Source: Siphonodentalium dalli (lineage: Eukaryota > Mollusca > Scaphopoda > Gadilida > Siphonodentaliidae). Taken from it: DNA of 64,000 bases. The stretch spans positions 157,255,152 to 157,319,151 of the forward strand of contig CP136066.1 in NCBI GenBank assembly GCA_032622095.1, written 5' to 3'. Below are positions 1 to 64,000 of the stretch, one piece after another. A model generated the notes under the pieces. It was not told where the DNA came from. It ran no database searches and worked only from the letters and a program-made list of their open reading frames with translations. The number at the start of each line of letters is the position of its first letter. Position 1 is the stretch's first letter. Both the position numbers and the translations under genes were made by a program.

Positions 1-603
1 GCAACCATTTCAGGTATATAATCAATTATTAAATTAAATTAATTATTAGTGCCCTTTTAAGAGATCTGATCTAGTAATGACACCCAGGTCAAATTACCCA
101 TATATACAAAATTTCAGCTCCAAGGGTCCAGCTGTTTCTGTATAAACAATCAGTAGATAAAAGCCAATTGGGACAGCCTTTTAAGTTTGACACTGCATGT
201 CGCTAGTAGTCCCTCATATGACGTCACATGAAGGAAGATTCAGACTGCATAATCCATAATGGAATATTTAATTGAATGAATCGGCATATAACTTCATTTA
301 TGGGCGGCCTATCACAAAAATCTTTTTGGCAACGTGCTCAGTGGGTTAGTGGGCATCAATAAAGACTGACAAGAGCCACACCAGTGTAATTCTTGTATGA
401 ACCACAAGTCACACTATATACAGTACTAGTACTGCCTTAAGTAATTGATCCAGTAACTGGGGTGCTTATGTGTTTATAACTGCAGTCAAACCATAACTTC
501 CCCACAATTTATATTATAATTAAGGTTATGTGACTGTTGTGGCACCACCGAGTAAATGATTAAATGTGGTAAAGGAACCTTGGTTATATTCCTTGACTGC
601 CAA
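1..603. other. non-coding flank, no gene seen
   Basis: AT-rich sequence without a convincing reading frame. A short piece near 419-450 resembles the outer part of the hairpin MITE at 1288-1500 (a TACAGTA-type start followed by a CCTTAAGTAAT-like stretch), so it may be a decayed relative. Nothing else is recognised. Confidence 0.5.
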
Positions 604-1066
604 TACTCTTGGGCTCCAAATAAACATGCATGCACGTTTATTATTTTCTTGGGTAATTTCCCCCCCCCCCTGCACAGTGCTTATTTGGGTCTGCGTGTTT
701 ATTAATATGAGGCTATGAAAATTTAAATTAGCATATACACATGTATATATATAATATATATATATATATGATTCTGATATCAAGATGTCGTAGCACACCG
801 GTATAACTTCTTGCATGAACATATTCAAGTATATGGCATACATGTGGACAATTAAATATTGTATAAAATGCCACATGTCACATACTATGTTGATTCCTAT
901 ACTTGATCTACTAAAAATAATTTGTTTAACCACAGCTAATATGTTGATGTTTTGCTCAGAGTCCCCCCTGCACTTTTATTTGGGTCTGCACGTTTATTAA
1001 CTTTCAATGGAATTTCCCCCCTGCACTATTATTTGGGCCTGCACTTTTATTTGGAGCCCAAGAGTA
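604..1066. repeat. inverted-repeat element with GC-run/TTTATTTGGG units
   Basis: The left end (TACTCTTGGGCTCCAAATAA from 604) is the reverse complement of the right end (TTATTTGGAGCCCAAGAGTA, ending 1066). Inside both arms a C-run followed by TGCAC and TTATTTGGG-type sequence recurs, so the arms are themselves made of short repeated units. The centre holds an (AT)n microsatellite near 747-770. No transposase is present. It is probably a non-autonomous DNA element; the superfamily is not clear and no target-site duplication was found. Confidence 0.6.
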
Positions 1067-1287
1067 CACTGTAGGAATTAGTAACTGCTGACTGTTTCAT
1101 TTCTGTGATATTATATAAATTTCTGGAGCCACAATTGTACATGGAAGTTACTATTTCATACCTGTTGATGATTACATGCATTTTAGGTCCACAATCCTCT
1201 GGTTATCTTGCAGTTTATAACCCGCAATTAAAGTCTAAACGAAATGTGGTCTAACTAGGGTGGCACCCTGGTTCAATGAGTCATTTA

Positions 1288-1500
1288 CAATAATGCCCTA
1301 AGTAATCAACCCCTTAACCACAGCAGAATTATGGGTAACTTTTCAGGATTTAGTCGGAAATATGGCTTGTTGTCATTCATCGGAAAGCTCTCACTCAGAG
1401 CTTTCCGATGAATGGCAACAAGCCATATTTCCGACTAAATACTGAAAAGTTACCCATAATTCTGCTGTGGTTAACGGGTTGATTATTTAGGGCATTACTG
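1288..1500. mobile_element. mariner-like hairpin MITE (near-perfect palindrome)
   Basis: The two halves are almost exact reverse complements of about 100 bp each, separated by only a few bases (TCACTC near 1392). The ends read CAATAATGCCC and GGGCATTACTG and are each flanked by TA (1286-1287 and 1501-1502), which fits the TA target of Tc1/mariner elements. There is no coding capacity. The high arm identity suggests either a recent insertion or arm homogenisation. The superfamily call rests on the TA flank alone. Confidence 0.7.
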
Positions 1501-1502
1501 TA

Positions 1503-2190
1503 CTTAGGGCAGTACAGTAGTGTTCTGATCATTGAAATATCACTGTATTAGGCTAACCACAGAACATTTACGCTACATGTATACACTGAGGTATGTATGT
1601 TATAATTGTCAGATGGATTCTCAGCCGGGATAGCCCCAAAATACACAGGACAATGCCAAACAAGAGCAAAATGTATATTGGCGAAAAAAAATTACTAAGC
1701 AAAATGAAGCTTTTCTACTCTATGTTTCCTCTTGCCATGCTCGACAGATGGCTTTTCGTATGGGGTGGTTGTGCTTCAGTTGTGCCCCCAAATTCGAAAT
1801 GTGTTGGGTATTGCTCCACTGAATCTCCCATTTATTGTATTGGCCCTAATTTGTCTTCGATTTTTTGAATTTGAGTATACCGGGTAGTCACCTCAATGAC
1901 ACATGTACCAGGGAATCCCAATGTTGAGGTTAAAATATGCCAAATTTACGGTCTGAGTCTGAGTGGGGTTGGGGATTGTCACCAAAACAGATAAAACATA
2001 TTTGCTGTCAATTTCATCTGAACAATAATATATAAAGGCTTCCCCATGATATGAAGAATGGTTTGGATTAAAGTCATGTTGTCAAAGTAATTCCGTCTGT
2101 TCATTCTGCATTATTCTGAGAAACCGAAAATTGTCTAGATCAAGCCAGAGTGATTTGTAACTGTCAAAACACTTCAATAAAAAATGTTAG
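1503..2190. other. non-coding, nothing recognised
   Basis: A plus-strand reading frame at 1593-1868 has no recognisable domain, low-complexity lysine-rich sequence and no splice context, so I do not call it a gene. No repeat structure is evident by eye. Confidence 0.4.
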
Positions 2191-2194
2191 ATTT

Positions 2195-2545
2195 AACAAG
2201 AGGTTGCACCACGGGTTCTAGGATACTCCCATGGTGAAAATTGAAATATGGGCAGGTCGGAAACCAAATTGTGAAAAAAAAATTCAAAACAAACAAATTT
2301 GTGGACAACGACGGACGGAAATCCAACATTTTCAGATAAAGAAAGAGGGATAACTCTTGATCGGAAAATGTGAACAATGTCAATAAACCCATTTTGAAAG
2401 CCCTCCTGATGCCAAACCTGCATACCAAATTTCATTGATATCCGAACACCCGTGTCTGAGATATAAGAGCAGATGGATGGATGGATGGACGGACGGACAG
2501 ATGTAATCCAGTATACCCCCATCTTTTGGGATGGGAGTATAATTA
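2195..2545 (-). repeat. dispersed element with (GGAC)n tract and terminal hairpin
   Basis: A tetranucleotide run (GGAT/GGAC, about 2472-2500) is followed by a small hairpin around TATACCCCCATC and GATGGGAGTATAA (2512-2543). The same arrangement in the opposite orientation occurs at about 62345-62490, and a related tail with GACA/GGAC repeats ends the element at 37522-37950. This marks a dispersed family. The 2195 end is approximate. It has no coding capacity. Confidence 0.5.
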
Positions 2546-3517
2546 AAGTCATTAGCTTCACTCCCGGTGGGTATATATTTCATGTCAGACAGAACTGTAT
2601 CCGATATACCATAAGAAAGGTCATAAAAAACTAGAAATAAAACCCCAAGGTTGCATATTATTGATGCGGTATTCGCCCCGTATTAAATTGTTGAAAACTG
2701 CGGTCAGAGTAAGAAATCTTCTCAGATACAACCACATTTTCGGCGCGAATCATCGCGTGGAGGTCATGGAATTATATTCGGAAGAAATCGGAACCGCCTG
2801 AAAAACGACGATCGGCTGGCACGCACGGTTGACAGAACAGCCAAAACAATAGCCGGCATGTCGATAACCGAAAGTAGATTCCTCAAAACACAAACTAGAT
2901 AATGTCTTTATTTTTGCATCGATATCTCATGTTTTCTAATTGAAATATCGAGAATTAATTGGCAACTAACAAAGTGTACACACTGTGTATATGTTATATA
3001 TGGATTGTTTGCAAATGTAGGCGTGAATGGGTATTCACAGCATGCAAAATACGATTGGCACACCTCCGAACTGATGCAGGTCGTCATGATTCTCATCGAT
3101 TGGAAATAAACAAATCGGGGAATTCCTGCGTTTCTTATCAAACGTCAACATATTTGGTCGAATTTAAGATGAAGTTATCTGCAATGGCATTATTGACTTC
3201 TGTAAATGGAAATTATTAGCAATATTTGAAATGCAGAGTGAATCACCGATCGATCTATATTAAATTATAATAGCCCAATCAGGCTGAACTAGATCGATTG
3301 GTCTTCCTGGCATAGAGAGGGAACTCTAAATTTCTTAAATATTAAAATTTTGTTTGTTTTCAAATTTGTACAAGTTTATAATGAATATTACCAGTAAAAA
3401 ATTATACCGTTGTCTTTCATTAGTTTCAAAATAAATGAGAATTTTTTTTAATTGGTAAAAACAGCTGGTCGAAAGAACAATTTAGAGTACTCCCCTTATC
3501 CCAGATTCACTTTATAG
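2546..3517. other. non-coding, slightly GC-richer patch
   Basis: No supported gene. The piece at about 2690-2880 is GC-richer and contains CpGs, unlike its neighbours, but carries no recognisable coding or promoter signature. A small inverted repeat lies at 3241-3304 (GATCGATCTA and TAGATCGAT arms); a related sequence recurs at 7588-7655, so this is a two-copy dispersed repeat. Confidence 0.4.
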
Positions 3518-5502
3518 TAGCTAATTACACTTAATCGTAAATTATTTACGCTTAAGCATAATTAACTTACGATAAGCGTAATACATTTGAATTACGTTTA
3601 AGTGTAATTGGCTTCATCAGCTATCTCACCTCTATGGGAGGAAGCCAAATTAACATTTAATAAATAATTGAGCTAAAGCCCCCTCCCATCAAGGAATCTC
3701 TAATTACACTTAAGCGCTTAGAGATTCCTTATTGCGCTTAAGTGCAATACGATATTCCTTTTTGTGCTTAAGTGCAATAAGATATTCCTTATTGTGCTAA
3801 GCGCAATTATATATTTCCTTATTGAACTTAATCGCAATTATATCTTCCCTTATTATATCGCTTAAGCTCAATTATATCGCTTAAGCTCTATTATTTATTA
3901 AATGTTAATTTGGCTCCCCATATATCTCATGTATATTGGTATAACCTGATGTAGGTTACTGGCATTAGTAATGCGGTTGCATCCATTTCAGCTTGAGGGG
4001 AGTTCAATGAGAGTGTATATGAATTACGTTTAAGCGTACTTCATTTACGCTTAAGCGCAGAACTCATTTACACTTAAGCATAATTAAAATGAATAATGCT
4101 TAAGCAAATACCTAACTCCAACTGATTTCCTCTGTCTGAATAATTGAGTCCATCTCATATTATATGGGGGAGTCTAAACCGATGTTTGATTGATGTCTTA
4201 TTGCCAGAGTAAATTTGAGTTTAGAGGGAATCGCATGGGAGACAGCCTTTTCAAATATATTATTAATTAGTGTAAATCAATTGCGCTCAAGCGCAAAAAA
4301 TATGTGTCTAATAATATATTTGCGCTTTAGCATAAAATTGCCATAAATGTGATCTATTTTATGGGAGGCCCTTTTCACATTTATTATTTATTTACGCTTA
4401 AGCGCAAATAACCTCTATCATTTGCGCTTAAGCAAATAGATCATATTTGCGCTTAGGCGTAAATCATTTGCACTTAAGCGCAAATAAAAATCAATATGCA
4501 TTGATCCCCCCTAAATTAATTTTACATGGCACAGGCCTAAACACATCACTAAAGTTGATATAACCCCACCATATGAGGGAAACAACCCCCCAGAAACCCC
4601 AAGATCTGTTTTATGACCATGGAAATGATATAGATCTGTGTAGGATATGTCTCTTTTATAAAATATACTATATCTCTGAGATGGAGACACAAATTCTTGG
4701 GGATAGGGATGCTGATATTATGAAAATAGGGGTTTTTCCCCTACTTCAAGTCAATGAGTACACCATATGAGGGAAGCAAACCCCAGTAACCCCTAATTCC
4801 CTATTTATGGCTAAGGAAATGGTATATATCTGTGCAGGAGATAATAAAATATACATGAGCTCTGGGAGTGAGGCACCAATTCTTGGGACACCAGGGACAG
4901 AGATGCTGATATGCATATGGATTTCTTTTTTCAACTTTCCAGTCTGTATGGGGCTACTACTATGGGCCCATGATAATATAATATGAGATGGACTCAATCA
5001 TTCACATCAGAGGGATGTAACAGTAAGGGAGTGTTAGGTATTTGCGCTTAAGCGCAAATAAATTGATAGACACATATTTGCGCTTAAGCGCAAATGATTT
5101 ACGCTTAAGCACAAATATTTGCGCTTAAGCGCAAATAAATAATAAATGTGAAAAGGGCCTCCCATACTATTTCCGCTAAATCGCATATGATTTGTATTTA
5201 AGTATAAATGATTTGCTCTTAAGTGCAAATGATTTACACTTAAGCGTAAATGATTTGCGATTAAGCAGAATCAGAATAAATGTGAAAACGGCTTCTCGTA
5301 TAATCGCTTAAGCATAATTCATTTACGATTAAGTGTAATTAATCTATCAATGAAAATGAATGACCAGTACTCATAGGAGTAATGCTTTATCTACATCATA
5401 CGGTTAAGTGTAAGTGAATTACGCTTTATATGTGTACATTGCACCTGAGTGTAATACATTACGCTTAAGTGTAATTCACTTACGCTAAAGTGCAATTAGC
5501 TA
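3518..5502. repeat. foldback-like array of palindromic CGCTTAAGCG motifs
   Basis: Dozens of copies of a roughly 16-bp unit, consensus ACGCTTAAGCGCAAAT with variants such as CACTTAAG, lie at 3518-4100, 4260-4500 and 5038-5500. Each unit contains the 10-bp palindrome CGCTTAAGCG. The region is also inverted on a larger scale: GAGTCCATCTCATATTATAT (4147-4166) is the reverse complement of ATATAATATGAGATGGACTC (4976-4995), and TAGCTAATT near 3518 mirrors AATTAGCTA ending 5502. The arms are therefore tandem arrays, as in foldback elements. There is no coding capacity. Confidence 0.75.
4568..4960 (+). repeat. two diverged direct copies, about 190 bp each, in the array centre
   Basis: The stretches beginning CACCATATGAGGGAA near 4568 and 4760 are imperfect direct repeats, sharing the CCATATGAGGG start, an ATATAGATCTGTG/ATATATCTGTG block and a CAATTCTTGGG block. 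The period is about 192 bp. They fill the non-palindromic centre of the 3518-5502 structure. Neither copy encodes anything recognisable. Confidence 0.6.
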
Positions 5503-6660
5503 ATACATGTGAAAAAGGCCTTCCAAGTTCCATTATAGTTATCATCTATCAGAATGAATAGTGCTGACAAAAGCTTGACAACAGAATTTGCCCTTAAAAA
5601 TATTTCATGGCCAATGAGCTAACAAATGGTCTGTACTTGCATATTGAATACGGTTACAAATTATTGTACTATTGTACAGGTATAATGTAATTAAACAGTT
5701 TTGAGTTACAAAAGTAAAAGACAACTCTTGATTGCACGGTACTGTGCTTGCGGCCAGATCATCGACGTACCGGTATACAGATCGATGGCCAGATTGATGT
5801 AAGAATTCGGTCAATGCGCTTACAATTTTCTATAAATAGTAACATTTTGGAATTATTACCTCTCGATCAATGTTCGATTATAATCTTTGCCACTAACTCG
5901 GCCAATGTTCTTCCGTTTGTGATTTCACGCAACAATTCCCTTTCTATTCCTTCCGTGTCGAATTGACTACCGATTGCGATGTCAATTTGTTTTTCGCTTT
6001 AATATTCTGATGTGACGTTATTCCAGCGAACGGTCATCCTCCCTAGAAGCCATTTCTGGGAACAAACCCGATTCAATCCCAATCGAGTCGGAAGTGCTCG
6101 GGCATTTCCGTGACTGCACAAGACAACGTATCGGTTTGTTTTTTCGTGTTGTTATGGCGAGATTAATCGGGACGATTGATGAAATAGAAATAGTTAGCCG
6201 AATGGCCGTATAATGTGTACAAACTGACTTCAGGATGGGGGGTTTCGTGTATCTGAGTTATTTTATTCACTCTTCCCACATAATGACGCAGGGAACTCAA
6301 TTGTGAGGTTCAATTTACGTTTCACATCACTTTAAGAAAATACACATGCCGCAGTGGTCAGACAGTGATCATCTCTTTTGCAGCTTCTACTATGGTATGG
6401 GCACGCATAAAAATGCAATTTGAAATTTTTTACCTATTAAATTTGTTCTTCACTATTATACATATAGTGGGTGTTCTGAGTAATTGAGTTTTCCAGCCAG
6501 ATATTTCCCTTTGTTGGCTCCAAATCGTCTGACCCTAAATAGACTGCAATCTCTCAGCAGGAGGAACTCAGAGTTATTGGCCCGATACACCTTGCCTATT
6601 GTATGGTGTTGGCTTATGATCTTTTTTTCATTTGGGAGAGGTACCTTTCCACCTTTTCAT
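5503..6660. other. non-coding, nothing recognised
   Basis: Contains several open frames below 75 codons without domains. The piece at 5740-6200 is GC-richer with many CpGs but shows no splice, promoter or coding evidence that I can defend. Confidence 0.4.
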
Positions 6661-6662
6661 CT

Positions 6663-7178
6663 CTACTCTCCCTGTGGCCATTCCTCATAAATCGGCGTCG
6701 CAGCGACAGAGATAACAGTTTCTGTATCTGATAGAGTCTGGGTATGTGGTGGTGTTACTATCTCCACATCATCGCCAGATGCGTCAATGGCCAGATCCCG
6801 TGTCTTTATCACAGGTGTCTGCTGATATGACGGCTGTGGTGACATCAGTCTCCTCAGCTGGTGGTGGTGCTGGTGGTCCGCCTCTTAGCACAGCATGCCT
6901 TCATTCATCGCTGGTCTCAATGTTGCTGAGAGGGGTCTTGGTCCTTCTCTTCCTCACTGAGGCTGCCCTGCTGGATGAGGTGGTGGTGGTGGTGGTGGTT
7001 TGCTGGTGGGTTCCAGCATCCAGGTTACAGCCATTATATAGAGGGCCATGAGAAGCACCATGCTGGTGTAACTTAGAATTCCAGAAATGGCTGCGTGGCT
7101 GCCTGAACGATGGAGAGACCATTTCAGGCAGGGGTCCTTGCACAGTGAGGCTGAAGGGTTCTTTAAACAAATGACCAT
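6663..7178 (-). other. possible exon remnant: membrane helix plus polyproline tract (uncertain)
   Basis: On the minus strand a good acceptor-like CGTTCAG near 7104 is followed by a frame encoding a hydrophobic stretch (ISGILSYTSMVLLMALYIMA, one likely membrane helix) and then a run of seven prolines from (CCA)n, ending at a stop near 6956. A second minus-strand frame (6845-6663) is acidic and Ser/Thr-rich (DASGDDVEIVTPPHTQTLSD). The CCA/CAC repeats inflate open frames, so this could be chance. No family is recognised; it could be a terminal exon or pseudogene piece of a membrane protein. Confidence 0.25.
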
Positions 7179-7180
7179 AT

Positions 7181-7801
7181 CATAGCATAATCAGCCTAAT
7201 TGCACATCTGATAATCACTTGACACCTCCTAATTACCATTAATTTTTAGGTGGGCGGGTTGTCCCACAGCGAAATTGAAGGGCAGGTTGTCTCAGGGACA
7301 AATAGTCCTGTTCCCAGATATACCATACATGTGATTTGAACAATGTGTTTCGATCGTACCCGTAGGTCATACCAGTATGTCAAGCGTGCGTTGTCTTAAA
7401 AAATGAGAGCAAGAATTTTTATAGGAGTCTAGCTCTTGGGCTATTCTGCCATATACAGTATAATAGCCAGCGAGCCTATTCTACTATATATGGCAGAATA
7501 GCTATATGACAGGTTAGGGCTATTCTGGCGTATACGGCAGAATAGCCTCATCCATAAATATATTCCCCATTATCAGGTCTGGGTGAACCACCGATCGATC
7601 TATAATAGCCTGATAATGCAGTGATTGGGCTAAAATAGACTGATCGACCTTTTACAGCCAGCATGCCTCTGGGAAAAGGAGAGCAGGGATGTTTCCAGGC
7701 CTGTTTTGGTATCGGTAACCGGTATGGGCACCCAAACTAAAAGCCCCCAAAAAAAAGTTGGAAAGAAAAAAAAATTAGATAATTTTGTTTTTTACTTTTG
7801 T
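7181..7801. repeat. cluster of small inverted repeats around GGCTATTCTGCC
   Basis: GGGCTATTCTGCCATATA (7437-) and TATATGGCAGAATAGCT (-7502) form one hairpin. GGCTATTCTGGC and GGCAGAATAGCC (about 7518-7549) form a second. At 7588-7655 a sequence starting ACCGATCGATCTAT resembles that at 3241-3304. The rest of the stretch is non-coding. Confidence 0.5.
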
Positions 7802-7807
7802 TTTATT
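7802..7807 (-). promoter_or_regulatory. poly(A) signal AATAAA of the MULE-like gene
   Basis: Reads AATAAA on the minus strand, about 43 nt past the stop codon of the FLYWCH/MULE gene, and is followed by a T/A-rich tract. The position fits a cleavage signal for that transcript. Confidence 0.6.
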
Positions 7808-7849
7808 GAACATAACTATGAAAAACTAAAACAGACTTACAATAAATCG

Positions 7850-9553
7850 TCAAATAAAGCATAAATTTGTGATTGTACGCAGTTGTACGGCAATATTTGC
7901 CTTGTTTTTGTATTGGATGCGTCTATGCCATCCCTCAGTGTCGTTGTTTGTTCGAATGGAGCGCCCGTAGATGCACCACGATTCCATTGGTAGGCATCGG
8001 GAGTCCAGCCACTGTGATTCCATATACTCATAGATTAACGGCATGTTGCCGATTTTGGCTGTCGGGTGATCTCGCATCCTGGCAAATGCTGGTCGAATGT
8101 ATTCGGCTGGCAGAAGCGGCAAAGCATAAAGCTTTCGCAGTTGCCTACAAAAATGAAAAGAAGATATAAACATAAATAAGAAAATGTTCAGTTTGTTATA
8201 TATTATTCTAATTATACCCTTATTTCTGCTAATTGAAATAATAGCATTATTCTACTTATATATAATTGAAATAAAAATAATAATCATATAAGTTATATTT
8301 TGAAAAAATTTATTTAATCATACAATTCTATTATTTTATTTTAATCATATAATTCTATTTATTATTTTTATTTTATCTACTATTTTATTTTATGAGAACA
8401 AATATTTACCTGTATTCGTCTCCATTTTTGTTGTGCAGTTCGATCAGCCCTTTCTTTTGAATCTGCCTATTCACGGCCTGGGTCCAGTGAAAATAACAAC
8501 CACGTCTTTCTACCTCTGATAGTAGCTTGTGTATGGACTTCCATGTTGCCTTTTCAAAGTCCATTGTCACTGTCTTCACCGCAAGTTCATCTGGTAGTAG
8601 TTTGAGCAGTGATGCGAAGACCTGAAATGACAAAATATCATGTTGTAATATTTAAATGAAATAAATATAATGTTATAATTAAATGTCATATTGTAATATT
8701 TTCAAATTATTTGTGAACAAACTCATTTTATTTAGTTACCTTAATAGTAGAATTTTTTTTATTGCATACATTTACAATTAATATAAATTAATAAATGATA
8801 AATAAATTATATTTAAAACTATTATCTTGAAAATTCATAAATAAATAATGTATAAATGATGCGTACCATATCATAATCTTTTGCCTTTCGACGACTCATC
8901 AGAACATATATTAGCGGAATCTGTTTCAAGTATTCGCCTTTTCTGACGAAGGCGTGGATGGTCATCAGTTGATGGAATGGCTGACGCACTATGCTGAATG
9001 TTCCATCGATGTACCAATTCTTTGACCTGGATAGAATTTCTAGCTGGGCGGATGTTCCGAAAATCTGATGCCTTTGGCCGTCGAAATGGATGTCGTCTTG
9101 AAGAAAGTCTTTTGGCAGAAATCCAGTGTCGGTGACGAAGTTGTTGTCGTGTGGTGGTTTCGGCATCACCTTCTGGCGCCTTCGATTAGCCTGACGTATC
9201 AAACTATCGGGCTTTGGCAGGTCGGCGCTGGGGTTCTGGTCGAACTCATCCCGCATTAAATCTTCCGCCCGAGTTGAAGCAGGGACGAAAATCTGTTCTG
9301 TTCTGACGGCCAATTGTCGCAGGCGCGCTGAAATCTCGATGCCGGTCACATTATCAGGTTGATGGTTATGGAGTTTTGGGCCTGCTGTGAAGACATCATC
9401 TTTCTCTGTGATGGTAGCTGGGCAGGCTCCAGTCTTTTGGCGATGAGAACACCACCAATGTGTCGCCTTGCTGGTCTGTCTTTTCACGGTAAAACTGAAT
9501 CCGTCGCTGGACACTAGCTTTGGCTTGCCTCTTTTCGTTCCGTTATCAATCAT
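7850..9553 (-). CDS. FLYWCH zinc finger / MULE transposase-like protein, three exons
   Basis: Exons are 9553-8867, 8621-8410 and 8144-7850, joined in frame to give 397 aa. Introns of 245 and 265 bp start GTACGC and GTAAAT, end TTCAG and GTAG, and are far more AT-rich than the exons. Residues 10-64 form a FLYWCH zinc finger (WWC at 35, C44, HNH at 62-64). A MULE-type DDE core follows: YIDGTF (D183), MDFE (D250), GCYFHW (271-275) and RTNNDTEGWH (E370). In this family the core cuts and joins DNA, and FLYWCH binds it. The start ATG lies just after an acceptor-like TTTCAG, and an in-frame stop lies upstream, so a further 5' exon is possible. The reading frame is intact, with no premature stop. It could be a transposase or a domesticated gene. 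Confidence 0.85.
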
Positions 9554-9599
9554 TCTGAAAGTCGATGGTTTCCATCAGCTGTTCTGGGAGCAGTATTGA

Positions 9600-9828
9600 C
9601 AATTCATCGTGGCCGATTGAATGTTTCGTCGATGTCGAAGGTCGAATGGTCTATTCTGGTTGGAGGTGGAGTTGTCGTTGTCATTTCAATGTCAAAGTTT
9701 GCGATCGCCGTATCTTCTACCGTCTGCTCGACTGTCGTGGTTTGGCTGCATGCGGTGCAGACCCAATCTATTGGCGTCGCTGTCTTTATGGCATATCGGT
9801 AAACTTCTAGACTAAGGCCGGTGTATAA
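9600..9828 (-). other. possible 5' coding exon of the MULE-like gene
   Basis: On the minus strand a GC-rich frame runs open from near 9828 to a TGA near 9620, encoding a piece with CTAC and Thr/Pro-rich sequence (EMTTTTPPPTR). Its composition matches the exons of the downstream gene rather than the AT-rich surroundings. No convincing donor was found to join it to the ATG at 9553, so it may be 5' UTR or a decayed exon. Confidence 0.3.
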
Positions 9829-9943
9829 GTTACAGGGCGAGTTGTTGCCAGATACGGTGTCATATGAGGCGAAGTGAGAAGTGAGATATTAATCTCGCTG
9901 AGCCTCATATGTCACCGTAGCCGGCAACAACGAGCCCTGTAAC
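9829..9943. repeat. 115-bp hairpin element
   Basis: The ends GTTACAGGGC (9829-9838) and GCCCTGTAAC (9934-9943) are exact reverse complements. Inner blocks GTTGTTGCC / GGCAACAAC and CATATGAGGC / GCCTCATATG also pair. No clear target-site duplication was found. It lies immediately upstream of the MULE-like gene, so it could also act as a structured 5' region. Confidence 0.65.
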
Positions 9944-10979
9944 GATTTTATCATGTCACCCACATATCATGTTTTCCGTGTGAGAATTTGAATTACTTAT
10001 ACGAAGTTCATTACCTGCCAGTAAGTAAATTTGTTGTCTATGGCTATTAACTTATGTAACGTCACAGTGACGCGTCATGGGCGTTGAACGTCAACGCATT
10101 GCATCAATGGCTAATCACCAGAAGCAGGACAACAAACTTGAGTTTAATAGTCAATTTATGAGTGTTTAGAATTTCTCAAATATATCACATGCCGGTTTTG
10201 GTATATGGTACTATGTCTTTAAATTAACAGAACTTGATTTCCGACAGATATCCCTTTTCTTGGCGCCAAAATACACCAAAAATATACCCGAGGCGGCAGA
10301 GTTCCATGAAAAACAAAATGGCGGACATCGACCCCATATGGGAACCCTGAGGGGGATATGGATTCCATATGGGACGGGCTACAAAGATGACGACCCGATG
10401 TCTCCTGATATGCCTCTACCAACGGAGCGTCCTCATTGGTCGATCCAACCAGGTGACATGATAACTGCATGTACGGTGCTGCCATCTGTGGCAACCTGGA
10501 AAGACAAGTCAGTGTTATAACAAACTGGTATATATCTGTATATATTTATATACATCAAAATGAATTTCAATATTGGTTAAAGCAACATTTGACTTGTCAT
10601 AAATAATCATTTACATTAATATTCATACAGATTTGTTTTTAATTATTTAGTTAAGTTGACGTTTAAAATAAAAATTGTATAATATATATAAATTTTACAG
10701 ATTTGATTTTAAATATTAGGTTAAGTTGATGTTCAAAATAAAATTGTATAATATATACGAGTACTAACCTTCACATTGAAGACCGTGTTGACGCGGACGA
10801 ACCTCTCTGGAACATTCTATACAATTAACATCGGAGAGAAAGTCAGACATGATTGTGAGATGAATGAAAGTGTCAATGACACTGTAGCTGAACTTGGAAA
10901 GGGAATAATTTAATGTATTACAGTCAATGGAGCGATTAGGAATGTGGAAAGTTGAATGTCTAATACTAGTTTATAGACA
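9944..10979. other. non-coding; CRE-like and small palindromic motifs
   Basis: Near 10060-10100 are TGACGTCA-like half sites (AACGTCACAGTGACGCGTCA) and the palindrome GCGTTGAACGTCAACGC, in a GC-richer setting. This could be a promoter, for example for the divergent or upstream end of the MULE-like gene, but there is no direct evidence. A frame at 10260-10520 has no recognised domain. Confidence 0.3.
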
Positions 10980-12478
10980 TGAAGAGAAAAGTAAAATCCA
11001 AGATGGCTGCTGGTGGCCATGTTTTCGGCCGAATGACCCCAAAATGATTCGTTCCCATCTACATGTCATCGTTAACATCCATGACAAATTTTATGATGAT
11101 CAGACTAAAGGTACGACCTGTAGCCCATGCTAAAGAATTTAGTCATACAAAGAGTAAAATCCAAGATGGCTGCTGGTGGCCATATTTTTTGGCCGAATGA
11201 CCCCACAATGACTCGTTCCCATCTACATGTCATTATTAACATTCATGACAAATTTTATGATGATCAGACTAAAGGTACGACCTGTAGCCCATGCTAAAGA
11301 ATTTAGTCATACAAAGAGTAAAATCCAAGTTGGCTGCTGGCGGCCATGTTTTTTGTCCGAATGACCCCAAAATGACTCGTTCCTATCTCCATTCCAATTT
11401 CAACAGCCATGACAAATTTTATGATGATCAGACTAAAGGTACGATCTGTAGCCCGTGCTAAAGGATTTAGTCATACAAAGAGAAAAATCCAAGATGGCTG
11501 CTGGCGGCCATATTATTTGGCCGAATGACCCCAAAATGACTCGTTCCCATCTACATTTCATTATTAACATTCTTGACAAATTTTATGATGATCAGACTAA
11601 AGGTACGACCTGTAGCCCATGCTAAAGAATTTAGTCATACAAAGAGTAAAATCCAAGATGGCTGCTGGTGGCCATATTTTTTGGCCGAATGACCCCACAA
11701 TGACTCGTTCCCATCTACATGTCATTATTAACATTCATGACAAATTTTATGATGATCATACTAAAGGTACGACCTGTAGCCCATGCTAAAGAATTTAGTC
11801 ATACAAAGAGTAAAATCCAAGTTGGCTGCTGGCGGCCATGTTTTTTGTCCGAATGACCCCAAAATGACTTGTTCCTATCTCCATTCCAATTTCAACAGCC
11901 ATGACAAATTTTATGATGATCAGACTAAAGGTACGATCTGTAGCCCGTGCTAAAGGATTTAGTCATACAAAGAGAAAAATCCAAGATGGCTGCTGGCGGC
12001 CATATTATTTGGCCGAATGACCCCAAAATGACTCGTTCCCATCTACATGTCATTATTAACATTCTTGACAAATTTTATGATGATCAGACTAAAAGTAGGA
12101 CCTGTAGCCCGTGCTAAAGGATTTAGTCATACAAAGAGTAAAATCCAAGATGGCTGCTGGCGACCATGTTTTTTGGCCGATTGACCCCAAAATTACTCGT
12201 TCCCATCTACATGTCATTGTTAATATCCATGACAAATTTTATGATGATCAGACTAAAGGTACGACCTGCAGCCCGTGCTAAAGAATTTAGTCATACAAAG
12301 AGTAAAATTCAAGATGGCTGCTGGCGGCCATGTTTTTTGGCCGAATGACCCCAAAATTACTCGTTCCCATCTACATGTCAATATTATCATCCATGACAAA
12401 TTTCATGATGATCAGACGAACAGTACGACCTGTGGCCCGTGCTAATGGATTAAATTTTGAAATCCAAAATGGCCACTG
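10980..12478 (+). repeat. 164-bp satellite array (array 1), about nine monomers
   Basis: Monomers begin near AAATCCAAGATGGCTGCTGG and contain CGAATGACCCC, CTCGTTCC, GATGATCAGACTAAAGG and GTGCTAAAGGATTTAGTC blocks. AGATGGCTGC-type starts at about 11001, 11164, 11328 and 11492 give a period of 163-164 bp. Monomers at 11164 and 11656 are nearly identical, so a three-monomer (492-bp) higher-order unit is duplicated. The same family occurs at 16498-18240, in the duplicated block, and in reverse at 62550-64000. It is the tandem core of a satellite-carrying mobile element (see 18255-18336). Confidence 0.9.
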
Positions 12479-13609
12479 TAGTCCAGGAGATCGACCCCAA
12501 GAAATAACAAATGTTGCTCATTTTGACGGACAAGTGCTATCCGGTCTAATTTTGTAGTAAAATATATGTAGATTACGAAAATCCATGATAGCAGTGGTGA
12601 ATTTGTAGCTTAATTGGCGAAAAACGTGTTTTTATTGACCTACCCGACGACCGAAAATGAAAGAATTTTCCGGCGACGTCATATTACTACTAGTAGTCCG
12701 GGAGCTAATATGGGTACCCTTGCACCCCCTGGGACTTAACTTCTCCAACTCATTTTGTTCCTTATTATGTCCTTCAACTTTTAAGCAATGTTAACAAGAA
12801 AAAAAAGTGGCCGTATAGACTCCAGACAAAATGGCGTCCATCATGGCCGCCGTTTTTCAGACCAGATCCTAAGTCAGTTTTATGCAAATTATAGCGGTGA
12901 AAATCTTGTAAAATGTATACAAATGTATATATTTTCGTGAAGCTAAGACATAATGTCACTTCTTTGGGGCAAAATTGAAACTCACCATCCAAGATGGCCA
13001 CCAAAATGGCTGCCGGAAGTTGAAAATATAACTTTTTTTTACAAATATCTTCTAGATCGATTCATGCTGTTTGGAACTGGTTGAGTAATGCGACTTTATT
13101 TTGTATTTTGTGTAACTGATCATTGGGGCAATTAAATATGCACTTTTTGGGTTCCAATCCCCTTCCGTTCCCTCAAAAATTCGAATTTACCGAACGCAGT
13201 ATAAAATTTCACCAAAAAATCACAATTGGGATTATAGTCATATTTTAACAAGAAATGAACAGAACTTTGCAATGTAAGTGATGCATATGATTATACCTAT
13301 GAATATTCCAACTCACTGGAACCAAAATTCTTACTTTGGTTCAAAATGGCTGCCAAAATGGCTGCCAAAATATGGAAAATGATAAATATTGCCCCAGCGT
13401 GTCCTGCAATCGATTGGCTATTCTGCCTTCTATACATTGAATACTAACATGTCTGATGTGTCATGGTTAATTGTTACTATTGTCGGCAAAAATTAACTTT
13501 TCATGTTTGGACCATTTTTGCAATTAAAATGTAACTATCTTTGAGTTGAAAGGTGTTTATTGTTTTGGTCTATATTAAATGTGTCACACTACGGGATTTA
13601 TAGACCAAA

Positions 13610-14690
13610 TTGTTCGCCCGATTTTGACAGAACTCTATACTCTCATTAAGTAGACATGGATAAACTTTTTTATATGCAGCCTGTGTCAGGGAGGACGCAG
13701 TTATATAGGGGTGGGTGTAATATAGTGTATCATTTTGACATATTTCTCGATGGGTTAATAAATAATGCTATGTTATTATGGTCTGAAATGACTAATATCG
13801 AGATTTCTGGTGACCATTCAACGTTTGATACCATTTGATGTCCCGATGGGTATATTTTAGAAGTTCTGACACGTCACCAAGCTTCAGTACATGTCACGAA
13901 GCTTCGGTACATAGGATGAAAAACCGCCACAGATTTGGGGTTAAAGATGCAAGGTCACATTTTTCGCCAGATTTCGACAGAACTATATGCTCTCATTAAG
14001 TAGACATGGATAAACTTCTTGTATGTTGCACTGTGTCAGGGAGGAAGCAGTTATATAGGGTGGATGTAATATAGTGTGTCATTTTTACAATAATTACACC
14101 ATGGGTTAATATATAATTCCATGATAATTACGATCTGAAATGACTGATATCAAAGTTTATGGTGACCATTCAACGTTTGATGCCATTTGACGGTACGTGT
14201 CACGAAGCTTCGGTAAATTGGATGAAAAATCGCCACAGATTGGGGTTAACGATGCGAGGTCACATTTTCGCCAGATTTTTAAGGAACTGTATACTCTCAA
14301 TAAGTAGACATCTATAAACTTCTTATATGTAGCCCTGTGTCAGGGAGGGAGCAGTTATATAGTAGGTGTACTATAGTGTGTCATGACATATTACTCGATG
14401 GGTTAATATATAATGCGATGCTAATTATGATCTGAAATTATTAATATCCGGGTTTCTGGTGACCATTCAACGTTTGTTACCGGTACCATATGATGTCATA
14501 TGGTGGTATATTCCTGGAGTTCTGACACGTCACGAAGCTTCGGTACATGGCACGAAGCTTCGGTGCATTGGATGAAAACCCGCCACAGGTTTGGGTTTAA
14601 GAATGCATTGTCAATTTTTTTTTTGCCACATCACTGGGAGATAAGTACCCAGGGTCACATGTTTCTTCTGATTTTGATAGTACTCTATAC
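13610..14690 (+). repeat. three tandem units with AAGCTTCG palindromes (copy 1)
   Basis: The block AACT.TAT.CTCTCA.TAAG begins at about 13631, 13981 and 14285, giving periods of about 350 and 304 bp. Each unit contains a CTGTGTCAGGGAGG block, a GGTGACCATTCAACGTTTG block and one or two CGAAGCTTCGG palindromes followed by GGATGAAAA. The units have diverged, so the array is older than the 8.3-kb duplication that now contains it. No coding capacity. Confidence 0.8.
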
Positions 14691-14692
14691 TG

Positions 14693-14812
14693 TAGTCCAA
14701 GTCTTCTTGTACTAAAACCAGCTAAGATATTGGGATGGCGATGCTGGCGTTTAAACGCCAACATCGCCATCCCAATATCTTAGCTGGTTTTAGTACAAGA
14801 AGACTTGGACTA
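14693..14812. mobile_element. 120-bp palindromic MITE with 9-bp target duplication (copy 1)
   Basis: The arms of 60 bp differ at one position and meet at a GTTTAAAC centre with no spacer. The direct repeat TCTATACTG flanks it exactly (14684-14692 and 14813-14821). A 9-bp duplication is typical of Mutator-like elements, so a minimal MULE-type MITE is plausible. It is nested in the 4.0-kb element. The superfamily is inferred from the duplication length only. Confidence 0.8.
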
Positions 14813-16494
14813 TCTATACTGTTGTTAATAAAGATACACCTTGATTAACTTCATGTTGAATGAACCAGTCACAGTATAATTTTCAATTATTGAACATTTA
14901 ACTAGAATGTCACGAATAATTGGTACATTCATGTTTTTGTTTTGACGTCGACTGTATGCATAAATCTGATTTAAATATAGTAATATATAAATAATAATTA
15001 ATGTACCGAAGCTTCGTATCTAGAGGTGACAGACACTAAATTATTTTCCATAGGCGACAGTGTTAACTAAAAGTCCCGCCGGCTATGGGTTAAGCCTATT
15101 TGAACTTCAAGTGGTAAATTTTCCCTTAGCACGTCAACCGCTGCACCAGTATGTGACAACAAACGCGCCATTTTCGGTATTTTTTTCAAACGATAATCTT
15201 ACATTTCCACAACTACCCCATTTACTGCACAAAAATCAGCAGCACAAACATATCCAGACCACTTCCGTAACTTCTGGATACCACCAGACTCTTCCTGGAC
15301 ATCTAAACATACACGATCGCTATATTTACGTAGGCTATGATTTTCTGTTCCCGATTAGGGATATTTCCCTCAATGATAATCAACCAATCAGCAGCCAGAT
15401 TGTTTTGTTATGCTGACTCGAGTTTCAAGAAGCGTAAATCTATATAATTAGTTGCTTGTAACATATAATTGTAAAGAAAATCGAACTTTGATCGTGTAAA
15501 CTGCGCCAATTTTACAAAAAAAGCTTTACTGTGTGTGATACGATAGAAATATAGAAGTCATTGGACATCCTATTATCTCCCAGTGGTCCTTTGACCCACA
15601 TACCCCGTTTTAAAATTGACCATTTTGGGAGGGGGGGGTAAGAAATAACACCGATACTCGATTCCTGATAACTCTGGAAGCACAGTTTAGTATAAAGATA
15701 CTAATGTCTCATGCCATGCTTGTTATATACATATATACTGCACAGTGTCGCATGCCCCATGTCCATCCACTCTCTAATCGGAATATTATGACCACAAATG
15801 TGACCATGCACACCCAAAATTCAGGGTTTTTCATCATAATTTAATTTGTAAAATCCGACTCGCGTGCATAACGCACAGGGTAGAAAAGCATATGTATACG
15901 TTTTGGAAACTAGTGACGTATATCTACCATACGCCTTAAGGAATTTATCTAATTTTGAACAGTACATTGTTTAATTGGATTTGAATTAGACCCCCCCCCC
16001 TCAACTTAGAAAACAAGTAGAAACCTTCTTAAATCCATTTAAAAACATTGTAGAAGCCAAGTTGTACATTATTTAACAATATTAAAATAATTATGGTGAA
16101 TTTTAACCTTAACATCATACTAAGATGAAATGGTTGCAATTTGGACGATTTTGCGTAAAAAAGAAAAAAAAATGGTAAAATATTGAAAAAAAAAAATTCA
16201 ATTCTTCAATTTTTTCAGCACAATTAGTTATTTAACATTATTAACACAATTACTATTCAACTTAATCACCAAAATCATGCTAAAATGAAATCTTTACACA
16301 TTGAACAAAAAATGAAAATTTTGGGCTTAAAATGTCGAAAAATTCCCGAAAAATCGAAAGAAAAAAAAAGAAGGCTACAAATTTGTTCTTGCTATCATGA
16401 TTTTTCTTCATTACCATACCTAAAACATTAAAAATAACATGATCGCAGCTTGTCCGTCAATATGAGCAACACTACCTCCCGATCTCCTGGACTA

Positions 16495-18254
16495 CTGGCG
16501 GCCATGTTTTTTGTCCGAATAACCCCAAAATGACTCGTTCCCATCTACATTCCAATTTCAACAGCCGTGACAAATTTTATGATGATCAGACTAAAGGTAC
16601 AACCTGTAGCCCGTGCTAAAGGATTTAGTCATACAAAGAGCAAAATCCAAGATGGCTGCTGGCAGCCATGTTATTTGGTCGAATGACCCCAAAATGACTC
16701 GTTTCCATCTACATGTCATTATTAACATTCTTGACAAATATTATGATGATCAGACTAAAAGTAGGACCTGTAGGCCGTGCTAAAGGATTTAGTCATACAA
16801 AGAGTAAAATCCAAGATGGCTGCTGGCAACCATATTTTTTGGCCGAATGACCCCAAAATTACTCGTTCCCATCTACATGTCATTGTTAATATCCATGATA
16901 AATTTTATGATGATCAGACTAAAGGTACGACCTGCAGCCCGTGCTAAATAATTTAGTCATACAAAGAGTAAAATCCAAGATGGCTGCTGGCGGCCATATT
17001 TTTTGGCCGAATGATCCCAAAATTACTCGTTCCCATCTACATGTCAATATTATCATCCATGACAAATTTCATGATGATCAGACGAACAGTACGACCTGTG
17101 GCCCGTGCTAATGGATTAAATTTTGAAATCCAAGATGGCCACTGGCGGCCATGTTTTTTGTCCGAATGACCCCAAAATGACTCGTTCCCCATCTACATTC
17201 CAATTTCAACAGCCATGTGAAAATTTTATGATGATCAGACTGAAGGTACAACCTGTAGCCCGTGCTAAAGGATTTAGTCATACAAAGAGTAAAATCCAAG
17301 ATGGCTGCTGGCGGCCATGTTTTTTGGCCGAATGACCCCAAAATGACTCGTTCCCATCTACATGTCATTATTAACATTCTTGACAAATTTCATGATGATA
17401 AGACTAAAAGTAGGACCTGCAGCCCGTGCTAAAGAATTTAGTCATACAAAGAGTAAAATCCAAGAGGGCTGCTGGCGGCCATGTTTTTTGGCCGAATGAC
17501 CCCAAAATTACTCGTTCCCATCTACATGTCAATATTATCATCCATGACAGATTTCATGATGATCAGACAAACAGTATGACCTGTGGCCCGTGCTAATGGA
17601 TTAAATTTTGAAATCCCAAGATGGCCACCAGTTGGCGGCCATGTTTTTTGTCTGAATGACCCCAAAATGACTCGTTCCCATCTACATTCCAATTTCAACA
17701 GCCATGACAAATTTTATGATGATCAGACTAAAGGTACGACATGTAGCCCGTGCTAAAGGATTTAGTCATACAAAGAGTAAAATCCAAGATGGCTGCTGGC
17801 GGCCTTGTTTTTGGGCCGAATGACCCCAAAATGACTCGTTCCCATCTACATGTCATTATTAACATTCTTGACAAATTTTATGATGAACAGACTAAAAGTA
17901 GGACCTGTAGCCCGTGCTAAAGAATTTAGTCATACAAAGAGTAAAATCTAAGATGGCTGCCGGCGGCCATGTTTTTTGGCCAAATGACCCCAAAATTACT
18001 CGTTCCCATCTACATGTCAATATTAACATCCATGACAAATTTCATGACAATAAGACAAACAGTACAGCCTGTAGCCCGTGCTAATGGATTGAATTTTGAA
18101 ATCCAAAATGGCCGCTGGCGGCCATGTTTTTCGGCCGAATGACCCCAAAATGACTCGTTCCCATCTACATGTCGATGTCAACATCCATGACAAATTTCAT
18201 AATAATCGGACCAAAGGTACGAACTGTAGCCTGTGCTAAAGGAAATTGTTGACG
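16495..18254 (+). repeat. 164-bp satellite array 2
   Basis: About ten further monomers continue the satellite beyond the 4.0-kb insertion. Variants alternate: some end GGATTTAGTCATACAAAGAGTAAA, others GGATTAAATTTTGAAATCC. That indicates at least two monomer subtypes. The array ends near 18240 where the GTGCTAAAGGA block runs into a short (ACGC)n stretch. Confidence 0.9.
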
Positions 18255-18336
18255 AATCACGCACACACACGCACACACGCATGACGGATACCAAGCCATG
18301 GCAATAGCTCAAACTTTACAAAGTAAAGTTGAGCTA
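18255..18336 (+). mobile_element. terminal part of satellite-carrying element (pearl/Helentron-like) with hairpin
   Basis: After the array come CGCACACACACGC repeats, CATGGCAATAGC, and a hairpin formed by TAGCTCAAACTTTAC and GTAAAGTTGAGCTA (18305-18336). The identical arrangement in reverse opens the array at 62488, and copy 2 has it at 26634-26665. A tandem core next to a terminal hairpin is the layout of pearl/Helentron-type non-autonomous elements described in bivalves. No Rep/helicase is present here. The class assignment is inference. Confidence 0.55.
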
Positions 18337-19910
18337 ATGATGAAATGATGGGGGATCTCATGTTACTTATAGGATTCCAACAAAAACAACTCACGAAAAG
18401 GTGTGATCAAGAAGCCAGGTGGTAATTAGTGGTAATCAGTAAGAGCTGACCTCTTGTTTATACAGCGCGATTAGTATTAACACTTGTTGTAAAAAGATCT
18501 CATAAAATCTTTCCCGCAGTCAATCAGATGAATACTATTGTCAGCGTGATTGTTATTCACATTCGATGTAAGCAAATCTCATAAGATCTTTCGCCGCATT
18601 CCAAAACATGAATAATTATACATACAAAATATAAATATATATATAAAATACCGTGTTTTCCACATTTCCAACACACGGTACGAAACGACCAATTGATTTT
18701 CTACATGGTACGAAACGACCAAAGAATGCGGTACGAAACGACCAAAAAATATGGCACGAAACGACCAGATGGTACGAAACGACCAAGTACGAAAAGACCA
18801 CAGTACGAAACGCATGTAAGGCTGTATTCTTATTCAACCAATACTTTGAAAACAAAAATTTATTCTGATTTCTTTTTTAAACTAATGAGACACGGAATAA
18901 TTATTTGGTATTTACTGTGAATATTCAATACATGTATAAATATGTAGTGATGTACAAATCTTCAAACAGACAAAATTTCAATATACTCTAAATTCTATTA
19001 TAGTGATATTTGACTATAACTTATTCATGTTCCTTTATTTGTGTCGGGAATAGAAGACGGCGCATACCAGTGCACAGCCAAATGTCACTCATAACAATAT
19101 CGCAGGGTGATACCCTCATATATCCCGTTCTAAATGGCAATTGCAGGATGACTCAATCGCTCCTTCATAACAATATTTCAACTAATTACATGCTAATTGA
19201 GTTGCTTATCGTGTGCCGTCATGATTAATAATTATCCTGGACAAACTATATGCATGGTATCGAGTTAGTGCGATCTGATTTTGAATAATATTTGTGTAAT
19301 TATGATTTTGGATTATCCCTCTTTTATCAAATTAACAAAACCGTAACGGTAATGGTCAAATACCACTATAATAGTGGAATATCGCTATAATAGTGGAATT
19401 CAGCCGGGATGTGCCTGACCTGCTTACAACAGTGAGCACTGTGTCAGGATGACCAATCAATCTTATTTAGGCTCTAATTTCAGCATTATTCATTTATAAC
19501 TTTATTGACATATTGTTGTTTGTTGTCGACTGTAAGTTGTATTGTAACACTAACAGTTACAGTTGTTTACAAAAATATAATTATACTGAGCATTGCCTTG
19601 TTTAGATTTCTTAAGTTAATGTACTCATGAGTCATATTCTACATGGAGAAAAACCTTTACTAACCTTCTCTTCTCCTTTGTTCCTTTACCCTTCTGTGTC
19701 ATTTTCTTATATTCTTTATTTCATGTTGATAAAACGTCAAAATTCCGAGTGAGTTTAAACAATTTCAGAATTTTATTTCGTCACACCGGGGGAAATCTAT
19801 TTTGTAACTGCTCTTCCCTGAAGTGAAGGTCGATTGACGCAAATTTGCAAGACTTTCAAAACAGTATATTAATTGAGAATTCTATGAATATGCAGACAAT
19901 ATTTGGCAAA
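18337..19910. other. non-coding tail of duplicated block, with minisatellite (copy 1)
   Basis: At 18677-18811 six to seven copies of a GGTACGAAACGACCA unit (18-21 bp) occur. Near 19361-19396 there are two copies of CTATAATAGTGGAAT. The remainder (18820-19906) is AT-rich without repeats or coding signals and is the only apparently single-copy DNA inside the 8.3-kb block. Confidence 0.6.
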
Positions 19911-20808
19911 TTTTATGATGATCAGACTAAAGGTACGACCTGTAGCCCATGCTAAAGAATTTAGTCATACAAAGAGTAAAATCCAAGATGGCTGCTGGTG
20001 GCCATATTTTTTGGCCGAATGACCCCACAATGACTCGTTCCCATCTACATGTCATTATTAACATTCATGACAAATTTTATGATGATCATACTAAAGGTAC
20101 GACCTGTAGCCCATGCTAAAGAATTTAGTCATACAAAGAGTAAAATCCAAGTTGGCTGCTGGCGGCCATGTTTTTTGTCCGAATGACCCCAAAATGACTT
20201 GTTCCTATCTCCATTCCAGTTTCAACAGCCATGACAAATTTTATGATGATCAGACTAAAGGTACGATCTGTAGCCCGTGCTAAAGGATTTAGTCATACAA
20301 AGAGAAAAATCCAAGATGGCTGCTGGCGGCCATATTATTTGGCCGAATGACCCCAAAATGACTCGTTCCCATCTACATGTCATTATTAACATTCTTGACA
20401 AATTTTATGATGATCAGACTAAAAGTAGGACCTGTAGCCCGTGCTAAAGGATTTAGTCATACAAAGAGTAAAATCCAAGATGGCTGCTGGCGACCATGTT
20501 TTTTGGCCGATTGACCCCAAAATTACTCGTTCCCATCTACATGTCATTGTTAATATCCATGACAAATTTTATGATGATCAGACTAAAGGTACGACCTGCA
20601 GCCCGTGCTAAAGAATTTAGTCATACAAAGAGTAAAATTCAAGATGGCTGCTGGCGGCCATGTTTTTTGGCCGAATGACCCCAAAATTACTCGTTCCCAT
20701 CTACATGTCAATATTATCATCCATGACAAATTTCATGATGATCAGACGAACAGTACGACCTGTGGCCCGTGCTAATGGATTAAATTTTGAAATCCAAAAT
20801 GGCCACTG
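19911..20808 (+). repeat. 164-bp satellite array 1, copy 2
   Basis: Counterpart of 11581-12478, about five and a half monomers, starting abruptly inside a monomer at the duplication junction. It ends at the CTG target duplication of the 4.0-kb insertion. Confidence 0.9.
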
Positions 20809-21939
20809 TAGTCCAGGAGATCGACCCCAAGAAATAACAAATGTTGCTCATTTTGACGGACAAGTGCTATCCGGTCTAATTTTGTAGTAAAATATATGTA
20901 GATTACGAAAATCCATGATAGCAGTGGTGAATTTGTAGCTTAATTGGCGAAAAACGTGTTTTTATTGACCTACCCGACGACCGAAAATGAAAGAATTTTC
21001 CGGCGACGTCATATTACTACTAGTAGTCCGGGAGCTAATATGGGTACCCTTGCACCCCCTGGGACTTAACTTCTCCAACTCATTTTGTTCCTTATTATGT
21101 CCTTCAACTTTTAAGCAATGTTAACAAGAAAAAAAAGTGGCCGTATAGACTCCAGACAAAATGGCGTCCATCATGGCCGCCGTTTTTCAGACCAGATCCT
21201 AAGTCAGTTTTATGCAAATTATAGCGGTGAAAATCTTGTAAAATGTATACAAATGTATATATTTTCGTGAAGCTAAGACATAATGTCACTTCTTTGGGGC
21301 AAAATTGAAACTCACCATCCAAGATGGCCACCAAAATGGCTGCCGGAAGTTGAAAATATAACTTTTTTTTACAAATATCTTCTAGATCGATTCATGCTGT
21401 TTGGAACTGGTTGAGTAATGCGACTTTATTTTGTATTTTGTGTAACTGATCATTGGGGCAATTAAATATGCACTTTTTGGGTTCCAATCCCCTTCCGTTC
21501 CCTCAAAAATTCGAATTTACCGAACGCAGTATAAAATTTCACCAAAAAATCACAATTGGGATTATAGTCATATTTTAACAAGAAATGAACAGAACTTTGC
21601 AATGTAAGTGATGCATATGATTATACCTATGAATATTCCAACTCACTGGAACCAAAATTCTTACTTTGGTTCAAAATGGCTGCCAAAATGGCTGCCAAAA
21701 TATGGAAAATGATAAATATTGCCCCAGCGTGTCCTGCAATCGATTGGCTATTCTGCCTTCTATACATTGAATACTAACATGTCTGATGTGTCATGGTTAA
21801 TTGTTACTATTGTCGGCAAAAATTAACTTTTCATGTTTGGACCATTTTTGCAATTAAAATGTAACTATCTTTGAGTTGAAAGGTGTTTATTGTTTTGGTC
21901 TATATTAAATGTGTCACACTACGGGATTTATAGACCAAA

Positions 21940-23017
21940 TTGTTCGCCCGATTTTGACAGAACTCTATACTCTCATTAAGTAGACATGGATAAACTTTTT
22001 TATATGCAGCCTGTGTCAGGGAGGACACAGTTATATAGGGGTGGGTGTAATATAGTGTATCATTTTGACATATTTCTCGATGGGTTAATAAATAATGCTA
22101 TGTTATTATGGTCTGAAATGACTAATATCGAGATTTCTGGTGACCATTCAACGTTTGATACCATTTGATGTCCCGATGGGTATATTTTAGAAGTTCTGAC
22201 ACGTCACCAAGCTTCGGTACATGTCACGAAGCTTCGGTACATAGGATGAAAAACCGCCACAGATTTGGGGTTAAAGATGCAAGGTCACATTTTTCGCCAG
22301 ATTTCGACAGAACTATATGCTCTCATTAAGTAGACATGGATAAACTTATTGTATGTTGCACTGTGTCAGGGAGGAAGCAGTTATATAGGGTGGATGTAAT
22401 ATAGTGTGTCATTTTTACAATAATTACACCATGGGTTAATATATAATTCCATAATTACGATCTGAAATGACTGATATCAAAGTTTATGGTGACCATTCAA
22501 CGTTTGATGCCATTTGACGGTACGTGTCACGAAGCTTCGGTAAATTGGATGAAAAATCGCCACAGATTGGGGTTAACGATGCGAGGTCACATTTTCGCCA
22601 GATTTTTAAGGAACTGTATACTCTCAATAAGTAGACATCTATAAACTTCTTATATGTAGCCCTGTGTCAGGGAGGGAGCAGTTATATAGTAGGTGTACTA
22701 TAGTGTGTCATGACATATTACTCGATGGGTTAATATATAATGCGATGCTAATTATGATCTGAAATTATTAATATCCGGGTTTCTGGTGACCATTCAACGT
22801 TTGTTACCGGTACCATATGATGTCATATGGTGGTATATTCCTGGAGTTCTGACACGTCACGAAGCTTCGGTACATGGCACGAAGCTTCGGTGCATTGGAT
22901 GAAAACCCGCCACAGGTTTGGGTTTAAGAATGCATTGTCAATTTTTTTTTTGCCACATCACTGGGAGATAAGTACCCAGGGTCACATGTTTCTTCTGATT
23001 TTGATAGTACTCTATAC
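21940..23017 (+). repeat. three tandem units with AAGCTTCG palindromes (copy 2)
   Basis: Counterpart of 13610-14690. One CAAGCTTCAG of copy 1 reads CAAGCTTCGG here (22216), and 3 bp are missing near 22452. Confidence 0.8.
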
Positions 23018-23019
23018 TG

Positions 23020-23139
23020 TAGTCCAAGTCTTCTTGTACTAAAACCAGCTAAGATATTGGGATGGCGATGCTGGCGTTTAAACGCCAACATCGCCATCCC
23101 AATATCTTAGCTGGTTTTAGTACAAGAAGACTTGGACTA
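23020..23139. mobile_element. 120-bp palindromic MITE (copy 2)
   Basis: Same palindrome and 9-bp TCTATACTG flanks as 14693-14812, carried along by the segmental duplication. Confidence 0.8.
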
Positions 23140-24823
23140 TCTATACTGTTGTTAATAAAGATACACCTTGATTAACTTCATGTTGAATGAACCAGTCACA
23201 GTATAATTTTCAATTATTGAACATTTAACTAGAATGTCACGAATAATTGGTACATTCATGTTTTTGTTTTGACGTCGACTGTATGCATAAATCTGATTTA
23301 AATATAGTAATATATAAATAATAATTAATGTACCGAAGCTTCGTATCTAGAGGTGACAGACACTAAATTATTTTCCATAGGCGACAGTGTTAACTAAAAG
23401 TCCCGCCGGCTATGGGTTAAGCCTATTTGAACTTCAAGTGGTAAATTTTCCCTTAGCACGTCAACCGCTGCACCAGTATGTGACAACAAACGCGCCATTT
23501 TCGGTATTTTTTTCAAACGATAATCTTACATTTCCACAACTACCCCATTTACTGCACAAAAATCAGCAGCACAAACATATCCAGACCACTTCCGTAACTT
23601 CTGGATACCACCAGACTCTTCCTGGACATCTAAACATACACGATCGCTATATTTACGTAGGCTATGATTTTCTGTTCCCGATTAGGGATATTTCCCTCAA
23701 TGATAATCAACCAATCAGCAGCCAGATTGTTTTGTTATGCTGACTCGAGTTTCAAGAAGCGTAAATCTATATAATTAGTTGCTTGTAACATATAATTGTA
23801 AAGAAAATCGAACTTTGATCGTGTAAACTGCGCCAATTTTACAAAAAAAGCTTTACTGTGTGTGATACGATAGAAATATAGAAGTCATTGGACATCCTAT
23901 TATCTCCCAGTGGTCCTTTGACCCACATACCCCGTTTTAAAATTGACCATTTTGGGAGGGGGGGGTAAGAAATAACACCGATACTCGATTCCTGATAACT
24001 CTGGAAGCACAGTTTAGTATAAAGATACTAATGTCTCATGCCATGCTTGTTATATACATATATACTGCACAGTGTCGCATGCCCCATGTCCATCCACTCT
24101 CTAATCGGAATATTATGACCACAAATGTGACCATGCACACCCAAAATTCAGGGTTTTTCATCATAATTTAATTTGTAAAATCCGACTCGCGTGCATAACG
24201 CACAGGGTAGAAAAGCATATGTATACGTTTTGGAAACTAGTGACGTATATCTACCATACGCCTTAAGGAATTTATCTAATTTTGAACAGTACATTGTTTA
24301 ATTGGATTTGAATTAGACCCCCCCCCCTCAACTTAGAAAACAAGTAGAAACCTTCTTAAATCCATTTAAAAACATTGTAGAAGCCAAGTTGTACATTATT
24401 TAACAATATTAAAATAATTATGGTGAATTTTAACCTTAACATCATACTAAGATGAAATGGTTGCAATTTGGACGATTTTGCGTAAAAAAGAAAAAAAAAT
24501 GGTAAAATATTGAAAAAAAAAAACATTCAATTCTTCAATTTTTTCAGCACAATTAGTTATTTAACATTATTAACACAATTACTATTCAACTTAATCACCA
24601 AAATCATGCTAAAATGAAATCTTTACACATTGAACAAAAAATGAAAATTTTGGGCTTAAAATGTCGAAAAATTCCCGAAAAATCGAAAGAAAAAAAAAGA
24701 AGGCTACAAATTTGTTCTTGCTATCATGATTTTTCTTCATTACCATACCTAAAACATTAAAAATAACATGATCGCAGCTTGTCCGTCAATATGAGCAACA
24801 CTACCTCCCGATCTCCTGGACTA

Positions 24824-26665
24824 CTGGCGGCCATGTTTTTTGTCCGAATAACCCCAAAATGACTCGTTCCCATCTACATTCCAATTTCAACAGCCGTGAC
24901 AAATTTTATGATGATCAGACTAAAGGTACGACCTGTAGCCCGTGCTAAAGGATTTAGTCATACAAAGAGCAAAATCCAAGATGGCTGCTGGCAGCCATGT
25001 TATTTGGTCGAATGACCCCAAAATGACTCGTTTCCATCTACATGTCATTATTAACATTCTTGACAAATATTATGATGATCAGACTAAAAGTAGGACCTGT
25101 AGGCCGTGCTAAAGGATTTAGTCATACAAAGAGTAAAATCCAAGATGGCTGCTGGCAACCATATTTTTTGGCCGAATGACCCCAAAATTACTCGTTCCCA
25201 TCTACATGTCATTGTTAATATCCATGATAAATTTTATGATGATCAGACTAAAGGTACGACCTGCAGCCCGTGCTAAAGAATTTAGTCATACAAAGAGTAA
25301 AATCCAAGATGGCTGCTGGCGGCCATATTTTTTGGCCGAATGATCCCAAAATTACTCGTTCCCATCTACATGTCAATATTATCATCCATGACAAATTTCA
25401 TGATGATCAGACGAACAGTACGACCTGTGGCCCGTGCTAATGGATTAAATTTTGAAATCCAAGATGGCCACTGGCGGCCATGTTTTTTGTCCAAATGACC
25501 CCAAAATGACTCGTTCCCCATCTACATTCCAATTTCAACAGCCATGTGAAAATTTTATGATGATCAGACTGAAGGTACAACCTGTAGCCCGTGCTAAAGG
25601 ATTTAGTCATACAAAGAGTAAAATCCAAGATGGCTGCTGGCGGCCATGTTTTTTGGCCGAATGACCCCAAAATGACTCGTTCCCATCTACATGTCATTAT
25701 TAACATTCTTGACAAATTTCATGATGATAAGACTAAAAGTAGGACCTGCAGCCCGTGCTAAAGAATTTAGTCATACAAAGAGTAAAATCCAAGAGGGCTG
25801 CTGGCGGCCATGTTTTTTGGCCGAATGACCCCAAAATTACTCGTTCCCATCTACATGTCAATATTATCATCCATGACAGATTTCATGATGATCAGACAAA
25901 CAGTATGACCTGTGGCCCGTGCTAATGGATTAAATTTTGAAATCCCAAGATGGCCACCAGTTGGCGGCCATGTTTTTTGTCTGAATGACCCCAAAATGAC
26001 TCGTTCCCATCTACATTCCAATTTCAACAGCCATGACAAATTTTATGATGATCAGACTAAAGGTACGACATGTAGCCCGTGCTAAAGGATTTAGTCATAC
26101 AAAGAGTAAAATCCAAGATGGCTGCTGGCGGCCTTGTTTTTGGGCCGAATGACCCCAAAATGACTCGTTCCCATCTACATGTCATTATTAACATTCTTGA
26201 CAAATTTTATGATGAACAGACTAAAAGTAGGACCTGTAGCCCGTGCTAAAGAATTTAGTCATACAAAGAGTAAAATCTAAGATGGCTGCCGGCGGCCATG
26301 TTTTTTGGCCAAATGACCCCAAAATTACTCGTTCCCATCTACATGTCAATATTAACATCCATGACAAATTTCATGACAATAAGACAAACAGTACAGCCTG
26401 TAGCCCGTGCTAATGGATTGAATTTTGAAATCCAAAATGGCCGCTGGCGGCCATGTTTTTCGGCCGAATGACCCCAAAATGACTCGTTCCCATCTACATG
26501 TCGATGTCAACATCCATGACAAATTTCATAATAATCGGACCAAAGGTACGAACTGTAGCCTGTGCTAAAGGAAATTGTTGACGAATCACGCACACACACG
26601 CACACACGCATGACGGATACCAAGCCATGGCAATAGCTCAAACTTTACAAAGTAAAGTTGAGCTA
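24824..26665 (+). repeat. 164-bp satellite array 2 and terminal hairpin, copy 2
   Basis: Counterpart of 16495-18336. The terminal hairpin lies at 26634-26665. Differences from copy 1 are single bases (24930, 25278 and 25493). Confidence 0.9.
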
Positions 26666-28221
26666 ATGATGAAATGATGGGGGATCTCATGTTACTTATA
26701 GGATTCCAACAAAAACAACTCACGAAAAGGTGTGATCAAGAAGCCAGGTGGTAATTAGTGGTAATCAGTAAGAGCTGACCTCTTGTTTATACAGCGCGAT
26801 TAGTATTAACACTTGTTGTAAAAAGATCTCATAAAATCTTTCCCGCAGTCAATCAGATGAATACTATTGTCAGCGTGATTGTTATTCACATTCGATGTAA
26901 GCAAATCTCATAAGATCTTTCGCCGCATTCCAAAACATGAATAATTATACATACAAAATATAAATATATATATAAAATACCGTGTTTTCCACATTTCCAA
27001 CACACGGTACGAAACGACCAATTGATTTTCTACATGGTACGAAACGACCAAAGAATGCGGTACGAAACGACCAAAAAATATGGCACGAAACGACCAAGTA
27101 CGAAAAGACCACAGTACGAAACGCATGTAAGGCTGTATTCTTATTCAACCAATACTTTGAAAACAAAAATTTATTCTGATTTCTTTTTTAAACTAATGAG
27201 ACACGGAATAATTATTTGGTATTTACTGTGAATATTCAATACATGTATAAATATGTAGTGATGTACAAATCTTCAAACAGACAAAATTTCAATATACTCT
27301 AAATTCTATTATAGTGATATTTGACTATAACTTATTCATGTTCCTTTATTTGTGTCGGGAATAGAAGACGGCGCATACCAGTGCACAGCCAAATGTCACT
27401 CATAACAATATCGCAGGGTGATACCCTCATATATCCCGTTCTAAATGGCAATTGCAGGATGACTCAATCGCTCCTTCATAACAATATTTCAACTAATTAC
27501 ATGCTAATTGAGTTGCTTATCGTGTGCCGTCATGATTAATAATTATCCTGGACAAACTATATGCATGGTATCGAGTTAGTGCGATCTGATTTTGAATAAT
27601 ATTTGTGTAATTATGATTTTGGATTATCCCTCTTTTATCAAATTAACAAAACCGTAACGGTAATGGTCAAATACCACTATAATAGTGGAATATCGCTATA
27701 ATAGTGGAATTCAGCCGGGATGTGCCTGACCTGCTTACAACAGTGAGCACTGTGTCAGGATGACCAATCAATCTTATTTAGGCTCTAATTTCAGCATTAT
27801 TCATTTATAACTTTATTGACATATTGTTGTTTGTTGTCGACTGTAAGTTGTATTGTAACACTAACAGTTACAGTTGTTTACAAAAATATAATTATACTGA
27901 GCATTGCCTTGTTTAGATTTCTTAAGTTAATGTACTCATGAGTCATATTCTACATGGAGAAAAACCTTTACTAACCTTCTCTTCTCCTTTGTTCCTTTAC
28001 CCTTCTGTGTCATTTTCTTATATTCTTTATTTCATGTTGATAAAACGTCAAAATTCCGAGTGAGTTTAAACAATTTCAGAATTTTATTTCGTCACACCGG
28101 GGGAAATCTATTTTGTAACTGCTCTTCCCTGAAGTGAAGGTCGATTGACGCAAATTTGCAAGACTTTCAAAACAGTATATTAATTGAGAATTCTATGAAT
28201 ATGCAGACAATATTTGGCAAA
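26666..28221. other. non-coding tail of duplicated block, copy 2
   Basis: Counterpart of 18337-19910. The minisatellite (27006-27122) has one GGTACGAAACGACC unit fewer. No gene seen. Confidence 0.6.
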
Positions 28222-28384
28222 AGGTGACCGAACTTGTCTCCTAATACAAAAAATGAGCAAATTATGGATGTTGTGCACGAAATATTGAGAACTTGTTTAC
28301 TAAAATTCTCATGCTTGAATGTGGCTACTTATTCAAAACGGAAATAGTCGTCCTCATTTTGTGTCAACAAAATTAAAAGTACTC

Positions 28385-28500
28385 GCCCAGGGTCACAAAG
28401 GGACGTGGCTAGAGGGTCTCCGTTGGGGGGATGTCCACCGTGAAATTCCAACTGCAGTGTTACTGCACCCCCCCCCTGAATCAGAATGGCACCAAATACA
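28385..28500 (+). repeat. dispersed repeat fragment shared with about 36345-36445
   Basis: GGACGTGGCTAGAGGGTCTC, CGTTGGGGGGATGTCCACC and a GGTGCAGT/CTGCAC block recur in reverse at 36345-36437 (GGTGGGCACCACCCAACGG, GAGACCCTCTAGCCACGTCC). Both copies are followed by a homopolymer-rich segment with GAATCAGAAT. It is part of a dispersed non-coding family. Confidence 0.6.
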
Positions 28501-28639
28501 AGTTTTGCACACTTCCATTTGCACCACCCCCTTGAATCCCAGTGCTCATGCCTAATCTATATCTATATAAATTTGCGACTGTCTGCTATAGATGATCATA
28601 GATGTCTGTCGAGATCTGTCTGTCTGAGTTCTATAGAAA

Positions 28640-30300
28640 TTCACAGGGGACCACCTAGATGGCACAAAATGGGTCTATTAGGGGTAACTTTTTTTTAGAA
28701 AGATAATGACGAGGGTTAGAATTTTCTAAAGTGACACCGTTGTTGTCAGGGGCAGAAAAGGGGGAAGGGCAGATAAAAAATTGTCGCCGATTACAACCAA
28801 AGGTACATGTTACAACCAAACTTATATATTTATAATCATCCCCATAATATGAGGAATCTAATGATGTGGTTTAAAATGTCAAACAGGGATACCCGGAAGG
28901 TGAGAGGGGCACCAAAAATTGGTCAAAATAATTTTAGCGCTGAGTTCAACCAATTTGATGCACATTCGTCTGAGATCTTCTCCGTGATACAAGGAATCTT
29001 ATTGTGTGATTTAAAGACACCAATTTGGTGTCGTTTGGATGATCGAGATTGGGGGGGGGGGGCGGTGGGTGGGTACTAAATTTGATAAGAATTGGTTTAG
29101 TCGCCGATTGCCACCAAACATACAAATTCATCCCCATGGTATGAGGTGTCTAATGGCGTGGCTTAAAGCTGTCAAAAGTGGCGTCATTCGAGTCAGGGGT
29201 GCACTGAAAGGGAGAGGGGCACCAAAATTGATACACAATATTTTTAGCGCCAATTTCCACCAAATTGATACACATTCTTATCCATGATATGAGGAATCTA
29301 ATTGTGTGATTTTAAAGACGTCATATTGGTGCTGCTTTGGTGAGAGATGGGGTGGGGTGGGGTGGGCACTAAATTAGATAAAAATTTGTTTAGTCGCGGA
29401 TTAGCACCAAACTTACACATAATAATCTCCATTATATCAGGAGTCTAATTGTGTCGTTTAAAGATGCCAAAAGTTGGGCTATTCGAGTCAGGGGTGCCTA
29501 GAGGGTGAGAGGGACACAAACATTGACACAATCTGTTTAGCGCTGATTTCCACCTGATTGATACATATTCTTCTCCGTGATAAGAATAATCTAATCGTGC
29601 GGTTTAAATGCGCCAAATTGGTGCCTTTTGAGTGAGAGATACATGTATGCAATGGTGGCCCAAAATTTGATACGAATTTGTATACTCGCCATTTTTCATA
29701 AATTTTATATATATTGATCTCTATATAATGAGTCTAAGTGTGTGGTTTAATGATGTCAAAAGTGGCGCCGCTTGAGTCAGAAATAGGGACGGGAGGGTCA
29801 CCAAAAACTTATTAAAATAAGATTAGTGCCAATTACCATCAAACTCATACACGTTCTTCTCAAATGATACAATGAGTCAAATATTTGCGAATATCTGTCT
29901 GTGTTCTATATATAACTTTAAGGGTATAATCGAGATGGCACCAAGGCGGTCAAGGCGTTGTTTGTGTCAGGGGAGGGGCTATTTTAGCGCATATTTCGAC
30001 CAAATTGATATATTATTCTTCTCCGTGATACGAGGAATATAAACATGTGATTTAAAGACGTAATAACTATGATAAGAATTTGTTTAGTTGCCGATTACCA
30101 CCAAACTTATACATAATTATCTCCATTATATAATGCATGCATGAGTCTAATAGACGTGGTTTAAATATGACAAAAGTGGCGCGGTTCAAATCATGCATGA
30201 TGGGAGTTGCACCAAAGTTGATACAAATATATTTAGCACTAATTCCACCAAATTCATGCACGTTCTTCTCTAATGATATGATGAATTAAATCACATTTGG
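28640..30300 (+). repeat. degenerate tandem array, about 300-bp dimeric unit
   Basis: A block reading GAGGGGCACCAAAA, then TTTAGCGC, then TCTCCGTGATA.GAGGAATCTA, recurs at about 28905, 29213, 29507, 29790 and 30203 (periods 283-413, mostly near 300 bp). Each unit has two related halves, each with a CACCAAA / CATACA / TATGAGG pattern. G-runs occur at 29049-29060. A reverse fragment lies at 41672-41935 and a short forward one at 38555-38770. No coding capacity. Confidence 0.75.
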
Positions 30301-31223
30301 GGTCGTTTGGGTCATGGATGGCAGAGGAGATTCACTAAGATTGTTCAATTCGCCGATATCCAACAAAGTTATATTTAGTCATCTCCCAGGACATCTCCAC
30401 GTCGTTCTAATGAGTTTTTGGCATTCCAATTTCACAATCTCGACAAATGGTGACCGAATTAAGTCACTTGAACACTTATATCTTCTCAAATGTCATATTT
30501 ATATGGGGATGGAGATCAGGGCATTCCTATAATGATCTATCAACACAGATACATAGAAGAAAGCATTAAAAGTATATTTATATCAATCTATTTAAGAGAT
30601 ACATATATTCATTCAAACTGAGGTACCTTGAATCGTCAGAGGATTGCATATTATAATGGCTAATGTATATATTATAACACGATTGAGTCTGTCCCATTCA
30701 GTATAGTTTCCACAAAAAAAGTTACAATTGCCAAGAGATATGAAAATGTAGAGCAGGCCTGTTCAAAAATAGTGGTCACAGTGTGCAGTCAAATACGGTT
30801 ACTTCTGAGATAAAGGAAAACGCAGTCCGTAGCACATGACTTTTCATGATCCTCAAATAGTGACATCTGACAAGGGTATATCTGCCCGATACAGAGGATT
30901 TCTTTCATTTTTTAGAACAGACTCATCGCCTAACATAAATAACTCAAAAGCTCGCTGTGTCGGGCACATGTAGCTGCTATACTTGCATAACATCATTTCT
31001 TTTAAACTGAAAACGATTAGCCAGTATATAACACCAGAACAACTCTATTCAATTACAGGATTCACTTGTATTCTAATTACTATAATTTGTTACTATAATA
31101 GATGTATGTGCATGGTGAGTGTTGATTGTCAGGCGCTGTGCTGTCGGGAGGGGGTTTTCTGCTCTGTGTTGCAATTGGGTTCCACTGCAATGTTAATTAT
31201 TTGTATTAAACTGATTAGTCCAA
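30301..31223. other. non-coding; may include 5' UTR of the LINE
   Basis: No recognised coding domain. A frame at 30983-31234 is hydrophobic and Cys-rich, without similarity that I recognise. Because the LINE's first frame begins at 31224, part of this stretch may be its 5' UTR. The 5' boundary of the element could not be placed. Confidence 0.35.
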
Positions 31224-34200
31224 ATGGGGATTAGTCTGACACAGTATCGCATTTGCATTGGAACCCATGACTTTTCTAAATGCGGCCCAACTGTCATGAT
31301 ATATCGATACACACAGTGCTTATCGCTCAATTATAACACAATTCTATTCCTTGCTGCACTAACCCTGATCATGTCATCTGATATACATGAAAATCCTGGA
31401 CCGGGACAAAATATAGTGACAGAAAGCACCCTTTCAGTTTTTCACTATAATATTCGTAGTATTCGTTTCAAACTTTCTAAAATAGTGGACATAGCGATTT
31501 TGACGTACTGTGTTTTACGGAAACACATCTGGACCGCGTCTTCCCCTCATCTGAAATTTTGATTGACGGATACCACACTCCAATCAGGAACGACCGCGAT
31601 TCGTATGGTGGTGGGATATGCACGTACTTCTCAAACCAGATAGTATATGAGCGTATAACCAAATTAGAATTTGACGAATCTATCATGTGGTTTAAAATCA
31701 TTTCAAATAAACTAAGCTATTTCCGTGCAGTTACATATAGGTCTGCCCAATTCTGCGCGCCAAATTATTGGGACTTGCTGGAAACGTCACTCGAAGATGC
31801 AATAAAGACATCAAATGCCGTAATTCTTGTAGGAGATGTAAACTCCAACTCCCTTGATAACTCGTCAGATATTAGTGTAATGTTAACCCGCCTCACGATG
31901 CGAAACCTCATCAAAGACCCCACTCGTGTTTCAACTACAAGTCAAACGATTATAGATCCTATCCTAGTAACTGACGGAATAATTACCCACGATTCTGGCA
32001 TCATTAATCCTGGTGTGTCTGACCACTATGCAACTTACGCCTCACTCGCATTGGACTATTGCACAAGACCGTGCTTTGAACGAACAGTGTGGAACTACAC
32101 GAATGCCGATTTTAAACAGGCATCGCATCTTCTTTCTAACGAAAGTTGGAATGAAATATTGAACTGTACAAATGCCAACGATTCTGTAAAACTTTTTACC
32201 GACAAGTTTCTCATAATAATGAAACAAAATATACCTAATCGGCGCGTCCTAATTAGACCCAACGATAAATACTGGTTTAATTCTGAAATAAGAAAACAAA
32301 TCAGAAAACGGGACAGATTGCGGAAAAAGGCAATTCGAACCGGGACATCCGAGGATTGGGCTGCGTTCAAAAAAGTGCGAAATAAAATAAATAACATGAA
32401 AAAATATTACAAAGCAGAATTTGAAAAAAATTTACAGGAAAATTAAAAAATTGCTGATTCGCCTAGATATTTCTGGAAAATGGTTAATAACATCCTTGGC
32501 AGAACGAAATCAAATTTGATACCCCCACTTAGAACGCCTATAAATAGGTTACAATGCAACTTAGTAGTAGATGACTATCTCAAATCAAACCTACTGAATG
32601 ATACATTTGTCGATAATTCTTCATTGCCACATATCAAACCAATTCTTCCGCATCTTATAATACCAGAAACAACTATTTCCGAAATAAAAATTGAAATTGC
32701 AGACATACTAGAAGCCATTGATTCTTTAAAGTTAAACAAAGCCCATGGACATGACGGAATAAGCCCACGTATGTTAAAAGAAACAAAGGCTGTCATTGCA
32801 AACCCCCTGAAAATTATTTTTGAAAAATCCCTAAGAGATGGCATTTTCCCAGATGACTGGAAAAAAGCTAACGTAATACCTGTCCACAAAAAAGACGATC
32901 GATCTGATCCTGGAAATTATAGACCAATTTCCCTACTCCCCGCCATTGCAAAAGTCTTTGAGAAAATATTACTTAAACACCTTTTGAAATTTATTAGAGA
33001 TAATGATAAATTGTACGAATTCCAATCAGGCTTTCTCCCTGGCCACTCGACTACATACCAACTCTTAGAATTATATCACTCCCTCTGTCAGTCTCTCGAG
33101 GAGAATCTTTATACATGTGCTGTTTTTTGTGATATTTCCAAGGCCTTCGAGAGAGTCTGGCACGAGGGATTGATATTTAAATTGAAACGTTGTGGTGTCA
33201 CAGGGTCACTGATTAAACTCATAGAAAATTATCTGTCTAACAGGAAACAACGAGTATTAGTAAATAGCAAATTTTCAGATTACAAAACCATTAATGCAGG
33301 AGTTCCCCAAGGTTAAATTATTGGACCTTTCCTATTCTTGGTATACATAAATGATCTATCTGAAACCCTCCATTCTTTCGCACGACTATATGCCGACGAC
33401 ACATGCCTCACGGAATCGAATATAAGTGTTCTCGATCTTGAAAGAGAGATGAATCGTGATCTAATAAAAAATGACTCATGGTCTAATCAATGGTTAGTTA
33501 AATTTAACGGTACTAAGACTAAGTCTGTTACCTTTTCATATTCAGGAAATCACCCCAATATAGCTCTCTCACTAAACGGTAACAGTATAAGTCAAGTAGA
33601 GTCTTATAAACATCTCGGGTTATTCATTCAAAGTGATATGGACTGGAACCGACAAATTGATGAAATGTTGAAGAAGCTTTACGGACGCCTCGCTTACTTG
33701 AGAAAGTTGAAGTTTATGCTTAATCGAAACACACTGGAAATAATATACCGATCATATATACTGCCCCTTATGGACTACGCCGATGTAGTCTGGGACTCGG
33801 CCTCTGCAAACCTTTTGATCAAGTTAGACAGAGTACACGCCGATGCTGCCGGTTTAATCACTGGACTTACCCGATCAGTCCCACAAGATAAACTATTATG
33901 CGAATTAGGTTGGAGAACATTGACGGACAGACGAAAATATCACAGATTGCATACCATGTATAGGATAGTAAACCATAAAACCCCAAGCTATTTGACTGAT
34001 CTCTTGCCAACCCGCCCAGAAACGACCAATAGATTAAGAAACAATATCCCTTTCCCGCCATATCAATGGGGGACTAAACATTTTAATAATTCATTCTTCC
34101 CGCGATCAACTAAGGACTGGAACGAACTCCCCAAAGAAGTAAGAACTAGTTGCTCACTAAACGTTTTCAAAACAAAATTAGCATCAACAAATATAGTACT

Positions 34201-34558
34201 GAAACCTCCTGATCATTTCAATATAGGAAAACGACGACTGAACATAATCCACTGTAAGCTCCGTAACTTATGTAGCGACCTAAATGCTGACAAATTTTGC
34301 AACTTTATTAGTGACAATCCAAGTTGCCGATGTGGACATCCAGTTGAAGATGCAAGTCATTATTTCTTTAATTGCGGGCTGTACACACGTCATAGAATTA
34401 CTCTAGCAAATAATTTAACAGGTTTAGGTATGTCAAATATCACTGTCGGAAAGCTACTTATTGGTGAGATCTCACTAAATGACAATTTAAATAGAAAGTT
34501 ATTCAATTTTGTTCAAACTTACATAACTTCAACCTGCCGTTTTGACATCAGCGACTAG
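31224..34558 (+). pseudogene. LINE polyprotein (2A-like leader, endonuclease, reverse transcriptase), broken
   Basis: Frame one (31224-31562) gives a hydrophobic leader, the 2A-like DIHENPGP (31380-31403) and the endonuclease start FHYNIRS. A one-base frameshift near 31491 moves the reading to the frame used onward from there (CFTETHLD, GDVNSN, SDHYATY). In-frame TAA stops lie at 32444-32446 and at 33314-33316, the latter in the RT motif GVPQG just where Ser is usual. RT motifs include NKAHGHDGIS, NYRPISLLPA, FCDISKAFERVWH and LYADDT. The C-terminus has CRCGHPVEDASHYFFNC, a Cys/His motif common in this group. The catalytic YADD is intact. The element normally reverse-transcribes its RNA at a nicked target. 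This copy cannot make the full protein. Confidence 0.9.
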
Positions 34559-34938
34559 GCTGCATTACCGTTAAAGATCATAAAGTAGCACAGACTATAT
34601 AGCAGGACCCCCCCCCCCCCGGACGCACAGTGATGGACCCGACGCCATCGTGTATATACATCTGTTGTATCATAATTCCATATATATTGTATACTAATTC
34701 TTATACAAGTGGATCATACCTTATATTATACTTATGTAAATATCATGTTCTTTGTATTATTGTCGGGAGCGAGGCCAAGATAAGTTTTGTAACTTGTGCC
34801 TCAATCCCTTGCATTTAATTATGGATGCAAATAAATATGTTTACATCAACACCAGAACAGAGGAGCACCTGGACATATCTTTAAAACTTCTGTATCTTCA
34901 TGAAGATATGATAAACTAGATTGATTGATTGATTGATA
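31224..34938 (+). mobile_element. non-LTR retrotransposon (Jockey/CR1/L2-like LINE), decayed
   Basis: Order of parts: a hydrophobic leader with a 2A-like motif, AP endonuclease, reverse transcriptase, a Cys/His C-terminal segment, a 3' UTR with AATAAA at about 34830, and a (GATT)n tail at 34919-34938. Simple-repeat 3' tails of this kind are usual in the CR1/L2/Jockey group. No separate ORF1 was found, so the copy may be 5'-truncated or of a single-ORF type. Clade placement is by motif only. The 5' end is approximate. Confidence 0.85.
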
Positions 34939-35048
34939 CATCTCTATGTAAAACAACTAATGTGTTTATGATGTTCATGTTTCATGCTATAACGTCTGAA
35001 GTATACGCAGTTGTAAATAAATAAATACTTCTTTACTGGTGGGACGGA
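34939..35048. other. short non-coding spacer after the LINE
   Basis: About 110 bp of AT-rich sequence between the LINE's (GATT)n tail and the TTAA-flanked MITE. Nothing is recognised. Confidence 0.4.
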
Positions 35049-35052
35049 TTAA

Positions 35053-35532
35053 AGGTACTCAACCCGTAAAGAGGGTCCCCATCTCAACAGATTCCAACAA
35101 CAACAATCCGATCAGAGGGTCCTATATTACTATTTCTTTGGCTTTGGGGGTAAAAAATATTTGATTCGAGTCGAGGAACCCATCAAACAAAGCTCAGAGT
35201 CATTAGATATTGATTTTAGAAAATTCTTATGTTCTCGAGATGAGTACTTATAACTGCCGTCAATTTGGTAACATGCTCGAGATTTTACGCCAAAATTCTA
35301 TTCAAACAGACAAGGATGGATAACTCTATAATCAAGTGGGTAATAATAACGAATTTTTTACTATCTTCTGGGCCAGAAAGAATTCCCGATAATGAAAAAT
35401 AATAGATTTCTAAAATCGATATCTAACAAATCTGAGCTTTGATGGGTGACTTCCTCGACTCGAATCAAATATTTTTGACCCCCGAAGCCATTGAAATAGT
35501 AATTGAGAGGAGTTTTATCGGGTTGAGTACCT
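35053..35532. mobile_element. TTAA-flanked MITE, copy a (480 bp)
   Basis: Ends AGGTACTCAACCCG and CGGGTTGAGTACCT, flanked by TTAA on both sides (35049-35052 and 35533-35536). Inner arms also pair: a GGGGGTAAAAAATATTTGATTCGAG-type block near 35145 is inverted relative to the CTCGACTCGAATCAAATATT block near 35455. TTAA duplication is typical of piggyBac-type and some other DNA elements. There is no coding capacity. Confidence 0.75.
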
Positions 35533-35639
35533 TTAAATCGTGTTTTGTGATGCCATTTGGATATACAATTTATGAGAATATGTGTAACACTTTGAGAGCA
35601 AGAGCATTCTCTATTCCCACCAAATATCCACAGAGGGTT

Positions 35640-36930
35640 TCACATCACTTTAACCTGGGCAACGCCGGGTAACCCTGCTAGTATCCTATATATTCATAAA
35701 CAATGTTTCTATATTCCCAAGAAAATCGCAAAAATCCTAGCATCTAGACTAGCCTCAAGCCTTCCTAGAGTTGGAAATTTCAAACCTGACACCCCAAACT
35801 TAGGTTGGACCAAATGTATGACAATATTGTTTTCTTAAATTAACTAACAGTTTTTACTGGCCACGGGGAGGGACCAGGACACAGTCAGAGACGTGGCGAC
35901 AGGGGGGGTATGGGGGGGGGGGGGGTGTCTCACTCCCCCCAACTTTGGTCAAAATTTTCAACAGTTGGAAATTTCATACCTGCCAAAACGTTAGTTGGAA
36001 TTTTCACACCAACAATTGATTGAAAATGTTATTGTAGTTTGATTTTCAAACAATTTATTGGGGGGAATTAATTGTTTTTGGACCAATATTTGCATATTTT
36101 CCTATTTTTTGTCAAATTTTGGACTGAAATGGTCATCAGTTGGAAATTTTCCAACCTAAGTGGGGGTGTCAGGTTTGAAATTTCCAACTCTATGAAGGCT
36201 TGATGAGGTAGTCTAGATGCTAGGATTTTGCGATTTTCATGTTCAGATTTAAAAATTTTCGCACACCGGGCCGAATCATGGTCGGCCCGGTGTGTCATTG
36301 TTCCTCCCCGTGGCCAATATAAAACTACTACAAAACGTGTGTGTGGTGTGATTCTGATTCAAGGGGAGGGGGTGCAGTTGGAATCCCCCCAAGGTGGGCA
36401 CCACCCAACGGAGACCCTCTAGCCACGTCCCTGGACATAAGCTTTCCAAGTATTGGAAAATTTCCAAATTATTACCATTTCAGTCCAAACTTCTGACAAA
36501 AATAGGAAAATATGCAAATATTGTTCCAAAAACAATTAATTCCCCCATTAAATTGTTTGAAAATTAAACTACAAGAACATTTTCAACCTATTGTTGGTAT
36601 GAAATTTCCAACTAATATTTTGGTAGGTATGAAATTTCCAACTGACGAACATTTGTACCAAAGTAAGGGGAGACACCCCCAACTCCCCCCCCCCTCAACC
36701 CCTGTTATCACGTCTCTGGGGTCACAATATATATTATATAGAACATGCACTGTTCATTCTGTTCCCCGAAATGATTTTTTAATGTTTTTGGAAGATGAAA
36801 AGGCTGGAAAACTTAGACAAAACGGCAGATATCATAAAGTCAACAATACAACATGTATTTTGGTCATTGTGATCGTGATACATAAATACAGCTCGTGTCG
36901 GAACTGTTATTTCACTCTTATTTCCGTTAA
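35640..36930. repeat. nested inverted repeats with GC-run segments
   Basis: The arm from 35722 (AAAATCGCAAAAATCCTAGC) pairs with one ending 36237 (TAGGATTTTGCGATTTT). A second arm, 35858-36139 (GGCCACGGGGAGGGAC, GTTGGAAATTT, AATTGTTTTTGGACCAATATT), is inverted at 36466-36727. In the middle a 13-bp hairpin CACACCGGGCCGA / TCGGCCCGGTGTG lies at 36262-36294. The piece 36345-36437 matches 28385-28500 in reverse. Overlapping arms suggest repeated insertion or rearrangement of one family. No gene. Confidence 0.7.
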
Positions 36931-37376
36931 AGGTTAATCCGATCAGACGGTCCCCATACCATCAAGATACAACAACAACAACATTTCTTCAAAATACGCT
37001 TTAGTTCTCAGAATCGATTTATTGCAACAAATTAATGCTAACCACAGAGTCAACTATGGTATCAAATTTCCCAAAACTTATTATTTATCAACATTTTGTT
37101 CAACAAAATATGGCTGTATTATCACTAAAGTATCACTAAATTTGACCTTATTACGGTTATCCATCTTCATCCGCAATTTTGTCCGAGACCCTCCGTTTGA
37201 CCACGTGTTTCTGGGCCACATGTTATTACACATCTCGAGAAATAACAAACTTCAAAAATCGATATCTGATCACGCTGAGCTTTGATGGGTAGGTTCATCG
37301 ACTCGAATCAAATAATTTTTACCCCCGAATCCAAAGAAATAGTAAATTTAGGAGCGTCTGATCGGATTGAGTACCT
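36931..37376. mobile_element. TTAA-flanked MITE, copy b (446 bp)
   Basis: Ends AGGTTAATCCGATCAGACGG and CGTCTGATCGGATTGAGTACCT-type, flanked by TTAA (36927-36930 and 37377-37380). It shares with copy a the interior CTCGAGAAATAACAAA, GATATCTGATCAC, GACTCGAATCAAATA and ACCCCCGAA blocks. It is non-coding. Confidence 0.75.
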
Positions 37377-37521
37377 TTAAAATAGCATTTCAACTGATTT
37401 ACAAGAGCAAAATACGCGCTTTAGCCATTTCTAATTGTACTACCGCAAAATAAAATAATACTTTGAGCTTACATTTGAAATAAATCTGATATACCCCTAA
37501 TTCCAATGCCAAAATGCAGTC

Positions 37522-37950
37522 AAATTCTAAGTTGAAAAAGGGCCGTAACTCACTAAAAATATTTGGACGGAACCCATGTTAGAACTTGTCCTGTATCTTT
37601 AGCTGGGAAATACACATACCAACTTTGGTTCATATCAAATAATCAAAACTGGAGTTATCGGTCGGAAACCAAAATTTTTAACAGATGGTCAAATTCTAAG
37701 TCGAAAAGGGGCCGTAACTCATGTAAAAATATTTGGACGGAACCCATATTCAAACTTGGCCTGTATCTTTAGCTGGGAAATACACATACCAACTTTGGTT
37801 GAGATCAAGTAATCCAAACTGGAGTTATCGATCGGAAACCAAAAATGTTAACGGACGGACGGACATACAGACAGACAGACAGACGGACAGACGGGCGGAC
37901 AGACTGATAACATAATACGACCTTTTTTTCTTCAAAAAGGGCGTATAATA
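37522..37950 (+). repeat. two 169-bp direct repeats, GACA/GGAC tract and hairpin end
   Basis: AAATTCTAAG.TGAAAA.GGGCCGTAACTC begins at 37522 and 37691; each copy continues through TAGCTGGGAAATACACATACC and ACTGGAGTTATCG. A tetranucleotide tract (ACGGACGG to GACAGACA, 37851-37906) follows, then a hairpin-like CCTTTTTTTCTTCAAAAAGGGCGTATAAT. The organisation matches the family at 2195-2545 and 62345-62490: array, tetranucleotide tract, hairpin. Confidence 0.65.
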
Positions 37951-39069
37951 AGTGTTAATACAATGGGAAAATGTTGAGTTTATTTCTTGCGAACCAGCCG
38001 ACATATCGTCATGGAATGGTCAGGTTTATAATAACTTGGTACCAGTATATCATTAGTTATACATGCAGCAAATCAGCACGACCCTACAATCGTTTTCATG
38101 TGAAAAATGCGGGGAAATTCTACCCGAAAATGTTCCACTTCTTATACATTTGTGTTTCCCTGATCACTTCTTTGCTGATCAACTTATTTGGTGATTAATC
38201 AAATATATGAGGGCTCAATACACATCGAATGCATGCCATATTCCCTACTTCTATGACAACACGTTATTATAGGAATTTCATGACCACACATGAGCTTGAT
38301 TCGCGAGAAAACGGAACACAGTTTAAGCAACAACCCAAATTCTGATATAACATGCATGCATATAACAAATTATTCAAGCCAAAAGATATGTTTTCTGTTA
38401 AACCGCTACAGAAATTAAAGGAGCTTCAAAATTGGTTCTGCGGGATAAGTTTTCACGAAGGAGTGGATGTTCAAGTTTTGCAGAAATGGGCGATCTGTGA
38501 CTCGGGATGCATATGCACGGGGTGGGGGATGGGGGGGGGGGGGGGGGGGGGGCAAAATTGACAAGAATGTTTTTGTCGCCGATTTCTATCAAACTCATTT
38601 GAAGCATCACCGTGATACGGATAATATAGATATGTTATATGGAATTGCCTACGTGGGTTCGCCCAATTCCAGTGGTTGGTGGGGAGGGAAACTGTGGGGA
38701 GCTATAATTAAGAAAATATAATAAAATGGTGTTGTTACAGATTTCAATCAAATCTCGATCTCCGCAATACGTAGAATATGATAATGTGATTCAAAACAGA
38801 TAACTAGTTTAATATATAGTGCTATGGATTGTATTTTATTCCTTTTATGTTATACTTTATGACATGTTATATCTACCATATCTAGAATATATTAATTGAA
38901 CACAGTTATCAAACCATTTGATTGAACATAATTTATAGTACATACTCGCACTAGTCTATATATAGTGATCAAAATAGATGAATGCACCAAGGAAACATAA
39001 AGTAATTCATGCATGCAGTGTCATTCTAACTCTAAGCCATATATATATATACACACTATATATATATAT
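37951..39069. other. non-coding; G-run and small repeat fragments
   Basis: A long, nearly pure G-run at 38520-38553 could form G-quadruplexes or be a sequencing hotspot. The sequence after it (CAAAATTGACAAGAATG, GCCGATTTCTATCAAACTC, CCGTGATACGG) is a forward fragment of the 28.6-30.3 kb array family. AT dinucleotide runs occur at 39041-39071. No gene. Confidence 0.5.
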
Positions 39070-39415
39070 AACTCATGCTGAATTGGTCATTGCCGAGTGG
39101 TTTAGTGCAAAAAGACACACATGATGTCCTCAACGTTTAACTTCAATTTCAACCTCAACTTCAACCATGCATGTACGTAGGTTCTAGCCAATCTGCAAAA
39201 AAGTCACCAGCATATCTCAAAGTGAATGTTTCAAATTCTTTTGAAATTCCACTCCGATCAAAAACAAATACTCGTAATAATAATAAATAGTAGACAGATC
39301 GACAACTATGTTAAAATCGACAAGATTTTGAGATGCTGAGTGACTTTGCACGTTTGATAGATTCAGTGTGTCTTTTTGTGCGATACCACGAAAACCATTG
39401 ACCTATTCAGCTATG
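39070..39415. repeat. inverted-repeat element with AAAAAGACACAC arms
   Basis: The left arm GCTGAATTGGTCATTGCCGA...GTGCAAAAAGACACAC (about 39076-39121) pairs with GTGTGTCTTTTTGTGC...CAATGGTTTTCG.GGTCAAT-like sequence near 39366-39412 (GACCTATTCAGC end). The left arm also resembles a tRNA A-box (GCCGAGTGGTTTAGTGC), but no B-box was found at tRNA spacing. Probably a MITE. Confidence 0.5.
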
Positions 39416-40100
39416 CTAACATGGCAAAACTGCATGTTGCATTCTATTTTGGGTCTGATTTGGAGATTGGCGATTTTTTTATTATATCGATATCGACGTC
39501 GATTCCATAGCCTCGTTTGTGTCATCATTTTGGAACAAAGCCTTCTTGCAATGCATGCACATCTTTCATATATGTGTGTTTTCTCGCACGACATTTGCGC
39601 TATATATATATATAGGAGTGTTATATATAGTCGTCCACTTGTTTAATAAATTATATAGGCATATATTATGCGTTGTGTGCGAACTGCATGCTGCGATGCC
39701 AAACCGCTCGGTTTGACAGAGAGCCCTTCCATTGGATGATATTATACACCATATTCTTCTATCAACAATAATATTTCCTCCGAAGGCGGACTTCAATAGA
39801 ATGGAGATAAGCTGTCTTTGATGATTTGTGCTCACCCGACAGCAATAACATCGGCGGTAATTCTGAAATATTAATTAATATTATATAGAACCATGGTTTA
39901 TTAACGCCACCGGTGTATACTGTTGGGCAAATTTTAGAAACCTGTGGACCTATGGGATTTTATAAATAGATAATTGGTTTTCCGGTTATTTTGGGACACG
40001 TTAAAGTTGTACTGCGACCCCGAGTCCGGTAAAAGCTGTAGTTGGAATGTCCAAGTTCGTGAAAGTTCTATTGACTATGCCGATGATTTGAGAAGCTTTA
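39416..40100. other. non-coding, nothing recognised
   Basis: Only short frames; a TATATATA tract at about 39602-39614. No repeats noticed by eye. Confidence 0.4.
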
Positions 40101-41670
40101 TTGTTTTAGGACGACGACCGCCTGGTCAAACTACACACACGTACCAAGTTTCGTCCCGATCGGTCGAGATTCGTAGATTTGTATAAATGACATACAGACA
40201 AACAAATAAACAAACAAACAAACAAACAGAGGTCTTCAAAATACATCGGAGACTAGCCGATGAGCCCGGCGTTGTCCGGGCTATTCAAAAACCAAATTTC
40301 AAGCCGATAGCTCTACCCGTTTCAGAGATCTGGTCTGCGCATGCGCAAAGCTTGCGTCGCACGGGCTCGGCGACCGGATAAAATTCGTATCCGGGGCAAG
40401 ATACATTCACATAGCAAATTTCAAGTCGATAGCTCCACCCGTTTCCGAGATCTCGTCTGCGCATGCGCGAAGCGAGCGTCGCACGGGCTCGCCAATACGA
40501 AAACGTCGACCGCCTGGTCAAACTACACACACGTACCAAGTTTCGTCCCGATCGCAATTATATTGCAGAAATGTTGTAAGAGTACTATATATGGCCCGTA
40601 TATCTCTCTGCAGATGCTAATAACGTTGAATGGTAAACAAACGCTCTTTATAGCGATGCGTCAAAAACAAACGCTCATTAAATTATCACTTGATTAACCA
40701 CCGCAGTGCCGTTTTTTTGTGACTGAGAGTGGAGAATGGGTGCTCTGTGCTTCTCCAAAATGCGACGTCGACGATTCCCGTGTGATTTTACCTTTGGATA
40801 GGAAGTTTGGTCTCGATCGGTCAACCCGTTTTCGATTCTATAAAGAACATACAGACAGACAGACGGACAGAGGTCTTCAAAATATATATGAGACTAGCCG
40901 ATGACCCCGACGTTGTCCGGGCTATTCAAAAACCAAATTTCAAGTCGATAGCTCCACCCGTTTCCGAGATCTGGTCTGCGCATGTGCGAAGCTGGCGTCG
41001 CACGGGCTCGGCGACCCGATAAAATTCGTATCCGGGGCAAGATACATTCACATAGCAAATTTCAAGTCGATAGCTCCACCCGTTTCCGAGATCTCGTCTG
41101 CACATGTGCGAAGCGGGCGCCGCACGGGCTCGCCAATACGACATCGTCGACCGCCTGGTCAAACTACACACACGTACCAAGTTTCGTCCCGATCGGTCGA
41201 GAATCGTAGATTTGTATAAATGACATACAGAGTACAGACAGACATACAGACAAACATACAGAGGTCTTCAAAATATATATGAGACTAGCCGATGACCCCG
41301 ACGTTGTCCGGGCTATTCAAGTAAACCAAATTTCAAGTCGATAGCTCCACCCGTTTCCGATATCTGGTCTGCGCATGTGCGAAGCTGGCGTCGCACGGGC
41401 TCGGCGACCCGATAAAATTCGTATCCGGCGCAAGATACATTCACATAGCAAATTTCAAGTCGATAGCTCCACCCGTTTCCGATATCTCGTCTGCGCATGC
41501 GCGAAGCGGGCGCAGCACGGGCTCGCCAATACGACAACGTCGACCGCCTGGTCAAACTACACACACGTACCAAGTTTCGTCCCGATCGGTCGAGAATCGT
41601 AGATTTGTATAAATGACAGACATACAGACAAACAAACAAACAAACAGACAGAGGTCTTCAAAATATATAT
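40101..41670 (+). repeat. tandem array, about 390-bp unit with GACA/AAAC tracts
   Basis: GAGGTCTTCAAAATA begins at about 40231, 40870, 41261 and 41651. The last two intervals are 390-391 bp; the first is 639 bp because about 250 bp of other sequence lies at 40560-40800. Each unit has GTTGTCCGGGCTATTCAA, two internal copies of a TTTCAAGTCGATAGCTCCACC block ending in GCACGGGCTCG, then GTTTCGTCCCGATCGGTCGAGA and an (ACAA/ACAG)n tract. The units are GC-richer than their surroundings and produce several spurious open frames. No gene. Confidence 0.85.
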
Positions 41671-41671
41671 G

Positions 41672-41935
41672 AGATTTGGTATAAATCGGCGCTAAAATTA
41701 GTTTTATCAATTTTGGTGCCCCTCTCCCCTTCCGTGCATCCCTGACTCGAACGACGCCCCTTTTGACATATTTAAGCCACACCATTAGATTCTTCATATC
41801 ATGGGAATGATTATATGCAAGTTTCGTGGCAATCGGCGACAACAAAATTCTGCCCCTCCCCCTTTTCTGCTCCTGATAACAACGGCGTCACTTTAGAAAA
41901 TTCTAACCCGCACCCAATCTTCACCCTCGTCGAAT
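41672..41935 (-). repeat. reverse-oriented fragment of the 28.6-30.3 kb array family
   Basis: GTGCCCCTCTCCC, AACGACGCC, AAGCCACACCATTAGATTC, CATATCATGGG and TTTAGAAAATTCTAACCC are reverse complements of blocks at 28690-28920 and 29130-29230. It abuts the target duplication of the 7.4-kb foldback element about 90 bp downstream. Confidence 0.65.
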
Positions 41936-42369
41936 CGGCTTACCTATTTCAGAGGAATCGACGGAAAGTACCGATGTTTCCGATTGGCCCGCACCATTAT
42001 CTTTCTGGTGGTGGTGTTGTTGGTGTGACGACGTAGTATAGAGGAGCGGCCAAATCCAAAAAGGGCCTTAGTTTTCGAGATACCCCTACCCTCGGTAGAA
42101 CAAGTTGAAACCAACTTTTTCTAGAAGGTAAACATATACAAGAAAACCATAGTCAGAAATGGTAACGCCACCAAGATCGTATTATTAGCCATAAATATAA
42201 ATAATAATACAATTATTCTATAAACTAGCTTTCAAATTTTATGCGGGAAATTTGCGTACTTCCATATTTCAAGTTTTCCCGTTTCTCGTGGCATACATTA
42301 CTTTCATCAAACTGTCTTCTTTATTACACAAGCTGATAGGCCCGACTTCACCCGGGCTGTTTCCCATCT

Positions 42370-42900
42370 GCTTTCCGGTGAAAGGTGCGATTTGACCTTC
42401 AATTGACTATTTCGAAAGTCAAGGTCAGGTCAGGGTCATGATTTGTCCAGTCCAAAACACCCCCACCCGTAGAAAACTACCCATAGGTATCAAATTTCGT
42501 CGAAATCCGTCCGTTTTACCCAACTTGACCTTTAATTAACAATTTTGAAGGTCAAGGTAAGGTCAGAGTCATGATTTGACCCGTCCAAAACACCCCCCCC
42601 CCCGACAAAAGTACCCATAGGTATCAAATTTCGTCGAAATCTATCCGTTTTATCCGAGTTGACCTTTGATTGGCCATATTGAAGGTCAAGGTCAGGCCGA
42701 GGTCACGATTTGACCCGTTCAAAACTCTCCTCGGACCAAAGTATCCCTAGGTATCAAATTTCGCCGAAATTTGTCCGTTTTACCCAAATTGACCTTGCAT
42801 TGACAGTTTTAATGGTCAAGGTCAGGTCGGAGTCACGATTTGACCCGTTCAAAACACTTCCCGGACACAAATACCCATAAGTATCAAATTACGTTGAATT
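42370..42900 (+). repeat. tandem array, about 132-bp unit (GGTCAAGGTCAGGTC)
   Basis: Four units start near GACCTT at 42394, 42529, 42661 and 42791. Each holds AAGGTCAAGGTCAGGTC, GATTTGACCCGT.CAAAAC, TACCCATAGGTATCAAATTTC and TCGAAAT..GTCCGTTTTACC. The same family is present in reverse at 61555-62160. Non-coding. Confidence 0.85.
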
Positions 42901-43315
42901 CTATGGAAAGCCGAGGAGGACATGTTGGTTGCTAATTGCTAGATATACGACGCGGTATTTTGAAGGTGTTTCAAACTAGGAGATAGAAGTATTCTGCCTT
43001 TCAAATGGTGATGAATTATAGTAGTTTATTCAAATTTTATGGCATAAATTGTTAATAAAACCGTATATACTATAAAAAATTAATGACTCGAAAATTAAGT
43101 GGGCCTTTAAACAAAGTCACAATTGCATTTAGGCTCATCTCATACTCGTCCATTCAGCGATATTCTACTGCGCAGTTTGTTATAGCCTCCAGTATTTATT
43201 GAGCGTTATACCCCCAACTGTTATAATTCGCCTTTAGCAGGCGTACTCTTGCCTCAGATTATTGAGATATTAGGTCACACATAATCACATTAAATCGCAT
43301 CGTAACATAGCAATT

Positions 43316-44110
43316 GTGTGGGCTCCTTGGCGTGAATATGTAATGAGAAATAAGGTCATACGTAATGACATTAAACTCAAGAAAACCCTCGAAAACAAAA
43401 CAAAATCACATTTAATGTTTTACGTTATTTCCTTCATAAAAAGAATCTTCGTGATAATGAACCCTCTCGTTACTTTAGAATATAGAATTAACCTTAAAAT
43501 AAAAAAAATCTTTGGAACACAGAACCTTCGGAATAACGAACCTTCGGATTGGTGAACCTTCGGAATAGCGAACATTCAGAGAAATTTCGGAATAGTGGAC
43601 CTTCGGGATAGTGAACCTTCGGAATAGAGACATGCCCCCCAATATTCATATTATATGCCCAGAGTTCAAAGGTATGGACCCATAAAATTCTAAACTTGGC
43701 CCTTAAAATATTGAACTCCAAATTGGAGCACACCACTTAAGTCAACTGAACCTATGTCATGTCCCAATGCGGGAGGGTCCATATATACCACAACATTCAT
43801 AGTATATGCCAAGAATTCAAAGGTATGGGCCCACGTAATGACATAAAATCTCAAGAAAACCAGCGAAAACAAAACAAAATCACATTTAATGTTCTAAGTT
43901 AAGTTATTTCCTCCTGTATCTGTATCGGTGTGCGCGCATGATCAGTTCGGATGTGAGCGCACACTCCATATAAAGAATCTTTGTGAAAATGAACCCTCTC
44001 AAATTAGTCTCAATACTTTAAAATATAGAATTAACCTAAAAATAACAAAAACCTTCGGAATAGAGAACCTTCGGAATAGCGGACCTTCGGGATAGCAAAC
44101 CTTCATAATA
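43316..44110 (+). repeat. duplicated segment carrying ACCTTCGGAATA minisatellite
   Basis: The block CTCAAGAAAACC..CGAAAACAAAACAAAATCACATTTAATGTT occurs at about 43376 and 43851. Each is followed by AATATAGAATTAACCTxAAAATAA and then by copies of a GAACCTTCGGAATAG unit (43513-43626 and 44050-44108). Two direct copies, about 475 bp apart. Confidence 0.7.
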
Positions 44111-44304
44111 GAAGCATGTCCCCACAATTACACCGGTGACGTAAACACATGTGCCAATCTTAGTTGTACTCTCGTAATTATCGGTACGATGAAACGGTGA
44201 CGGAATCTGACGAGGTTTGCCGAATGTACAATCACCCAGTGAATTATCGATCGACCATGCGATATCAAAAAACCAAAAGCTAGAAACACCACACTACGGT
44301 GGCG

Positions 44305-45720
44305 TAATAATTTATGAAAATGATTCTTGGCCTTACCGGAATTGGTGGCAGCTATGTATGGTAAGACTATTTGTGAAGGTACCCTACCGAAAAATTAGCC
44401 TGTCTGTTTTCAGCGGTTGACCAGCTATACACCATTGGTTAAAAGTTAATCACATCACCAAAAACAGAACGTTCTATTTGTTATTATGGGGTACATGGTG
44501 ATACTAGATTGGAATGTTGTTATTTGTTTCTGGTTTGTTTGAGATTTCACGACGTAATGGTGGAGAATGTAACGTTCTGCGTCAAAAAATCATGACGATT
44601 CAGATAAAATGTCGCTCGTCAACTCTGTACAAAACTAGCACGCTGGATTGAGCTTATCTTGTCATATATGTTTGGAAAGACTGGAATAGGTTCTACCCGG
44701 AGGTATTAAATTTATTTTCCTGATCATACAAATATTGCAATAATAGGCAAAAACTTAACCCTCCCCAATCTCATAAAATGCTAAGTATAGCCATCGGCTG
44801 GGATTATATACCAGAATGATAGAATAGCGCGTAGTATTTCCTTTTATTTAGTGTAGAACACACATAACAAGTGTAAGATGCGAATTTCCAACCATATGTA
44901 CTATTAGAAGAGTATCTAAATCCAAGATGGCGTCCAATGTGGCATTCAGTTTTTATATTAAGACTAAGTGAAGCGACATATGAAAAATCCAGAAAAGGAA
45001 CGTCCCCAGTGGTAAAATGTATATTATTTTAATGACCATATAGAATAGCATTTCATATGAAACATTAGTTTTACCAATAATACATCTTATCAATAGGTAA
45101 AATAATAGTCAAAAAATTATTCCGCCAGTCAATGTCATAAAATTCGAACTAAAGTTGTCGCCTGGATTGGAACCACGAATGATCGCATAATGCGCAGTAT
45201 TTTGTTTTATTTAATGTAGAATACACATGAAAATTGACCAGAGAAAATTGCCATCCATATTTGTCATTAGAAGAGTATCATAATCCAAGATGGCGTTCAA
45301 TATGGCGGCCAATTTTAATTTTAAAACTTAGTGAACGACATACGACAAATACAGAAAAGGAACGTCCCCAGTGGTATGTTATATATAATTTTACTAACTA
45401 CATAGAATATTTCATATCAAACATTAGATTCAGCATTAATCCATATTATCACTTGATGAAATAATTAGACAAAAAACTTAACCACCCCTACAGTCACAAA
45501 CTTCCACACAAATGGGCCGCTGGGGATTGTAGTACAGGCCAAAAAGAAATGAGCATACATTTTTGATTTCATTTGTGCTGAATACGATAAAGAAACAAAA
45601 GTTTGTAGTCACGCCCACTATTGTGCCATAATGGCGGCCAACGTGGCAGTTAAGTTTAATGTCAACACTTTGTGAACAACTAATACGATATGCGGGCAAA
45701 GAACGTCTCATATGGTATTA
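44305..45720 (+). repeat. left inner arm of the foldback element, about 360-bp units
   Basis: Pairs in reverse with 48040-49330: TTGGTGGCAGCTATGTATGG, AAAATTAGCCTG, TGTTTGGAAAGACTGGA and GGAACGTCCCCAGTGG are all mirrored. TAATGTAGAA.ACACAT-type blocks at about 44850 and 45210 mark the unit repeat. A third unit is degenerate near 45578. Each unit includes CCAAGATGGCG.CCAATATGG. Confidence 0.8.
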
Positions 45721-48039
45721 CTTATGCGATGTATTAGCTAGAATGTGTGTTTCCATTATTAAATGGCAATCAACATATATGTTATCTTCATAAATATGAG
45801 CAACAGTTGCTTTTATCAATCATAAAAACTACATGGCTCTGATAGCCAACCATTCAATTAACGTTCAGTGACTAAAGGCCAAACATGACTCCAGTGACGA
45901 CATGTTCATAGAAACATAGAGACAGATGGATATGAGAAATACATTTATAATTCCCACATTTTCATTGAATATGAGTCATACAATGTGAACCTATGCATTT
46001 ACAGCAATGGACACTTGAGCATGGCATGTCCAGTTTTTCTTGAGAAACGCAAAGGACCCTACTGGGTGAACAAGAACATAACACTATATGCCAGTGATTT
46101 TGGTTGATTACATCACCCTGATTTACACTCATTTACTTGTATCCCCCTAAAACACTAGATCAACGACGAAGGTGTTATGAATCCCGATCAGCAACACTGA
46201 TATGAGGTCCATGTTAAGTGAAAATAACTTTCGAATATCTGTGCCAGTTTGGGGATAGGTGGTTTATGTGTGGACTGAGTATATTGATTCCGCGGTAAGA
46301 TCGGCGCTGTCTTTCCGCCACCCATAAGAATACAATGTATGTTGTGATATGGCCTAGTCGCCATAGACCAAACCATAAACACAATTTGATTATCTATATA
46401 TCAAGACTAATGACTAGTGTTTATTGTGAATTGCCTTATGCCTGTCTCCATTTCAATTGTGTTTATATTTGCTACTAGCCTACAGTTTTTCATTACTTAC
46501 CATTTTATCCATTTCAAATGCCACCTGACTCAAAAGAACCGTGGACAAAACAACTTTTTTAGTGACATTCTGGTTTGCTAGTGAGTTGCGTGATTATGAA
46601 TATAATCTAACGGCAATCATAAATGGAACACTAGCGTGCATGTTCAGTGAGATTATCGCACTATCACATATGTATCAATAAAATGTATTAGCATGAGAGA
46701 TATTACTACACATGTAGTCCGGACCCACGTCCCTAAGAACTAATACAGATATGATATCCACCAGAGATATAGAAGATTCAATTTCATTAGTCTAGCCAGG
46801 GAACTCAATATCTTCTGTTTGTAACATATATGAATCCGATTGACATTCACAACAATTTAACTAACATATTAGTCGAGACTAAAATATCAATGAACGGAAA
46901 AACATGCACATCAAGCAACATATGGCGAGAACAACTTATATGCATAGGTATGCGGTGTTATTCTCTTATTTCACACTGAGCCGACACTCGGACGATTATA
47001 CAAACCAGCAACCTCTAGATCACTATAACGCATATTTATAACCTATTTTACGCTGATTGCATTATATGGACATCGTGTTATGCCATTAAAGAGCATTGTG
47101 TGTGTGTGCGATGATGACTTCCGTGTTACGTTAATCAATGTAGTTACTATGATGTGTGAACTTTGATTGCTCGTGGACTCATATCCCACTTTCCCAAAAC
47201 CAGAGATCGATTAGATATCTTATTTGCTGTATTTCAAAACGTATGCCATTTTTGTCTTTTGCGTTACTGCATATAACAACAGTTAGTGATTCTGTTATTA
47301 ATGTTTCATTTGGCCAAAACTATTGCAAGGCCTTCTGAAAATGTTGGTGGAAATTCAAAAGGACATGTTAAGGAGGACTGCACATTCAAGACTATCACAA
47401 TATATTAATAGTGATATGATAGTCATATGGTAGTATTGAACATTACAACATCACTTCGTATCGCATCGAGTGCATGATTATTTGTAACGGTTAATGACCA
47501 TCCTCTATTATTACCAGTTGTCTACATATTGTTAATGCGCACTTACTTAACGTCTCAAAATGACATAAAATTGTCAAACAATAGTCAAAATGCGCACTGG
47601 AGATCGATACACGATGCACGATTCAGCAAATTAAACTATTTAAGTCATTCTCGGAATTTCGCTAAGTGTTTTTTTATTTTGGTTGGTTTGTCTTTCTCCA
47701 AATATTTGATATAAAGTTCCTTATAATTGCTAAACAATACAACCTAAACATTCAACAAATGCAAATTTCCATCCAGTATTAATCCTTGCGTCATAGCTAA
47801 GGGTCTGACAGTTGGAACGTGATGCAGGATACTACCAAACCAATGGCAACATGAAAGACACGGTTTACCCGCCCGTAGGGAGCTGATCGACAGTTTATTA
47901 AGTTTATTTGAGACAGTCATGTCAAAGGTTTATCTGAAAAAAATGTTGTCTTACCACCATCACTCAAACATAACATTTCGACGTCTAATATAAACACACA
48001 CTCGAAACAGTATATCGCTTCAAACTGCCGATTGATACA
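45721..48039. other. unpaired centre of the foldback element, no gene
   Basis: About 2.3 kb between the inner arms. Open frames are under 65 codons and show no transposase motif. No tandem structure was noticed. The element therefore appears non-autonomous in this copy. Confidence 0.55.
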
Positions 48040-49330
48040 TTTTGACCGGCTTTCGTATTCATTGTTCGCAACGTGTTGACATTATAATTAGACGTCATGT
48101 TGGATTTTGGTTGTCTCCTAAGACCAGACGTGGATGCAAATTTGACATTTTATGTTTCTTCGTTGTATTCAACGCAAAGTAATTCCTAACGATTTGCTTA
48201 ATTCTTTGCATTCTGGACTATAGCCACAAGTGCCGCCATTATGTGGACGTTTGTGACTGGGTGGTGGTTAAGTTTTTGTTTACTAATTCTCCAACTGATA
48301 AGATGGACTAATGGTGAAACTACTGTTCCATATGAAATATCGTCTATGTAGTCACTTCAATGATATACAATGCCACAGGGGATGTCCCCTTTATAGTTCG
48401 TCCGTATGTACGTTCGCTAAGTGGTACAATTAAAATTGGACGCCACGTTGGACGCCGTCTTGTAGTTTCATTCTCTTCTAATAGTGAATATTGATGGAAA
48501 TTCACACCTGTCACTTCATATGTGTGTTCTGCATTAAATAAAACAAAATACTGCGCATCATGCTATCATTCGTGTTTCCAATCCCAGGCGATAACTTTAT
48601 TTCAAATTTTATGACATGGGATGGAGGGATAAATTTTTACCTATTATTTTACCAATTGAAAAGATGTATTAATGGTCAAATTAATGTTTGATATGGAATG
48701 TTATTCTATGTAGTCATTACAATAATATAGATTTTACCACTGGGGACGTTCCTTTTCTTGATTTTTCGTATGTCACTTCACAAAGTCTTAAAATAAAAAC
48801 TGACCGCCATATTGGACGCCATCTTGGATTTTGATACTCTTCTAATAGTGAATATTGTTGGAAATTCCCATTTTACACTTGTTATGTGTGTTCTACATTT
48901 AATAAAATCAAATACTACGCACTATTCTATCATTCTGGGATCCAATCCACGGCGATGGCTATACTCAGCATTTTATGACATTGGGGGAGGGTTAAGTTTT
49001 TGCCTATTATTGCAAGATTGGTAGGGACAGGATAATAAAGTTCATACCGCCTGGTAGAAAATACTCCAGTCTTTCCAAACATATATGATGTGATAAGCTA
49101 CGTCGAGCGTGCTAGTTTTGTACAGAGTTAACGGGCGACAGTTTATCTGAATCGTCATTATTGTTTGATGCAGAACGTTACATTCTCTACCATGACGTCG
49201 TGAAATCTCTTTTAACCAATTGTGTATAGCTGGTCAACCGCTGAAAACAGGCTAATTTTTCGGTAGGGTACCTTCACAAATAGTCTTACCATACATAGCT
49301 GCCACCAATTCCGGCAAGGCCAAGAATCAT
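48040..49330 (-). repeat. right inner arm of the foldback element, about 360-bp units
   Basis: Reverse complement of 44305-45720 with moderate divergence. TATGTGTGTTCT.CATT.AATAAAA begins at about 48519 and 48881 (period 362). The arms differ by many substitutions, so the inversion is not recent. Confidence 0.8.
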
Positions 49331-49530
49331 TTTCATAAATGATATGGATTTACCTTCCAGACAAAGTTGGTTTCAACTTGTTCTACCGAGGGTAGGGGTA
49401 TCCGACCACTTTTGGAATTTGGCCGCTCCTCTATAGTGTGACGACGTATGTATACCGGTATATTATGACAACTATTTTGTAAATAGATCATATATGTTCG
49501 TAAACTCTTATTTCATGATTGAGTCATAAA

Positions 49531-49806
49531 AGGTATCTGGTCGGATTGTCATATATCTATAAACCCATACCACTTGATTTTAGAGTTATCCATCTGTATC
49601 CGCACTTTGGTCTCAGACCGTCGGTTTGACGACTTTTTTCCAGGCCATAAACAAGTACACATCTCGAGAAATAACAAATTTCAAAAATTGATATCTGATC
49701 ACTCTGAGCTTAGATGTGTGGGTTCCTCGACTCGAATCAAATATTTTTTACCCCTGAATACAAAGAAATAGTATAACATGGGAGCGTTAATTCGGATTAT
49801 GCATCT
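49531..49806. mobile_element. TTAA-type MITE, copy c, degraded
   Basis: Shares CTCGAGAAATAACAAATTTC, GATATCTGATCACTCTGAGC, CTCGACTCGAATCAAATATT and ACCCCTGAA with the copies at 35053 and 36931. Ends AAGGTATCTGGTCGGATTG and AATTCGGATTATGCATCT are diverged. TTAA is present on the right (49807-49810) but mutated on the left. Confidence 0.65.
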
Positions 49807-49810
49807 TTAA

Positions 49811-50170
49811 AGACATATTATGTATATACTTGTTCGGGTGCGTGAAACTGATAAGTTAGTATTCAGGTGCTATGCCAACTGGAGGAATGTAGCATTCTAC
49901 TAACATCACTGAAAATCTCAAGAAAATCTATAGTACCACTCCATAGAAAACATCGTCTGAACTATGCCAAATTGTAAATATTTACTACTTGAATCGGGAC
50001 GCATCTGTCGGCGATAAAATAACGAAAACGATTTCGCCATCGGCAGTCACTGCATTTAATTAATATATAAGAATGACGATGTGTGTTGTCAATTTAGATT
50101 ATAATGTTTGTAAAAATAAATACTTTGAACAATATTTCTATTTGATCACCCTACCGGGGTGTCAGACCGG
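49811..50170. other. non-coding spacer, nothing recognised
   Basis: AT-rich, no open frame of note, no repeats noticed. Confidence 0.4.
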
Positions 50171-51391
50171 TTTTCCGAAGACCTATATTACTACGAAGGC
50201 CCACAACTCCGAAGATCCGATTCTCCGACGGCCCACAACTCCGAAGACCCGATTCTCCGACGGCCCACAACTCCGAAGACCCGATTCTCCGACGGCCCAT
50301 AACTCCGAAGATCCGATTCTCCGAAAGCCCATAACTCCGAAGGGCCGATTCTCCGAAGACCTATAACTCCGAAGACCTATAACTCCGAAGGGCCGATTCT
50401 CCGACGGCCCATAACTCCGAAGGTCCGATTCTCCGAAGGTCCGATTCTCCGAAGATTTTCATTTTATCGGGGTATTATCGTTTACTAAATAGTGTACAGT
50501 CCAGTGGCGAAGCCAAGGGGTCCCAAAATTCCCACTGCCCCCATTAAACCTCTACTTGCTATTTCAGACAATATGGGCCCCTATACCAAAACATGTCCAA
50601 TGTCATGTAAACGCCCGGAAATCGTTCATGGGGCATCAAAATATTCAAACTTTTCCTACTGCCCCCACCTAAATGGGAATCCTGGCCCGCCACTGACTAT
50701 ACACCAGATACTATAACGTTACGTTGGCCCATGAGATGCCAGAGTAAAATGTACAGGGGTGAACGGGGAAGAACTTGTCGCCCCTGTGCATGTTAGGCTA
50801 CTCTGACATTCTTGCAGCGTTTCGTTATAATATACCCGGTGCACACCAGTGGCGGAGCCAGGGTTCCCATTTAGGGGTGCACATTAATTAGCATATGTGG
50901 GGCATATATCATGCATATGATATGCCGAAAGCATATCACGAAGGCCTGATTTGGGGAGCGCATACATGGGAGGGGTCGCCCCCAAGCGTTGGTCCGGGGG
51001 GCTCCCCTGGGCAGGAACACTGTGAATATTTGAATGCCTAGGAGGGTTTTCCTGACGTTTACATGACATTTGACATTTTTTGGGGGGCGGTCTTCCCTAG
51101 GGCCCCATTGACCCCGCCACTGGACTGTACACTATTTAATAAGCGATAAAACATGATCTTCGGAGAATCGGACCTTCGGAGAATCGGCCCTTCGGAGTTA
51201 TAGACCTTCGGAGTTATGGGCGTTCGGAGTTATAGGCCTTCGGAGTTATGGGCTTTCGGAGTTATGGGTCTTCGGAGTTATGGGATTTCGGAGAATCGGG
51301 ACTTCGGAGTTATGGGCTATCGGAGAATCGGGGCGTCGGAGAATCTGACCTTCGGAGAATCGGACCTTCGGAGTTATGGGTCTTCGGAAAA
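50171..51391. repeat. foldback structure with minisatellite arms (CCGAAGA / CGGAGAATC)
   Basis: The left arm 50171-50457 is a minisatellite of units such as CCCACAACTCCGAAGACCCG and ATTCTCCGACGG. The right arm 51157-51391 carries the same units in reverse (CTTCGGAGAATCGGACC, TTCGGAGTTATGGG). The inner arms AAATAGTGTACAGTCCAGTGGCG and CGCCACTGGACTGTACACTATTT also pair (about 50488 and 51115-51140). The whole is a 1.2-kb inverted repeat with tandem-repeat arms and no coding capacity. Confidence 0.8.
50502..51122. mobile_element. two hAT-like non-autonomous segments in the foldback centre
   Basis: CAGTGGCGAAGCCAAGG (50502) to GGCCCGCCACTG (50695), and CAGTGGCGGAGCCAGGG (50847) to CCCCGCCACTG (51122), have CAGTGGCGG-type ends as seen in hAT elements. 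The two segments are inverted relative to each other (CTAAATGGGAATCCTGG near 50670 mirrors CCAGGGTTCCCATTTAG near 50859). No 8-bp duplication was found. They may be two head-to-head copies that seeded the foldback. Confidence 0.5.
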
Positions 51392-51528
51392 ACGCTACGT
51401 AACCCCTACCGGAGTGTTTCACATCACTTTAAAGCATTCATTCTGTGTGAATGTGGGTCCCACGTAGCAATACATATACTTTTATACGCGTGGCCCATAT
51501 TCATATTTATACACAGCAAGTCACAGGT

Positions 51529-51600
51529 TTGACGCCACATCCGTCCAATCTCGCTACTCTCATTGATGAGAGTAGCGAGATTGGACGGATGTGGCGTCAA
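51529..51600. mobile_element. 72-bp palindromic MITE with 9-bp target duplication
   Basis: Arms of 35 bp are exact reverse complements (TTGACGCCACATCC... / ...GGATGTGGCGTCAA) around a two-base centre. GTCACAGGT occurs directly on both sides (51520-51528 and 51601-51609). The organisation is the same as that of the 120-bp palindrome at 14693, although the sequence differs. Confidence 0.75.
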
Positions 51601-51609
51601 GTCACAGGT

Positions 51610-51720
51610 CCCCTGGTGCGATACCACCAGTATTAGTATATATATACTCGTAGTGGTGCCCTGGTGCGATACCACCAGTATTAGTATATATACTCGTAGT
51701 GGTGGTAACGCACCAGTGGA
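51610..51720 (+). repeat. two 49-bp direct repeats closed by an inverted copy
   Basis: CCCTGGTGCGATACCACCAG begins at 51610 and 51659, each followed by TATTAGTATATA and CTCGTAGTGGTG. A reverse copy GGTGGTAACGCACCAGTGG ends at 51720. Short structured repeat; no coding. Confidence 0.65.
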
Positions 51721-52069
51721 CCCGTGCAGCGAGTACAGTTGATGCCTAGTATTGTACGACAATATTGTGACTGATAGCAAATTAATCTACACCTACGTAT
51801 ATCATGTAGCACAGACACTGACACAGAGGCGAGATAATACTTCCTTGTCCATATCGTTGTCTGGCACCCTGCCGTACATCGAACCAATGAGAATATGTTT
51901 TACCATACCGGATACAAAATTGAACACTTTTGAGTATAGTTGGTTTATCAGTTTGAAAGTCCCAGTGCCAGTGTCAAATGCTTTCCAAACGTCTAACAAG
52001 AAGCAGATAATTTCTGATTGAAATCGGAAGTGTAAGAAATTCATTATCTCAAAAGGTATGTCATTTTGT
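51721..52069. other. non-coding, nothing recognised
   Basis: Short frames on both strands without domains or splice context. Confidence 0.35.
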
Positions 52070-52660
52070 CAGGCTTATGATGTTATTGTGTTTTGATGTA
52101 GGATTCTAGTCATATTTTAACAAGAAATTGACAGAACTGTGCAAATTAAGTGGGGCATACAATTACTTATGAATATTTGAACTCAATGGAACAAAAATTG
52201 TCACTTTGTCTGAAAATGGCTGGCAAAATGGCGGCCAAACCCTGGAAAATGGTAAATATTGCCCCATCATGTCATGTAATCGCTTACAAGTTGTGGTTGA
52301 CGAATGCTATGCTGTCTTATATACACTAAATTATAACAGTTCTAATGTACATTGGTTAAATGTTAGTAATGTAACCACTGACATTACCAGAATTATTGGA
52401 TTTTTATTTCACAAACTTGACATCAAAATCGGCAAGAAATTACTTTTCAGGTTTGGACCATTTATTTAAGTAAATGGAGCTATCTTTGGTATCAAAGATG
52501 TTTATTGTTTTTGATCTGTCTAAAATGCGTCACACTAATGCGTTTTTAGACAACGTTACTCAAGATGGCTTCCAAAATGGCAACCACATTTGGCAATTTT
52601 GTTTTTACATATATCCCGAGCAGTATTCTCTGTTCCCAAGAGTTAGCAAATTGTAACTCA
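52070..52660 (+). repeat. diverged independent copy of the 4.0-kb element interior
   Basis: Blocks such as TCATATTTTAACAAGAAAT, GACAGAACT.TGCAA, TGAATATT..AACTCA.TGGAAC, GGTAAATATTGCCCCA and TTCA.GTTTGGACCATTT follow the same order as at 13225-13530. Substitutions and indels are frequent. This shows that the element family has other, older insertions in the genome. Ends were not found. Confidence 0.7.
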
Positions 52661-52929
52661 CTTGGTTATTAACCATGCTACTCACTCCACTGACTGCTAC
52701 GTGTTTCATTCTCGTTGTCCCTGTACCTTCTGAGTCATGACAAATTTTACCAAAAATTTCTTTTGGGGCTCTGGCCATATTTTTGAACGGAAATTGCAGA
52801 ACGTCCAAAGGGAACTGAGTGAATCCATAGTATATGGCTACCCTCGACCATTAGCACACAAAAATGGACTTAATATATGGTGTTTGTCAAAATTGCATAG
52901 ATATCTCATAGATGATGTGAATAGTTCTA
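52661..52929. other. non-coding spacer, nothing recognised
   Basis: No domain-bearing frame and no repeat noticed. Confidence 0.35.
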
Positions 52930-54290
52930 CGTGGGGTTATTGCATGGTCATGAATGCATGATGCGAAGGGGTAGCCTATATGGTGATTGGGTAGTGTGTC
53001 CATGGTGAGATGTATTGGTATACAAGGGGTGACTGTATTGTCTTGTGTGGGGTGAATAGCTATGCAATGATTATTTGTATGGTTATTGAAGTGGTGTATG
53101 TGTATCATTATAGTAGCTGTATGTTCGTCTATGTGTTGTTTGTGTGTATATAGATCGACTGTATGGTCATGTGTGGGATATCAATGCGTACCTTGTGTGA
53201 CTATTGCTATCGATGGGTGTATATGTATACATGTGTTGGCTGTATGATAATGCGTGGGACTGTGTGTATGAATAACTAGGGAGTGGTTGTATGCTTATGT
53301 GCAGTGACTGTACAGTCATGATTGTTGTATTATCATTGGTGGATGTATAGGTATACATAGAGTAGCTGTGTGATCATGGGTGGGGTGTGTGAGTATATAT
53401 CGAGTGGCCGAATTGTCATGAGCGAGGTGTATATGCAAATCTGGAGTGTATGAATGGTCGTACGGGGTATTAGTATATCAATTGGTGAGGTGTATGTGTA
53501 TACCTTGACTGACTCTATGGTCACGAGGGGTGTATGTGTATATCTTGAGTGTATATATGGTTATGTGTGTGAAGAAAAGGTATACAGGGAGTGACTATGG
53601 CCAATAGTGATGTGCTGTGCGTTGTGTTGCTACATCTAGAAGGTATGTAAGGTCAATGGTGAGGTGTCGATGTATACCTCGAGTGATTCTATAATAGGCA
53701 TTGGTGGGGTGTATATGTACATTGTATATATTTATAGGCTATATGGCCAATTATGAGGTGAACTGATAAACAAGGAGTGACTATGTGACCACAAATGTTG
53801 TGTATGGGTATGCAACGAGTGGCTGAATTGTCTTGAGTGAGGCGTATATTCAAGCCTGGAGTGTGTGAATGGCCATATGTGCGGTACATTTGTATATACA
53901 CAAGGGTTTGGGTGGCCATTGGTGAGCTGTATATGTATACCAGGAGTTACTCTATGTTATGGTTGCAGTGTATATGTATATCTTGAGTGGATATATGGTC
54001 ATAACTGTGGCAAATAGATATACAGGGAGTGAGTGTATGGTCAATGTTGAGGCGATTAGGTATAAAGAAGTGACTGTATGATCACGAATGTACGACTATA
54101 TGGCCATGGGTGAAGTGTATGAGTATATCTGGTGTACCTGAATGGTTGACTCATGGCTGTATAGTCATGTGTGTGGTTTACAGGTAAACCAAACTGTGGT
54201 TGTTTGGTCATGTATAAAGCGAATGGCTACATGTTCATTTGTGTGGTGTTTATGTATATATAACATGATTGTATGGTCATGGGTGAGTTG
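52930..54290 (+). repeat. degenerate minisatellite, about 50-bp unit, GTGTATATGTATA-rich
   Basis: Variants of GGTGTATATGTATACCTTGAGTG followed by ACTGTATGGTCATGGGTGAG recur through the stretch with highly variable spacing. No two neighbouring units are identical, so the array is old. The strong strand asymmetry (G/T on plus, A/C on minus) creates open frames on the minus strand that read as His/Thr/Tyr-rich and are not genes. Confidence 0.75.
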
Positions 54291-56997
54291 TGCAGTTGGA
54301 TCTTCGGTGGCTATCACTTTCCATAATAACTGAAGTATATGTCAATCGATTGGGAGGTAATGTCAGAGAGTTCTTAATCGTGGTGGCCTTTTATATGCAC
54401 AATGCAGGAAACGGTTTTCCTGACAGCAGTCAATCAATTTTGATGCCAATGGCCCAGAATGTTATTAAGCAGTTCTTTACTCTTCTCCCAGTTTGACTTT
54501 CTAAGTGGCCTTCTGGTTCACCTGCCAGTGCTTTACGCTGGCTATTTCTGTCATCCTAGTGTACTAGGTGTGGGGACGCCTATCCCGGTAGACGTGTTAC
54601 CTGGTCTGACACCCACTTACCTTTGATGATTGCATGTGTTATTGGGCCAGAGTAGGCACACAATTATGCCCCTCTCAGTTCAGTTTCAGAGTTCTGCTCA
54701 TTTCCCTTCAAAATCATGGTCAGAATCCCATAACAATTTTTCCGCAAAATTACATACTGCATGGTTTAAAATGAAATTGTGTCGCATAAGATACTGGGAC
54801 AACCAGAATAGAACATATACTTGTCAGTTGATTAAGTAACATGTTTCGGGTTAACCCATCCTTACGCGTACCACCGCCACACGGGTCCGTGAAGATTCGG
54901 CCGAGGGAAGATTCGGCTGGGAAGATTCGGCTGGTTTTATCGGCCGAATCTTCCTTGGTTTATACCAAACTCCAGGCAGAGATATCTCCCATCGCTCTGC
55001 TGAGATACCACTGCCATAATGACATTAGGCCTAATTGGTAAGGAATTCTTACGTGTTTTTAGTTCTTATGTTTTAGCACAGGGGCTTGTAACGCGCTCCG
55101 CTGTCCGCCCCCCCCCCTTTTGCACTGCCCATATACGCCGCTCTATATACGCGCATTCTTCGCTTTAATGGAACATTATTTCGACAAGGGTAGGCCTAAC
55201 TGTAGAAATTCAACGTTTCGCCATCGCTCGTGAGTCGCACAAATTTAGCCCATTCACCACAGTAATGATAACGATATATACACGGATGGATCGGCAAATA
55301 ATTCATCTTTCAATAAGTACCACAAACTCCCATCAGAAACATTCATACACGTTGCATTTGATAAAATTTTAACCACCGAATATTGTCTCCGAGAGCGTAT
55401 TTTTTTGGTTTGATCTGGCTCAGACAGCAATGTTGGACATGTGTCTCTAAATTCACCACCTATACAGTTTACAATCATTAAAAATCGGTCAAACGATCAA
55501 CTAAATATCTGGATCTTAGTGATTTCTTGTCGGCTAATAATTTATTTACTCATACAAATCAACACATTATCAGTAAACAATTCTAATAGAGGAGAAATCT
55601 GTCGATAATTCCAACTTTAAAAAAGATATTTGTCAAGTGACACAGTTCCTAATTTTAATATTCATTGTGACCTGACCTTTCCATGACTGACATAGTAGAA
55701 ACAGCCAATCACCGCTCAGTGTTAGAATCGAGGTCAGGTCATAATGCATATTAAAATGAGGACCTCGAGTCAGCATAAAAAAAATACCGGCAGCTGAATG
55801 GTGTATAATATCTTCGGTTGTTTAATGTGAAAGAAAAAAGAAATTCATAGGCTATGTTAATTCCTCGGCCATTTGTGTAGGATTGTTCGTCAAGCGGCTA
55901 CATTGGTCGCCAAATTTGGTAGGGGGTGGGGGTATTTTTCTATATTAAAATTTTGTGCACGAAAGGGGGTAGTTGTGGAAATGCTAATTTATTTCCAGGA
56001 ATAAGTATGGTGAGGCACCATTTCTTTTTTGACAACTTATGTCCGACATGGAGTTATACACGCAAAAGTATTTAAAGTTTGGCTCAGTAGGGTAATGAAT
56101 CGTCGGGATGGCTTAACCCTAACACTGTCGCCTATGGGAAATATTTAGTTGATTGTAACCTATAACGAATGATCCCCGAATAAGTAATTAGTAACCCATA
56201 AACGACCTTGACCAGTGACCTCTTTTCGGAACACATCGGCCATTTCCGTTGAAATGGGATCGGGAAGTTCACACGTTTCGTTTCGTTCCGGTTCAGGTAT
56301 TACCGGAAGAAAATAAGTTAACAACTAGGAAGTCGAAATACCTATATTTACGGTAAATATACGAGCCATTTTACGCCAAATATAACAATTACCAAGTTTA
56401 GATTATATATTCAATAAAACTTAGAGGTGGCCTCTACTAGGCTCTAGATAAAGTTTCATAAACACAGTTGTGACCTAACCAAATGGCAAATTGCGAAATC
56501 GAAAGTTGAACCTGATAACTTGATTCAGCTTGTTCCAAATTGTATAACGCCTGGGGAAACTCCCTGGTGCCAGTTGTGTGTTATCTGTCCAACTTGTGCG
56601 ACATTAAAACGTACATTGTAAGTTTATTCAACACAAAATTCTTTGTTTGATGTCAACCAAAGATTGTGCCCACCGTTTACATATATTTATCTATCTTACT
56701 CTTAGTATCTATCTACTTGATACACCATCGCCCTCAATGTGCTGAGGATTATGTGGAGGTCCAGGTGCTACCACGGCCGAGTAACTTTATAACCCTGTGG
56801 TGACTCCAGTAGCGTTCTTTAACGTGCGCTCACCGAGGCGTGTACACGGGTCAGCCATTAATGTCCGCGCCCGATCGGACAGCGTACTGCACCCACGACA
56901 ACATACCTGGACAAGTGTTGTAATCTGTATCTGTAGTTGTTACGTCCTAGTGACCAAAGCTGGCTTTTACAGGACGGTGTGAGGAGCGCTATTTTTG
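54291..56997. other. non-coding; one small AGATTCGGC hairpin
   Basis: At 54893-54956 three AGATTCGGC.G units are followed by CGGCCGAATCTTCC, giving a small hairpin. A TGACCTGACC / GGTCAGGTCA inverted pair lies at about 55670-55740. The piece 56760-56990 is GC-richer with a block GTAGCGTTCTTTAACGTGCG, possibly another mobile-element remnant, but I cannot assign it. No gene is supported. Confidence 0.4.
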
Positions 56998-57364
56998 TTC
57001 TCCCAGAGCCGCCTTGAATGTTTCTAGGTTGGCGGCATCAATTGACTGTGCTGTTGTCCAGTTTGTTCCAGTCAAGTACAGTCCTCGGAAAGAAGGAATA
57101 TCCGTATTGGTCTGTGTTTGTATGAATTGGTTCGTAGGCACTTTCGTTATTTGTGATTAGTTTCTCCACGATGTTGTCACTAACAAAGTCCTTGAATTTT
57201 GTGGGTTTCTTTTTCCTCTTTGGGCGGTAGTTTCTTAGGTAGTGTTCGGAGTTGATACCCAGGGCTGATCCCTTAACAACTTTGTAAAATAGTGTCAGTC
57301 TCTGTTTCTTTCTTCTTGCTTCTAGGGATGGTAGTTGAAGTTCACTGAATGGGGAGAAGTCGTC
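56998..57364 (-). pseudogene. LINE reverse transcriptase C-terminal remnant
   Basis: Minus-strand translation gives LPSLEARRKKQRLTLFYKVV, then SFFPRTVLDWNKL, then in another frame AANLETFKAALG. This RR....RL..FYK / SFFPR...WN.L / FK..L order is the usual segment after the RT fingers and palm in Jockey/CR1-like LINEs; the intact counterpart in this window has SFFPRSTKDWNELP. One frameshift lies near 57050. The RT core is missing, so it is a fragment of a different element from that at 31.2 kb. Confidence 0.75.
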
Positions 57365-57439
57365 ATTTTTGCATTCGGATCTTTATTCAGTGATCTCGAA
57401 TGAGACTTTTCAGCCTGACAAACTTGGTACCGAGTTCTG

Positions 57440-57530
57440 ATTTTTGTCAGAATACCATGACTAGGTTGCGATCCCCGGTCCGATAGCACGAGAGACCAGT
57501 ACGCACCTCTCGGCCACCGACTTCCAATAT
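57440..57530 (-). ncRNA. possible tRNA-derived SINE head
   Basis: On the minus strand GTGGCCGAGAGGTGCG resembles a pol III A-box with a serine/leucine-type tRNA arm, and GGGGATCGCAACC about 35 nt later is a weak B-box (GGTTCGAnnCC expected). It does not fold into a full tRNA. It lies just upstream, in the same orientation, of the LINE remnant. Confidence 0.4.
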
Positions 57531-57575
57531 TGCATGAATCCGGTACATTTTTCCTCCACTAGGCATTTTGTAACA

Positions 57576-57760
57576 GTGTTACAAGTGTTACAAATGATTT
57601 AAAGTCCCCAGTAGAAAACCGCAGCATATTTTATTTCTACCGTGTTCAGTGTAGTGACATGTTACAAATCGTTACAAGTGTTACAATATTTTGTGAGTTA
57701 CCACACAGACTGCTCGTAGACAGGTGTTACAAGTGTTACAAATGATTTAAAGTCCCCAGG
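57576..57760 (+). repeat. direct repeats of TGTTACAAGTGTTACAA
   Basis: GTGTTACAAGTGTTACAAATG followed by ATTTAAAGTCCCCAG occurs at about 57576 and 57724, with a diverged copy at 57660 (CATGTTACAAATCGTTACAA). Short local repeats; non-coding. Confidence 0.6.
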
Positions 57761-57824
57761 ATGTTTTTGTTGTGTGGCAAAATGGAATCTCCTTTCTTCT
57801 CAAAAGGAGAACAATGACCAGAGA

Positions 57825-58475
57825 TAATCAAGGCAATAAGAGAAAAAACGCTCTTTATATCATAGACAAACGCTCTTTATATTATATTAACTTTTAAAAG
57901 TTTAAATCTGGCCATGTATACGTACAGAGGTATAGTATAGGTGTCAAATCGCATGGACAAGGCAATGAGAGTATAAACTCTCTTTATATTATAGACAAAC
58001 GCTCTTTTTATTATATTAATAATTCAAAATTCAAATCTGGCCGTGTAAACATAGAGATATAGTGCAGGAGTCAAATCGCATGGGTGTCTCCAAAGATAAA
58101 TTAATTTTGTCTATGTATATCCAATATAAGCTATGTATAAATTCCCCCTTCAAATTTTTCAAAATAGTTTAACAGGCATGGCTCATTTTGAACATTGAAT
58201 AGGTGTCAAATCGCATGGACAAGGCAATGAGAGTATACACTCTCTTTACATTATAGACAAACGCTCTTTATATTATATTAACTGTTAAAATTTAAATCTG
58301 GCCATGTAGATATAGAGATATAGTGCAGGAGTCAAATCGCATGGGTGTCTCCAAAGATAAATTCATTTTGTCTATGTATATCCAACATAAGCTATGTATA
58401 AATTCCCCCACCCCCTTCATCTTTTTCAAAATAGTTTTAACAGGCATGGCTCATTTTGAACATTGAATAGTATAT
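57825..58475 (+). repeat. tandem repeats with ACAAACGCTCTTTATATT
   Basis: CAAGGCAAT.AGAG...CTCTTTA.AT.ATAGACAAACGCTC occurs at about 57829, 57959 and 58221. The last two are 262 bp apart and include long matching tails (GTCAAATCGCATGGGTGTCT, TATGTATAAATTCCCCC). No coding frame. Confidence 0.75.
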
Positions 58476-58629
58476 AATGGGTTTATTTAATATCTCGGTA
58501 CTCTGACCTTTGCTACAAAAAATAATTAAACCTTCACACTTAAAATGAACTCCCGCAGACATTATAGAACTTACTCCAAAACCTGTGAAATTAGCTGTGT
58601 ATCAATGCACCATCATTATCTCAAACCCA

Positions 58630-58899
58630 TTAACCCTTTACCCAACAAACCGGCCAAAACCGGCCAAATAAAGCTTCAACAGCCTAAAATATCTTCGGTC
58701 TGTCTCAATAGAACCATACAAATATGGATATCATTGGAACCGGCTCCTTGGCCACATTGTGATAATTACAGTTATGATCTGTGCCAATGCATTCTCTTAT
58801 ATATGCGAGTCGACCATAGGTCGCCTCGCATATATAAGAGAATGCATTGGCCTAACAAAAATCTTTTTTTTTAACACTTTTTACCAGTTAAGGGATTAA
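58630..58899. mobile_element. TTAA-bounded element with 69-bp central hairpin
   Basis: A 27-bp arm GCCAATGCATTCTCTTATAT... (from 58783) pairs exactly with ...ATATAAGAGAATGCATTGGC (to 58851), and the loop also pairs (CGACC / GGTCG) except for one mismatch. TTAACCCTTTACC at 58630 and a diverged inverse near 58884-58899 (AGTTAAGGGATTAA) may be its ends. The hairpin is clear; the outer element is inference. Confidence 0.55.
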
Positions 58900-61004
58900 G
58901 AGATTATGACATTTCTGATGTGTGTCTACACAATAGATATCATTCTGATTCCTGAATGCCAATGGCCTAATTAGCAACCATCCAGGGGTGTGAAAATAAT
59001 TGCTGGAGAGACATACCAGTGTATAATATCTTGAGAGTCACCTTAACCTGCATGTGGGTTACGTGGTTTGTTCTTGATTAACAGTGTGTGGTCATGAAGG
59101 ATGAAATGAATAATCCGAATTGTTTAGCCAAGTCACTTTAGATCGGTATGAAATGCCAATCAGGTAAGCTTAATTAAAAGCACCAGAAAATCACAAAACA
59201 ATTATTACTAAATTGTCAATACAGTTCAGCATCCATACCCATAGGTTACCCACATCAAATATGCGACAATGATGTGCATGTACAACAGCATATTCTCTCA
59301 TGTTGTGTCGCTGCTCAGCCACAACCCCAACCACACTACCCTTATTACGCCATACATGTACAGCGTATTTACCCCCACAGATGGTATGCACCGTACCTAC
59401 TAGTATATATGTTCCTGCTTTGCGTCGTAAATATGAGTATGATGAGGTACATGTATAATACATGATGTATAGAGCAGGCACAAATATATCATAGGGACAA
59501 TGCATAAGGGCAGTGCAGGTTTGGAGAGGGGGTGGGCAATGATGTGCATCACAAGCCCATGTGGCAGAAATAGTAATACCGAATTAAAATGTCATCTCAA
59601 AGATGAATACTTGTTTTGAAATATTGTTATGTTATGTTCAATTACTCAGCTTTTCATTATATTCAAGGTCCCATCTACCCAATGATGAACATCCTACAAT
59701 AATACATGTTCAGGAAATCTGTTTTATCATATCATTTAATGTAACAGAAGAATATAATGAGCTGACATTGCAGCTATAATTTAATGTAAAAAACATCAAA
59801 GAGAATTGATGGAAAATCTTTTATTTTTTCAGTTAAATTTTTTCCTTGTAAGAATGGAACCCACCCATGATATTGTGTTATAAAAGAACAATTATTGGGA
59901 AAATATTGAAATTAGAGCCCCCTTCACTAGATTAATTAATGCTTTATATTTGCCCAGTTTAAACTGATTTAACTCTGTACATTTAAAATCATTTTAGTAG
60001 TCATAATTTATCTTTAAACATGGATTTGAAGAAACAGTTACATGGCAATGGAAAAATCTGCTATTGGCATTCAGAAAAAGCCACCCACTTGGGCCTTGTA
60101 TCCTGGAGTTTTTCCAGCCTTCGCCCTGTGTTCTCAGTCAATCATATATGAAAAATTTGATGGCGTAGGGAGGTTTTTTTTACCCAAGAATTATAAAAAT
60201 ATGTATATGAACAAATGTTTGATGAGGGAGTTACCTGCATGGGAACATGCTTTCAATCACCCGCCTAGTTGGGCAAAGTTGGGGACACCGGTCTCCAGAA
60301 AAATGGGGATAGGCATTTTAAAAATATACTAAAAAATAATCTAAATCTGTTAATATTTGGTTGAGATTGGTTAATATTTGATTCAGTTTGGTAAATTGTA
60401 ACGCCTAAAAATTACAATCAAATGCCATTACTGCACTTGTAAACATATATGGCAGGGCCTAGTTTAAGAACATGTTTAAGAAATTCCTCTTAAAGTGAAC
60501 TCACACAGCATATCAAACATGTTGAAAACAACAACAAACAAATATAAAAAAAAACATTTATGGATGCATATAGATATTTCGGTCCAGTGGGGTCAGGAAT
60601 AAAAATATTGATAAAAAGTTGAAATTGTGTTCTACTATTTTAGGACCCACCATTCTGGGAACACCAGTAGTATTACATCTTGCCATCCTTAAAACATCAT
60701 AACTTATTCAGACCAGATATCTGATATTTCAATTGAGTCCAATATTACAAGTCATGGTGTTCTGTTTACAGTCAGCACAGACATGGATTAGCCTCTGGGT
60801 CATCAAGAGATTAGTTGGCTTCAGACCACATTATTCACTGACTAAACAATGGCACCTGCAGTATTAAGCTAATTGGGGATTATGAGAGCATTGATGAACT
60901 ATGATATGATATCTCAGTATTTGTGATCTATTACCAGCCAACAAACCAGTGTAACAGTTTGCCCCCTTCACATCCCTGAGAAGAAAACATTGGTTACCTC
61001 CCCG
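58900..61004. other. non-coding, apparently single-copy, no gene
   Basis: About 2.1 kb of AT-rich sequence with no repeat family shared with the rest of the window by eye. The frame at 60042-60332 has no recognised domain and no splice sites I trust. This is the longest stretch here without visible repeats. Confidence 0.4.
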
Positions 61005-61330
61005 CCCACCCTGATCACACCCTTGTCTGATTTTTCTTACCTTAACATGTAGAAGCCAAATACTCTCATTTTATCATTTAATATGACTCATAAAAAAATT
61101 GTCATTGGTAACAAGGAAGCCTGATTTTTAGCAGAGGCATTACAGATCGGATTTTTTGTACCAAAGTTAACTGAATATTTTTTACCTTAACATCTAATGG
61201 CCAGTGGTGGGGAAGATAAACTACATGTAGGTAGGACAATTAACTTCTATTATTGTATGATGAAATTTGAATAGCTGGCCATTAGATTAATTAAGGTAAA
61301 CAAAATTCAGGCCTTGGGGTGGGTGTGATC
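61005..61330. repeat. inverted-repeat element around TTACCTTAACATCTAATGGCCAG
   Basis: TACCTTAACATCTAATGGCCAG (about 61183-61204) mirrors CTGGCCATTAGATTAATTAAGGTA (about 61275-61298). CACCCTGATCACACCC at 61009 mirrors GGGTGGGTGTGATC near 61316. Probably a small non-autonomous element. No target duplication was identified. Confidence 0.5.
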
Positions 61331-61554
61331 TTAGGTGATAATTTAAGAGGTACCCATGGGCAAGATTCACTGGGTACCCCCATGTTGACTGATACTTGGG
61401 ATTCATACGTCCAATTTGACTAAAAGGTGAAATAAGAAATATTAAGGTTAGTACATGTTTGGATATAGCCCCAATTGTTTAAAATGTTACTGAGCCGAAT
61501 GAGAATCTAATATATATTTTGGGACTTCTGTTTGTTTGTTGTTTGTCTGTTAGC
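61331..61554. other. non-coding spacer
   Basis: Nothing recognised apart from a short TTTGTTTGTTGTTTG run near 61530. Confidence 0.35.
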
Positions 61555-62165
61555 TATGGCCGGGAAAACTGCCGGGCAGATTTTGTCGAAATTTGATACC
61601 TAGGGTTACTTTTGTCCCAGGAGTGTTTTTCAAATCGTGACTCAGACCTGACATTGACCTTCAAAAAGGTCAATTCAAGGTCAAATCGGGTAAAACGGGA
61701 TGGATTTTGACGAAATTTGATACATACAGATACTTTTGTCCGGGGAGTGTTTTTGGACGGGTCAAATCATTACCCCAACCTGACATTGACCTTCAAAAAG
61801 GTTAATTCAAGGTCAAATCAGGTAAAACGGGCGGATTTTGACGAAATTTGATACCCATCGGTTCTTTTGTCCGGGGAGTGTTTTGGACGGGTCAAATCGT
61901 GACTCCAACCTGACCTTGACCTTCAAAATTGTCAATTCAAGGTCAAATCGCGAATTTTGACGGGATTTCGTCAACATTTGATACCTAGGGTTACTTTTGT
62001 CCGAGGAGTGTTTTGGATGGGTCAAATCGTGACCCCAACCTGACCTTGACCTTCAAAATGGTCAATTCAAGGTCAAATCGGGTAAAACCTGACGGATTTC
62101 GACGGGTACTTTTGTCGGTTACTTTTGTCCCGGGAGTGTTTTGGACGGGACAAAAGAACCGAATG
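61555..62165 (-). repeat. tandem array, about 125-135-bp unit, reverse copy of 42370-42900 family
   Basis: About five units, each with TTTTGACGAAATTTGATACC, TACTTTTGTCC.GGAGTGTTTT, GGACGGGTCAAATCGTGAC and TTGACCTTCAAAA.GGTCAA. These are reverse complements of the blocks at 42370-42900. The array is longer here and its units more alike. Confidence 0.85.
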
Positions 62166-62344
62166 GCATATATGGGGGTTTACTTGAAATTTAATAAGAG
62201 TCCCGGTACTCGTATGTTTATTTGGATCCTGAGAGTAGGCTAATATGTTGTGCAATAACACACCTCAATCAATGTGGGGTTTTGTACATATATTCGACTC
62301 TTGTATACCTATAATGCTATTGTACAGAATACCTAATTCACTAA

Positions 62345-62486
62345 TTATACCCCCACTTTCAAAGAAAATGGGGGGTATACTGGATTGACTGCGTCTGTCC
62401 GTCGTACCGTCCGTCCGTCACACTTTCTCCCTCCGTGTGTCCGTCTGTCCGGCCTCATAACTTGAACAACTATGAACCGATTTCAA
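62345..62486 (+). repeat. hairpin plus (GTCC)n element, partial
   Basis: TATACCCCCACTTTC / GAAAATGGGGGGTATA hairpin (62346-62381), then a GTCTGTCCGTC tract (62392-62450), then ATGAACCGATTTCAATC. It is the mirror of 2460-2545. It is interrupted at 62487 by the start of the satellite-carrying element. Confidence 0.6.
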
Positions 62487-64000
62487 TCATTAGCTCAACT
62501 TTACTTTGTAAAGTTTGAGCTATTGCCATGGCTTTGTCGTGCGTGTGTGTGCGTAAGGCGTCAACAATACAGGCTACAGGGCGTACCTTTGATCGGATCA
62601 TTATGAAATTTGTCATAGCTGTTGACATCAACATTTGTACCGGAATGATTCATTTTGGGGTTATTCGGAAAAAAAACATGGCCGCCAGCGGCCATCTTAG
62701 ATTTCAAAATTCAATCCATTAGCACGGGCTACAGGCCGTACTGTTCGTCTGATCGTCATGAAATTTGTCATGGATGTTAACAATGACATGTAGATGAGAA
62801 CGAGTCATTTTGGGTTATTCGGGCAAAAAACATGGCCGCCAGCAGCCATCTTGGATTTTACTCTTTGTATGACTAAATCCTTTAGCACGGGCTGCAGGTC
62901 GTACCTTTAGTCTGATCATCATGAAATTTGTCATGGCTGTTAAAATTGGAATGTAGATGGGAACGAGTCATTTTGGGGTCATTCGGACAAAAAACATGGC
63001 CGCCAGTGGCCATCTTTGTTTTCAAAATTCAATCCATTAGCACGGGCCACAGCATTGTTCGTCTGATCATCATGAAATTTGTCATGGATTTTAATATTGA
63101 CATGTAGATGGGAACGAGTAATTTTGGGTTCATTCGGCCCAAAAACATGGCCGCCAGCAGCCATCTTGGATTTTACTCTTTGTATGACTAAATCCTTTAG
63201 CACGGGCTACAGGTCGTACCATTAGTCTGATCATCATAAAATTTGTCATGGATGTTAACAATGACATATAGATTGGAACGAGTCATTTTGGGGTCATTCG
63301 GCCAAAAAACATGGCTGCCAGCAGCCGTCTTGGATTTTACTCTTTGTATGACTAAATCCTTTAGCACGGGCTACAGGTCGTACCTTTAGTCTGATCATCA
63401 TAAAATCTGTCCTGAATGTTAATAATGACATGTAGATGGGAACGAGTCATTTTGGGGTCATTCGGCCAAAAAACATGGCCACCAGCAGCCATCTTGGATT
63501 TTACTCTTTGTATGGCTAAATCCTTTAGCACGGACTACAGGTCGTACCTTTAGTCTGATCATCATAAAATTTGTCATGGATGTTGAAATTGGAATGTAGA
63601 TGGGAACGAGTAATTTTGGGTTCATTCGGCCCAAAAACATGGCCGCCAGCAGCCATCTTGGATTTTACTCTTTGTATGACTAAATCCTTTAGCACGGGCT
63701 ACAGGTCGTACCTTTAGTCTGATCATCATAAAATTTGTCATGGATGTTAACAATGACATGTAGATTGGAACGAGTCATTTTGGGGTCATTCGGCCAAAAA
63801 ACATGGCTGCCAGCAGCCGTCTTGAATTTTACTCTTTGTATGACTAAATCCTTTAGCACGGGCTACAGGTCGTACCTTTAGTCTGATCATCATAAAATTT
63901 GTCCTGAATGTTAATAATGACATGTAGATTGGAACGAGTCATTTTGGGGTCATTCGGCCAAAAAACATGGCCACCAGCAGCCATCTTGGATTTTACTCTT
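62487..64000 (-). repeat. 164-bp satellite element, reverse orientation, open at window end
   Basis: Opens with the terminal hairpin TAGCTCAACTTTAC / GTAAAGTTTGAGCTA (about 62488-62520), GCCATGGC and a GTGTGTGTGCG run, then about nine monomers in reverse (CATGGCCGCCAGC.GCCATCTTGG, GATTTTACTCTTTGTATGAC). Monomers are more diverged from those at 11-18 kb than the latter are from each other, so this is an independent copy. The array continues past 64000. Confidence 0.9.

Follow-up and report, generated by a model that had tools for sequence, protein, structure and literature searches.

A 7395-bp sequence in the genome of the scaphopod Siphonodentalium dalli belongs to a family that recurs across the genome, has defined boundaries, and is typically flanked by 3-bp duplications. 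We read it, with a probability of about 0.9, as one copy of a multicopy, non-autonomous, foldback-like DNA transposon that inserts by cut-and-paste in trans, duplicating 3 (or sometimes 4) bp of its target. Long inverted arms with tandem subunits surround a middle region, the copies are dispersed between duplicated targets, and the element contains no transposase, all of which are features of foldback-like elements. That it is non-autonomous and must be mobilized in trans is well supported, and the family is apparently undescribed. In the proposed mechanism, a transposase supplied in trans would recognize the tips (TAGAGGAGCGGCC...) and the element would be inserted by cut-and-paste with a staggered cut of 3 bp, sometimes 4 bp. 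We infer both the cut-and-paste step and an enzyme acting in trans, because a transposase has not been linked to the family. The copy lies within the window (the whole stretch of 64,000 nucleotides that was analyzed, C6:157255152-157319151), and the genome surveyed comprises 2.23 Gb in 9 contigs.

Boundaries and arms of the window copy

An earlier note, made from the window sequence, had placed the element at 42023-49448. When loci carrying the left tip are compared, their common sequence starts at TAGAGGAGCGGCC, and the bases outside it vary by copy. Thus, the window element spans 42039-49433 (+ strand; tip to tip TAGAGG...CCTCTA), which includes a nested insertion; the parent element minus this insertion measures ~5.24 kb. 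The inverted tips are present as described, and they are the sole two matches in the window. Specifically, the 15-bp tip was found exactly twice with no mismatch (0.43 occurrences expected with up to three mismatches, based on dinucleotide-preserving shuffles), and so was TGTGACGACGTA (0.17 expected with up to one mismatch, from shuffles of the same kind). A search of the window against Rfam gave no match.

The left terminal inverted repeat tip (42039-42141, + strand, ~100 bp) is of the left variant and shares 96%-98% identity with other left ends. The remainder of the left arm (44301-45700, + strand) consists of units of ~362 bp, delineated by inverted repeats I1-I11, with unit spacings of 361 and 346 bp. 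It is followed by a central region (45701-48040) without recognizable coding capacity, then by the right arm (48041-49433, − strand), which consists of inverted repeats with units of ~364 bp and carries at its end the right-tip variant. The left and right ends are distinct variants, the left continuing as AAATCCAAAAAGGGCCTTAGTTTTCGAGATACCCC and the right as AAAT(G/T)CCAAAAGTGGTCGGATACCCC.

Long inner arms built from units of about 360 bp had been reported in the earlier note, and this description holds: the arms exceed 1 kb (~1.4 kb without the insertion), the ~362-bp units recur within them, and their inverted complementarity is 74%-98%. Complementarity over hundreds of bases, reaching 98%, leaves no room for chance. 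The number of units differs among copies. Most left arms have two copies of the unit motif in their first 1.5 kb, and right arms have one (16 loci), two (six loci), or three (one locus). Within the window copy, the left and right arms diverge locally by as much as a quarter, whereas among other copies left arms are mostly 88%-96% alike and right arms mostly 84%-97%. Given that same-side arms agree across copies, the arms had probably become asymmetric before the family spread.

The composite appearance of the left arm has another origin, as the normal arm is split by a nested sequence of ~2.16 kb (~42140-44300, edges uncertain by a few bases). The passage from tip to arm (..GGTAAACATATATAATTTATGAAAATG..) is unbroken in other copies and interrupted at this point in the window copy. 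The nested sequence comprises 130-bp and 16-bp tandem arrays, has a possible ATA duplication at its edges, and gave no Pfam match in any of the six frames. As the continuity of the other copies shows, this second sequence entered the left arm of the window copy later.

Other features of the window can be noted. Arrays of 164-bp tandem units occur at 10858-12529, 16403-18168, 19828-20859, and 24732-26437, and in inverted orientation at 63056-64000 (at least 32 copies of the unit, 90%-99% alike in part). Two of these arrays recur, with their surroundings, at a spacing of ~8.3 kb, which suggests a duplicated segment. An open frame of 250 amino acids with a FLYWCH zinc finger (8822-9574, − strand) is possibly part of a Mutator-like transposase, and a LINE-type retrotransposon with nearly intact successive open frames and a reverse transcriptase domain lies at 31481-34558 (+ strand).

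Dispersed copies and their target duplications

A genome search with the tips, of the kind the earlier note had proposed, finds them at hundreds of places: there are 170 exact matches to the left 29-mer and 232 matches to the right 35-mer with up to two mismatches, and reversed control tips have none in the same genome. Among the matches listed, 43 left/right pairs lie in the correct orientation within 20 kb of each other, most of them 5.1-5.7 kb apart. It should be noted that the counts of pairs and of duplications refer to the matches listed, out of ~400 ends, and that the copies were read in pieces. One pair is only 384 bp long, and a deletion derivative of the family of ~600 bp (L068, 1501-2101) has an AAA duplication on both sides. 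Tips that have only the first 13 nt in common occur at nine places; seven of these are the same family, and the two on C8 are part of a local array unrelated to it.

Both flanks were read for 41 copies (window copy excluded). Directly at the tips, an exact duplication of 3 bp is present in 37 of the 41 and of 4 bp in two, and two have none. This pattern is stable across the two sets that were read, with 28 of the first 30 pairs having exactly 3 bp (the others being one of 4 bp, TACT, and one without), and nine of a further 11 having 3 bp (plus one of 4 bp, TGTT, and one without). Mispaired flanks, used as a control, agree at 3 bp in 9.4% of cases and at 4 bp in 1.5%. Three sets of two pairs (L150/L152, L101/L156, and L103/L192) have flanks in common and represent duplicated loci, so that ~38 insertions are independent. 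For one insertion (L164/L165, GAG), paralogous empty sites confirm the 3-bp duplication: the same flanking repeat, uninterrupted by the element, is present at other loci, where GAG occurs once (five spanning matches, three alignments). None of the 41 has a direct repeat of >8 bp within 25 bp of its tips. The consistent 12- to 14-bp flanking duplication by which the earlier note had proposed to judge the family is absent, and a consistent 3 bp is found instead. The first 29 duplications are A+T-rich (84%, vs. 63% in the flanks).

In some cases, copies of the family share their surroundings. Three copies (L010, L011, and L015; C9:108657955, C8:64465531, and C5:127923475) have a common outer flank, and a repeat flanking them is also found beside L029 and L049; the element may have travelled as a passenger of a different repeat or of a larger duplicated segment. 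Also, three right tips on C8 (134200198, 134202821, and 134205444) follow one another on one strand at intervals of exactly 2623 bp, in a tandem array that includes a piece of the element and is a possible emerging satellite.

The core and comparison with known transposons

The earlier note had found no transposase in the centre, and indeed six-frame translation of the 2.3-kb core gave no match to Pfam; its longest stop-to-stop frame is 78 amino acids. Short samples were taken from 24 other pairs, ten of them 8-11 kb long and two ~13.5 kb long. The core is matched by 21 of the samples, one (C5:123454861) aligns in register with the right arm, and two (L173 and L175) have no match. No transposase was seen in these samples, and they revealed no longer copy with a coding centre, which the earlier note had suggested looking for. 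The extra length of the longer pairs is nested insertion; for example, the 13.5-kb pair at C4:268906858 has a 133-amino-acid open frame inside a nested insertion, again without a Pfam match. Thus, the proposal of an undescribed family mobilized in trans stands as regards a non-autonomous, foldback-like element with hundreds of tips, dispersed insertions with duplicated targets, and a shared core with no recognizable coding capacity in nearly all samples, but not as regards a 13-bp duplication.

Several known groups can be set aside on their termini or duplications. CACTA (EnSpm) elements have tips that start with CACTA or CACTG, and the tips here start with TAGAGG. PIF/Harbinger elements duplicate TWA. 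Pangu and NuwaI, the groups placed with PIF/Harbinger as PHIS, likewise make 3-bp duplications of fixed composition, ANT and CWG, respectively (PMC4482050). The 29 duplications are not confined to these motifs (TWA in six, ANT in one, CWG in none), and this composition speaks against all three. In parabasalids, a single family of IS481EU makes duplications of ~4, 15, and 24-25 bp, with tips of the form TNT..AYA or TGT..ACA (PMC10045372). Here, the tips are TAG..CTA and the duplications are 3-4 bp in 39 of 41 copies, with no long ones, so neither the tips nor the duplication lengths place the family in IS481EU.

Among foldback transposons, the closest compared is Tetris of Drosophila virilis, in which an outer domain is followed by a variable number of ~220-bp tandem subunits, the middle is noncoding, the source of the transposase is unknown, and the duplications are 8-10 bp (PMC4079207). 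By description, the arm architecture and the noncoding middle are alike, whereas the subunit here is ~362 bp and the duplication 3-4 bp. Membership in Tetris itself was rejected, as its 8- to 10-bp duplications are not seen in a family in which 37 of 41 copies have 3 bp. Galileo, a foldback-like member of the P superfamily in Drosophila, makes 7-bp duplications and has transposase-bearing relatives. Its inverted arms are likewise long and in some cases include internal tandem repeats, and many of its copies are non-autonomous (PMC4079207, in part). The long arms are shared with the present family, but the duplication here is 3 bp and no transposase-bearing relative was found.

Two superfamilies resemble the family in duplication length. 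Zator makes 3-bp duplications (PMC10045372), as here, and the ISAzo13-type transposase domain (PF07592) had no match in the genome, although a model of bacterial type may miss an animal Zator. The other is the AcademX lineage of the Academ superfamily, which has duplications of 3 or 4 bp (PMC10045372), a range that fits the 39 of 41 copies with 3-4 bp. The family might therefore belong to AcademX and be mobilized by an Academ transposase, a placement that we treat as a lead only and consider rather unlikely. Duplication length alone is weak evidence, and no Academ protein or other transposase was found on elements with these tips. There are only seven XPG_I matches genome-wide, none of them tied to the tips, and thus an abundant nuclease-bearing family is not suggested, although diverged domains can be missed.

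The 13-bp repeat at the window copy

The 13-bp direct repeat, GTGTGACGACGTA, that the earlier note had taken for a target duplication does exist on both sides of the window copy, at 42023-42035 and 49436-49448 (both + strand). However, it is separated from the tips by 3 nt (GTA) on the left and 2 nt (TA) on the right, giving ..GGTGTGACGACGTAGTA[TAGAGG..CCTCTA]TAGTGTGACGACGTATG.. as the flanking sequence. Directly at the tips, the flanks of the window copy have only TA in common and lack a 3-bp match. Because GTA and TA separate the tips from the repeats, a simple 13-bp stagger does not account for the arrangement.

When the left and right flanks of the window copy are joined and searched against the genome, both prove to belong to other repeats. 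Locus L121 can be aligned over the junction and has there a GAT-rich tract and, after it, a single TGACGACGTA; L122 and L126 are similar. These alignments place the window insertion inside another repeat, within a cryptic trinucleotide tract. Elsewhere in the genome there is no close pair of GACGACGTA, so a preexisting tandem duplication is without precedent. Either a tandem duplication of 13-16 bp, private to this tract, was already there, or insertion or repair made one. The 13-bp repeat is a peculiarity of the window copy, distinct from the target duplication of the family; it most likely arose by local duplication within the trinucleotide tract or through an atypical event of insertion or repair.

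One could argue instead that the 13 bp are a genuine target duplication, in a family that usually makes 3-4 bp and occasionally about a helical turn more. The arithmetic agrees (3 plus ~10 bp gives the observed 13 bp), IS481EU provides a precedent (PMC10045372), the paralogs of the window flank have a single TGACGACGTA, the close pair of GACGACGTA is unique to this site in the genome, and the window copy is without a 3-bp duplication. Set against this, flanking repeats of >8 bp are found in none of the 41 other copies, the bases between repeats and tips are unexplained by a simple staggered cut, and the site is a cryptic simple-sequence tract of the kind prone to slippage. On balance, we consider this very improbable, and slightly more so its specific form, in which a normally 3-bp family would now and then make a 13-bp stagger with a few extra bases between duplication and tip. 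As for the suggestion of the earlier note that this is an undescribed family with a normal duplication of ~13 bp, the two 13-mers in the window are what favor it, and with 3 bp in 37 of the 41 other copies, 12-14 bp in none, and empty sites that confirm 3 bp, we give it almost no credence.

Reading the repeat as a local peculiarity carries a more general caution, in that a target duplication read from one copy in simple-sequence DNA can mislead. What the analysis contributes is a foldback-like family with clear boundaries, 3-bp duplications, and some hundreds of copies. Its long inverted arms, which vary in subunit number, could give rise to satellite DNA and to rearrangements.
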